A stretch of 64,000 nucleotides of DNA from Cymodocea nodosa (taxonomy: Eukaryota > Streptophyta > Magnoliopsida > Alismatales > Cymodoceaceae). The stretch spans positions 11,978,501-12,042,500 of the forward strand of contig CM072341.1 in assembly GCA_036874045.1 (NCBI GenBank), written 5' to 3'. Positions 1-64,000 of the stretch are shown in pieces. How positions within the stretch are numbered: the stretch's first letter is position 1; the number at the start of each line of letters is the position of its first letter. Under the pieces are notes generated by a model. It searched no databases. It was not told the DNA's origin and saw only the letters and a list, made by a program, of their open reading frames with translations. The position numbers and the translations under genes are program-made.

Positions 1-1244
1 GCCAACACTTCATGTATGCAAACTCCTTGGTGTATCACCAAGCAATCCCTCTTTACAATATGAGGACTTTTTACTACAACTTGAGGAGATAAGTTGCACA
101 GAATCAACTTACAAACTTTGCAGCATTAGATCCCTTTAACTTGCTTTCCATTTAGTTGATTTTTGTGAATTTTCAATAAAACTCCCAAAGTGCAAGTGAT
201 GCCTTCTAGAAGAGTAGGGAAAGAATTTGGCTTTCAAGGAGTGTGAATAGGGTACAAAAGAGATTGTAGATGTTGTGTCAAATCCAAAGCTAATGGATGT
301 ATTTATATAAAATTTGGTGGCCTAGAGGTGCATGTGCAATGACTTGAATTTTTTTTCTAATGGCTAGGAAATCAGTGTGCCATTTTTCCATTGATATACT
401 GTTGGGTTTAATGGTCAAGTGGATTGTTATATTTCCTTGGTGAAATGGTATGCCTTTTCTAGATGTTTTAATACTTAAAAACGAGATCGGTTTTGCTGTT
501 TTTCTCCAAAGAGTAGCTAAACTTTGTTCTAGAAAATGACATATCAATACCTAAAATCGATTTGTCATTTTTATTCCAGAGTTGAGCTGCACTTCTAGTT
601 TACTAAATGGTACACCATTTTTAAGAATATGGTATTTTGTTTTTTGTGGTAGGAAGAGTGTTGAGCTACACTCTTATTTGCCTCTTCAAGTAAATTTTCT
701 AAGTGTATGTAATTATTTCAAGCGTTTAGTTTAAAGATTCTAACGTGAAAAAGTTTTTTGAAGATTTACACATTTTCTCTAAGATGTCAAAACTCAAAAT
801 ACATCAATAATACAAATATTTTTAAAACTAATAGAATGTATGCCTGAAGTTTCTTTTTCTTTGCTTGCTTTGCATCTATTGATTCTCCTTGAAAATCTTT
901 TTGGTTTTCCCTATTTAGATCTTGCTTGGCTTTGTTGTTTTGATGATTTTCTTTAGTTCTCCTTGTTTAAGATTTGCTTTGCATTTCTTTCTTATATTCC
1001 TAGTAACAAGTTTGATGTATACAATTAAATATTTATCATTAAGTTTTATATCATTAAAACCAATTGAAAAATATTTTTCTAATAGTACAAACATAATATA
1101 TACAAATTTATAAATATAATATATAATTATTACCATGGCATATATGTTATAACTTTTTGATAAACATTTTTATTTGATAAATGGCTTTTACATTTGCTTT
1201 CAACTCATCTGTAATTGCCAACCTGTGTCTGTGCCTGTGTTCAG
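1..1244. other. Upstream intron or flank of VPS37; no exon recognised
   Basis: AT-rich DNA before the first recognisable VPS37 exon. It ends in a pyrimidine-rich acceptor (TTCAG at 1240-1244), so at least its right end is intron. I looked for the conserved segment that precedes the exon in other VPS37 proteins and did not find it, so the 5' exons are probably outside the window. No other gene is visible. Confidence 0.5.
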
Positions 1245-2503
1245 GTACGTGACGAACTTCGGAAAGAAACTCTTCAACTTGCCAGTAAGTTTAATCTCTT
1301 CATTTATTTATTTTACAGGCTATGTGCCAACATCTGTCCAACATGTAACATGTCTTGTTATAGGGGGGAATCTGGAAAAGGAGCCTCGTATTTTGGAGCT
1401 TCGTAACCAGGTGAATGTGGTACCTTTTAATTGGTATTTTGTGAATAACAGGGGTTTTCTAAATTGGAATTACTTGACATTATATTAGTTTGTTCGAAAG
1501 AACATTATTTTCTTTGAAATTAAAAAATCATTTACGTATTTCTAATCTTCCTTCACAGTGCATGATTATTAGAACCACTGAATTGGCTGCTGCACAAGAG
1601 AAGTTGAATGAATTGGAGAGACAGAAAGATGCGACTCTAAAGTTCTATTCTCCTGCATCTTTGCTCCAAAAGTTGCATGGTGAGAAATGTGTTGTTTTAT
1701 TCTATTAATGAAAGATGTGTAAACTGCATGTCAAGGGATATTTTTGAAATATTAAATTATATTTTGATTTTTAGTATGAAAGAAGAATTATTAGTTCATA
1801 AATTAAGAAAGAATGAGAAGAAAAGTTGATTGGTGGATATCTTAACTTTATCATTGATCACATAAAGATTAATGGAAAACAAGTTTAATAATTAAACAAG
1901 TCCCTGTTTTCTAGCTGGCATAATATAATAGGTAGATAATGTCGTGGAATAAAATCAATTATCACACTAGTTTTACTTTTGTATTTGATTTCAAATATAT
2001 AAATTATAGAAATTAAGGAACTTTCTATCTTCAATTTTAATTTTAGATTGGATACATATTTAGGGTCTCTTTGTGCATATAAATCACAAGAAATTTTATT
2101 ATGGAGTATAATAGAATTGATAGAAATTGGAAGAGCACATGGGACCGGCTTCTTCAAATTTTCTCAAAATTTTTCTGAGTTGGTATGTATCAACGTTAGA
2201 TCTCAAAAAACTTCAAGAATATTTTCAGCTCCTTTTTATGTTTTATGTCATCTGAGAGTGGAAGTCAAATAGTTGTGACTAGTACGCTTCTGTATGTATA
2301 TTTTCGATTTCTTTTTTTCATTCTATGTACGTGTTGTTTATGCAGATGCCTTGGACAATACAGAGGAAGAATCTGAAGCGCTGCAGAGGCAGCTTCTTTC
2401 TGGAGAAATTGACATCACTTCTTTCGTCCAGAAATACAAGAAGTTGCGCACCTTGTATCATAAGCAGGCCCTTATTCATCTTTCTGCTAAGACTAATTTG
2501 TGA
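1245..2503 (+). CDS. VPS37: ESCRT-I subunit VPS37 (Mod(r) domain), 3' part
   Basis: VPS37 is a subunit of ESCRT-I, which works with TSG101/VPS23 and VPS28 to sort ubiquitinated membrane proteins into multivesicular endosomes. Four exons are read: 1245-1284, 1364-1410, 1559-1679 and 2346-2503 (TGA at 2501-2503). All introns are GT–AG and the phases join without a break, giving 121 residues. The peptide holds the hallmark pieces of plant VPS37-1/-2: DELRKETLQLA, NLEKEPRILELRNQ, RTTELAAAQEKLNELERQK, FYSPASLLQKL and FVQKYKKLRTLYHKQALIHL. This is the Mod(r) coiled-coil region and the C-terminus. The N-terminal half is absent because the window starts inside the gene. Identification rests on these remembered family motifs; which paralogue it is cannot be decided. 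Confidence 0.9.
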
Positions 2504-3539
2504 TGGATGGTTTTGAAAGAAGTATACTTTGCGCAATGTAATTAAGTACATTTGTAGACTACCAACATGTATGACTGACTACCTCCTATGTTTTCTTCGG
2601 TTACAATAAGGAACTGTGCTTCACATAAATGAAATCCATTTGATTAGATATGCACTGCCCGGTCGTAGCAAATGGTTCTGCAGGATTCAGTTTTCTTGAC
2701 GAACAATGCGGCACAACCTACCCGGAAGGGGTTCATTTGTTAATGGTCTTGAATGAACCCATGCATGTATCTTAGAATATGCACAATTCCTATTTTCCTG
2801 GTGTCTAATTTTTATAGAAGAAACATCTGCTTTGACGAAATACCTATATACCATTGCAACAAGATGTTGTGCAATCTTGCTCATTTGCGATATTAGTAAT
2901 GGGAATGATAGCTGTTCTCCATGTGGGAAGGACGTTCCCAATAACAGTGCTGCTTGATATAGATTTTTGCATGTGACGTATTTATTACTTCACCGCAAAG
3001 AAGGTTTCGTCGTTATAGCTGTTCTCTACCATGTGCTTCTGAAGGTAGGTGTTGGGAGGTTTTTGCATGGGCATCTCTTGCAACATGCATTGGTCAGATT
3101 GCGAGGGGATCATGTAAATGTTGTTGATGGTAGCTTGTTGTGCCAAGTCTTTGGAAGGCATGTTCCCTTTGGTAGGGTGGCCTATATATGACCATTGTCA
3201 TGTTCTCGATTAGAGACGTAGCTTGAATGGGAGCATGGTGCTAACTAATCTTGTCTCTTGATTTGGGGGAGAGCCTCACATTGCACTTTGGTAGAGACCT
3301 TGACATTAGTTACCAAGTTAAAATGAGTGGTTGATGTGGGTCAGTTGGGTGAGCCGTTCTTCATGGTTTGACCATTACTTACAAGGGTTGGCCTTAATTG
3401 ACCATTGCAGCCATTAAGTTCTGTCATCTAGTCCCTGATTGATGGTCGAATGGCAACTTCTAACCCTCAGCTATTATCAAGCCTATGCCACTTTTAAGTA
3501 AAACTTGTTGACCTAATTAGCTGTTAAAGGTTATACTTC

Positions 3540-3850
3540 CTTATTATTACATATAACAAAATTCATATTACAAATTGCGATTGATTATGATACATATGGT
3601 ACCATCAATGTTACATATGACTTCAATCCTTTTTTTTTTTTTTTTTTTTTTAACACATGATTTTAATCTTGTTGCATATCACATCCTTCATGTTATATGA
3701 CTTTAATCATTTTAATAGCAATTGACATTCATGTTACTTATGAAAATTAATCATGCTATATATAATACCATTCATATCACATATGACATTAATCATGTTA
3801 CATATAACACAATTCATGCTTTATATATATCACATTAAACATATTATATT
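3540..3850. repeat. Degenerate AT-rich tandem repeat
   Basis: A unit resembling ATGTTACATATGACTTTAATC recurs about every 25-40 bases with many substitutions. Examples lie at about 3610-3635, 3700-3715, 3765-3800 and 3800-3830. A pure T run interrupts it near 3632-3651. It looks like a decayed minisatellite with no coding potential. Confidence 0.55.
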
Positions 3851-5699
3851 TGACTTTGTATTTGTTACTATCTTAATGTGTAGTGTACATGTAATTCATG
3901 TTGTTGACCAACAAACAAAAGTGAAAAGAGATAAAATAAATGGTGCTTATGTTAAGTGTGTGTTATGAATCTTTTTTTTTTTTACAAATAGAAATGTTTT
4001 TCTTGTATTGGAAAAAGAAATATTTTGATAACCATATGTTTCCAAATAATGATCGAATCTTTAAGAAAGAAGATATGAAGTGAACATCAGGCGATTAAGT
4101 GAACAATAGGTGACTATTGAATATTTAATTATTTGCGGAAAGGTTACAAATCCTTCGTCACCCTCGTTCATTGATTTTTTGAATAATTTGATATTTATAA
4201 CAAATCTTTTTGACAAAAGGTTAAATTAAGTGGATGTGACAGTAAGGCCACTCCATGACTTATAATGTCTTATTATGTGTTTATGTCATTTGTAAATAAT
4301 TTTGCCTATTGTGATAGTGTTTAACATTTAGGGTAACTTACACTGTAACATGGGCCTATGGTCATACGAGTTACACCTACAATGGGTCACTTATAAATGA
4401 TGGACACTCAGATCACATCACTAGCTTGAAGTTTGACTTACTTGTTCAATCATAATTCAATGAAAGATAACTTTAAATTACTAACTTCTCGACCAATCGT
4501 CACGACTAATTATGTGAATTAGTAGTTCCTCTTCTATTAGATTCAATTACTATCATAGTATGACCATCTGTAGGGTAAAATTAACTTGCCTCACTACTGT
4601 CCAAATTGAATGTCACCCTATTGAAGGGAGACTCAGTTGGCTTGTCATACATGAGAGAACTGAAGTGGAACAAACTAACATTATGGGAGATCCCTGTAGA
4701 TCAATGATGGCCAAGATAACAATGCCCCCCCCCTCAAACTTCCCTCTACTGTTAGGTTTGGCAAAGCTATTGGAGAGCTTTTCTTTTGTAAGTCTCTTTC
4801 AAGAAGCTCAAAAGTTTTGACAAATGAATCTTAAAATCGATTTATGCAAAACACAAGGTTCGAGCTCTTGTAGCTAGAAATACCTTAGATTAGCCAATTA
4901 AAAATGATAGAAAATACAAATGAAAATCTTTTATTGAAAAAATAATCATACAATGATTAATCTTATCAAAAGCCTTCAATCATGCACATGGCACGTAAAA
5001 TTTTGCATGAAATCTTGAAGATTTTTGTAAAGCCTTGGAATCGGCCGAAACTAGGATTCTTTGTGATTTCAAAAATTTTAGGGGTATCACTTTTCAATGA
5101 TAGAATAGCCCTCTATCTTCAAGCAATATTACAATACAACCAATTGAAAATTATTGATCATGTCAATGAAGCAAATGTAACACACCTACGCCCGGCTAGT
5201 CCTCTCTTCTACTAATTAATGACCGTGCCTCGAATGGATATTGCTCTACATCTCTAATGGTGCTCTATTTTAGATTAGAACATCAGAATTTTGCGTTAGT
5301 GATTGGCGATCTTGGAAAGAAGGTGGTAAGAGGTTGGGTAGTAGCAAGAGGGTGTGGGGTAGGGAGCGAGGAGGAGTGGTGTTTTTTTCTATGTGCAAGA
5401 ATGATGATAAATCCAAGAGGCATGGGTTTCTTTTGATTAAAAATCTTTTCCCACAATCGGTGATGTCTTCCTCCATTCCAAATGTGATTTTGAATGGTAG
5501 ACTACGGCCACATGGAAATGATACACTGTCCAAAGTCTGATAGTCATCATCATAGGGCCTGGATGCTGCCTACATTTTTCAGGTAATTTTGTTCATTCAA
5601 CAGGCCTTCAAATAGTGAAAGGGTAGTAGGGTAAGTTCAAAAATACTTGGTTAAAAATAATTTAAAGTTATATAATTTAAGGATTTTATCACAGATATA

Positions 5700-5760
5700 A
5701 ATAAATAGATGAAGAAGATCCATGTAGGTCACCTACATGGATCTTCTTCATCTATTTATT
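5700..5760. repeat. Perfect 61-bp inverted repeat with one-base spacer
   Basis: The left arm 5700-5729 is the exact reverse complement of the right arm 5731-5760, with a single C at 5730 between. The match ends abruptly at 5699/5761. There are 30 paired bases with no mismatch and essentially no loop. The arms contain GAAGAAGATCCATGTAGGT and its complement. No gene or transposon end is recognisable next to it. Confidence 0.95.
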
Positions 5761-8014
5761 AAAGCAATAATTGTATTGTACTAATAGACAATGAAAACTC
5801 AAGTACTAAAAAGTGGTATTTTGAAAATTGGCCCAAACTTGTCATTGATTCAACCGGATTGAAGTGGGACTAGCCAAAAATTCAGGTTTTACATGGGAAA
5901 AACCAAATGGAAAGTTGAACCATTGTTGTGAATCAGAGAAGGAAAACTAGTTGGACCCATCGATTTGAACTGCTGGTTCAAATGAGGTAAATTTTTTTAA
6001 AAATATTTTTATGAAAATTTCCATAAAATAGTAAAAAAATTATTAAAGTTTAATGGTTTAGATTCTAAACTTCGAAACTAAAAAAACTTAAAAAATTTAA
6101 AACCAAAATTAAAAAAATTGAAAAAAGACAAAACCCTAAAAGGCTAAATCATTAATTTAAAGATGCTATTGTCTGCTAAAATCTGAAGGTTCATTGTCTC
6201 ATTTATTTATTTCTAAAGCATACGGTGAAGAACAGAGATTGATAAGCAACAACTGCAAGTTAGAGAGTGATGCGTTTATTTTCGAACATAGAAAGTATAA
6301 TGTAGATGTAATTTGCTGCAGAAATATCAAAGTATATAACTTCTCTTATTATGTGGCTTCCATGGGAGATTCTAAAGGGAAATTTCACTATTTTTATGGC
6401 AGTTTGCTTATGTGTTCATAATTTGTGGAAAACTGGTTTAAACATTTTGACCTTTTAACTGATTCTATAAATAATTATTCCATAATCAATTCAAGCAGTT
6501 TGAACCAGTGGTTGAACTTTTCTGAACCAAAATCAAAAGTTCTTCGGCTTAACTTCCAGTTACGTTTTAAAAACATTGCTAAAAAGTAGAAAGGAATCTA
6601 GGTTTGGGCACTCTAGGCACCTGCTGACGCATGCATTTGTTAGATGCAGTTTTTTTAATTGACGAGAAGTTGGTGTCATTAGGAATACCCTTGATGAAAG
6701 TGTGAATCAACATAGTCTTGATCAGTTCAATTATTGTTTTTCATTAGTTAAAATGTATTCTATTTACACTTACATCTATTATTTATTATTGTTAGAAAAC
6801 ATGTAAATGAAGACAGGCTAAAGTTTCACACATACACATGCATGTACTTTAAGAACTCTCCCTTCTCAACCTTCCTCTCTCTTGTCCAAATCCAAAAGAA
6901 ATATTTTCACGCCTACCATATAAAAGTAGATATTTATAAAATCTTCTTAACTAACTGCATGCCAAGTTTACGATTAGTGTAAAGTGTGTGCAAATGTGGT
7001 GTGCTAACACCTTTTATTACGAGTACGCCCATTTAACAATATTCATTATGATTGGACGAGTTTTCATAGCTTAACTGTCAAACCAACTGCAAACCTCTAA
7101 CTTTAATTATCCGAGCTTGTAAGTGACTTTGCACAGACAAAACCATTACTGATGGAGCTATAATGTTAAAAGACATCAATAGGTGAAACTTTAATCCAAC
7201 TCATGAGCTTTATTTATAACCTCTTGATCAAACATACACAATGCGTTCGTTGGTTTCTTATTACACAGGAACATGTGATTACCTAATCAATGGTGGTAAC
7301 AACATAGTTTATCTTCCCTCATCTTCTAAGAGAATTGTGAAAGTAGAAAGTCTTGAGTTCAACCTCCGGCAAAAATTCTATCAATATTAAAAACAAATTG
7401 TGACTCCTTGAATTAATTCCTTGTATCTTTACATTATGACTGTGTCCGCCAAGCATGGGTTGATTGCACGGACGGCTTGGCCCAAGCCTTCCAAAGTTCC
7501 AAGATAACATAAAATCATGTTACACATAGGTTTCACTTGGTTGACTCTAATTGATCCGTAATCTTTAATGTAACGCAGTTGAATTTCATTTCTCAAATAG
7601 ATAACAATATTTAAGTTATTATTATGTAAGCTTCGAAACTTGACTATAAGGAATTAAGTTGCCTGGGGTATTACTTAATTAGTTATATTTGCTTGCACTT
7701 ACATATTCCAGTACAGGTTATCGTGCGACGCTGAAACCATCACATCGATTCACAACTGCAGGGGCATCCTATGAGCAGTGATATCATTGTTGTGCATTAT
7801 TCATGCTAATTATTTTCTGAAGTTGTGAGCGACTCCATGTGAGAGATCCCAAGCGCAGAGATTGGAGCTCAATGCAAGGTTGGTCGTTGCTAGAGCTTTC
7901 GTGCGAGGTCGCCCTTTGGAGCCATTGCGTCAAGGGATTCAATCAAGGTCGGAAGTTGGAGATTGGTGCCCTGCGAGAGATTAAAAGTAACGTCGATGTA
8001 TCTGAAGGTATATA

Positions 8015-9310
8015 TGTAACGTCCCGGTGCAATTTTACTAAAATCGGAGGGCATTTCGGTCATTTCCCATGAATGGTTATGAAAAGGAAAATTAATCCAG
8101 ATTGTTGTAAGTAATCTTTCCTTCCCTTTTATTATCCAAAATATTGGCATTTATGCATTTTATTGTTGATTGTCATGTATTTGTCATGATTATGGTGTGT
8201 GTTGAAGCTTAAACTGTGGATTATTGCTTAATGTAGTTAATCATGTAGTTATTAAACTGATTATTTCATATCATAGTGATCATTAGTGATGGTAGCCTGC
8301 TCAACCCATAATCAGTAAGATTTGCAGTCGTGAGGTGCTTGAATCCATTAATCCCTGATTTTTTACTATTTATGTATATTTATTGGTGTGCATGACATAA
8401 TATTGATGATTACGGTGCAATAGTGTGGATTGTGCAATTGTTGTGACTAGTGGCTAACTTATCTTGTGTGGTTATTAATAAAAGATGAATCAACTATATT
8501 ATCTACAAAATTTGACTACAAAAGTATGATACTATGATATTGTATATATAATTGAGATAAGATACATATAACCCATCTCAAGGTAACTCAAGGTATCTGA
8601 AGTTCGATTATAGAATGGTATATGACTTCTTGACCTTACTAGAGAATATATAGTTGTACTTAACCTTACCATAGAAGGGAATATGCAATCATAGTTAATT
8701 AAATAAAAGAGAAAATAAATTATGTATTTTTGGCCTAGTCTCCCTAATTTATTTTGCATGGATGATAACTACTGATTATGTTTTGTACCATGTGCATATT
8801 AAGATTATAGCTTTCCATTGACAATATTTTCTTACTTCACTTATTTTCTTTTCTAGTTGTGGATGAATTACTTATTGGGCACTAACTCACTTCTTTTGGT
8901 TATCTCCTTTCGGTTATCTAGTTGAGTAGTAGAGGGGGCATGAGTTAGAGAAGTCACACTAGTATTTTCTATACGTTGTTAGACTTTATTGTAAATGTGT
9001 AAATGAATGTATGCTTGTAAACTATGTTATAAATATGAAATCATAGTGCATGTAAAAATGAAACAAGAATTGTGACATTAGTATTTCCATGGATTTTTCA
9101 AACAAACTGGGTTTGCTCACAAAGCTTTCTATTGTTTTGAGTTGAGATTTATTTACTCTAGTTCATTTTGTAGAGGTTTAAATTTTTTGTTGGTCTCTTG
9201 TTGTTAAATTTGGCTTTTTAGTAGGTACTACCTTGTAAAAATAAAAGAGGAGTTTTTCTGCTTCTTTAATTTTTATGACATTTGTTGTAACTCCATTTAA
9301 GGGTGTGACA
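8015..9310 (+). repeat. 5' LTR of the Tekay/Del-like element
   Basis: It begins TGTAACGTCCCGG and ends GGGTGTGACA, the TG...CA form usual for Del-type LTRs. It matches 27779-28830 at both its start and its body (for example the blocks at 8155-8260 and 28315-28420). Relative to the 3' copy it lacks about 390 bases after position 8100 and a shorter stretch near 8410. A tRNA-Met primer-binding site is no longer clear after 9310. Confidence 0.85.
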
Positions 9311-9427
9311 AATTTTTTGAATTTGAGAATAAAAATTATAACCTTTAGGGTGCATGAGTGGGGTAGTGTAGAATGAGTAGACGATACTTAACTAACTCAT
9401 TTGTTGTTCTTGTTGATAAATTTTAGC

Positions 9428-10320
9428 ATGACTAGAGATGAATCTTGCATGGGGCAATTCTTGTGAAAGGTTGAGGTGAGGGGCAAAGATTAAGAAGCGA
9501 GAGTGGGAATCTAAGATTTCCTCAAACTATCTCCTCCAATCTTCTTGGACAAAAGGAAGGATTCGTAGGAGGTGCATTAGTGGCTACGACATATGGAGAG
9601 ATTGTTTGAGTTTTGCCACTACCCTAAAGAGGACAAAGTCAGGCTTGCAACTCATATGTGCAAGGGAATGGTAGGGCTCAGTAGACCAACTTCTCAAGGC
9701 TTCTAGGCGATTGTGGGCATGGAAAGATTTTAGAGATTTGTTTTTGTAGTACTACCCTTCTATCATATGGGCAAGCTATGAGAATGAATTTGAAAAGTTA
9801 TGCTAGGATAATGTGACTATAGAGTAATGTAAGACAAAATTCACCAGATTATCATTATTCTCTATAGACACTATGACAAACAAGAGCAAAAAGATTAAGA
9901 AGTTTTGCTAGAGTCCGAACCTATAGATCTAATTTACAATAATTATGTAAAGGCCAATGACTTATTTGGTGGTAGTAGATTTAGCCATGACTATAGAGAG
10001 TAGATTAGTAGAATTTAGTATAGAGATGGGAGTGAATCAATTGACAATTCTAACTTCAAGATTTGCTAGAGCTGCACATTCTACTTTAGAGTCAATTTCA
10101 ATGTCACAAGCACCCCCACAATCAAGCAAAAAACCCTTTAGTAGTCAGTTCAAGGGCAAAGAGAGGAAATTTAGACTAGGGTAGGGAACAACTACATGTC
10201 AAAGATGTGAGAGAAGTCATCTTATTCAATGTAGGTGGAAGGGTGGTAGGTGATTCACTTGTGACCAAGAGGGTCATAAGGTAGCAGTTTGCCCTTTTGG
10301 AGAGGGATATTGTTAGAGTT
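9428..10320 (+). pseudogene. Tekay-like gag remnant with zinc-knuckle region
   Basis: Fragments of a Del/Tekay gag are readable across frames from an ATG at 9428. The pieces around 9590-9700 resemble the part of gag that describes a membrane-distal helical capsid core, and Cys/His-rich segments at about 10199-10305 (CDQEGHKVAVCPF) match a decayed CCHC knuckle. Stops and frameshifts are frequent, so no functional product is possible. Upstream, 9311-9427 is untranslated leader. Confidence 0.7.
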
Positions 10321-10499
10321 TAAGCATCGTGCTTTTCTAGTTACACTACTCTCATTACCAACAATACTTTCGATTTTCAAGGTAGGGTGTGACCTAGATG
10401 TTAGCAACTAGTGGTGGCTCGAGCAAAATAAGGCTAAGCCATCAGGTTGTAGATCACAAGGGGAAGGCTCCTACTTATGGGAGGGTCTATGCCATGACA

Positions 10500-12449
10500 C
10501 ATCAGGAAGTGAAAGAATTAGATGTAGTGATAGGTATCATTTAGGTCTCCTCATTCTCTACTTTGGCATTATTTGATCTTGGTGCTACTCATTCATTCAT
10601 TGCTTATGATTTTGTAAGCAATCATAATATTGATAATGTAGAGATTGACAACTAGATGGTAGTAGCCACCCTTGTCAGGAATACCCTAATAGTGGGATGA
10701 GTGTGTAAGACTTGTCAAATTCTAATAGAGAAAACAAACCTATCAGTAGATCTTTTTATTGATGAAGGACTTTGACATGATTTTGGGAATAAATTGGTTG
10801 ACAAACTACCATACCAATGTTGATTGTTTTGGGAAGTGAGTCTATTTCCAAATCTCAAGAGAGCTAGAATTCTATTTTGGTGGTATTAGCTAGAGTGCCC
10901 CCAAACTTGTTTCTATAGTTTATGTCAAATAGTTATTGTAGAATGGATGCCAAGGATATTTGGCATCAATCTTGGAGGTTGATGTGACAACCTTCAATTC
11001 GAATGACCTCCTAATTGTTTGAGAATTTGTTAACATATTTCTTGAGTTATTAGACATGCTAGTAGATCATGAGGTGGATTCAATATTGATTTGACTCTTG
11101 AGGTAAATCCAATCTCTAAAGCCGTTTATAGGATACCTCCTATAGAGTTAAAGAAATTGAAAAATCAAATTCATGAGCTATTAGAGAAGAAATTCATCCA
11201 ATCGAGCACATCTCCTTAGGGTACTTTTGTCTTTTTTGTAAAGAAAAAAGATAGATGTATGAGCTTGTATGTTAATTACAAAGAAGTGAATAAGGTGATT
11301 GCAAAGAATAAATACCCACTTCCAAGGATGGATGATTTGTTTGACTAAGTGCAAGGTGCTAAGGTCTTTTCCAAGATCGATTTGAGATCTAGGTACAATT
11401 GAAGATCAAGGCAAAATATGTGACAAAGATTTCCTTTCATACCTGTTACAGGTACTATGAACTTTTAGTGATGCGTTTTAGGTTGACTAATGCTCCAATA
11501 GTATTCATGGATTTGATAAATAGAAAATTCAAGCCCTATCTAGATCAATTCATGATTTTTTTGTTGATGATATCCTGATTTACTCCTGAAACAAAGTTGA
11601 ACATGAATATCATTTAAGGATTGTTTTGTAGGTGTTACGGGAGAAGAAACTTTTTGTCAAGCTGAAGAAATACAAATTTTGGTTGGACTACATGACCTTC
11701 CTAGGGCATGTGATCTCAAGTGATGAAATATTTGTTGATCCTAAAAAGGTGAAAGCAGTTAGTACTTGGAGTCAACCTAGATTAATAATAGAGATTTGTA
11801 GCATCTTGGGGCTTGTAGGTTACTATTGGAGGTTTATGAAAGGTTTTGCTTGAATTGACTAACCATTGGCGAAGTTGATACAAAAAGGGGTAAAGTTTAA
11901 CTGAACTCTAGAGTGTAAGCACAACTTCTAGAAGTTGAAGGATAGATTGATGCCAACTCTAGTTATAGTGCTTCTAAAGCTAGATGTTGATTTTACCATG
12001 TACAATGATGCATCCTTAAGAGGACTTGGTTATGTCTTGATGTAGTAAGGAAGGATAGTCGCCTATGCATCTAGGTAGTTGAAGTCCCATGAAGAGAAGT
12101 ACTTGACACATGATTTGGAATTAGCAACAGTTATCTTTGGACTCAAGATTTGGAGACATCATTTGTGTGACACCCCTTATGAGGTATTTACAGACCATAA
12201 GAATCTTAAGTACATCTTTACTTAGAAAAGGCTAAACATGAGACAAAGGAGATGACTAGAGTTATTGTAGGATTATGATTTGACCATATAGTACCATTTA
12301 GGGAAGGCTAATGTAATAGTGGATATCTTGAGCAAAAGATCATGTAGATCTCTAACAATATTATTGACACAACAAAGACAACTTTTGACAGATTTAGAAA
12401 GGCAAGAAATAGAGGTTTGTTGTCAAGGACTATAGGCCTTATTGGTCAC
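10500..12449 (+). pseudogene. Tekay-like protease–RT–RNase H remnant
   Basis: Protease: a LFDLGATHSFIAYDF segment at about 10570-10615 keeps the D-[ST]-G-like active-site neighbourhood, with Leu in place of Ser/Thr. [20 protein letters not shown] and [14 protein letters not shown] at about 11245-11345, then FFVDDILIYS at about 11555-11585 with the catalytic FVDD box. RNase H: YNDASLRGLGYVLM near 12003-12045. Numerous stops and shifts. The reading ends exactly where the Athila-like element is inserted (12449/12450). Confidence 0.85.
12445..12449. repeat. Target-site duplication (left copy)
   Basis: GTCAC precedes the left LTR of the nested Athila-like element and is repeated directly after its right LTR at 26311-26315. 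Five bases is the usual Ty3/gypsy duplication length. Confidence 0.9.
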
Positions 12450-14462
12450 TGTTTGGGTTTTCCTAGCACTACACTAGAAAAACTTGGATTTGTTACTTCT
12501 ATTTTTACTTAGTTAATTTATCTTTATGCCTATTCTTTCTTTTAGAAGTAAACAAACAACCTTTAATACAATTTAGATATTAATTTCAATTTGTACTTTA
12601 ACTGCAAGTGCACAATGTTTATTGTATCAGTGTGCAAGTACAGGTCGATCCCACAGGGAATTGCTAACGAATTTAAGAAATGTTTGATTGTGAACAATTC
12701 AAATTTATATTCAATAAGCACTCCATTGAGTTACAGTTAACTCAACAGACTAAGTTCGTTGAGTTATGGCTAACTCAACGGACTATCCTCGTGAACTTAA
12801 GTTAACTCTACGAGCCTGTCTCTTCTTTATAATACTACTGTTTACAGAGAAATTCAGCCAACCATTAGGCGATTCCACAGATTGTAAATAACATCAATTA
12901 AGCTTTTTAATGCTAGTTAACATTGGATTTATCATTAAGCAATACTAACATTCAGATGATTCAAACAGTCACCATTAAAATCTTTAAGTTTTTTGTACGA
13001 ACCAATTTCAGTAAACTGTAAAATTAAAACTAACATAAAACAATCATAAAACTGATACAGATAACATTAATCACGATACAACACAAACAATAAAACACTC
13101 AAATACAACATACAAACAAAGATAAATTGTTTTTGGTATTTTTGTTTTGATGTGAACATGGAAATGGGTGAAAGGTGAAATGTAAAGTAATCTCACTTGA
13201 TAGTAAATACTTCCAACACTACTTACAACGCGATTACACCACTGAAAATTAAACCACTTACAATTCTGTTTCCTCTCCCTATAGAATCTCGAGTCCAGAA
13301 TTGCAAGATGATCTCCTCTTCAACATACAGGCATCAACCCGAAGCCAAGGCTAAAAGCTTTACGATCTCCTGAAATATGAGTCGGCGCTTGGTGAAAATG
13401 GCTTCCCTTCCCGCGACGCGATCACTCCTCACAGTGGTTGTCAAGCACTATGTTTGGCTCGAAATCGACCCGACATTAGGCAAGTATCCTCACAGACCTC
13501 CGATGATTGGTGATTATGGTGGTGATAACGATGGTTGGTGTGATACTTCAGAGAATCGCCGATACTGTCTGTAGAAAAATCGGTGCTCCTCCTCTATATA
13601 CACTAGCCGTCCATCGATCACACTTTCTTCTTTTTTTCTTCTTTTCTTTTATATTTCTTTAGTAGTAACTGCTTCTACTTGAATAATCGGTTGGATTTCC
13701 TTCCTTCAGATCAACGGCGATGCTTCCTTCTCCATGCGCGATTGAATTCCTACGTGATACGTGCAAACGTGGTTTTTCCTTCCAACTGTCTGTTCCTGCA
13801 ACCGCTACAGTGGCATTTTAGAAAATAACTATAAAATACATGCAATAAAGAAATAAGCCACTAACCTAACGCGTTACCTTAATGTATATTCATGTAACTC
13901 AACGCGTACAGTTATGCTAACTTAACGAGTTATAACTTAAGTAAATCTACCAGCTCTCGACACGTGTCAACAGTAGTTTAAACATAAAATAACATTTCGG
14001 AGAGTTATAGGTATAACTATTCGATGCTCAGATGCATTTTCGGATAGTTACAGCTAACTCACCGAAAATTCACTTAAGACATTCATTTTGGTTTCGACAC
14101 GTGTACATCTGGAAATAATAAAATATTCTCTCTAAACATAACTGTTCGGCAATTTAAACATAACTATCCGATACATATTCGGTCTGTTAAACATAACTGT
14201 CCGAATTTGTTTGGTATGTTAAACATAACTATCCGAAATATCAGAAAATTCGGATACTTAAGAATTTCACAGCCTGCAACTTACCAACAATTCATAAATG
14301 TACTAAATTAACATTAATTCCCCAAAATTAAGTAGATTCTTCAATTAAAGCATATAATAGTGCAATTATAACATAATGGCTTAATTCTCATATGATAAGC
14401 TAAATATTATGCAATTAACCATCATTTAACCATTAATAATATGCACTTTTTCATTCTAAGCA
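12450..14462 (-). repeat. 3' LTR of the Athila-like element
   Basis: Starts TGTTTGGG and ends TAAGCA as written on the plus strand. It is nearly identical along its length to 24369-26310, except for about 70 extra bases near 14160-14240 that hold additional 'AACATAACTATCCGA' units. It contains the palindrome trio at about 12720-12815. The terminal polypurine tract adjoins it at 14463. Confidence 0.95.
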
Positions 14463-14475
14463 CTTCCCCCATACC
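14463..14475 (-). other. Terminal polypurine tract
   Basis: On the minus strand GGTATGGGGGAAG lies directly against the LTR start (TGCTTAGAATG), the expected site of plus-strand priming in reverse transcription. The same tract precedes the LTR of the copy at 35554. Confidence 0.85.
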
Positions 14476-16218
14476 TAAATTTTGCTAGTCCCTTAGCAAA
14501 CTAAGATCTAATTAATTGGTCTTTCAAAAAGTGCTAGAATTAATTCTTCCCCTTTTGTTTTTTTTCTTCTGTTTAGCATAAACATATATTCTGTATGTTT
14601 CAATAATCAACCTGCAAAGATATTTAGAATATATGTAAATTACATACAAAGTATATCATCTTCATATAGGTGTTAATTATATTATCGTTTGTTCTTCTTT
14701 TCATCATCTATAATCCTGAATTTTCCAATAAGTTTTCTAGAAGAAATTTCAACAACATACAAATCAAAGTACAATCCAATTCAATCTGATTAAGACAAGT
14801 AGAATAAAGAATTGTATTTCTATTAAACAACTTCAAAAGTCAATTCCAGATTCATATTTCAGCAATTCTAGATAACAGAAAATATACTCGATTCATAAGA
14901 TATCTGTATTTCACAAAACACTTGTATTTTTTCAGAACAGTATATGTTTTTTTTTTTGTGTGTACTTTAAAAGTTAATTTGACAAGCTTGAATCATACAA
15001 GAGCTTTCTAATGTACCCATGTAACGAGCTTTCAGTTAACAATCCTAGATCTGATCAGGATCTTAGGTTGCCAGATTTTCAGAGTCCTTTTTCAGGTCAA
15101 CAATCCTTACATACCTATCTGCTCAAGTACAAAAGGCTCGTGATCAAACAAGTCAATAAACTCTCAAAGTTTTTTTTTTTTCTAAAAATAAATGCACACA
15201 CAAAACAAAGCATTAATCACATACTGTATATGCACGTATTTCATTAATACAGATGTAGTAAAACACCAATCTCATATAATCCTGCTTTTATCATTTACTA
15301 AATATATGAATCTATAACAATAAGCTCATACTTTATCTGTAGTTTAATAAGATCTACAAATAATTCATTCTACAAGTTCAATCAGTCAAAGTAAATGTAT
15401 CTTTCATCATATGTATTTCATTTAATCTAGAATTCACATCTCAGCTCCTTCAGGACTTCAGATAATTTTTTGATTAAGCATTAAATATTCTGATTTCATT
15501 TTAAAATCGTGAAACTGTTAAACTCATGAAATTTAGAAAAATCATAAGATACTATATCTAGATTTACATAAATAATAAATTCTATAGCATCTTCTATAGC
15601 CTTCTAAATATAACATTCAAGCAGTTTATAAAAATTTTACAGTCTCAATTATCAGATAGTTACAGCAAGTTCATAAAAATTTTCAATTTCCTCAAAACTT
15701 TGCAGTACCATTTTAATTCCTTTAATTAACAAACTTACATGACTGTTACTTTAATAACCTCCCCCCATACCTACATTTTGCATTGTCCTCAATGTAAAAG
15801 ATTTGACAATAAGTACAGTAATTGTAGCAGACATGAATAAAGTTTTGTTTGATTTAAAATTCAGGATAAGTAATTGGTTACATACCTTGTTCCATTTGTA
15901 TCTCTTTCTACATATTCCGATTTTTGATTCTGAAAAACCTTTCATTCCTAGATAAATACAGAATATAAAACAAAATAACATTTAACAGATATTAATAAAT
16001 CAGTGTCTTGTGTGGAACCCAGGCTTCTATGCCTTTGGTGGCTCACAAGCAAGCCAGTTGGTTTCCCAAAACAGATACCAACAAACTAGATTGATATTTT
16101 GTTTTGTTTGTTTTTTTTTATTATAAAATAAACATGAAAAACTTCAAAATTCCTTTTTTCTTTTCTTTTTTTTAAAAAAAAATGCAGAATACACACGTGA
16201 AACACACAAAATCACAGC
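14476..16218 (-). other. 3' untranslated region of the Athila-like element
   Basis: AT-rich DNA between the end of the F-box frame and the terminal polypurine tract. No coding frame is supported. It contains a second polypurine tract (15758-15771). The copy at 34811-35553 has the same ends but lacks about 1 kb in the middle, including that second tract. Confidence 0.6.
15758..15771 (-). other. Internal second polypurine tract
   Basis: On the minus strand GGTATGGGGGGAGG is preceded by GCAAAATGTA, almost the same context as the terminal tract (GCAAAATTTA). A GAGGACAATG motif stands just upstream, as often found ahead of such tracts in Athila-type elements. It lies 1.3 kb before the LTR. Confidence 0.65.
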
Positions 16219-17355
16219 TTAAGAACATGATTGAAAAGTAGAAACAAATGGAATAAATGTATCAGTCCAAGCAAACTTTTTAGGCATAGTTCTTGCTATT
16301 AATTTTGTTTCAATGTAGTTCTTGTTCCTTTTTAATTTGTAAACATGCAATATATTATAAATTCCAAATACGAGTATATTACCATTAATGATATGTAATG
16401 CAGAAAGGGATCCTTTTTGGTTCTAGGGTAATGTAGCAGTTTCTATTTCTACATCTATTTCAATATACTCCTCTTCCCACTTCCATTCATTCATGTCTTC
16501 CATAATCCATATTTGAAATTTCATTAGTTTATCCCACCATCTTATCAGACATAAAGTAGGATCATCTTCTTCATTATACCACATTCCTATTTGAATTTCA
16601 TTAAATTCTGAAGATGGTGGTTTAGCTATTTCACTCGGTACAGTTAAAATTTCTATATAATCATCATAATTGTCTATGCTCACTATGTATAAATCAAATC
16701 CATATGCTAATGATATCTCCGTGACTAAATAGATATATCCATCAAGTATGACATGTGTTTGGTTAATTAATGATTTCTGTCCTAGATATATTATAATGTT
16801 TTCATTCCAAGATCTGTTCAGAAAATTATACACACTTAAGCGCAAATCTTCACCCCAATTTCCTGTATGTCTCCAATAATATAATTTTTCAGAAATTGTA
16901 GAATTTTTTTCAGAAAATATTAAAGCTGACCCATAATTTACAGTTGGTGCTTCAAATATATTAGGTCTTCCTATATTCCATTCTTCTCCTGTTATAGGAT
17001 TTCTTATCAAAATATCAGGTAATGATAAACTTGCATACCTTGGTCTCGTCTTGTATATGATTAATCCTTCATCTATCCCCATAATATGACTCATTCCTTC
17101 TAATGCATTGGGTGGAATTCCAGTAGTTTCTTCCATAGCAAGATATTCATGGGTATTTGAACTACGATTAAATGACCTCCATATGAATCCATCTCTAATC
17201 TTAGTCATTTTTGCAGCTTGTAGTCCTTGAAAATATTTTTCTTCAATATAGTCTTTAATTTCTTTTGATACACAACATAGCCTGCACAGATCTTTAGCTG
17301 ACAAGTTACTTAGTATTTCCCTTAGTGCATCCAACGGTAATTGCATTAATTCCAT
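16219..17355 (-). CDS. F-box protein gene carried inside the retrotransposon
   Basis: An ATG at 17355 opens a 310-residue frame that ends at a TAG (16423-16425). The same frame continues as clear coding sequence to a TAA at 16219-16221, for 378 codons. Residues 5-45 form an F-box (LPLDALREILSNLSAKDLCRLCCVSKE), the domain that binds SKP1 in SCF ubiquitin ligases. The rest is Trp/Tyr-rich and resembles the beta-rich C-terminal part of plant F-box proteins, a substrate-binding region of unknown target. The sister copy at 34548-34810 has TGG where this one has TAG, so the stop is probably a recent mutation. The gene is on the same strand as gag-pol and lies between gag and the 3' LTR, where some Athila elements carry an env-like ORF. 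It shows no homology that I recognise to env. Whether it is expressed is unknown. Confidence 0.85.
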
Positions 17356-17543
17356 TTGTCGATTCTGTAAAATAAAAACAAAAATTTAGCAGAGACAAAA
17401 ATTAACATAACTACTGCACACCCTCGTGGAGTTAAGTCATAACTCAACAGACTAAGTTCGTTGAGTTAAAAATTAACTCTACGATACTATTAACTTAAAA
17501 TAAAACATATATACATACAGATAGTTGCTTCAGATATGCTGCT

Positions 17544-18719
17544 TCATTCAGCTGCCCTCCCAGAAGAGGTATCAATTTCATTAACCGTTCTATTGACAGT
17601 ATTAGGTATAGCTTGTATTGGCAATCCTCTAGTAGGTCTAACTTCCATTGGTTCCTTCTGTCTAAGTGATATATTTCTATTCTAATTTTGATTTGCAGCA
17701 TTTCCAAATATAAATTCTAGACGATTGTTTATTTGTTGGATTATCTTTTCTAATTTCTCTATTCTAGCTCCTTGTTCAATTAATACTTCATAACTTATGT
17801 TCTTCTCATTTATATTTTCTCCTCCTTGAAAATTGTTGTTTCTCCAAGATAAATTCGGGTAATTTCTCAAATTAGGATTATAAGAATTTCCCAAGTTATC
17901 TCTCTAGTTTCTAGCATAAATAATATCTAAGTCATTTATGTTTGTATTCTTTTCTGCTAGCTTTTGATTTAATGATAACTCTTCTATTTTCTTTGTTAAT
18001 TCATTTAATTTCACCTCAAGCATAGTATTGGAATCTATTTCATGCATTCCTCTTGGCAATAATCTTTTATCTGCAGAGTTTTCCCACTATGCAGTTCTTT
18101 TTGCAAAATTTTCTAAATATGCCCATGCTTCTTCACTACATAATTTTTAAAATTCATTTTGACAAGTAGATTCTAATAAAGATTTCGTTGAAACATCTAT
18201 GCCTTCATAAATTATGCCTATTAATTGTGCTTTACTCGTTGCATGATGTGGACATTGAGTTAGTAAATCTTTAAATCTTTCAAAATATTTCTAGAATGAT
18301 TCACCCTGTTTTTGGCTACACATTAATATTTCTTTCTTCTTTTTAATCGTTTGATGTATTGGATAGTATTTTTCTAGAAAAACAGAGTAAAATTCAGTCC
18401 ATGTAGAAATTGAATCAGGCGATAAAGTATATAACAATCTCTTAGCTGTATCTTTTAAAGCAAAAAGGATATATCTAAGTTTAATAGCATCTATACTCAT
18501 GTTCAGCATTCTCATCATTTGACAAACTTTGTTAAATTCTCTAAGGAAATAATAGGCATCCTCTCTTTCTAATCCATGAAAATGTGGCAATTGACTAATA
18601 TAATTAGATTTCAGTTCAAACCTATCTCCCTCAAAGTTTGGCAATCGAATACATGAAGGTTCATCAATTAATTCAGGATACAAAATCTCTCCTAATGGTT
18701 TTTCTACTGGAGCAGCCAT
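17544..18719 (-). pseudogene. Athila-type gag capsid domain located downstream of pol
   Basis: From ATG at 18719 the frame reads EPSCIRLPNFEGDRF, then an LPHFHGLEREDAYYFLREF block and LRYILFALKDTAKRLLYTL with a W/F-x-F-x-KYYP block, the retrotransposon gag signature. Past a TAG it continues with FERFKDLLTQCPHH, a GMHEIDSN segment and NSYNPNLRNYPNLSWRNN at 17885-17830, all usual in Athila gag. The tail ends near 17544. Four in-frame stops (mostly CAG→TAG type) break it. No zinc knuckle is found between capsid and the YNPN segment; a knuckle lies instead at the start of the first ORF, 5.5 kb away. A second short frame (18876-18676) overlaps the start in another phase and may be older N-terminal coding. 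Confidence 0.85.
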
Positions 18720-18876
18720 CTCTACGTTCTCTTTTTAAAGAAAGGTTAGCTACACCCCAAAGAATTTCGTTAAAGTTCAGTTCAGAAAATTTTTCAGTAC
18801 TCCTCTGCAATGAAAATTCCTGGGTAGGTGTTCTTACTAATCGTTTAGTGCTTAGAGAACGAGTCCATGTGCTCAT

Positions 18877-20525
18877 AAATAAATAGCAGAAGATTAATTA
18901 CATACCAGTCTGAAGCTTTCCATTCTATAAATATTTGTTGTCAAATGAAGGTTGAATCAGCTGCTTCTCCTTCTAGTTCCTCCAACGCTTTCTCCTTTCT
19001 TTTAAAAGTGCTGGTAACTCGTAAATAACATTCTGTTTCATATATATACTGCGCATCCATAAAGTGAATAAATCTCATTACAAGAACGTGGCTTGCAACG
19101 TGCATCGTGGTTCCTGTTTTTATGGGTACGTGTACCACTACTAATTTCAAATTTTGGTAACCTTTAAACTGACGAAGTTTCGTTTGTGGTTAAAAGAATA
19201 ACCGTTCTGCTTAATCCATGAACTAACTTCGTTGAGTTACAGATTACTCAACAGAACACAATCAGTTACTGTTGCTAACTCCACGGACTAACTTCGTTGA
19301 GTTACAGATAACTCAACAGAGTGACCTTATATTATATTACTGACCTCGTGGAGTTACGGTTAACTCAACAGACTTACTTCGTTGAGTTAGCACTAGGCAA
19401 CTTCTACGTTTCACTCTCATATGTTTTCTATTCTGTTTTTTTTTCTTTGTTTTTCATTCTGCTAACTGTAATAAAGTTAAATTTATGTCATTAATGCCTC
19501 ATTTTGATTGAAATACATTTAAATCTGAACATTATATAAAGATTTAACTTACAGGTCATTTTACGTTATGCAGAATTTACATTTTACCTTATAACATGTA
19601 GAAATTTTTAAGCAATTATCTTGTCATTCAGCAAATTGGAAATCTATTACATATTCATAAAGTTCCACAAATTACATAATATTCAATAAATTCCATTCAT
19701 TTCACATCCAAATATGTATGAAAATTGCATCTGAAAAATTATATTCATTAATATGAATCAATTACATTACAAGTACATCATACAATTTCATACAATTTTA
19801 CACAAGTAGACGAACAATACAATTTAATCTCTATGCCTAAATTCATCTACTTCCTTCTGGAGTTTTTCTAATTTTAGGTCTTAGCTATAGTACTCCGTTG
19901 AGTTACAGTTAACTCAACGGAATAAGCTCGTTGACTAATTCAAAACTTAACGGAGTATGCTCGTTGAGTTAAGCGTAACTCAACGGACTCCTCGTACAAG
20001 CAAATATAATAATAAAAATATTACAGAGAATAGTTTTTCTATTTTTTTATCGGTTTAACCAATACTATGCTTCGGTCAGACCTAAATATTTTTTTATTTT
20101 TTTATTTTTCTTTCGATTGGACCGATACTATGTTTCGGTAAAACCAATATTTTTTTCTGAAAATTAATATACAATTTTTTTTTGCCAGTTTAACCGATAC
20201 TATGCTTCGGTCAAACATAAATATTTTTTATTTTTTTATTTTTCTTTCGGTTGGACCGATACTATGTTTCGGTAAAACCAATATTTTTTTCTGAAAATTA
20301 ATATACAATTTTTTTTAATGTTCCGGTCAAACTGATGGATCTAGTCGGTTGAACTGCAACTATTTTTATGTTTTATATATATTTTTAATGTTTTTTTTTT
20401 TTAAACATATATATATAAACATAAAAACTGATTTCTTACTAAGTAAAGCTCGAGTAGTCCTCTACTCTGACTTCTTCTATAATTCCAAAGGAGCTTTTTG
20501 GTGTTTTCAGAATAGGTTTAAGTCT
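18877..20525 (-). other. Palindrome-rich non-coding block in place of the integrase core
   Basis: Between the truncated integrase and gag there is no coding signal. The block holds several copies of the CGTTGAGTTA...TAACTCAACG palindrome (about 19225-19400 and 19893-19985) and a tandem duplication (20045-20315). The integrase DDE catalytic core expected here is absent. Confidence 0.75.
20045..20315. repeat. Tandem duplication, two units of about 134 bp
   Basis: The unit contains GGACCGATACTATGTTTCGG; its first copy is at 20119 and the second at 20253. The flanking T-rich runs, AAACCAATATTTTTTTCTG segments and ATTAATATACAAT also repeat in order. Each unit includes an imperfect palindrome CCGATACTATGTTTCGG. 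Confidence 0.85.
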
Positions 20526-23127
20526 TTATCCATTTACTTTAAATATATTCTGATTTTTAGGATTTTCAAATCTTAAACAACTTAAGCAATATTTATGAGC
20601 ATCTTTGAATAGTGTTGGCGAATAAAACCTACATTGCAGAATTTTTGTAGCAGTTTTCCCTAAACCAAAATGTCCTCCACAAGCTTGGTCATGATAGAAA
20701 GACAATATGCTCGAATATTCAGTTTCTGGAACACACCTCCTTAAAACCAGATTAGGAAATTTCTTAAATAAGTAAGGGTCTTCCCAACAGTAATATTTTA
20801 CTCTTGAGAAAAACAATTTCTTACCCTGTCTATTCCAATCCTTAGGTGTTAAACCAGTAACTAAGTAATTAACTATGTCTACATACCAAGGCATTGTGTT
20901 GATGGTCATTAATTGTTCATCAGGAAAATTGTCCTTAATTTCAATATTTGATTTTTCTATTTATAATCTTGATAAATGATCTGCTACTACATGCTCACAA
21001 CCTTTTTTATCTTTAATTTCTAAATCAAATTCTTGCAATAATAATATCCATCAGATCAATCTAGGTTTAGTTTCTTTTTTCTTTATTAAATGTTTTAGAG
21101 CTGAATGATCCGTGTATACTATTACTTTAGCTCCAATTAGATATGATCTAAACTTTTCTAAAGCAAACACAACAGCTAATAATTCTTTTTCAGTAGTTGT
21201 GTAATTAACTTGAGCATCATTTAAGGTTTTGCTTGCATAATGAATCACTCTAGGAGATTTTTCTATCTTTTGTCCTAACACTACTCCTACAATAAAATCA
21301 GAAGCATCGCACATTAATTCAAATGGATGGTTCCAATTAGGTACTTGAATTATAGGAGTTGAAATTAAGCTAGTCTTAAGTTTGAAAAATGCTTTTTTGC
21401 AATTTTTATCAAAGTTAAATGGAACATCTTTTAATAGATTAGTTAAAGGTCTAGCTATCTTGCTAAAGTCTTTAATAAATATTCTATAAAAACCAGCATG
21501 TCCTAGAAATGATCTAATATCTTTTATTGATTTAGGTTCTGGTAGATTAGAAATTACTTCTATTTTAGCTTTATCTACTTCCAACCCTTTTTTAGAAACA
21601 ACATGCCCTAAGACTATTCCTTGTTTAACCATGAAGTGACATTTTTCCCAATTTAAAATCAGATTTTTTTTCCACACAACGTTTTAATATTTGGTCTAAA
21701 TTGCTTAAACACACTTCATATGAGTTGCCATATACAGTAAAATCATCCATAAATATTTCTAAAAATTCTTCAGTCATTCTAGTAAATATGCCCTGCACAC
21801 ACCTTTGCAAGGTAGTTGGCGCATTGCATAATCCGAATGGCATTCTTTTAAAAGCATAAGTTCCATTAGGACAGGTGAAAATTGTTTTCTCTTGATCCTC
21901 TAATGCTACTGGAATTTGATTATACCCTGAATACCCGTCTAGGAAACAAAAATTTTCTTGCCCTGCTAATCTTTCCAGCATTTGATCTATAAAAGGTAAG
22001 GGAAAATGATCTTTCCTAGTCACAACATTCAGCTTTCTATAGTCTATACATACTCTCTAACCTGATTGAATTCTAGTAGGTATCAAGTCTTGACTTTCAT
22101 TCCTAATAATTGTTAATCCTGATTTCTTGGGAACTATATGGATTAGACTAACCCACGAGCTATTAGAAATCGGATAAATTATATCATTATCTAACCACTT
22201 AACTATTTCCTTCCTGACTACTTCCTTAAGGTTTGGATTTAATCTCCTCTTAGGAATTCTAACAGGTTTAGCATTCTCTTCTAAATATATGTGGTGACAG
22301 CATAAAGTTGAACTTAACCCTTTTATATCAGTCATAGTCCATCCTATTGCTTCTTTATAACTTTTTACTACATCTTTTAATTTAGCTATTTGATCCTCTT
22401 TTAAATCTGAAGCAATAATGATTGGATAGGTCCGTTTATCTTCTAGAAATATATAGGTTAATTCAGGAGGTAAATGTTTTAATTCTAAATGCTGCCCATC
22501 AGAAGCTAGAGCTCCTAATTGAACATCATCATTTTTTAAATTAATTTCTTCCTGATCTCCTTCTATATTTATGCTTTCACTTTCTTTTAAAGTTTCAGAA
22601 TTGATTTGCCTATTTAATTCTTCTTGAATCACATCATCTAACATATCTCCTTCATCCTCTAAAAAGTCTATGGTATGTAAGGATATTTCTAACTCCTCAA
22701 ACCTTTCTGGTTTGAAAATATTTAATTGAGTATCCTCATTACCATATGCTAACTTCATTACTCCAGTTTTACAATTTATAACAGCCCCTAATGTTGCTAA
22801 AAATAGCCTTCCCAAAATTAAAGATGTATCACTATTTTTATGCTTAATTTGTTGGGAATCCAAAATTACAATATCAATAGGATATATAAAATTCTTGATT
22901 TTAATTAAGACATCCTCTATTTTTCCTCTAGGGTATCTTATACTTCTATCAGCTAATTGAATAATCGTACTAGTAGGAGTTAAGCCTTCTAATCCTAATG
23001 ATGCAAATATATCACTTGGCATAACATTTATACCTGCACCTAAGTCTATTAAGGTTCTTTCTAGAATGATATTTCCTATGGTGCATGATATAACAGGGAT
23101 TCCAGGATCAGATAACTTTTTAGGAAT
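20526..23127 (-). pseudogene. Athila-type protease–RT–RNase H–integrase N-terminus
   Basis: The order on the minus strand is as follows. Protease: LIDLGAGINVMPSDIFASL at about 23055-22995. RT: KPVRIPKRRLNPNL, WVSLIHIVPKKSG, then VCIDYRKLN and FCFLDGYSGYNQI, with the catalytic FMDD box at 21753-21739. RNase [18 protein letters not shown] and [13 protein letters not shown]. Integrase: the zinc-binding H-H-C-C module (YHDQACGGHFG ... KYCLSCLRF) at about 20700-20560, stopping at 20526. Disablements are few: stops near 23126, 22057, 21050 and 20970, and one frameshift near 21665. No integrase catalytic core (D,D-35-E) follows, so integration would have to be supplied in trans. Confidence 0.88.
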
Positions 23128-24234
23128 TTATGGCAGAAATAGGGAACTACTTTGCTCAACTAAAAAGACCTTTCTAAGAACTTTTCGCTCTCTTTTCTTA
23201 GTACACCAATCCTTCAGAAATTTAGCACAAGGTGGCATATGTTGCAATAGATCTAATAAAGGAATGTTAACTTGTACTTTTTCAAAAATTTCTCTGATTT
23301 TTTCTTGTTTTTCAGGAATTGTTTGTTGTAATCTTTTAGGATAGGGTGCTAAAGATTTTGATTTCAAAGACTCTTTTTCTTTCAGTTGATTTGTTTGATC
23401 ATTTTTGACTTCAATTGCAAATTCAGATTGTTCTTCAGTGATTTCTAGATTTTCAGCTATTACATTTTCATTATCATTTTGATTTTTACTCTTGTCCACC
23501 TTCATATCATTTTCATTTTGAGTTCTTGGTGGTATATCAGTTCTAGATCTTAATGTTACACATACATCTTCTAGATTTTCGTTACTTTCATGATGTTTTT
23601 GTATATCATTTTCGTGATTATGATCTTCAATTATTTTTAGTTTTAAAGTGCATTCTTTAAATTCTCTTACATTAGTGTTTTCTGTTTGTTGTATATTTTG
23701 TAAGTTGTGTAGGTTTATAACATTATAATTTTCATTGTCCTGTTGCAAAACTTGTATTTTCATTGTATTTTTGTCTAATGCTTTTAATTTTGTTTCCAGA
23801 TCATCTAATTTCATTACATTCAATTTTTGATCAATTTTCTTTATGACTTTTTTAGTTTCGTAAATTATATCCTGTTTAGGTTCTGAATATGCCTCCTTAT
23901 AGTTTAACCGGTTGACTTCTTGTTGTTGACACACAAAGTATTCCAGTTTGTTCAGATTTTGCTCTATACTATGCTCCAGTCTGTCATAGCTATCCCAAAC
24001 TTCAGTGTCTCTTATCATATTACACATTCTATACTGACCATCAGTTGGGTACACTATAGGATTCTCATACTCGGCTCTATTATATTGAGGATAATTCATT
24101 TGTTGTTCATGGGATCTAACAATCTGTAAATGTCTCAATTTCAAACAATCAGAAATGTCGTGTTCTTCAGAATTGCAGAATTCACATATGCTAATTAAAG
24201 GTTTCAGAAATCTTTGAGCATAAGCATATGCCAT
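23128..24234 (-). CDS. First ORF of the Athila-like element: zinc knuckle plus gag–protease linker
   Basis: The ATG at 24234 follows the primer-binding site by about 110 bases and opens a 369-codon frame. A CX2CX4HX4C knuckle (CEFCNSEEHDISDC) stands at residues 15-28. A long polar, Asn/Glu-rich and coiled-coil-like middle follows. The end, from AYPKRLQQTIPEKQEKIREIF through VNIPLLDLLQHMPPCAKFLKD, is the conserved region before protease in Athila polyproteins. A single stop near 23126 separates it from protease. No capsid domain precedes the knuckle. The homologous ORF at 59630 has the same start and layout. Confidence 0.82.
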   Translation of the reverse strand: MAYAYAQRFLKPLISICEFCNSEEHDISDCLKLRHLQIVRSHEQQMNYPQYNRAEYENPIVYPTDGQYRMCNMIRDTEVWDSYDRLEHSIEQNLNKLEYFVCQQQEVNRLNYKEAYSEPKQDIIYETKKVIKKIDQKLNVMKLDDLETKLKALDKNTMKIQVLQQDNENYNVINLHNLQNIQQTENTNVREFKECTLKLKIIEDHNHENDIQKHHESNENLEDVCVTLRSRTDIPPRTQNENDMKVDKSKNQNDNENVIAENLEITEEQSEFAIEVKNDQTNQLKEKESLKSKSLAPYPKRLQQTIPEKQEKIREIFEKVQVNIPLLDLLQHMPPCAKFLKDWCTKKRERKVLRKVFLVEQSSSLFLP

Positions 24235-24343
24235 ATTCTCAATTACAAAAGAAAACACACAACTCTAGCTATTAAAACGAAACAGCTCTAACAGTTACTT
24301 ATATTAATTCAATTCAATTCACTTCGACTCAATTCAATTCAAT

Positions 24344-24361
24344 TCCCCAGCAATGGCGCCA
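24344..24361 (-). other. Primer-binding site
   Basis: On the minus strand TGGCGCCATTGCTGGGGA begins 7 bases after the LTR end. It has the Athila-type PBS wording, reported in that group as complementary to the 3' end of tRNA-Asp. The copy at 59536 reads TGGCGCCATTGCCGGGGA. Confidence 0.85.
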
Positions 24362-24368
24362 TAAAACT

Positions 24369-26310
24369 TGTTTGGGTTTTCCTAGCACTACACTAGAAAA
24401 ACTTGGATTTGTTACTTCTATTTTTACTTAGTTAATTTATCTTTATGCCTATTCTTTCTTTTAAAAGTAAACAAACAACCTTTAATACAATTTAGATATT
24501 AATTCTAATTTGTACTTTAACTGCAAGTGCATAGTGTCTATTGTATCAGTGTGCAAGTACAGGTCGATCCCACAGGGAATTGCTGACGAATTTAAGAAAT
24601 GTTTGATTGTGAACAATTTAAATTTATATTCAATAAGCACTCCGTTGAGTTACAGTTAACTCAACGGACTAAGTTCGTTGAGTTATGGCTAACTCAACGG
24701 ACTATCCTCGTGGACTTAAGTTAACTTCACGAGCCTGTCTCTTCTTTATAATATTGCTGTTTACAGAGGAATTCGGCCAACCATTGGGCGATTCTACAGA
24801 TTGTAAATAACATCAATTAAGCTTTTTAATGCTAGTTAACATTGGATTTATCATTAAGCAATACTAACATTCAGATGATTCAAATAGTCACCATTAAAAT
24901 CTTTAAGTTTTTTGTACAAACCAATTTCAGTAAACTGTAAAATTAAAACTAACGTAAAATAATCATAAAACTGATACAGATAACATTAATCACGATACAA
25001 CACAAACAATACAATACTCAAATACAACATACAAACAAAGATAAATTGTTTTTGGTATTTTTGTTTTGATGTGAACATGGAAATGGGCGAAAGGTGAAAT
25101 GTAAAGTAATCTCACTTGATAGTAAATACTTCCGACACTACTTACAACGCGATTACACCACTAAAAATTAAACCACTTACAATTCTGTCTCCTCTCCCTA
25201 TAGAATCGCGAGTCCAGAATTGCAAGATGATCTCCTCTTCAACATACAGGCATCAACCCGAAGCCAAGGCTAAAAGCTTTACGATCTTCTGAAATATGAG
25301 TCGGTGCTTGGTGAAAATGTCTTCCCTTCCCGCGATGCGATCACTCCTCACAGTGGTTGTCAGACACTATGTTTGGCTCAGAATCGACCCAACATCAGGC
25401 AAGTATTCTCACAGACCTCTGATGATTGGTGATTATGGTGGTGATAACGATGGTTGGTGTGATACTTCGGAGAATCGCCGATACTGTCTGCAGAAAGCTC
25501 GGTGCTCCTCCTCTATATACACTGGCCGTCCATTGATCACACTTTCTTCTTTTTTTCTTCTTTTCTCTTATATTTCTTTAGTAGTAATTACTTTTGCTTG
25601 AATGATCCTTTGGATTTCCTTCCTTCAGATCAACGGTGATGCTTCCTTCTCCATGCACAATTGAATTCCTGCGTGATACGTGCAAACGTGGTTTTTCCTT
25701 CTAACTGTCTGTTCCTGCAATCGCTACAGTGGCATTTTAGAAAATAACTATAAAATACATGCAATAAAGAAATAAGCCGCTAACCTAACGTGTTACCTTA
25801 GTGTATATTCATGTAACTCAACGCATGCAGTTATGCTAATTTAACGAGTTATAACTTAAGTAAATCTACCAGCTCTCGAAACGTGTTAGCAGTAGTTTAA
25901 ACATAAAATAACATTTCGGAGAGTTACAGGTATAACTATCCGATGCTCAGATGCATTTTCGGATAGTTACAGCTAACTCACCGAAAATTCACTTAAGACA
26001 TTCATTCTGGTTTCAACACATGTACATCTGGAAATAATAAAATATTCTTTCTAAACATAACTATTCGACAATTTAAATATAACTATCCGATACATATTCG
26101 GATACTTAAGAATTTCATAGCCTGCAACTTACCGACAGTTCATAAATGTACTAAATTAACATTAATTCCCCAAAATTAAGCAAATTTTTCAATTAAAGCA
26201 TATAACAGTGCAATTATAACATAATGGCTTAATTCTCATATGATAAGCTAAATATTATGCAATTAACTATTATTTAACCATTAATAATATGCACTTTTTC
26301 ATTCTAAACA
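24369..26310 (-). repeat. 5' LTR of the Athila-like element
   Basis: As written on the plus strand it runs from TGTTTGGG to TAAACA. It carries three consecutive palindromes at 24642-24667, 24676-24699 and 24707-24733 and a second palindrome type at 25934-25968 (AACTATCCGA...TCGGATAGTT). An open frame of 63-101 codons on the plus strand (25296-25601), antisense to the element, recurs in the other LTR copies. Confidence 0.95.
24642..24733. repeat. Run of three short palindromes in the 5' LTR
   Basis: Each can fold into a hairpin with a 9-12 bp stem: CCGTTGAGTTA/TAACTCAACGG, CGTTGAGTTA/TAACTCAACG and CTCGTGGA../..TCACGAG with ACTTAAGT in its loop. The same trio recurs at about 12720-12815, 37035-37135, 59130-59230 and 61000-61085. 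The stems contain the pentamer AACGG in inverted pairs. Confidence 0.85.
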
Positions 26311-26315
26311 GTCAC
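26311..26315. repeat. Target-site duplication (right copy)
   Basis: GTCAC follows the right LTR directly, matching 12445-12449. Removing the element and one copy restores the Tekay reading ALLVT...LLQRIKG. Confidence 0.9.
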
Positions 26316-27715
26316 TTAGAGCCTACATTATTGCAAAGGATTAAGGGCAAGCATTAGACTTTGAGTTGCAAAAAATAAGGAAAGTGGTTGATGAGGGTCG
26401 TTGAGCAGTTTTCAAAATTTATGTGGATAACTCATTAAGATTGGTTGACAAACTATGTGTTCCTAATGATGCTAAGTTAAAATAGTTAATTTTATTTGAA
26501 GTGCATAGTTTTAGGTATTCAGTGCATCTTGATGACACCAAAATATATAGAGATTTGAGGAGAAACTTTTGGTAGGATAGAATGAAGGACATAGTAGATT
26601 ATATTGCTCATTATTTGATTTATCAATAAGTCAAAGCAAAGCATCAAAAGCCTCCTAAACTACTTCAGACCTTGCCCATTCTCAAGTCAAAGTGGGAGCA
26701 TATTATAATGAATTTTGTAGCAAGTTTGCCTAAAACTTTGAGGGGCAACAATGCCAATTAGGTTGACCAAGTCTTCTCTTGGTTGATGAAGTTAAGATAA
26801 CTTTGAGCAAGATGGTTGAGATGTATATAAAGGAGATAGTGAGACTACATAGAGTGCCCTTGACCATCACCTCTAATTGAGACTTGAGATTTGTTTCCAA
26901 GTTTTAGGAGAGCCTATACCAAGCTTTAGGCACTAAGGTGTAGTTCAACACCACTTTCTACCATCAAATACATAGTTAGTCAAAGTGAACCATTCAGACC
27001 TTGGAAGATATGTTGAAGGCGTGTGCTATTGATTTTAGAGGCCATTAGAATAAGCACTTGTCATTGATTGAGTTTGCTTATAATAATAGCTTCCAAGTGA
27101 GTATTCAAATAACACTATATGAGGGCTTATATGGTAGGAAACATCACTTGCCTATTTGCTAGGATGATATTAGTGAGAGCTGACACTTAATTTTTAAATT
27201 CATTCAAGACACCCAAGAGAAGATCTAGCAAATCTAAGAGTGATTCAAGGCAACCCAAAGCTGGTAGAAGAGTAATGCAAATTGTTAACGGTGATCCCTT
27301 AAGTTTTAAGAGGGCGATAAGGTCTTTCTATAGATCACTCCTACAAAAGGCATCATACATTTCAAATTTTAAGACAAGTTGAGCCCTCGATATATTGGGC
27401 CATTTGAGATCTTGGTGAGGGTTAGGCTAGTGGCTTACAAATTAGACTTGTTCACAGCCTTGGTTGGAGTGCATAATGTTTTACACGTCTCAATGTTGAA
27501 GAAATATATTTTAGATTTATCTTAATGCTAAACTAGGAGTCGGTATCCATTGGTTAAGACTTAACTTATCAAGAGATACCTATACATATTGTGGACAAAA
27601 AGCTACAAATCCTTAGGAGACAGATTATAAATTATGTCAAGGTGTAGTGGTGGAATCATTTAGAGTGAGAAACCACTTAGAAGTTCGAGGAGGATGTTTA
27701 GAGGCTATACCTCTT
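26316..27715 (+). pseudogene. Tekay-like integrase and chromodomain remnant
   Basis: Continuation of the split chromovirus. Readable blocks are an LQRIKG linker, KAKHQKPPKLLQTLPI and SKWEHIIMNFVASLPKTLRG (core start, about 26635-26745), a QTLEDMLKACAIDF-like block (about 26995-27040), FAYNNSFQ (near 27070-27095) and KLSPRYIGPFEIL with VHNVLHVSMLKKYI (about 27375-27510). A decayed chromodomain (VKV-WWNHLE-ETTWKFEEDV) lies at about 27635-27695. The chromodomain assigns it to the chromoviruses, and the wording fits Tekay/Del. Many stops. Confidence 0.85.
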
Positions 27716-27778
27716 TTTATTTGAGGATTTAAGTAATTTTAAGTTTTGAAGACAAAACTTCTTTTAAAAGGTGTAGAG

Positions 27779-28830
27779 TGTAAGGGCCTAGTGTAATTTC
27801 ACTAAAATCAAATGGCATTTTGGTCATTTCCCGTGGTGGTTATGAAAAGCAAAAATAATCCATATTTTTTCTCTACTCTTCATCTAATCTCCCTTTTACC
27901 TTGCACAGCTGACCAAGTGACTTCAACAATGATTGGGTGAGTAGCTTCTACAGTAGGTGAGTAGGCAAGTTTGATTGGTAAAGCATGAGTGGTGGGAGCT
28001 TCTAGTAGTTTCAATGCACGGGTGAGCATGATCTCAGTGGGGCAAGCATGCATGGAGGGTATACGTCCATACTTCTCCATGGGTGTGTGTAGTTGTGATG
28101 GCTCAACGTTGTAGCATTGGGCATTCAATGAGATTGATGATTTCCAATGTTGTGAGGTAGAGGTGCGAATCAGAGGATCATCAAGTGTGATTCATGAGGA
28201 AAAAGAAGAAGAAGAAAATATAGGATCGACAAAGAGAAGAAAGGAGATTTGAAGATTTTCATCCTCATTGTTGTAAGTAATCCTTCCTCCCCTTTTATTA
28301 TCGAAAATATGCATTTATGCATTTTATTGTTGATTGTCATGTATCTGTTGTGATTATGGTGTGTGTTGAAGCTTAAAATGTGGATTATTGCTTAATGTAG
28401 TTAATCATACAGTTATTAAATTGATTATTTCATATCACGATGATCATTAGTGATGGTAGCTTAATCAACCCATAATTAGTAAGATTTGTAGCTGTAAGGT
28501 GCTTGAATGCATTATTCCCTTATTTTTGGCTATTTACGTATATTTATTAGTGTGCATGACATAATATTGATGATTATTACCTAGTGGTTTTATTTATTGT
28601 AGATTATTTTGATTATATGCATAATACAGATGTTAATGGATAACATAGTTGATTTACGTGGTTTCCTAATATTTTAGATTATGGTGCAATAATGCGAATT
28701 GTGCAATTGTTGTTACTAGTGGTCAACTTATCTTGTATAGTTATTAATGAAAGATGAATCAACTATATTAGTTATGAAACTCAGCCACAAAGACATAGAC
28801 ATGATATTGTGGTATTGTATATACAATTGA
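27779..28830 (+). repeat. 3' LTR of the Tekay/Del-like element, truncated
   Basis: It begins TGTAAGGGCC after a worn purine tract and matches the 5' LTR until about 28830, where similarity stops before the expected GTGTGACA end. It contains about 390 bases (27865-28255) not present in the 5' LTR. Confidence 0.85.
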
Positions 28831-31058
28831 TATGTGCAACCCCCACGTATTCGCGTAGCCACAAGGGCATGGTATTGATACAGTAGAGAAAGTTTTTATA
28901 AATATGTCTGGTTCTATGCATCCCACACGTCAATTGGGTCTTGCACTTGGTATTTTTTCTACACAAGGGTATTTTTAGAAAAGGGGGTCGTGCATGGTAA
29001 CGCAGCGCCTCATCGAGAGAAATAATGCAGAGTACCGTAGCCCTCCTCGCAAGACAAACAAACCCTAATAGAAGAAAAACCATTAATTACACTGCCGATG
29101 TGCATCGTCATGTAAAGCAAAACTTTTGCCTTCCTCTTTCCTTGTTTCAAACATCATTCGTAATGAACTTTGAATTAAAATTTTAACCACCATTTGACAC
29201 ACAAGCAAATTAAACGATGTGGTTGTGCAAATCCCTTCGATGGGGGTGGTGTGGTGTCGACCATGCCATGCCAGCACCCACCCACTGCCCTGCCCACCCG
29301 CCTCTTAAATGGCAGCCAAACATATATGACATGAGACTGGGAGATCATATCACTCTTGTGGCAAATTAATATTTAAAGAGTTGCTGCATGCACCTTCGTA
29401 TATATTCATCTTGCATGAAGAAGGGGAAGGCAAGCAAACAGCTTCGGCTATTCTTTCTTTCCATATATCGATGAACTTAATAATCTCCACACGGCATGCA
29501 CGCATGTGATCTCCAACCAAGCTCCCGATCTAATCAAACAAGCGTTCAACGTGAGTACAGCATGTGACTTTGATACTGGTGGATTTAACATTTTTGTTTT
29601 TTTTTTCAATAGGCCACATCTTAATTACGTATTAATTATTACTTTGTGCTTGTAATTTTGTGAAATATAATGCATATAAAAATATCGATTAAAAGTTAGC
29701 TAGTAAAAAAAAAAAAGAACTCAAGTTCCTTTAAACACGTACACGAGCTTTTGAACGGTACAATGATATATATATATATATATATGATTATATGAAATAT
29801 TTGATTTCCATTAATGTTCAAAAAAAATCTAGATATATATATGTAACAAGCTTTCCCCTTAAATTCTTTTGTTAGAAAATATTAGAATAACGTGACGTTC
29901 TAATTGGTCTTTATTAAAAAAAAAATGTAAATTCCTGACTGTGAGAGTTGGAAAGAAATCTTGTAAAAAAAAGAAAAGAGTAAATATTCATCGTCACTTT
30001 GTTTGAGACAAGCAATAAAATAACTGTGTATCTTTCATTTAAAAGACTACTTGACCTATAAAACTATAGCTAGCAAAACGACAAAATGAAAGGAGAGGAG
30101 AAAATCACTTATTGCCCTCAACTTCACTTTTATTGCTTCAATGTCCAAAAACAGAACCATTAGTGATAGATGAATCAAGTTCAACGTTGGTAGGACTGGT
30201 AATTCTTGTATTATGAGTCACTTGAGTGTCTAGTCTAATTGAATATCTTTGACCATATCTATGCCGAAACTTGTAGTTAAATTATTTAATTAGAAATAAA
30301 TTAAGTTATAAATATTAAGACAAATATTCTTGATAGAATGACTGAAAAGTATATTATTTCTTCGGTCTAACGGATGGAATGATGGTGTCTTATTTTAAAA
30401 AGAAAACTCGTACAGATGCGCTTTGGAAACTATGACCGGTCCAATCAAACGGTAATTGTCGCGGGCATGGAATTAATTGAAATAATTCAATTGTTACATC
30501 ATACACTAAATGACGCTGTCGTCCGAAACAGGTTTGAGATCTTAATGAAAGCGGTCGACCGAATCATCCAAAAATCATATTCCGAAAGCGACCACGGTTT
30601 CCCTTTCCCCCCAAGGAACTGGACAGGTTGTCAGGTTATAAAGAGAAAAATAATGTACATATTGCGATGTATAATGCACATATTATTTGTCAGAAGAGCA
30701 ATTACCTGCGAGTAGATTTTGGTGTTATCGGTCGTGACATTTGATCAAGGGAATCATGGGGCGTCCCCTTCCGTTTCCATCCGAGCAGATTCACACCTTT
30801 CGTTGTGCCAAAGCTTTTATCTATCTATTTTGAAGGAATCAAATTAAACTGGATGAACTGCTCATACACCCTGAACTCGATCTTGATAAGATCTGAGTAC
30901 CTGTGAACGTAAAAGTTACCGTTCTACAGGGAAGACTTGCCACCCTACAGTAAACAAAATGTTCTGTGGGGCTTGGGGTTTGGAGTGCCGGAGAGCAGAA
31001 GGGGGGGAAGCAGAAGAGAGGGCCTGCCTTCACCCTGCATGTCTCACTGCTGCTACCC

Positions 31059-31094
<36 letters not shown>

Positions 31095-31558
31095 TGTGGT
31101 GTTTTGCTCCGCCTGATCGCAGACCCCACGAGGCGTGAACCAGCGCGTCGCTGCCGCAAATGTCGACAAACGACGACCAGCTAACGCGAAACGGGAGGCC
31201 ACTGGTTTTCCTTTTGTAATGACGGTAGATTTGTGTTGTAATTGTTGTGCAGGTAATTCGGAAGGAAATATCATCATCACAGGGTGTTTTTTTTTTGCGC
31301 TTTATAATAAACGGGTAATGTCCTCCTTTTATTAGAGGAGAACGATACAAGAAGTTTGCAGCAGCAGCAGCGGCAGCGTAAAAGACAACAACTTCTTCTA
31401 CTGTAATCACTACGATTATTATTATTCTGATAAATCTCAACTGCCGAATTCGTTTCATTCATGCAGGTGATCGATTCTCTTTACACCAAAGAGGACCCGC
31501 CCATCTTCTCCTCCCCCGTTCTCTGGAGCTTTTTGCCCATCTTCCGTCCACGCCAAGG
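28831..31558. other. Intergenic region downstream of the bHLH gene
   Basis: No gene recognised on either strand. It contains a (TA)n run at about 29765-29785 and a (CT)n run at 31062-31092 (about 31 bases). The last few hundred bases probably include the bHLH 3' UTR. Confidence 0.6.
31062..31092. repeat. (CT)n microsatellite
   Basis: An uninterrupted CT run of about 31 bases located roughly 470 bases beyond the stop codon of the bHLH gene, possibly near or within its 3' UTR. Confidence 0.95.
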
Positions 31559-33001
31559 CTACATGCACCTCCCACCATAGCCGGCGTTCCGGAACAAGGC
31601 TTGCTTTACGTCCTCCGAGCTTAAGATGCCTCTCTGCTCCATGTCCTGAGCAATTTTCAAACCAAACCCAAGTCGGTATCTTTCATGGATAGAAACCAAC
31701 CAATCGATGAATGAAACCAACAACAACAGATGCATAGAAATGGATGAAGAAGGAAAGGAAGCCCCTCTGATACAAACCTCCGAGCAGGACGCTTGCATTC
31801 CAAAGTCATTGAAGCAACTGACCACACACTGCTGGATCTCAAGACCCAGAACCTCCAATGTGCTCACCGTGGAGAGCAGAAGCCCAGGCTTCCCTGCGCA
31901 GCAGATCTCCACTCTGGTGTCCAGCTCTCTCCTTTCAACTTCAAACTGTAACCAACACACGGAAAAGAGAAAACAATAACAACAACACATCTCATCGCCA
32001 AATCTTGTGGGGGGGGAGAACTTGAATCGCCTATTGTCTTTCCCGACTAATATGGAGAAAAGAAAAAGAAAAAGAAAAAGGGTGTGATGTGAGACGACGA
32101 GCTTTTGTTACCACCTGTGGGGTGTTCCTCACAAGCATCTCGTTTGCGCTGACATCTTTGAATGTGCCCAGCGGATTGGGGCGTTGGTGGTGCTCCTCCG
32201 CGTTGGCTCCGCCCCCTGTCTCGATCTCGGCCTGCAACCCTTTGATCCTTTCCAGCAACTCCTTCATGTAATCTATGGTGTCGCCCAAGATCGAAGTCCT
32301 GTCCATCTAATCTACCCATACAACACAACAACGTCATTGGTTTGCTGTTTATGATGCCCAGATCGAAAGTTTGTAGAACGGACCTTGCTTATCTTGGGAA
32401 CGACCGACCGGAGCATGGAGAGACGATCGTTGAGACGCTTCCGGCGCCGTCTCTCAGCCATGAGGTTCTTCGACGGCTGCCCCTCCCCTTTCTTCAGCCG
32501 CACCTTTCTCTCGAGGCAGCAAGACGAGGTGGAAGAAGACGACACCGCCTCGAACCCCAACCCACCACCCATCACCAACGGCTGCTGCTTCTGCTGCTGC
32601 TGACCAACCTCCACCTTGCACACAACTCCCTCGCCGTTCCGCACCGCGCCCACATCCTCGCCACCGCCTACCAAGGCAGCAGCAGAGGAGCAGTGGATCT
32701 CGTTCAACCCACCGCCAAAAGGAGAGCAGTAAGCCAGCCCTCCTCCTCCTCCTCCTCCTCCTTCTCCTCCTCCTCCCCCGCCACCGCCGGTGACCAGCGG
32801 GGCGGGCTCACAGCCGGGAGCGTGCATAGCCATCTCCGACGGCGGAGGCACTCCAAACGGCTCGACGGCAAGATGGTGGTTGGCGTAGTCGACGAAGCAA
32901 TCAGGGGGGAAGAGGTCGGCCATTCCCGGGGGGAAGGCATCCCACGCGTCTCTCCTCAACGCGAGGAGCTCCTCCAGGAAGGCATGGTCGTCCATCTCCA
33001 T
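31559..33001 (-). CDS. BHLH93: bHLH transcription factor of the bHLH93/bHLH61 group
   Basis: Four exons on the minus strand, 33001-32384, 32306-32115, 31945-31778 and 31645-31559, join in phase 0 at GT–AG introns and encode 354 residues, against about 351 in Arabidopsis bHLH93. The N-terminus [20 protein letters not shown] is a group signature. A glycine-rich run follows (plus strand 32740-32790). The basic helix-loop-helix spans [32 protein letters not shown] and [20 protein letters not shown], with exon 1 ending exactly after the first helix and loop. An ACT-like dimerisation fold lies in exon 3 ([19 protein letters not shown]). The C-terminus is [15 protein letters not shown]. The first in-frame ATG (33001) was chosen because the upstream codons hold no other ATG. 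Arabidopsis bHLH93 (NFL) promotes flowering in short days through gibberellin; that function is transferred by similarity only. Confidence 0.93.
32740..32790 (-). repeat. Trinucleotide run encoding a glycine tract
   Basis: CCT/CTC triplets on the plus strand encode about 8 Gly, a Glu and about 9 Gly in the bHLH protein, between the N-terminal motif and the DNA-binding domain. It is a slippage-prone stretch and a likely site of length polymorphism. Confidence 0.9.
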
Positions 33002-33048
33002 CACGCGCTCCGGCAAGGACTTGGGGGTGGATTGAGGTGTTGATGTGT

Positions 33049-33057
33049 CTATTTATG
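33049..33057 (-). promoter_or_regulatory. TATA-like box of the bHLH gene
   Basis: On the minus strand CATAAATAG lies about 50 bases ahead of the start codon. Usual spacing would put transcription start very near the ATG, giving a short 5' UTR; a more distal start is also possible. Confidence 0.5.
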
Positions 33058-34134
33058 GGTGGGGGGAAGATGTGGTGGTGCAGATCAGACGACAAATATT
33101 CCCTGTAATAAATGAAGTGTGGGTATGTTGTGGTTGTGTGGTGATGGGGTTGGACATTGGAAGGTTAGGTGACTTCTTCCGTCCACTTTGTCTTCTCCAT
33201 CTCATACGTGAGATGGATGATTGACGGATCCAGAGTTCATTTGCTGAAATGAAACCTGGTTATTCTAATAATCATCAACTTAATTATTATTATTTTTCTT
33301 TTAAGCATGCGAACAAATACTTCAAGATATTAAGGTTAACGAGAAACATAACAAAAAGGCCAATCACAGCACCGGGCTTTAATTATCTCATCTTCCACAT
33401 GATCGAAACCTCCATGAACCCAGACCTCTCTCGTTCATCGAATATAAATGGAATAAACTGAAGGACCCCGCAGCACCGTCGAACCAAGACGGGCGTCTTA
33501 TTCGTCGTACTTTTCTCACCGTAAAAATTAAGATCACACGGGGCCTTAAGGCGTTTTGGACTTCTCTCAGTCTCCAGCTGTGCGCGGCAAAAGGTGAGTG
33601 AAAAACCACGGTGGGGGGGGGGGGGTAAAAAAGAAAAACAAAGGAAGAGAAAGAAGAAGAAGATGAGACCGATCGAGAAGTAAACGAAGAAGACGAGAAT
33701 CTATCCACACATGAGAGAATCTATGGGCCTAATGGTACATCGCCCACCACCAACGGCGGTATCAATGATTGAAACGGAGTCCCTCGTCCTTTCCCGTCCC
33801 GGATTCCAACCCTCTGCCGGAACCCAGCGCCCCTTCCCTCCTCCTCCTACGCCCGAAACCCAAGCATCGCGCCCTTGGCATGCATGTCGGCGGCATGTCT
33901 TCTTCCTCCTCTTCCACCCCCCACCCTTCCTGCTCCGCTTGCCACCTTTTTCTTTTGTATGGTGGGTGATTAGCGAGGTCGGGGGTGATGATTAATTAAG
34001 GCTAACCGCGTCTTCTTTGTGCGTGCGACTTTTGACTTCTGCATCAGTTTCGGATTTTCACGTGCATGGAGTTTTTCCAGCATCTCTACTGAACAACTAA
34101 ATGTAATAGTTTGATAAGCTCTTGTCCTGGATCA
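33058..34134. other. Upstream region of the bHLH gene
   Basis: About 1.1 kb with no gene. It includes a run of 13 G (33613-33625), a moderately GC-rich stretch (33720-33960) and TTGAC cores near 34030. It ends where a Reina-like LTR begins. Confidence 0.6.
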
Positions 34135-34307
34135 TGTGACGTCCGTTTGGACGTCAACCGGATGCCCAATCGGGTATTTGGATTTGGCTGTCTCCACGCT
34201 AGCCCTAGAGAAAGGTAGGACAATACGTGGTGAGCCCGAGCAACCTCCTCCTCACTTTCTTTGATTCTTCCTAATCCTTCTCTTCTATTCGTTGAACCTT
34301 TTCTATT
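34135..34307 (+). repeat. Fragment of the left LTR of a Reina-like chromovirus
   Basis: It starts TGTGACGTCC and aligns by eye with 39055-39262 (shared AATCGGGTATTTGG-like, AGAAAGGTAGGACAATACGTGG and TCTTCTATT segments). It is interrupted at about 34307 by the rearranged Athila-like copy. Confidence 0.75.
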
Positions 34308-34547
34308 TACTTCGACTCAATTCAATTCAGTTCAATTCCTCAACAACGGTGCCATAAAACTTGTTTGTGTTTTCCCAACACTACACTAGAAAAACTTGGA
34401 TTTGTTACTTCTATTTTTACTTAGTTAATTTACCTTTATGCCTATTCTTTCTTTTAAAAGTAAACAAACAACATTTAATGCAATTTAGATATTAATTCTA
34501 ATTTGTACTTTAACTTTAAGTACACAGTGTCTATTGTATCAATTTTC

Positions 34548-34810
34548 CTAGAAGAGGAGTATATTGAAATAGATGTAGAAATAAAAACTACTACATTACC
34601 TTGGAACCAAAAAGGATCCCTTTCTGCATTACATATCATTAATGGTAATACACTCGTATTTGGAATTTATAATATATTGCATGTTTACAAATTAAAAAGG
34701 AAAAGAACTGTATTAAAACAGAATTAATAGCAAGAAGAACTATGCCTAAAAAGTTTGCTTGGACTGATACATTTATTCCATTTGTTTATACTTTTCAATC
34801 ATGTTCTTAA
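34548..34810 (+). pseudogene. 3' end of the retroelement F-box gene, second copy
   Basis: It encodes EEEYIEIDVEIKTTTLPWNQ and onward to KKFAWTDTFIPFV..FQSCS, collinear with residues about 296-378 of the F-box ORF at 17355-16219. It keeps TGG where the other copy has TAG but has its own frameshift near 34705 and a stop at about 34725. The 5' three quarters of the gene are missing. Confidence 0.88.
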
Positions 34811-35553
34811 GCTGTGATTTTGTGTGTTTAATGTTGTGTATTCTGCATTTATTTTTAGAAAGAAAAAAAAAAGAATTTTGAAGTTTTCATGTTCATTTTA
34901 TAAAAACAAAAAAAAACAAAAGGGGAACCTAAGATCCTGATCAGATCTGGGATTGTTGACTAAAAGCTCGTTATATAGGTACATTAGAAAGTTCTTGTAT
35001 GATTCAAGCTTGTCAAATTAACTTTTAAAGTACACCAAAAAAAAGAAAAAAAGAAAAGAAAAAAAACATATACTATTCTGAAAAGATACAAGTGTTTTGT
35101 GAAATACAGATATCTTATGAATCGAGTATATTTTCTGTTATCTAGAATTGCTGAAATATGAATCTGGAATTGACTTTTGAAGTTATTTAATGGAAATACA
35201 ATTCTTTATTCTACTTGTCTTAATCAGATTGAATTGGATTGTACTTTAATTTGTATGTTGTTGAAATTTCTTCTAGAAAAACTTATTGGAAAATTCAAGA
35301 TTACAGATGATGAAAAGAAGAATAAACGATAATATAATTAACACCTATATGAAGATGATATACTTTATATGTAATTTACATATATTCTAAATATCTTTGC
35401 AGGTTGATTACTGAAACATACAGAATATATGTTTATGTTGAATAGAAGAAAAAAAAAACAAAAGGGGAAGAATTAATTCTAGCACTTTTTGAAAGACCAT
35501 TTCATTAGATCTTAGTTTGCTAAGGGACTAGCAAAATTTAGGTATGGGGGAAG

Positions 35554-37404
35554 TGTTTAGAATGAAAAAGTGCATATTATTAATGGTTAAATGATGGTTA
35601 ATTGCATAATATTTAGCTTATCATATGAGAATTAAGTCATTATGTTATAATTACACTGTTATATGCTTTAATTGAAGAATTTGCTTAATTTTGGGGAATT
35701 AATGTTAATTTAGTACATTTATGAACTGTCGGTAAATTGCAGGCTGTGAAATTCTTAAGTATCCGAAAATGCATCTAAGCATCGGATAGTTATACCTATA
35801 ACTCTTCGAAATGTTATTTTATGTTTAAACTACTGCTGGCACGTGTCAAGATCTGGTAGATTTACTTAAGTTATAACTCGTTAAGTTAGCATAACTGTAC
35901 GCGTTGAGTTGCTATATTGAACACTAAGGCAACGCGTTAGGTTAGCGTTATAAACTTAAGTTGTTATTTTTGCACGTGTTTTATAGTTAAATCAACGAAG
36001 GAAATCCGTTGAGTTATCTGTAACTCCACAGACTATATATTTTCTAATATGCCACTGTAGCGGTTGCAGGAACAGACAGTTGGAAGGGAAAACTACGTTT
36101 GCACGTATCACGCAGGAATTCAATCGCGTAGGGAGAAAGAAATCATCGCCGTTGATCTGAAAGAAGGAAATCCAACCGACCATTCAAGCAGAAGTAGTTA
36201 CTACTGAAGAAATATAAAAGAAAAGAAGAAAAAAAGGTGTGTGATCGATGGATGGCTAGTGTATACAGAGGAGGAGCACCGAGCTTTCTACAGATAGTAT
36301 CGGCGATTCTCCGAAGTATCACACCAACCATCGTTATCACCACCATAATCACCAATCATCGAAGGTCTGTGAGGATACTTGCCTGATGTCGGGTCGATTT
36401 CGAGCCAAACACAGTGCCTGACAACCACAGTGAGGAGTGATCGCATCGCGGGAAGAGAAGCCATTTTCACCAAGCGCCGACTCATACTTCAAGAGATCAT
36501 AAAGTTTTTAGCCTTGGCTTCAGGTTGATGCCTGTATGCTGAAGAGGAGATCATCTTGCAATTCTGGACTCGCGATTCTATAGGGAGAGGAGACAGAATT
36601 GTAAGTGGTTTAATTTTCAGTGGTGTAATCGCGTTGTAAGTAGTGTCAAAAGTATTTACTATCAAGTGAGATTAATTTACATTTCACCTTTCGCCCATTT
36701 CATCAAAAACAAAAATACCAAAAACAATTTATCTTTGTTTGTATGTTGTATTTGAGTGTTGTATTGTTTGTGTTGTATCGTGATTAATGTTATCTGTATC
36801 AGTTTTATGATTGTTTTATGTTAGTTTTAATTTTACAGTTTACTAAAATTGGTTCGTACAAAAAACTTAAAGATTTTAATGGTTACTATTTGAATCATCT
36901 GAATGTTAGTATTGCTTAATAATAAATCTAATGTTAACTAGCATTAAAAAGCTTAATTGATGTTATTTACAATCTGTGGAATCGCCCAATGGTTGGCCGA
37001 ATTCCTCTGTAAATAGCAGTATTATAAAGAATAGACAAGCTCGTGGAGTTAACTTAAGTCTACGAGGATAGTCCGTTGAGTTACCCATAACTCAACGAAC
37101 TTAGTCCGTTGAGTTAACTGTAACTCAACGGAGTGCTTATTGAATATAAATTTGAATTGTTTACAATCAAACATTTCTTAAATTTGTCAGCAATTCCCTA
37201 TGGGATTGACCTATACTTGCACACTGATACAATAGACATTGTGCACTTGCAGTTAAAGTACAAATTGGAATTAATATCTAAATTGTATTAAAGGTTGTTT
37301 GTTTACTTCTAAAAGAAAGAATAGGCATAAAGATAAATTAACTAAGTAAAAATAGAAGTAACAAATCCAAGTTTTTCTAGTATAGTGCTGGGAAAACACA
37401 AACA
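35554..37404 (+). repeat. LTR of the rearranged Athila-like copy
   Basis: It begins TGTTTAGAATG after a polypurine tract and ends ACACAAACA. It is collinear with the two LTRs of the nested element read in reverse complement, with deletions. It contains the antisense open frame (36485-36288) and the palindrome trio near 37035-37135. Confidence 0.9.
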
Positions 37405-39054
37405 CAAACCAATTGAGTCTATGATACCTATAGGTTCAATAGATCAAGACAACAACCCAAGAGAAATGGTTAACCAAACTTATTGGCTACAACTATCTCA
37501 TTGAATACAAGCTCAAAAACACCAATATTGCAATAGATGCATTGTCTTGAAGAGAAAATGCACCTAAATTAGACTTGAAAATAACTGCCATCACAGTTTT
37601 GCTTCCTTATTGGTTCAAGGACCTAAAGCATTAGGTGGCCACATCACCTACTTATCAAAAATTAATGCAAAAATGGCTCAATGTCGAACTAAGTCCCCAA
37701 AAATATTCTTTTTAGAATGGTCTCCTGTATTTTAAAGGAGAATTGGTAATCCCAAATGAAAACAATTCAAATAGGCCTTGTTACAAGAATTCCATAACTC
37801 TCCATCCGTAAGACATTCTGACATTCAAAAAGTAAGTAATAGATTTCCAAGACAACATCTATTGAAATGGTAGGAAAACAAACCTCAAAAATTTCATAAA
37901 GGAGTGTGAGGTGTGTCAATTGAACAAGTACAATCATTTAACACTAGTTGGATTGTTGCAACCTTTAGTTAATCCTACTCCAAGTTGGATAGACATTTCC
38001 ATGGGTTTTATTAAAGGCCTCCCAACTTTGAAAGGGAAGACGACTATCTTAGTCGTCATGGACCACCTTACAAAATATGGGTGCTTCCTCTCCTTTTGAT
38101 ACCCTTTCATTGCCAAAGATATTGCACAAGTCTTCATTGATAATGTGGTCAAGCTACATGGAATCCCACAATCCATCATTTGTGACCAAGACAAGGTTTT
38201 CACAAGCTCTTTTTGGAAGGAACTTCTATGACAACAAATGACTCAACTTAAAATGTCATCCACCTACCATCCTCAAACTCATGGCCAATTAGGAATTCTA
38301 AATAGGACATTGGAGACCTACCTTCAGTGTTTCATGTCAAATGAACCCAAAGACTAGACAAGTTGGCTTCCTTGGGAGAGTACTAATACAACACTTCGAT
38401 GCATAGTACCACTAATATGTTGCTATACCAAGCTTTATATGGAGTTCCACCTCCAACTCTTCTCACTTATGTCTTGGAAACTACCAAAGTGGTTGTGGTG
38501 GATAAAACTCTCCAACAAAGGAGCAATATCTTACAACACCTACAATCAAATTTGCATAAATCTAGAGACTAGATGAAGCAAATGGTAGACAGGCATCGAA
38601 TAGGATGAAGTTCTTTAACTAGGAGAATGGGTATATTTGAAATTACATCCTCACTACTAGCAATCTGTCTCTTAATGAATTAACCAAAAATTAGCCTCAT
38701 GATTCCATGGTCCTTTTAAAGTAGAATCTTCTATTGAGTATGTAGCTTATAAGTTATAATTACCAAAAGGGTCTTGCATATATCTAATTTTCCATGTGTC
38801 CCAACTATAGTGCAAATTGGGACCTTTAGACATTGCCACTCCCCCAATAACCCCTATTCACTTTACAATTGGCCACCATAATCCAAAAAGGTTCTTGGAT
38901 TGTCAAGCTTAGTGTAAAGGGAAATTCACCACCACTAAGGTCTTAGTGTAATGGAAAGGTGAGGACACTTCCTCGGCCACTTGGGAAGAGTATTTCCTAT
39001 TGGCCTCCCAATTTCTAGACCTTGTGGGCAAGCTCTCCTCCATTAGGAGGGAAA
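37405..39054 (+). pseudogene. Reina-like RNase H end, integrase and chromodomain remnant
   Basis: From about 37420 one reads KWLTKLIGYNYLIEYKLKN (end of RNase H). Next comes the integrase core GLLQPLVNPTPSWIDISMGF, ILVVMDHLTKYG, LHGIPQSIICDQDKVFTSSF and TYHPQTHGQLGILNRTLETY (37950-38330). A chromodomain-like VLV-WKGEDTSSATWEE follows at about 38945-38990. A purine tract AGGAGGGAAA (39045-39054) precedes the 3' LTR. Several stops make it inactive. Lineage by wording only; Galadriel is an alternative. Confidence 0.8.
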
Positions 39055-39262
39055 TGTGACATTCATTAAGATGTCAACTGAATACTTGATTAGGTATCCA
39101 AATCTGACTACCCTATTACATGATTAACTCCACGACAACCCTATAGAAAGGCAAGATAATATGTGGTGAGCCTAAGCAATCTCCTTCTCCTTTTTCTTGT
39201 CTTCCTCCCTTCCTTTAATTCTTCTTGACCCTTATCTTCTATTTAGTGCACCTTACCTATAT
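39055..39262 (+). repeat. 3' LTR of the Reina-like element, minimum extent
   Basis: TGTGACATTCATTAAGATG follows the polypurine tract and matches the left fragment at 34135-34307. The LTR certainly continues past 39262, but with the left copy truncated its end cannot be located here. Confidence 0.75.
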
Positions 39263-42200
39263 TTCACCATTGGGTAGATTGGAGGCCATTGTTATTCCTT
39301 GAGAGATATCCAATGGAGGTAGGGATAACATGGATTGGTGAGTGACCATCACAAATTATTTAAGTCTTTAAATTCATGCTTAAATCTCTCTCTTTCTATG
39401 TATAGATATATGCGGAACAACAAGTCAAATGTTTCTAACATTATAACTACAATGTCATTACCATTCAAACTCTTTCAAGCTATTACAATGACAACTCTTA
39501 TAGACTATTTAATATCATAGATTATGGGATAAGTTTCTAAACATATTTCTATTATTAGAAAATTGAATTATCATTGTTTTTGAAATCTTTTAACCTTGGA
39601 TTGCATCTTTTTCTTAAGGATTGTTGGGAGCCTTTCTTCATTTACATGCATCTATTTCTATCAGAAGATCAATGTTTTCTTTTGCTTTCCTCATTAGTTT
39701 CTAGGGTTGGGCTTGAAGTTCTCAAGGTGTGATGTTAGAATCCTTCTTCATGTGTTTTATTTTCTCTCTACGAGGTATCTTTCAAAAGTTTGTGTTTCTT
39801 TAGTGTATGGATAATTTGTTGTAGCCTCTCATCTTTTTGCATGTATCTTGGTTTTCTCATGTTCTTTCTCAAGATTTCTTCTTTTGGCTTCTTTCCTATT
39901 CTACATTACCACCACACAAACATTCATTTTTACTTTGAATTTGTGCACTGCATATTTGCTTAATTTGTAGGAATCTTGTACTTAGCTTGCTTTTTATTTT
40001 AAATCTACACCTTCTTTTGCATATATAGCCCATGCTTTCTATTTTACATCTACACCTCTTTTGCATGTAGACTAATATTTTCCTTCCATGCACAACTGGA
40101 TAGTCTAGATTCATGGTCCTTTCACTTAGTTTTGTGTTGCACGAGCTAAACTCATATGATTAGTTGTCTTTCCTTATGGCTAGACTTGTGAATTTTCTAT
40201 ACCAACCAATTACATGACACAACATAACATCTTTTGTGTCCTAATCGTCTCATGTATAATTATGGTATAAGTGATGATGTCGTGATCATTTCTAGCATTG
40301 AACAAAAAGAATATTGCATGATTGGCATATGACCTATATAACGTATATGGTTATAGTTTGTGCTTTTGTTCAATTATTGCTTCCTTCACATTCCTTGTCC
40401 TTCAGTTGTGTGTCCCCCGTCTGCTCCTTTCTACTTGAGTCATGGATGCTTCTACTTTTACCTTTAGGGCCTTCATGTATTTGTGCCATGAAGATTCTTG
40501 TGGAGAGGATATCGCAAGAAAAGGGTCATCCAAAACATATTAGGATTGAATGACACATTCACTATATATTCTCACGAGATGGATTTTGAGTATGGAATCC
40601 CTTCCCAACATTCATAAGACCTATTCTCTTATTTCACAAGAGGAAAAACAACAACATCATGACAATTGTTGATTTCCAGGGGGTTGAGGTTTCTCTTGTG
40701 TGCCATTGATTGAAGATTTGAACCATTTCTTTATGTTTGTTTTATTCAAGACCTTGTCCTGATGGAGGTGATTGATTTGAGCTGTCTTGTTAAAATTGTT
40801 ACATATATATTGTGACAATATGATGATGATGCTTTACTTGATTATCATCTCTCAAGTAGAGATTGATTGATCAAATAAACTCTACTCTGGAGTTTTAGGG
40901 GGGGGGGGGGGGGATTATTAATCCAATTCCATTTCGTTTGGTTAATTTATTTCTCTCAAATCTCGTTCTCTTGCATTTGCACTAAAAGTCCCATGAACTG
41001 ACTTCAACCTCCTGAATATCTTCACTCAGTAGGTGCAAAGTGGTTGAACTGGTGATGAGATTGTTATTTAGATTAGTCATTTTTTCAAGTAAAAAATTAA
41101 TCGAGTCATCGTATCTTTTGGAAAATCTCAAACGAACATATGGTTATACATATTACCAATTATTTATTAGTATGTTAGATTCAGCAATACTTAACAATCT
41201 ACGTAATACCTCAAAACCTGTTATGGGCATGCGATTCATGCATATTACCCATACCTTTCTGTCATACTTGAAATTCGAATGATAGAAAAGATGATTCTTC
41301 CCGAGATGTATCCGACAGAGCAAGCATGGAAAGGACACAAGAAAATGAAGGTCGAGATTCTTGTCGAAGTGGGCGCCTATGCTGCTCTTTATCCACATCG
41401 TGTGGATTTAAACGATCGATATATTTTTTTTTTTATATTTGTGGTGTCGTAATCTTCATTATTTGCACTTGAATCCAAACATTACACTCGAGAAACCGAT
41501 TTGTCCTCGTGTATATATATATATATATAAGTACATAGAAGAGATGTTTTGAAATTCTGGCAGGGGCAAGACCCTTTTTGCTGGGTGTAAATCAAATCAA
41601 TCAAATAATCTTTCTCAACGATAGGAATGGGTTTGAAAACTTAATAAAAAAAACCTTAAACGTCAACCACAAGTACAAGACAGTACAAGGATTTAACGAG
41701 AAAATTTTCCACGATGCACTTTTTTAAGTCTTCTACCATAATCAAAATAGATACAAATGGATCTTATTTAATGTTCGACTAAAAGAATTACGGCATCATC
41801 GGCTGCTTTAGATTCACTGTTGTCACACGTACCGCCAAAAAAAATTAGAAATTTGATGGAAAGAAAGAAGCTTTATATATCCTCCATGAAATTTCAATCT
41901 CAAATGGATAATGTTTGACCCTCTCAAATTAATTCTTTTTTGAAGTTGTACATTTGTCAGATTGTGGAAATTAAAAGGTTAGAAAATGAAATAAAATTTT
42001 TCTTATACATGGGAGGAAACGGTGAAATCTTTCAGAAATCAATTTAGAGGTTGTCCTCAGTATACGATGAAAAATTCTAATAAAAAGAAAAAGAAAAAAA
42101 AAAATTTGACAAAAAAGAAAATAAAAATTTCTTATGTAAAAGAAAAGAAAAATTCTGATAAATATTTAGTACACGACAAAAAATGATAATAATGCTTCTG

Positions 42201-45200
42201 TTTGATTGAATGAATTTTATCAGATACTAACCTTTTTTACCAAAAATATTAGAAAATGATAGTAATGTTTTTCGTCATTTTCTAGGTACGCAAAATACTC
42301 CTTAAATGAATTATATATATATAAATATTTTATAAAGAAATTTATACAAAAACCTATTTTACCAACCATAAACCCACTACTCTTCCACACGTGTCCACCT
42401 AATTTTCCCTGCAAAAAAAAAAAAAAAAAATGTTATTTTCAAAACAATGATTGCCGTGTGATGGCGGGCTTCGGAGGGTTTGGCGGAAGTGGACGGCCCG
42501 GATGGCCCGGAGTTATCCGGCCTGGAGTTGGATTGCGAAAGATTCCGTTCCCGCTCTCTTCCTTGGCGTCTTATGCCCGTCGTTTTCACCGGAATTCGCG
42601 ATCCGGCGGAACGAGGCGTTTTATTTATTTATTTATCACACGACCGACACGGAGAAAGAGAGAGAATCCACTGGCGTTTTATTATTTTCGTATACGTAAA
42701 CTTCATCGTCCGTAGAGAAATATTCGAAAGAAAGAACCAACGCCATCGTGAATGGTAGGTACCTAAATTAATCAAGTTTGATTGGTTCTAATGATGATGG
42801 CTGGTGGCGAGTTTGATTATATTTGAATTTAATACTTCTTCTTCTTTCCCGTATCTGTTATCAACTTTACGAGTGGATTTTTTCTCGCTAATGTTTGTTT
42901 TTTTATTATCGAAATTTTAGTAATTTTACAGTCTCATTTAAGAAAAAAGAAAAAAAAGAAAAAGAAGTGACGCTTTCGCATGTGATCGATTTTTGTTCAT
43001 CGAATATACCGCAGAATCTCCTTCTCTCTCTCTTTTATTTTATTTTTTTACAACCTTTTGGGAAAATCCAGAACTGGATGATATATCACAGTCAGCAACA
43101 GAACTCTTCCTGTCAACGAGCAGGGAATGTCGCTCCTCTACGATTTAGCGATGTGGTACATAATAAATAAATGATACGTAGGCTTTGGTGGGTGGTATTC
43201 CTTTGCCATTTTCCCGGAGTCCGTGTCCTTTTTTTATTAAAAAAATATTCCAACATTGCCTATTTTTTATTTTCTAAAGATACCGGGACAAATAGTAACA
43301 ACTGTTTATCTTTTTTCTTTTCTTTTCTTCTCGATTTTAAAACATTTTATACAGCTGTGAGCTTGCTTCCGTGAAAGAAACTCACGCCTTGCCTCTTGCT
43401 CGAGGTGACGTATATCCAACGACCGACAACCTGCAAAATCTACGGTTCAGATTTGCCGCGTCCTTGATATGACGTCACAGTCGTATGTGCTTTCCTTAGG
43501 TGTGGCCCAACCAAACACGGTTAGAGTTTCGCCTCCTCACCTTTTTTTTTACGTTGACGTGCGTACGTCATAGTTAATTTTTCGTGATAAAAAATTTCTT
43601 AACTGGCATTATCAGAAGCAAAAAAGCACATGCATTATTGTCTGCAAATAATTAATATATTTTCTCGTACGTAATTTTTTTCTGACACGTACCTTTTCCT
43701 CTCTCCTAATTTTTTTTGGGGGGGGGGTATTTTTTACCTTTAATCTTATACGATTATTTATCGAATTTAAACGTAATTTTAGAATTAGACGTCATTTAGA
43801 TTTATTTTTTCTCTCATTTTTCTTCTGTATGTGTTCTGATAAATTTTATTTAATCGGTATGTTTTTCTACTTGTTTCCTGTAAGGCGTGAACCACGGGTC
43901 ACTCTGTAGCTTTTCATGTTTACGAAGACTCCAACCTTGACAGAATTATACAAGTATGTTTGATTTTTTTTTTTGATTTTTGCGAGGTTTGAATTCGTGA
44001 TCAAACAACACAGCCATGAATTTCTTCACTATTTAAAAACACCATCTCGTGTTATAACTACGGTTGTTTTTAATTAATTAAATTATTATAATTATTTTAG
44101 TCAATATATAAAACTATGCTAGTATTTTTTTATTTTTAATAATCGTTATAAAACATATCATTTACACGGTAGCTTATTTTTATACAACTTGAAAGTGCTT
44201 TAGTTTGAGCTGAAAATATCGAATTAAAAAAAGAAAAGAAAAGGGTTGAATGTTACAACTTTTTTTCATATGATGTATTAAAATAATCCTTTTCCAAAAA
44301 TGGAGGTCCTTGTTTTGTCTATTCAAATCATGTACAGAATTTCTTTTATCATAATTGATTCCAAATGTATATTATAAGCAAATATGAAGATCAGACACCT
44401 TCACATGTAGAGAATTAAAATAGGTGTGAGTGGGATGAACAACGGTGAAAATTAATAAAGCGTCTTCTTTCTTCCTTTTAGCCTAATCTAGTTCAAGAAA
44501 TATTAAATATAAGAGTTGAGGGAGAGAGGGATGGGTCATGAACAATTAAGGAAGCATCCAAATTTATAAGCCAGGCATAGCGAAATAATAGTAATTCAAG
44601 AAATATGATCATACGTAGTAACATCAGAAATAGGACCCAATGCCATTCTAAGGTTGCTTAAAGGAGGAGGCATAAGGGACCTTGAAAAGAAGACAGATAG
44701 GCAAGGCAAGGAAGAGGAGAGTGCCAGCACTCACCAGCCGTAATTAAGGTGATAAGGAACATTAACCAAACATTCGCTGTAGAGTAAAATAAAACTAAGC
44801 CATTCCAAGAAATTAGTGGGTGAGCAAAAATGCAGAGACCAAGGGGGAATTGTGGCATGCTGAAAATCAAAGTATAATAGAAAAACCTTAGAGTATATCC
44901 TGAATGCAAAACCTCTCGAAGGAGTCAATTGAGCAAACCAGAAGGTCATAATCATAGATTCAGTACTTGTTGAATAGGGAACTTAAGGTAGGAAAAATCC
45001 AAGTGCATATATACATGAGAAATTAAACATCACACAGCATATATAAGGAAGAGAGAAACCTGTTATATATATATATTGAACAAGATAAAACCCTAAATAG
45101 AAGCAAAACTCCTGAAAAAGATAAATCCAAAAAGATAAATGTACAGTGAGGTATTCTATCGATACTTCTGACCAAAAGGAGTGTCGATATGAGCAAGTCA

Positions 45201-45860
45201 CTGCACATCATGCATGGATCACAGTGGCCTCACCTCAATGGCGAGTAGTATTTTTCATAAAAATATTTCTTCGCTTTTTAGTATGCATGATCTATTGATA
45301 AGAATTATCGGTGGCAATCAAAGAAACGAACTTTGACACCAACTTGCAATTGAAATGCTTTGATGTTTTTGCGCAGATTGAATAATTTAACCTATCAGGC
45401 GTGTTCACCCTGATAACATGCATGTTGTATGCAGGAAAGCCATTAATTTTACATGTACGCAGGATATATATATGTATATATTATTTCTCTTTATATATCT
45501 AATTTGGTTATAGTTCTATTTGAGCTATGGTTTCATAAATGTGATTTTTTAATGTTATCTTCTCTTACCTTGAAAAAATGAAAAAAAAAAAAAAAACCAA
45601 TGTGCTGGCTCAAACGGGTTGAAGTTGCTTTAGCATGATTGGTTAAGAGCATTTTATATGTAAGAATTTCAAAACAAAAATATCTCGCCACCTTGAAAGG
45701 CGGGCCAAACATTATCTTCCTTTCTTTCGGTAACGCGGGCAAAGCATTTTCGTCGTAACTCATCATTCATTCATAAAAACTTCCAAGATACGAGATAACA
45801 ACGGTTCAGATCGCATCCAACCACGAGAACCATAATTTGGACGGTGTTGATGGACGCTAG
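39263..45860. other. Remainder of the Reina-like LTR, then intergenic DNA
   Basis: No gene is recognised. Contents include a run of 16 G (40898-40913), a (TA)n run near 41512-41529, a small GC-rich island with an orphan frame (42461-42715), a cluster of ACGT-core sites (43405-43570) and a poly-G run (43718-43727). Short frames elsewhere have no recognisable homology or codon signal. Confidence 0.55.
43405..43570. promoter_or_regulatory. Cluster of ACGT-core (bZIP-type) motifs
   Basis: GTGACGTA at 43405-43412, the palindrome TGACGTCA at 43470-43477, and ACGTTGACGTGCGTACGTCA at 43551-43570. Such cores are bound by TGA/ABF-type bZIP factors in plants. No gene start is recognised nearby, and SEX4 begins 2.5 kb away, so any regulatory role is speculative. 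Confidence 0.35.
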
Positions 45861-46014
45861 CCCTCCCTCGGCCCGTGGGCCGGGCCCCCATATTCCGACG
45901 GCCCACGGTAAAGCGAAAATCCAACTGCATCTCTGCAGCCATTCAAAATATCTACACCCTACAGCCACTTCACACGTGTGTGTGTGCGTCTACGTATGTA
46001 TGTATATATAAATA
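45861..46014 (+). promoter_or_regulatory. Core promoter of SEX4 with GGGCC motifs, G-box and TATA box
   Basis: A GC-rich patch with GGCCC/GGGCC motifs (45870-45907), a palindromic G-box CACGTG at 45973-45978 and a TATA box TATATATAAATA at 46003-46014 stand 57-210 bases before the SEX4 start codon. Usual spacing puts transcription start near 46035-46045. A G-box fits light or circadian control, as reported for starch-degradation genes; that is inference. Confidence 0.65.
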
Positions 46015-46070
46015 TCCCCGTTCTCCTGCGAATCGAAACATAGACCTCTGAGCGCCCGTCATTTCTTGCA

Positions 46071-49000
46071 ATGATTTGCCTCCAGAATCTTCTTCCCAGG
46101 TTAGTTCTCGTCCCGCCGTTACGCTCCGTTCTCTTCGTCCATGCTTCCATCATCATCACCATATGATCGAGTCAGTGGGGGTGATTCGCAGGTCATACGC
46201 GCTAGTGCCACAAGGAATCAGAGGCAGAGGACAGCCGATCAGGTTTCCTGTAGTCAGATTGGTGAGTTCTTTCGTTGCTGTTTGTCGTTCTTAGTGTGCT
46301 CTTTGTGTTTGGAATTCGGTATCCGATTGTTTCGGATCGGTAGCCTGATAATGATGACGATGGTGATGATTTGAGTTGCGGTTTGCAGGAGACGGTGAGA
46401 GCCGAACCGTGCCGGATTGCTGTCGCCATGAATGTAAGGGCTGGTTCTTTTGATTGGATTGGTTTTAGTTTATCTCTACCGTTTTTTCGGTTCAAGTGTT
46501 TTGTTATGAATGCTGTCTCCTGTACGATTTGATTTTTCTCAAGTAGTCGTTTCTTTCTTTTCTGTTACCTTTCTGTCGTTGAGAATGCTGGATTCTTGTT
46601 TGAGGCTTTGATTTAGGATTCGATAGATATTTTTCTAATCTATGTTCTCAAGTAATCGTTTCTTTCTTTTCTGTTACCTTTCTGTCGTTGGGAATGCTGG
46701 ATTCTTGTTTGAGGCTTTGATTTAGGATTCGATAAATATTTTTCTAATCTATGTTGACAATGTTTGCCACTGCCGAAGGACCGATGGACTATTTTAGGAA
46801 AACAAGTCGGGAAGCTCCACGTTTCTTTGTAGATAAAGGAAGTTCATTGCCTGTCCATATAAATATGAGGCTTGATATGTCGCATGTAATTTGGGCATTT
46901 TAAATAATTTTGTGTTATTCTAACGCTAATAGTTTACGACTATGTCATGTTTTTCAAATATACAGCTATATCATTATCATGTTTAAAAATCTGGAATGTC
47001 TGGCATATTCTCTACCTTTTATATATGATGAGATCTTTCTATCTCGAATATGTTTTTCATAATAGAGAAAGATCAAGATTTCAGTTGAATGATTTCTATC
47101 TTACATTACAAAGTCATGTCGATACTTTCTATTCTTGCTAGTTTGGTTTTTGACAAAGAAATCCAAGCACTTGTGATATTCGGTGATCAATATCTATGAG
47201 TAATGAATAAAAATGGTTTCTCTAGGAACATTCAGGTTCTACTTCAAGTACTGAAAAGGACACCACTGGCTTCATTGATGAAAAAGAGGATCTGAAATCT
47301 GAGATTTATAGTCAAGATATGACGGAAGCAATGGGTGAAGGTATCTTGGTCATTGATCTCATGGGAATCAATGATAACAGCTTTAAATAGTCTATCTATA
47401 ACTTACCTTTTTCAGAGAATTTTTCAAAATATTAAATTCGCAAGACTTTCTAATGTGTTCTATTACATTATGTAGTGCTGACGTATAGGCATGAATTAGG
47501 AATGAATTATAATTTCATCTGTCCTGATTTGATTGTTGGTTCATGCCTACAGGTAGTATCTTTTAAATTGTACTGAATAAGTAGCTCCATCTGGTACTAT
47601 TATGTAATAAGCTAACTTATCTTATTACAGACTCTGGAAGATGTTGACAGACTTCGCAAAATAGGAGTCAAAACCATATTTTGTTTGCAACAGGATTCGG
47701 ACCTTGAGTATCCTCATTGAGCAAGATTTCTAATTTTTTAAATTATTGTCATGTATGTGACTTAGTGGTAGATTTGGTAATTTGCAAAACAGATTCTACT
47801 ATCCTAATTGTGTTTTCACATACGATTATCTTGTGACTCTTGTTAGATTACTTAACTATTGACAATAGGTACTTTGGGGTAGATATCAATTCCATACAAA
47901 AATATGCAGAAAGCTGCGATGATATTAAACATTATCGTGCTAAAATCAGGTTAGCGGCCTACAAGAAACTTTAATGATATCATAATTATGCATGGAGACA
48001 ATTTCCACCTTCCTCAATATCATCATTTTGTTTGCCAAATACCTGTATTTCAGACTGAAGCAAGTATGCCAGTCACACACTTGAGAAGAAGTAATCTATT
48101 AGAAAATGAGGATCGAATGTGGTAACTTGGTTGATAACTTATACTGAAACGATACTATTGTATATTTTTAGTTGTATCGAGGGAGTTAACCTTTTATCAT
48201 CGTGTCAAATTTACCAACATGGGTTTGGAACACATCATAAGTTGTTGGTGTTATTGAGTATCTGAGGTATTGGTTGGATAGTGTAAGACATACTGTTGAG
48301 CAACCATCAAAAATTCTTGCTTTAAAGAACTACACTCTAATTAATCTGCCTTGTTATTTTATTATTCTTGAGGGAGAGTGTTATTTGAAATGGAGATATC
48401 CTTTGGTATAGGAATTTCTGTTAGTCTATATTGAGTGAAAATTTAAAAAACAAAGATAAAACTCTATTTTTTTATAGAATGAAATGAATTCTATTTGTTC
48501 TGTCGTTTGCATAAAATGACCTCCATGTGTATCAATGAGATGCATTATTTTTTGTTGACGGCCAATTAGATGCATTATTGTTCATTGAAGAGATTAAAAT
48601 TCAACATGCTACAAGTCACATCACTTTTCCCTTGTTTCTCATCATTTTTGTGTCAACATGCTACATGTCTTAATGATTGGTACAACACAAAACAGGGATT
48701 TTGATGCATTTGATTTGAGGATGAAACTTCCTTCTGTTGTGAGAACATTGCACGAAGCTATCAACTGCAATGGTGGTATTACTTATATACACTGTACTGC
48801 TGGTCTTGGTCGAGCCCCTGCTGTTGCAGTAAGTCAATTTTTTATAAAGGGTACTTATGCATTGTATATCTGCATGTGGCTCAATTTTCTTCTGTTCATG
48901 GAAAATTTAAAGTTTCATATTTTGCACAGTGTCTTATCAATGCCATGGTGCAAATTACTGGCTGAACATAGTGTTCTTTCTAATTCACTGCCTGAAAATG

Positions 49001-52000
49001 GGTCCAGCCCTATTTGGTTAAACCTATTATGTGGATTCCAAAAAACTTTTTCCCAAAAGTTGCATGCCTATTATGTTAAATTTAGATCCTAAATTTTATT
49101 CTTCCTTCAAAAAAAATAAACTGAAAGCAATCCAATTCGACCAAGTGAAAATCTGTCATGCCTGTAAGAAAAGTGAGTAGTTTTTTCAAATAAAATTGAG
49201 TTCTGTTCAAGTTGTCACAGGTTAACCAGCATCTAATAATGATAATGGACCTTAAAGGTGACACCAGGAAATAAGTCAAATAAGCCTCCTATCATGGTCC
49301 TTGTCTAGTGGCTAGTGGTGCTATTGTAAAGGATTAATATGCAAAGATTAGCAATACTTCCAAACAATATGTTGGTTTGTGAGAAGTTAAATAAGGTTGT
49401 TCCCAATTTTCGTTGGTCCAGTTATCAATTGTCATGTACATGCATGGGACATTTATGTGAGTCTTTTGGAGCACCATGTTGTGATGCAATTAGCTAGTTT
49501 TAACAGATTGTATTTAAAATTAATTTGTGATGATGAAGTGATAGATTCACCTAGGTACTGATATAAATGCTCTTACTTTAGATATCATACCATGCTTCTT
49601 ACAGCTTTGTTAATTTCTTGTAGAAATATTTTGTTACTTGCATTTTTATTGATATTTATGCAAGATCATGGCTGAGTCACACATGTGCATGTCAGAAATG
49701 TATTTTTCAGTCTTAAATTTAATTACTTGCTGAAATACGTTGCTACAGTTGGCATACATGTTTTGGCTTCAAGGCTACAATCTTCGGGAAGCACATGAGC
49801 TATTACTGGTATGTCTTGTGTCCTTTTATTCAAATCTGACCCTTGAAATTCCTTGATGAGGAGATTGTGAAATGATACATGTGTTTTATAATTACTTTAT
49901 TGGCAAACACCACCTTAACATTTGATAGATATTTAATACATTATATTATAGGGCGTCGTTTCCAGTTCTCATCTTTGGAGTGCTTTTGCATCTTATCTTT
50001 GCAGAGTAAACGTCCCTGCTGTCCAAAACTGGAAGCCATTAAGAGTGCAACTGCTGATATTGTGAGTTCTATATGTTATTTCATAAATATACTAATTTTG
50101 TTTGACAATCTGAAGTAGAAAGGTGATATTCAATAAATATATATTGCATCTCAAGAATTTTTTTGGAATTAAGTGCATCTATAAAAGGGAAAATTTAGTA
50201 TATGATGTTTCCATCAATTTAAGAGTTGGTGAGGGTCCAATTGTGCATAACATTGCTTTCATAAATTAAGAGATCATTGCCTAACCTATCCTGAAAAATT
50301 GTCAATCAATGAATGTCTTTCTGTTGATGCCAGAAGTCGTTGCATTATACAATTTTATTTGGTTTTGATTTTAGTTTTTATTCCCAATTTTTTCAAACCC
50401 ACAAGCTCTAAATCATAATATAGCAACGTTTCTGTCGTGTCAAGGTTCACCCTCAAATTTAGTTATACACTTATACCAACACCAATGTTTATATATTATT
50501 CTTTTTCCTTGTTATGTTCTAGTTTCTTTTGATTATGTGCAAGTATATTATTCTCTTATTAATCTAATAGTTTTATGAGTTTTTTCATCAATTCTAGTGG
50601 ACTGGATGATATAAGTGTAGATATGCATTGCAGACTCTTATATATGTATAGTCATAAACCAAAATTTTTAATCACTACTAATTTACTGTTTCTTTTTATT
50701 CTATGTTTCAAAGAATTAGTTCATAAATCATGTTTATTGTTTCTTATTGTTTGTTCATGTTGGTTGTGTCTAGTGAATTAATGCCTGCTCATCTTTGCAT
50801 TTCTACTCCTATATTAGCACTTTAGGTGTTTGTGCTTCTTCAATAATGTACTTACAATTTATGCTACCAGGGCATTTTGCATTAAGAAGTTTTCCTTATG
50901 CTTTGATTCATTGAAATACACATTATTGTGTATTCATGATTTTATATATACTCATATACACTAATTGTATAGTTATGTAAAATAGTATGGTGATATACAG
51001 GTATTTTTTTTATTAAATATATGTAAGATTATACGTATGTATGTAAATATGCATGCTATGTCATAAAGTGGTTATATTATTTAACTTCCCTTAAAAATTC
51101 TTATTATTTGTATGATGTACACGAATTAATTTTGCACTTGTGACAACAAATTATCAAAAGATGTCGACATCTAGGAAAATTGATTTTAACTCCAAGTGTT
51201 CTCCAAACGATTGAATTTTTCCATCTAGTGACTTTGTATTTTTTGTATTCTATTATTTTTTATCTTCTTTCAGGTGCTAGAAGAACTCTTAGTTAAATAA
51301 TTTTTCCCTCACAATATCTCTTCTCATATCATTATTCTTTGATGATGGAGATTACACATATATGACTGAGGTAGCAGAACAATGTTTATTTTGTTTGTTA
51401 TCCCTCACTTTAATTGATCCATTTTGTTGGCTTTCATTGAGGTGTCTACTTTTTTCCACAAATTTTCTTCTGATTTTATGGTGAATCTGATCTTGCTTTG
51501 ATTTACTTCATGCATGATATTTCATTCAAATAAGAGCTTATTGGGAACTCTTAGAAAGTCAGATTATTTTGAAAGATTCTGCTTGCAGCTCACAGGTTTT
51601 TCCAGACAATATGTCAACTTGATGTGGGAAGGAAATAGCTGTTCAACAGTTGAAGTCTCTGGGCTAGATATAGGATGGGGGCAGGTAAGCTTTAAAGTAA
51701 AATATTGCAATTATACAGCTTGCTCATGTGTTACAATACTTGACAATGGCTATCTATGAATATTGGCACCTGTCCTCTAGAAGATGTCCTCATGAAATCT
51801 CACCAGTTACCTATATTCTTTTTTTACCTACTCTGCCTCACTGAATTCTACGAATCATATATGATTTTGTCCTGCATGCCTGAACCATCACCGTGCAATC
51901 ATAAGTAAACCATAATGCAGATCAATCACTAAAGATTTAAGAAGATCATCTCTACAAGGAGAGGCTTACTGTTTATTATCATTAAACATGTTCAATTGAT

Positions 52001-53773
52001 AGTAAACAATCTTTTGCAATGTCATCTAATGAAATATTTCTGTGCAATATATTTTAGAAAAATCTGTGTACATTATCTATTCTAGGGTTAAGAGTTTTTT
52101 TTGGCATTGTTCCTTATCTTCGTCTTCTGCAACTTTACTCACATATGAGGACCAAATGTTGTTCTGTGATCACAGTCCTTTTGTTGTTAAACCATGTCAA
52201 TCTTTATATTGTTTATGTGATTATTTTATTTGTCTTCTTGTCTAATGTTTGCAACATTTTGCCTCCAAATCGTAAAAATGATTAAATAATGTTTATATCT
52301 ACAAATGGAAAACATAATTTTTTTGTTTCGAATCAAACTTGCATGTTGAACAAGGGCTCATTCCAAGTTCTGTTTGAAATTAAAATGGGCTCAAAATTTT
52401 GTCCCAATCGTTTTAATCTTCAAAAAAATTACCAATCTTGTATCGGCTAATCTCATGCGAGAGTTCCATCTTGAAAAGTGAAGCCAAGGTACCTTACTTT
52501 TTCCACAACAAACAAATTAGAATCTATGTTGAATGTGGAGCTTAAATTTGCATGACTTGATCTGTTTTACCAAAAAGGTCTATGGTTGTCCATATAGCCT
52601 TATGGATTTCATTTGCATTCTTTATTTGTATTTATCATAGCAAAGCTACATGCCATACTTAAAATCTTATCAGGCTTATTCTTTTTCACGTCTTCATAAT
52701 GATCTTTTACTGTTTACAGAGAATTTCTTTGAAATATGATGAAGGGAAAGGAGCATGGACTCTTGAAAGGGAATTACCGGTAAATCTGATCATTCTTTAG
52801 TGGACAACGAAATAAATTTCACAATGTAAACTTATATTCTATTTTATCAATTAATGTTTCTTTACGATTATTGTGGAGTTTGATCGGTGAAGTTTCCTTT
52901 TGTGGTTTTTTTTTTTGAATTTTCACGTGTAAGTAGTATTTTTCATATTACTCACATGCAAGTAGTTCACCTGAATTTTCCTTTTCTTGGATTAAGGTTT
53001 AAAGTCATGTTTTATTTATATAATTCTTGGTCTCTTAACAAACTTGATATGCTTTGTAATAATCTTCATTCAACTTAAGTGTCAACCACAATTCTACCTT
53101 TTTCTTTGTGGCAAGAAACATTGTCTTATATGTTGAGGAAGGAGCTGTACTAAAGGATCAAGTACAATAAGTGTCTGCATCGAGGGATCTTGAAATTGAC
53201 CCTAAAATCATTCCATCCGATGTAGTATAGTCATGATACAATTATGACATAATCATAACACTATCATGACAGTTTGAATTGAATATCAAATGTGTGACTA
53301 CTTTGTCATGATTATTTTATTTGGTGACAATTTTGAAGAGATGCTCTCCTCAGCTTTACATGGTTGCATGATTACCCTGTATCGTTGTTTACCAACAGCG
53401 TATGTCCTTACAAACTTTATGTTGGTTGGTAGGAAGGGAAATACGAATACAAGTACATCATAGACGGTGAATGGAAATACAATGTGAACGAGCCAGTGAC
53501 AAAACCTAATAGTGATGGTCATGTGAACAACTATGTTCATGTAAGCACTTATCTTGTCTGTACAAATTTCCATGTGAACACTGGTTGTCTTTTCTTTGAA
53601 ATGAATTGAAAATAAGGATATCCTTCATTTTTGACTTTTTCCAGGTGCATGATGGTGACAGTAGCATGGAGATTATGTTGCAGCGGGAGCATCTAATGGG
53701 TGATGATATTGATCTCTCAGCGGAGCAAGTGCGTATCATCAAAGGTTTCTTGGAATCGTCGACTAAAGAGTAG
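46071..53773 (+). CDS. SEX4: Phosphoglucan phosphatase SEX4/DSP4, chloroplast
   Basis: SEX4 removes phosphate from C6 and C3 glucosyl residues of starch, which allows amylases to degrade it at night in the chloroplast. Fourteen exons: 46071-46099, 46192-46261, 46389-46433, 47226-47340, 47476-47552, 47631-47707, 47869-47949, 48696-48828, 49749-49808, 50005-50061, 51589-51684, 52720-52779, 53433-53540 and 53645-53773. All junctions are GT–AG and in phase, giving 378 residues (379 in Arabidopsis). The first about 50 residues ([10 protein letters not shown]...) are basic and serve as a transit peptide. The dual-specificity phosphatase domain has Asp166 in RDFDAFDLR and the signature [11 protein letters not shown] with Cys198 and Arg204. 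The CBM48 carbohydrate-binding domain has Trp278 in [10 protein letters not shown] and [12 protein letters not shown]. The C-terminus ends FLESSTKE. Position 202 is Leu where Arabidopsis SEX4 has Met. All catalytic residues are intact. Confidence 0.97.
46538..46755. repeat. Tandem duplication in SEX4 intron 3
   Basis: Two adjacent units of 109 bases, starting CTCAAGTAGTCG at 46538 and CTCAAGTAATCG at 46647, differ at only about three positions. They contain TTTCTGTTACCTTTCTGTCG and ATTTAGGATTCGAT. The duplication is recent and lies wholly within the intron 46434-47225. Confidence 0.95.
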
Positions 53774-53882
53774 CCGTACCTATCTATTTGATGTAGTCAA
53801 TTTTTTGCGAAGGCGGTGAGCATTAAAATGCAGATAAAGCTCCACTTGAACACACAATAGATGTCATGTAAGTTCTATAAGT

Positions 53883-54227
53883 TGTTAAAGTTATTGTAAT
53901 CTGTTAATGTCTAATAATCAGTTGGTTGTTAGTGTAAGGTGTTGAAATTGTTAAGTGTATTAAACATTGCTGCAATCGTATTTATCTTTTATAGAAAGTC
54001 TACATAGGAAGGAGATTGAGAAATATCCATCGCGTGCATTTTTGCACCCATCATTGACTATCCTTTTCCATCATTGCAAATATCTCATCTCATTTCATTT
54101 TCTTTTCCTTTCTCCCCGTCTTTATGGCCTTGTTGACTTACCGAACATAGAAACTTTACTTTTGTAGCTTTGTTCCACTCCTTTAGGTCCAAGGACTGGT
54201 GAATGTTTGATTGGAGGAGCTCTTACA
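53883..54227 (+). repeat. 5' LTR of the copia relic
   Basis: 345 bases beginning TG and ending CA directly before the primer-binding site. The start is inferred from the TGTTAAAG form common to copia LTRs, because there is no second LTR to compare with. Confidence 0.6.
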
Positions 54228-55110
54228 TGGTATCAAAGTTTTTGTGATCTAGTTGAAAAATGGAAGCATTCACTGATAGCACAATTAGTGGAGCCACAAA
54301 CAAAATCCAAAGGGAAGAAGAATTCCCTTTTCCCAATGCTATGGATGTGGCGAATTTTGTCCATCAAATTGAGTGGAAGTAACTACTTCCTTTAGGAGAT
54401 TCAGATACATGGATTAATTAGTTCACTGGTTGGCAAATAAAGAAAAGGAAGTGGCACTTAGGATTATATTCAAAAAGATAGATCAACTTGTTAAGGGATG
54501 GATCATAGGCTTGGTATCTGAGGAGGTGTTGAGCGTCACCCATTCTTCTGGAACTACAAAGGAAGTTTGGGGAGCCCCTTGTAGAAGGCATTTGCTAGCC
54601 CGTCGGTTGAAGGGAGCATTTTGTAATGCATGAGGTACAATCTTTATGGAGATTTTGTAATACTTTATGGAAACAAAGTATTTGGGATGCTCTCTCATTC
54701 GCCTGTGGTTGTAAAAGTTACGAGGTTAGAAACCTATTTCATGAAACACTTGGAAGAGAGGTTGCATTCTTTGCTAGTTAAAATAATTATAACAATAGTC
54801 ACGTACAGATGGTAGAGATAGGGGAGGTCAAGGTCGTGAGAATAAAAATAACGAAAACCAAAGTTCTAAGGATGGTCGCTTTCAGCTTACGGCAAATGTA
54901 AGAAACAAGGAAAATAAGGAAGCACGTTAGATCTGTAAGAAGACAAGGATAGATGCGATCATGCCCTATCAAAGTGAAGAAATGCCGTAAGCCTTGCCTG
55001 CAATGACAATCAATGATACAAGTACCAAAGATTGATTCGAAGATTTACGGTCTTCAGCACATTTGATAGGTAATTTGAATATCTTACGTTTACAAGTTTT
55101 GATCTTATCT
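53883..55110 (+). mobile_element. Truncated Ty1/copia retrotransposon
   Basis: The 5' LTR 53883-54227 (TGTTAAAG...CTTACA) is followed at once by TGGTATCAAAG (54228-54238), the usual copia primer-binding site for initiator tRNA-Met. A decayed gag follows. It includes IKLSGSNYFL (54361-54393), WIIGLVSEEVLSVTHSSGTT near 54496-54556, a GRGGQGRENKN-like stretch near 54820, and SEEMP-ALPAMTINDTSTKD with a following SSAHLIGN leading into protease (about 54970-55075). Homology stops near 55110 and there is no pol or 3' LTR. It begins about 110 bases after the SEX4 stop codon, so the SEX4 3' UTR or poly(A) site may extend into the LTR. Confidence 0.82.
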
Positions 55111-57493
55111 TCGGGGGGTGTATCCCGTACATCTAGAAAATGACGTAAAGAAAGATAAGAATAATGTGTGAAAATGATAAAAAAAAAAATTTAATTTTGA
55201 CTTTTCTTAGTATTTGGACATGGTAACGAAATTTAGGTATCTGTCTGTGTAATTGAAAATGATAGAATTTTAATATGATTATTAATACATCATAATAAAT
55301 AATAAATGGATTATCTATAAATCATAATATTCATAAATTATTATAAAATCTAAAAGTATCAATACAAGCAGATAAAGTTCAAATATAAAATATTAAAATT
55401 GAGCGTCACAATTTTTTATTATCTCACGTAGATTTCATAATATCTTTATTATTACTAATTTGCTTATTATATTCTTGACTTCGTTCAAAACTATTATATA
55501 TTACCTCTTCTCTTTTAACATGATCAAAAAAACATTTGGAAGATCAATAATCTTAATTTCAATGAATTCATCTTGAAGTTTTAGGTTCCAAGAAAATCTG
55601 TTTTATCTATTTTACGAATAATAAAATTGTGTAAATGAAAATATTTTAGAATAATCTTAATTTCTGTTTTAAAGGAAAATGAAACGTAACATTACAATAT
55701 TAAAAAATGATGCATTATTATTTTTAAATGTAAATGATGATAATTAAAGTTACCTGTGACCAGTCAATTAATATCATATTCAATTAAGTGATGCTGAACA
55801 ATTGAAAATCAATAAATAAATTCTAATCAATTTAGATAACCAACAAAAAAGAAAAACTTGCTATAAACTACCATGTTAAATTGCATGGACCCCAATCGAC
55901 TATGATCGCTTTTTTCTCCAACTGAAAACCCTCGTCTTTTCCATTTCTTCACCTTGGTAAAAGAAGAAGAAGAGGGGGGGGATCTCTTAAGAAGAGTAAT
56001 ATTTAATGATTGGTGCAAAGTCATTGATAAGTTCAGTAAAAGACTTGAAGAAGGTTGGAAAGAAAAGTTCCGACCCAAGTAAACCAATTTGTTCTTTTCT
56101 TACCTCTCCATCCTTCACTTAAAACCAAAAATATCATTTCGTCCATTGGCACAACATCTGTAAATCAAAAAACACCTAAGGAGGGTTTGTTAGAATTTTT
56201 TTGTTTCAGTTGGTTTGTCTTGCTAACACAAGTTATATATTGTTCAGATAATCAAGTTCACCATAAATCACATTATGCTAGTTTCTTGTGCTGATCGGTC
56301 AAGGTTACCATGTGTGGAATGAACTTTGAACAATAAATGTAATGAATTTTTATTCTGTAAGGGTTTCTCGTGCAGAGAAGCCTTTACATTAGTTACATTG
56401 AACTTTCTTTAGATGTTTTCCATAAGACTGTTACATGCTTTAGCACAAGCACAATAAATGAAACCACAAGGTCATTAGTTGTGTATTCTCTCCCTAAGAC
56501 AACAATCACTAAATGCAACGCACAACCCCAAAAATAGAAGTTAGAACATTCAAAAAACAGACATTATTGTTTAGGAACAGACGTCTGCACTAGATGCCCA
56601 CCGATATAAGTTTCAAATAGATGTTGAACTCTACTATAATGTTCCTATTTGCTTGATGTATATTAGATTTGTTAATATATAAAACTCAGATTATTATATA
56701 AATTTATGTCTTATGGTCTGGATGATTTTAAGTTAATTAATTGAGATGATTACGCATAAGATTGTTTGATCATATATATATATACACCTGTAATGGTTTT
56801 TGCTTCAGATTATATGAAGTTTAGATTACACATAATTGAGATTATTATATGTTGAACCTAAGTTTAATAACATTGTGTCATCGTTCTATTATAATCAATT
56901 AATATTGAAGTAATTTTTTTTTCTGTCATCGTTCTCTTATATGAATTTTTTTTTATCAATTGATTTTAAGATAAGATTCAATAAGATTAGAAGAAAAACT
57001 TGTAATCTATACACGCATAGTTTCATAATCTTCTTAAATATGTATTATTATATTTAAAAATGCACTACAAAATACTTTGAACTTATTTCATTTTCTTATG
57101 ATTTCATTTTTATGATAATGGATCTTCTTAATTTAGTAGATCATCTATGCATTTTGTATCGTAATGCACTAATCATGTTCACATAAATTTGTTAGATATT
57201 TGACATAATTGTCTTTTTTTATTATACAATTAACATTACATCATCACCAAAATTGAATATAGTATAGAAAATATAGCCTCTGAGAAAAGAAAATATGTGA
57301 ACTAGAGTACAAAACAAGATGAAATTTTTTTAGGTATATTAGTAATAGAAATCAAAGAAGGAAATGTAAAACAATAAGATGGTAAGCTTAAAGCAGAGAC
57401 ATGGATAAATGTGATTGTTAAATATAATGCTCAACCAAATGCCAATGTCTAGAAAAAACACATAGAAAGTAAAATGAAAACCTAGAGGACCAT
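55111..57493. other. Intergenic AT-rich DNA
   Basis: No gene, RNA or element is recognised. Short open frames here show no family resemblance. A short (TA)n run is near 56776-56786. Confidence 0.6.
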
Positions 57494-59528
57494 TGTTTAG
57501 AATGAAAAAGTGCATAATATTAACGGTTAAATGATGGTTAATTGCATAATATTTAGCTTATCATATGAGAATTAAGTCATTATGTTATAATTGCATTGTT
57601 ATAAGCTTTAATTAAAGAATCTGCTTAATTTCGTGAAATTAATGTTAATTTAGTACATTTCTGAACTGTCGGTAAATTGCAGGCTGCGAAATTCTTAAGT
57701 ATCTAAATTTTCTATTATTTTGAACAATTATGTTTAACATACTGAACATGTATCGGACAGTTATGTTTAAATTGTCGAATAGTTATATTTTAAAAGAATA
57801 TTTTATTATTTCCTGAAGTACATGTGTCGAAACCATAATGCATGACTTAAGTGAACTTTCAGTGAGTTATCTCTAACTATCCGAAATTACAGCTAGGCAT
57901 CGAATAGTTAGACTTGTAACTCTCTGAAATGTTTCTTTTATTATAAAACTACTGATGACAGGTGTCGTGATCTGGAAGATTGACTTAAGTTATATATCGG
58001 TGAGTTATCTGTAACTATCCGAAATGCATCTAAGCATCGGATAGTTAAGTCTGTAAGTATCTGAAATGCACCTGAGCATCGGATAGTCAAATTTATGCAC
58101 GTGTTTTATAGTTAAATCAACGAAGTAAGTCCATTGAGTTATCTGTAACTTCACGGACTATTTATTTTCTAATATGCCATTGTAGCGGTTATAGAAACAG
58201 GACAGTTGGAAGGAAAAAAAACACAATTGCATGTATTGCGTAGGGAGAAGAAATCATCGTCGTTGATATGAATGAAGGAAATTCAACCGACCATTCAAGT
58301 AAAAGCAGTTACCATTGAAGAAATATAAAAGAAAAGAAGAAAAAGAAGTAAAAGGTGTGTGATCGATGGGTATGGCCAATGTGTACAGAGGAGGATCACT
58401 GTCGACAATTCTTTGAAGTACCACACCAACCATTATTACCACCACCATAATCACTAACCATCGGAGGTCTGTGAGGATACTTTCCTGATGTCGGGTCGAT
58501 TCCGAGCCAAACATAGTGTTTGACAACCACTGTGAGGAGTGATCGCGTCGCGGGAAGGGAAACCATTTTCACCAAGCGTCGACTCATATTTCAGGAGATT
58601 GTAAAACTTCTAGCCTTGGTTTCAGGTTGATGCCTGTATGTTGAAGAGGAGATCATCTTGCAATTCTGGACTCGCGATTCTATAGGAAGAGGAGACAAAA
58701 TTGTAAGTGGTTTAATTTTCAGTGGTGTAATCGTGTCGCATGTAGTGACGGAAGTATTTACTATTGACTGAGATTACTTTACATTTCACCTTTCGCCCAT
58801 TTCCATTTTCATATCAAAACAAAAATACTAAAAACAACTTATTTGTGTTTATATTTTGTATTTGAGTGTTGTATCGTGATTAATGTTATCTTTGTTAGTG
58901 TTGTGATTGTTTTATGTTTATTTTAGTTTTACAATTTACTGAAATTGGTTCATTCAAAAGACTTAAAGATTTTAATGGTTACTGTTTGAATTATCTGAAT
59001 GTTAGTATTGCCTGATGATAAATCCAATGTTTACTAACATTAAAGAACTTAATTAATGTTATTTACAATCTGTGGAACCGCCCAATGGTTGGCCAAATTC
59101 CTCTGTAAATAGTAGTATTAAATAGGAAATGCAGTCTCGTGGAGTTAACTTAAGTCTATGAGGTTAGTCCGTTGAGTTAGCCATAACTCAACGAACTTTG
59201 TCCGTTGAGATAATTGTAACTCAACGGAGAGCTTATTGAATATATAAATTTGATTGTTAAAAACGGAATAGTTCTCAATTTTAAGCAATTCCTTGTGGGA
59301 TCGACCTGTACTTGCACACTAATACAATAGACACTATGCACTTGCAGTTAAAATACAAATTGGAATTAATATCTAATTTGTGTGAAAGGTTGTTTGTTTA
59401 CTTCTAAAAAGGAATAGGCATAAAGATAAATTAACTAAGTAAAAACAGAAGTTAACAAATCCAAGTTTTTCTGGTGCTGTGCTGGAGATTCAAACAAGTT
59501 TTCTAGTGTCGTGCTAGGTAATTAAACA
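57494..59528 (+). repeat. LTR of the third Athila-like copy
   Basis: Starts TGTTTAGAATG and ends TTAAACA, collinear with 35554-37404. The last about 60 bases contain a partial repeat of the end motif (TTCTGGTGCTGTGCTGG and TTCTAGTGTCGTGCTAGG), indicating a small duplication at the 3' end. Palindromes of both types lie at about 57990-58090 and 59130-59230. Confidence 0.9.
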
Positions 59529-59535
59529 AGTTTTA

Positions 59536-59553
59536 TGGCGCCATTGCCGGGGA
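59536..59553 (+). other. Primer-binding site
   Basis: TGGCGCCATTGCCGGGGA stands 7 bases after the LTR end, spaced exactly as in the nested element on the other strand. Confidence 0.88.
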
Positions 59554-59629
59554 ATTAATATAAGCAACTGTTAGAGCTATTTTGTTTTAATAGCTAGAGT
59601 GTTGTGTGTTTTCTTCTGTAATTGAGAAT

Positions 59630-60690
59630 ATGGCATATGCTTATACTCAAAGATTTCTAAAACATGTAGTTAGCATATGTGAATTCTGCAATTCTGAAGG
59701 TCATGACATTTCTAACGGTTTGAAACTAAGACGTTTACAGATGGCTAGATCCCATGAACAACAAATGAATTATCCTCAATATGATAGAGCCAAGTATGAG
59801 AATCCTATAGTTTACCCAACTGATGGTCAGTATAGAATGTGTAATATGTTGAGAGACACTGAAGTTTGGAATAGGTATGACAGACTAGAGCGTAGTATAG
59901 AGCAAAACCTGGACAAACTAGAATACTTTATGTGTCAGCAACAAGAAGTCAACAAATTAAACTATAAGGAAGTATATTCAGAACCTAAAATGGATATAAT
60001 TTACGAAACTGAAAAAACATAGTGAAAATTGATCAAAAATTGAATGCAATGAGATTAGATGATCTGGAAAGAAAACTAAAAGCATTGGACAAATATACAA
60101 TGAAAATACAAGTTATACAATAGGACAATGAAAATTATAATGTTATACATCTGCATAATTTGCAAAATATACAACCAAAAGAAAATATTAATGCAATAGA
60201 ATTTAAAGAATGTAATTTAAAACTAAAAACAATTGAAGATCATAATCACGAAAATGATATACAAAAACATCATGAGAGTAATGAAAATCTGGAAGATGTA
60301 TGTGTAACATTAAGATCTAGAATTGATATACCATCAAGAACTCAAAATGAAAATAATATGAAGGTGGATAAGAGTAAAAATCAAAATGATAATGAAAATG
60401 TAATAGCTGAAAATCTAGAAATCAATGAAGAACAATCTGAATCTGCTAATGAGACTAAAAATGATCAAACAAATCAAACGAAAGAAAAATAATCTTTTAA
60501 ATCAAAATCTTTAGCACCCTATCCTGAAAGATTACAACAAACAATACCTGAAAAATAAGAAAAAATCAGAGAAATTTTTGAAAAAGTACAAGTTAACATT
60601 CCTTTATTAGATCTATTGCAGAAAATGTCACATTGTGCTAAATTTCTGAAGGATTGATGTACTAAGAAAAGAGCGAAAAGTTCTTAGAAA
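59630..60690 (+). pseudogene. First-ORF remnant (zinc knuckle region) of the third copy
   Basis: From ATG at 59630 the protein is collinear with the ORF at 24234-23128. The knuckle reads CEFCNSEGHDISNG, with the last Cys replaced by Gly. The frame stops at 60022, resumes about 60031-60492 with one in-frame stop, and runs on with stops to the LLQKMSHCAKFLKD region near 60650. It breaks off at 60690 where an inverted LTR begins. Confidence 0.85.
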
Positions 60691-60700
60691 GCATAAAACT

Positions 60701-61278
60701 TGTTTGGTTACCTAGCACGACACCAGAAAACTTGTTTGGATCTACAGCACGGCACTAGAAAAATTTGGATTTGTTAACTTCTATTTTTACTTAGTTAATT
60801 TATCTTTATGCCTATTCATTTTTAAAAGTAAACAAACAACTTTTCACACAAATTAGATATTAATTCCAATTTGTATTTTAACTGCAAGTGCACAGTGTCT
60901 ATTGTATTAGTGTGCAAGTACAGGTCGATCCCACAGGAAATTGCTTAAGAATTGAGAACTGTTCCATTTTTAACAATCAAATTTATATATTCAATAAGCT
61001 CTCCGTTGAGTTACAGTTATCTCAACGGACAAAGTTCGTTGAGTTATGGCTAACTCAACGGACTAACCTTGTGGACTTAAGTTATATATCAGTGAGTTAT
61101 CTATAACTATCCGAAATGCATCTGAGCATCGGATAGTTAAGTCTGTAAGTATCCGAAATCAATGTTGATATTTAAAATAAAATAAATATCATTGATTCAG
61201 ATTCAGATTCAGATTCAGATTACTTCTACAACCGCTACAATGGCATATTATAAAATAAATAGTCCGTGGAGTTAACAA
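60701..61278 (-). repeat. Mosaic of inverted LTR pieces
   Basis: 60701 to about 61080 reads as the LTR 3' half in minus orientation. At the palindrome ACTTAAGT (61075-61082) it switches to plus orientation and matches 57982-58065. Four GATTCA hexamers follow near 61195-61220. The piece 61227-61278 is again minus-oriented LTR (ACCGCTACAATGGCATATTA). Confidence 0.82.
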
Positions 61279-61312
61279 TGTGAGTGTTAAAATGTTTAAA
61301 ATGTTATGATAG

Positions 61313-61475
61313 TATATGTTGATATTTGAGTATTGAATTGTTTAGCAGATTATTACAATATATGTTGATATTTGAGTGTTGAATTGTTTAGTAGATTATT
61401 ACATTATATGTTGATATTTGAGTGTTGAATTATTTAGTAGGTTATTACATTATATATTGATATTTGTAGGTTGAA
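61313..61475. repeat. 46-bp tandem repeat, about 3.5 units
   Basis: GATATTTGAG-type starts recur at 61321, 61367, 61413 and 61459, a constant spacing of 46. Each unit contains TTGAATTGTTTAG and ATTATTACA. The last unit is partial and diverged. It joins the folded LTR mosaic to the transposase remnant. Confidence 0.95.
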
Positions 61476-61547
61476 ATGCTCTCTACTTGTACAAGTCATT
61501 CTACATATGGCAAACAATCAAGAATAAGATGAAAGGAGACGACAAAG

Positions 61548-62826
61548 ACAGCATAGGTTTCTAATGTTGATTCTACAAACATGTGGATTAGCAGGACAAT
61601 ATGTTATAGATGTTATTCTAAACACAATAGAACAAATCTATAGCAAAGAAAGACAATGATATATCATGAGATTGTTAGACTCATCACTACCTCACCAAGC
61701 ATATCATTGTCGAAAAATATATTGAATGAGTCAACATATTTTTCAAAAATTTTGTGAATTACTTAGAAAAAAAAGGGTAGTAGAAGATAGTTGGGGTGTT
61801 ACTATTGAGGAAAAACTAGCAGTTTTTCTTGTCACAATTAGACAAAACCAAAGATATGGAGTTACCATTGAGCATTTTCATCATTCTACTTAGACAGTTA
61901 GCACATATTTCAATGAGATTGTAAATACTATTTGTAAAATACAAGATTTACTTATAGTGAAACCTTCATCATCAACACCTAGTAGAGTTCGAAATGATGT
62001 GAATATCTTAACATATTTTAAGGTAAGATGTGAATTTCATTTCATTCAAATTTTACAAATTTGACATTGTATTATTAACATTCTATTTGATTTTTCAATG
62101 TAAGATTGCATTAGTGCTATTGATGGTATACATGTAAATGCGATAATTTATGGAGAAAAAAATGCAAAATATAGGAATAGGAAGGGAGAATTAACATAAA
62201 ATGTATTAGTAGCTTGTAACTTTGATATGAAAATTATGTATGTACTTGCAAGATGGGAATGATCAACTATAGATGCAAGGATCTTATAAGATGTTATTTT
62301 CTGACCTCATGGGCTTCAAGTCTCACTCGGTATGGCTCTAATTGTGTACATTTTTAATAATTTTAGATATTGGTTTGCTGAAATTATTGAATATTATAGT
62401 ATATTGTGTAGGTAAGTTTTATTTGGTAAACACAAACTTCCCAAATCGTCTCAAATTTATTTCTCTATTTTATGGTGTGCGATATCATTTATCAAAATAT
62501 AATTAGAATCGTGTTCCAAATAATGCAGTAGAGAATTTCAATAATAGACACTTTCAATTAAAGAATATAATTGAACACACATTTGAAGTGATCAAATATC
62601 GATTTACTATTTTACAATGTTATATGCCATATCCATTTTAAACACAAGTTAAGATTGTATTGACATGTTTTCTTATACACAATTTTATTAGAAGAGCAAA
62701 TTAAGAAGACTTACTTCAAGATTTAGCAAATGAATTGGTTGAAGCAAATATTGATATGTTTGAGAAACTTGTTCATAATGTTGAAGAAGAAAGCATATGT
62801 TGTTCTAGTAATATGAGTATAGAATA
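61548..62826 (+). pseudogene. PIF/Harbinger transposase (HARBI1-like nuclease) remnant
   Basis: Readable blocks in order: LMLILQTCGLAGQYV (from about 61560), MSQHIFQKFCELLRKKRVVE (61726), VTIEEKLAVFLVTIRQNQRY, FHHST-TVSTYFNEIVNTIC, then CISAIDGIHVNAIIYG (about 62107), YRNRKGELT, VACNFDMKIMYVLARWE, KFYLVNTNFPNRLKF (about 62412), YHLS, NNRHFQLKNIIEHTFEVIKYRF and TQVKIVLTCFLIHNFIRRAN. These are the helix-rich N-terminus and DDE nuclease of Harbinger transposases. An intron or intron-like gap lies at about 62022-62106. Several stops occur, and the second catalytic Asp (usual YYLVDAGYPNR) is Asn here, so it is dead. No Myb-like partner ORF or terminal inverted repeats were found. Confidence 0.85.
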
Positions 62827-64000
62827 AAGAAAAAAAATAGCTAATAGGAAACGAGATTATATTATGTATTTTATGTGAGAAAGAAATTAAAATGTTGTTT
62901 ATTGAACATTAATTGTAATAAATTATGTTTATGATGAAAAGTTTATTCATGACAAAATAATTGTATACTATATATTATATTACTTTGAAATATAATTAAT
63001 ATATACTATATTATTTAAAATATTACTTTCAAGTTGTATTATTATTTAATATTTCAAAAATTATTAAAAATTATATTTCTCATCATTTCCTATTATGTTA
63101 AAATTTTATGTCATTTTTTGTCAATTTATTTCTTATTTTACACAAACACATAACAATTTCTTATCATTTTTTGTTATTTCTCGACGTGTAAAAATACTTA
63201 AATTTTCTTGTTATTTTTTAAAATTTTCATTTTTCGACATTTCTAGTAATTCTTGTTATTTCATTTTTCAACGAGAATCGTACATAAACACCTAAAGTCG
63301 TTTTCTTTAACCTTAAAAGGTAAACTAATTTTGGAAATTAATTGATAATAACTTTGAAACCTAAGAGGAATTTTTTTTTTTTTTTTTTGAAACGAGAGAC
63401 TTCAACTCCCTGCTAAATAAAAGCACATTTTCCTCGAAATCTCATTCGATCTCTTCCTCTTACAATCACAAACTTTTGCCATTTTTCAAATCCAAGCCGG
63501 TAAGAAAGCCTTGCCTTGGGAAAATCGCTGGTTCGATGATAAACAACTTAAATATTAACGTCCCTTCAATATATAAGTATTTCAACAACCCAAACATTTG
63601 TTTCTTTCTAGGGCATCTTCTTCCCATCTTGTCCCAGATAATTTAAATGATTCCAAGGAAGAAAGCTTCATTCCCCCGGATGCATAATTCTAACGGAATC
63701 TGCTCGACTGAAACCTGTTATTCATTATTCTCTTAGATTTTTAACTTACGTTTGTTTTTATTAGACTACTTCATGTTTAAATGAAAAGTCATTGATTTCA
63801 AATTATAATCAGTTATCCTACGCTCTGTAATATTCTAAACTAAATAGACGCTTAGAATTTGTTCTTATCTTTTTGTTACTTTTAGAAAAAGTTAAAATTT
63901 AATTATATAAATTATTAATCTATGGTATAATCTACGATCATTAAAATTTCAACTTAATATAAATTATATTCAATGCGGTTTTCTGATCTAAAAATCGATG
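62827..64000. other. Intergenic AT-rich DNA
   Basis: No gene recognised. It contains long A/T runs (for example the T run at about 63370-63390) and short frames without homology. The right terminus of the Harbinger-like element may lie here, but no terminal inverted repeat could be paired. Confidence 0.55.

What the first reader, a model, noticed from the sequence alone, without database searches (positions are those of the whole stretch)
16219..24361. Athila-like family with gag capsid moved behind pol and no integrase core
After the PBS the element opens with a zinc knuckle, protease, RT, RNase H and the integrase HHCC module only. The gag capsid domain, with its YNPNLRNYPNLSW tail, lies 5.5 kb downstream, next to the 3' LTR. 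In known Ty3/gypsy elements capsid comes first and the knuckle follows it in the same protein. The copy at 57494-60690 also starts with the knuckle directly after the PBS, so the layout belongs to the family, not to one damaged copy. This could be a non-autonomous lineage that makes Gag from a separate downstream transcript and borrows integrase.
Basis: partly seen in the sequence, partly recalled or inferred. Interest (0 to 1): 0.8.

Follow-up and report, generated by a model that had tools for sequence, protein, structure and literature searches.

The report
Retrotransposons with capsid gene last
In this plant, a large group of Athila-like jumping genes carries its shell (capsid) gene behind its enzyme genes instead of in front, and begins instead with a small RNA-binding zinc motif fused to the enzymes, an order that the sampled families share and that textbook elements do not have.

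Summary
The element at 12450-26310 (minus strand) is one insertion with GTGAC duplications.

It is family-wide. In the held genome, 6 of 6 further copies read upstream have LTR, leader and knuckle ORF1 ahead of capsid; 5 of 6 show every domain from protease to integrase C terminus. The integrase-core loss is a deletion of the window copy, so 'non-autonomous, borrows integrase' is not supported.

Three divergent sister families show the same order. Of 28 gag loci taken from a Pfam search, 13 lie behind integrase, 15 behind this family's spacer. A metagenome protein, P0001, is also knuckle-first and groups with three of the families (protease tree, 99), near a canonical-order protein.

Best reading: a deep Athila-type lineage, apparently of one origin, with gag behind pol and a knuckle kept on Pol; capsid would need its own message. 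That step is inferred. A search for canonical-order elements in this genome did not complete.

The parts
26311..26315 (-). target-site duplication GTGAC, 5' side
24369..26310 (-). 5' LTR (TG...CA)
   Evidence: 95.4% identical over a 1733-bp piece to the 3' LTR; read
24344..24361 (-). primer binding site TGGCGCCATTG..., tRNA-Asp type (type by comparison with Diaspora, and recall)
23128..24234 (-). ORF1: knuckle CX2CX4HX4C 16 residues after the ATG, linker, VTLRS and PYPKRL stretch leading into protease; stops here in this copy, while copy L040 has one open frame through this point
22057..23022 (-). protease and start of RT
   Evidence: tblastn; no Pfam match
21625..22023 (-). reverse transcriptase
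   Evidence: PF00078 1e-18
21051..21677 (-). RNase H
   Evidence: PF17917 8.8e-32
20526..20909 (-). integrase H2C2 zinc domain joined to the last residues of the integrase C terminus; about 0.9 kb with the core missing near 20570
   Evidence: PF17921 8e-10; junction compared with L043
18720..20525 (-). pol-gag spacer with 134-bp tandem repeat (20042-20316), LTR-like ACTCAACG motifs (19999-19880, 19399-19220), TATA-like 19049-19040, candidate intron 18905-18805
   Evidence: candidate sites only
17545..18719 (-). gag capsid gene; stop-broken in this copy; open 395-codon frame in copy L049, without a knuckle in the motif scan
   Evidence: PF03732 4.9e-6, 1.5e-19 for L049
16219..17355 (-). F-box gene (ORF 17355-16423 here, 379 codons in copy L048), weak F-box-associated match
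   Evidence: PF00646 1.4e-10; PF07734 0.017, below cut-off; F-box sequence in 28 of 30 capsid loci
14463..16218 (-). 3' untranslated stretch with two polypurine-like tracts (about 15762-15771 and 14463-14475)
12450..14462 (-). 3' LTR
12445..12449 (-). target-site duplication GTGAC, 3' side
57492..60691 (+). second copy: LTR, PBS, ORF1 with decayed knuckle, then truncated
34551..37404 (+). third copy: end of F-box gene, 3' untranslated stretch and LTR

Best explanation
It is one damaged copy of an abundant Athila-type LTR retrotransposon lineage with a rearranged gene order. Shown: a short knuckle-bearing N terminus is fused to protease-RT-RNase H-integrase behind the PBS, and the capsid gene lies behind integrase, in four families of this plant (F, the window's, and A, B, D). 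Family F also carries an F-box gene behind capsid. Inferred: these families and P0001 descend from a canonical capsid-knuckle-protease Athila by one event that put a gag copy behind pol, after which the front gag lost its capsid. Inferred: the full-length RNA makes knuckle-Pol, and a spliced or internally started RNA makes capsid, so that the Gag:Pol ratio is set by separate RNAs. The knuckle on Pol may bring Pol into particles through RNA, since Pol is no longer carried in by a Gag-Pol fusion. The window copy moved as one unit and then decayed.
For: One unit: LTR pair with GTGAC duplications; a second capsid-last copy has GTGAT on both sides; a copy of family D has the same order inside LTRs 97.9% identical over 1442 bp. 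Family-wide: 6 of 6 copies have knuckle ORF1 upstream of capsid and integrase-core sequence, 5 of 6 every domain from protease to integrase C terminus. Of 30 capsid loci (window copy included), 29 have the family spacer and 1 a pol stretch upstream; 28 have F-box sequence downstream. Sister families: the 8 best gag hits all have integrase frames upstream; of 20 further gag hits 5 lie behind integrase and 15 behind this family's spacer, none with a TGGCGCC PBS in the 1.3 kb before it. Knuckle-first ORF1 in families A, B and D. RT tree: F, A and B on one branch, 94. Protease tree: these three plus P0001, 99. Canonical order elsewhere: e.g. P0076, P0080, P0082 have gag motif, knuckle, YNPxWRNHPN, TLRSG in one protein; the neighbour P0058 has knuckle, YNP, TLRSG. 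ORF1 N/S ratio 0.49 against 0.64 for protease-RT.
Against: No RNA or protein data. My acceptor scan found no site above threshold before capsid in families F and D; it found some in A and B and before the F-box. Trees are quick ones with long rows flagged (P0001, FamF, FamB); family D is not in them. The LTR pair of family A was not resolved (only a 74-bp identical repeat), that of B not at all, and the duplications of D were not read. Only the best-scoring gag hits were scored (150 of 4640), so canonical elements may exist in this genome; the search meant to test this did not complete. The exact knuckle motif is decayed in L041, L042, L044 and in the copy at 57492. P0001 is a gene call on a 2210-base contig, and what lies upstream of it is unknown.
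Confidence: 0.75

Rival explanations
1. Single-copy accident: 16219-18876 is a nested or recombined fragment inside one element.
For: The copy is damaged: stops in gag, core of integrase deleted.
Against: Capsid lies in 29 other fetched loci at 92-96% DNA identity, with the family spacer upstream in 28 of them and F-box sequence downstream in 27, and behind a knuckle ORF1 in 6 of 6 copies read further upstream; two copies have clean target duplications.
Confidence: 0.02
2. One reading: a non-autonomous lineage without integrase that borrows it from others.
For: The window copy lacks the core; L044 lost most of pol and L034 lost ORF1 and pol.
Against: 6 of 6 other copies keep integrase-core sequence and 5 of 6 the whole domain set; rve in L042 at 9.2e-14. 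Deleted copies may be borrowers, the lineage is not.
Confidence: 0.04
3. The downstream capsid is an accessory second gag (decoy or regulator), while the working Gag comes in trans from canonical Athila elements of the same plant.
For: Capsid and pol knuckle are on different proteins; in the family F and B frames scanned the capsid gene has no knuckle; recombination among distantly related Athila elements is reported (start of the abstract of PMC2410132, search listing).
Against: Order kept in four families; many of the 150 scored capsid stretches have no stop; N/S 0.34 for capsid, though those loci were picked by capsid score; family A copy L002 has a full gag with its own knuckle behind pol; no capsid-first gag among 28 sampled gag loci.
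Confidence: 0.15
4. Convergent, repeated rearrangement rather than one origin.
For: Families are deeply divergent (RT about 64-77% identical); leaders differ in length (about 0.13 to 1.85 kb).
Against: One branch in both trees (94, 99); the knuckle sits 16 to 22 residues after the first in-frame ATG in the five proteins compared.
Confidence: 0.1

Closest known systems
Athila clade of Ty3/gypsy (Athila4, Calypso, Diaspora, Bagy-2, Cyclops-2; names in PMC6317226 and PMC1142308)
   Same: PBS of tRNA-Asp type a few bases behind the LTR, CX2CX4HX4C knuckle, PR-RT-RH-IN order, extra genes near the 3' end in most members (Diaspora passages). Every species named among the 120 listed relatives of the long L040 frame is a plant.
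   Different: Diaspora has one gag-pol ORF drawn as gag core, knuckle, protease, RT, integrase. Here capsid follows integrase and the pol ORF opens with a knuckle.
Foamy viruses (Pol made apart from Gag)
   Same: Pol is not a Gag fusion, so Pol packaging and the Gag:Pol ratio need another route; FV Pol comes from a spliced mRNA (abstract and passages of PMC3705302).
   Different: Gene order there stays gag-pol-env and Pol is the spliced product; here Pol comes first and capsid would be the downstream product. No relationship implied.
Plant LTR elements with extra 3' ORFs (env-like ORFs; orchid AlkB gypsy elements)
   Same: A sense extra gene between pol and 3' LTR (PMC7264820 read in two of three parts; PMC9289625 abstract and passages).
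   Different: The extra gene here is an F-box gene, and gag itself sits in that region. The word F-box does not occur in the main text of PMC9289625.

Membership tests
Athila clade (Ty3/gypsy, OTA) | RT and protease closest to Athila-type plant elements | tested here: inconclusive
   Relatives are plant pol or gag proteins; in the RT and protease trees families F, A and B fall among them, apart from a small separate group holding the PITA (recalled as Pinus) rows: 4 rows, 3 PITA, in the RT tree; 3 rows, 2 PITA, in the protease tree. No named Athila reference sequence was in the trees, so the clade name is by motif and recall.
Athila clade (Ty3/gypsy, OTA) | tRNA-Asp type PBS behind the 5' LTR | tested here: met
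   TGGCGCC(G/A)TTGC in window, families A and D; TGGCACCGTTGC in B. Asp assignment after and recall.
Athila clade (Ty3/gypsy, OTA) | domain order GAG-PROT-RT-RH-INT | tested here: not met
   PROT-RT-RH-INT met, GAG last. PMC6317226 section 6 gives Ty3/gypsy as GAG first.
Athila clade (Ty3/gypsy, OTA) | capsid and knuckle in one gag protein | tested here: inconclusive
   Family A copy L002: yes, behind pol; decayed in L007. Frames scanned of F (L049) and B (L004): no knuckle. D: motif present but stop-broken in the copy read.
LTR retrotransposon | LTR pair, PBS, PPT, target-site duplication, RT, RNase H, integrase | tested here: met
   Family F; family D without duplications read. Integrase core absent in the window copy, present in 6 of 6 others.
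Retrovirus with env | envelope gene | tested here: inconclusive
   Extra 2.3-kb ORF region in L039, L040, L042; of three L039 frames scanned, only a weak Transposase_32 match (0.0038, below cut-off) and other below-cut-off hits. No search for membrane segments was made.

The most novel reading that the evidence does not exclude
An autonomous retroelement lineage, at least four families deep, abandoned Gag-Pol linkage. Gag became a separate gene behind pol and Pol kept a private nucleocapsid-like knuckle to get itself and the RNA into particles, a plant counterpart to the foamy-virus solution reached by moving gag rather than splicing pol; one branch then added a captured F-box gene that may act on host protein turnover.
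Probability: 0.45. Interest if true: 0.85.

Novelty: new variant of a known kind. Interest (0 to 1): 0.75.

Why it matters
Gag-first order is used to define and to find LTR retrotransposons. A major plant survey removed its elements with domains in unexpected order as likely mispredictions (PMC6317226 section 6), so such a lineage could be filtered out. If real and active, it separates capsid supply from Pol supply and makes testable how a retroelement sets its Gag:Pol ratio and packages Pol without a Gag-Pol fusion. In my paper searches no listed title or abstract start reported gag behind pol in Athila or other plant Ty3/gypsy elements; the library holds only openly licensed papers and I opened six.

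Tried and rejected
Nested fragment, single-copy damage and missing integrase as a family trait were tested and rejected. A relic LTR in the spacer: local alignment to the 5' LTR beat the best of 60 shuffles for 20020-19700 (374 against 233), 19450-18990 (334 against 234) and narrowly for 19700-19400 (242 against 226) and 17600-17356 (218 against 211), but not for 20525-20000 (223 against 261) or 19200-18720 (200 against 214); the strong cases rest mainly on the ACTCAACG palindromes; left open. Capsid relics in the leaders of families A, B and D: none below E 0.3. Splicing: candidate sites only, uneven across families. F-box origin: no homologue among 563 candidates, none in PDB below E 0.6; structure model too poor to use (mean pLDDT 36.5). 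F-box constraint is weak: N/S 0.77-0.88 in 26 copies, 0.80 in three; rows left out: L009, L022, L028, L029, L038 for the F-box, L009 and L027 for capsid. Rows with under 120 (RT) or 110 (protease) aligned residues were left out of the trees (39 of 125 and 118 of 123 kept). Viral contigs held no confirmed relative of the RNase H piece. tRNA scan empty.
Full report
What is in the window. On the minus strand, 12450-26310 is one LTR retrotransposon with matching 5-bp target duplications GTGAC and LTRs 95.4% identical over the main 1733-bp piece. Reading 5' to 3': LTR 26310-24369, PBS 24361-24344, ORF1 24234-23128 with a CX2CX4HX4C knuckle 16 residues after its ATG, protease, RT, RNase H, integrase H2C2, a 1.8-kb spacer, capsid 18719 to about 17545, an F-box gene (ORF 17355-16423), a 1.75-kb untranslated stretch, polypurine tract, LTR 14462-12450. 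Pfam supports RVT_1, RNase H, Integrase_H2C2, Retrotrans_gag and F-box; ORF1 and the protease piece have no Pfam hit. In the copy at 57492 the layout LTR-PBS-ORF1 is the same, with the last cysteine of the knuckle replaced.

Is it the family or this copy. The genome holding the window is available. A search with the 142-residue capsid piece gave 5613 first-look candidates; the 150 scored matched at 90-100% identity. In the 30 loci fetched with 1.5 kb on each side (the window copy among them), capsid is 92-96% identical at DNA level in the 29 others; 29 of 30 have this family's spacer upstream (in L012 with a repeated piece of capsid between), 1 (L027) a pol stretch; 28 have F-box sequence downstream, the exceptions being L022 and L038. 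One locus, L034, has LTR and PBS within 1.5 kb, but with the spacer between: it lost ORF1 and pol and is a deletion derivative.

Upstream of capsid. Ten-kb stretches ahead of six copies (L039-L044; 6 of the 150, two or three chosen for long open frames) all hold the family LTR, leader and knuckle ORF1. Domain by domain, 5 of 6 run knuckle, protease, RT, RNase H, integrase zinc domain, integrase core, integrase C terminus, capsid; the sixth, L044, has the same order with protease to H2C2 lost. These are tblastn matches of pieces, not proof of intact genes. The exact knuckle motif stands in the window, L039, L040 and L043 and is decayed in L041, L042 and L044; my PBS pattern matched in L039, L042, L043 and L044, not in L040 and L041. 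L042 carries Integrase_H2C2 and rve (9.2e-14), L049 a 395-codon capsid frame, L048 a 379-codon F-box frame. The window copy's missing core is thus a deletion of about 0.9 kb near 20570. A second copy, L041 with L070, has GTGAT on both sides.

Other families. The eight best Retrotrans_gag hits of the genome belong to other families; all eight have integrase reading frames upstream of gag. Upstream stretches: family A (L045) has PBS 3730, a knuckle-first frame at 4881, then protease to full integrase and gag; family B (L046) likewise; family D (L073 with L052) likewise, with a 1034-codon open frame from the knuckle through RNase H. Family D's order lies inside an LTR pair 97.9% identical over 1442 bp; its target duplications were not read. 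For family A only a 74-bp identical repeat was found, and for B no LTR pair, so their units are less well bounded. I then took 20 of the remaining 142 listed gag hits at steps down the list, dropping one pick and swapping two that I took for window-family copies: 5 lie behind integrase, 15 behind this family's spacer, none with a TGGCGCC PBS in the 1.3 kb upstream. One of the 20, L064, is the same copy as L037. Family A copy L002 keeps a knuckle in its downstream gag; the B and F frames scanned have none, and in a second A copy, L007, the motif is decayed.

Relatives elsewhere. ORF1 alone found one protein, P0001, on a 2210-base metagenome contig, knuckle at residue 20 and the TLRSG stretch at 150, no capsid motif. 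The long L040 frame found 138 proteins, 120 listed; every species named is a plant. Several show the canonical order in one protein, e.g. P0076, P0080, P0082 and P0095 of Malus: gag motif, knuckle, YNPxWRNHPN, TLRSG. In a protease tree of 118 rows, families F, A and B plus P0001 form one branch (SH-aLRT 99) next to P0052, P0058 and P0063 (Tasmannia, a magnoliid); P0058 has knuckle, YNP motif and TLRSG in canonical order. An RT tree of 39 rows also unites F, A and B (94). Both trees are quick ones with long rows flagged, and family D is in neither. One origin from a canonical ancestor is the simplest reading.

How it may work. Pol no longer hangs on Gag. The five knuckle-first proteins compared keep the motif 16 to 22 residues from the first in-frame ATG, and ORF1 is at least as constrained as protease-RT among copies (0.49 against 0.64, 7 and 6 copies), so the knuckle on Pol is probably used. 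Capsid needs its own message: candidate splice sites and a TATA-like box lie ahead of it, and a good acceptor ahead of the F-box gene, but my scan did not find an acceptor above threshold before capsid in families F and D. Foamy viruses show that Pol can be made and packaged apart from Gag (PMC3705302, abstract and passages). The F-box gene is shared by the family but weakly constrained (0.77-0.88), so it may be a passenger.

Literature. Diaspora, an Athila relative, has a single gag-pol ORF with gag core, knuckle, protease, RT, integrase (PMC1142308, passages). A large survey removed its elements with domains in unexpected order as likely mispredicted (PMC6317226 section 6). Ten paper searches were made; in the nine on gene order, Athila structure or F-box capture no listed title or abstract start reported this order. 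I opened six papers: parts of PMC7264820, passages and one section of PMC6317226, passages of PMC1142308, PMC9289625, PMC3705302 and PMC5408684.

Limits. No RNA data; the plant is unnamed; only top-scoring gag loci were scored; the searches for ORF1, for the F-box gene and for canonical elements in this genome did not complete.

Noticed in passing
16219-17355 (-), and 28 of 30 capsid loci: An F-box gene, probably of host origin, rides in this retrotransposon family behind capsid; weakly constrained, with a strong acceptor-like site ending at 17365.
   Followed up: partly
34301-34541 and 60692-61084: Two other copies in the window each carry an inverted LTR-end piece joined to the sense element, palindrome-like junctions that recall self-integration or template switching.
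   Followed up: no
L034 1-3426: Deletion derivative LTR-PBS-tandem-repeat spacer-capsid-F-box without ORF1 and pol.
   Followed up: partly
L039 6126-8397 and the same place in L040, L042: Extra reading frames of about 2.3 kb between integrase and capsid, absent in the window copy, L041 and L043; weak match to PF20167, below cut-off.
   Followed up: partly
19999-19880, 19399-19220, 17479-17420: ACTCAACG palindromes found in the LTR recur ahead of capsid and ahead of the F-box gene; possible shared control motifs.
   Followed up: partly
20042-20316: Two 134-bp tandem repeats with ACCGAAACATAGTATCGGT, present in variable form in other copies.
   Followed up: no
11641-12243: A distant RNase H match (34% identity) of another retroelement lies just beside the insertion.
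   Followed up: no
L004 1-900: This family's LTR end is joined directly to the integrase C terminus of family B, a hybrid junction.
   Followed up: no
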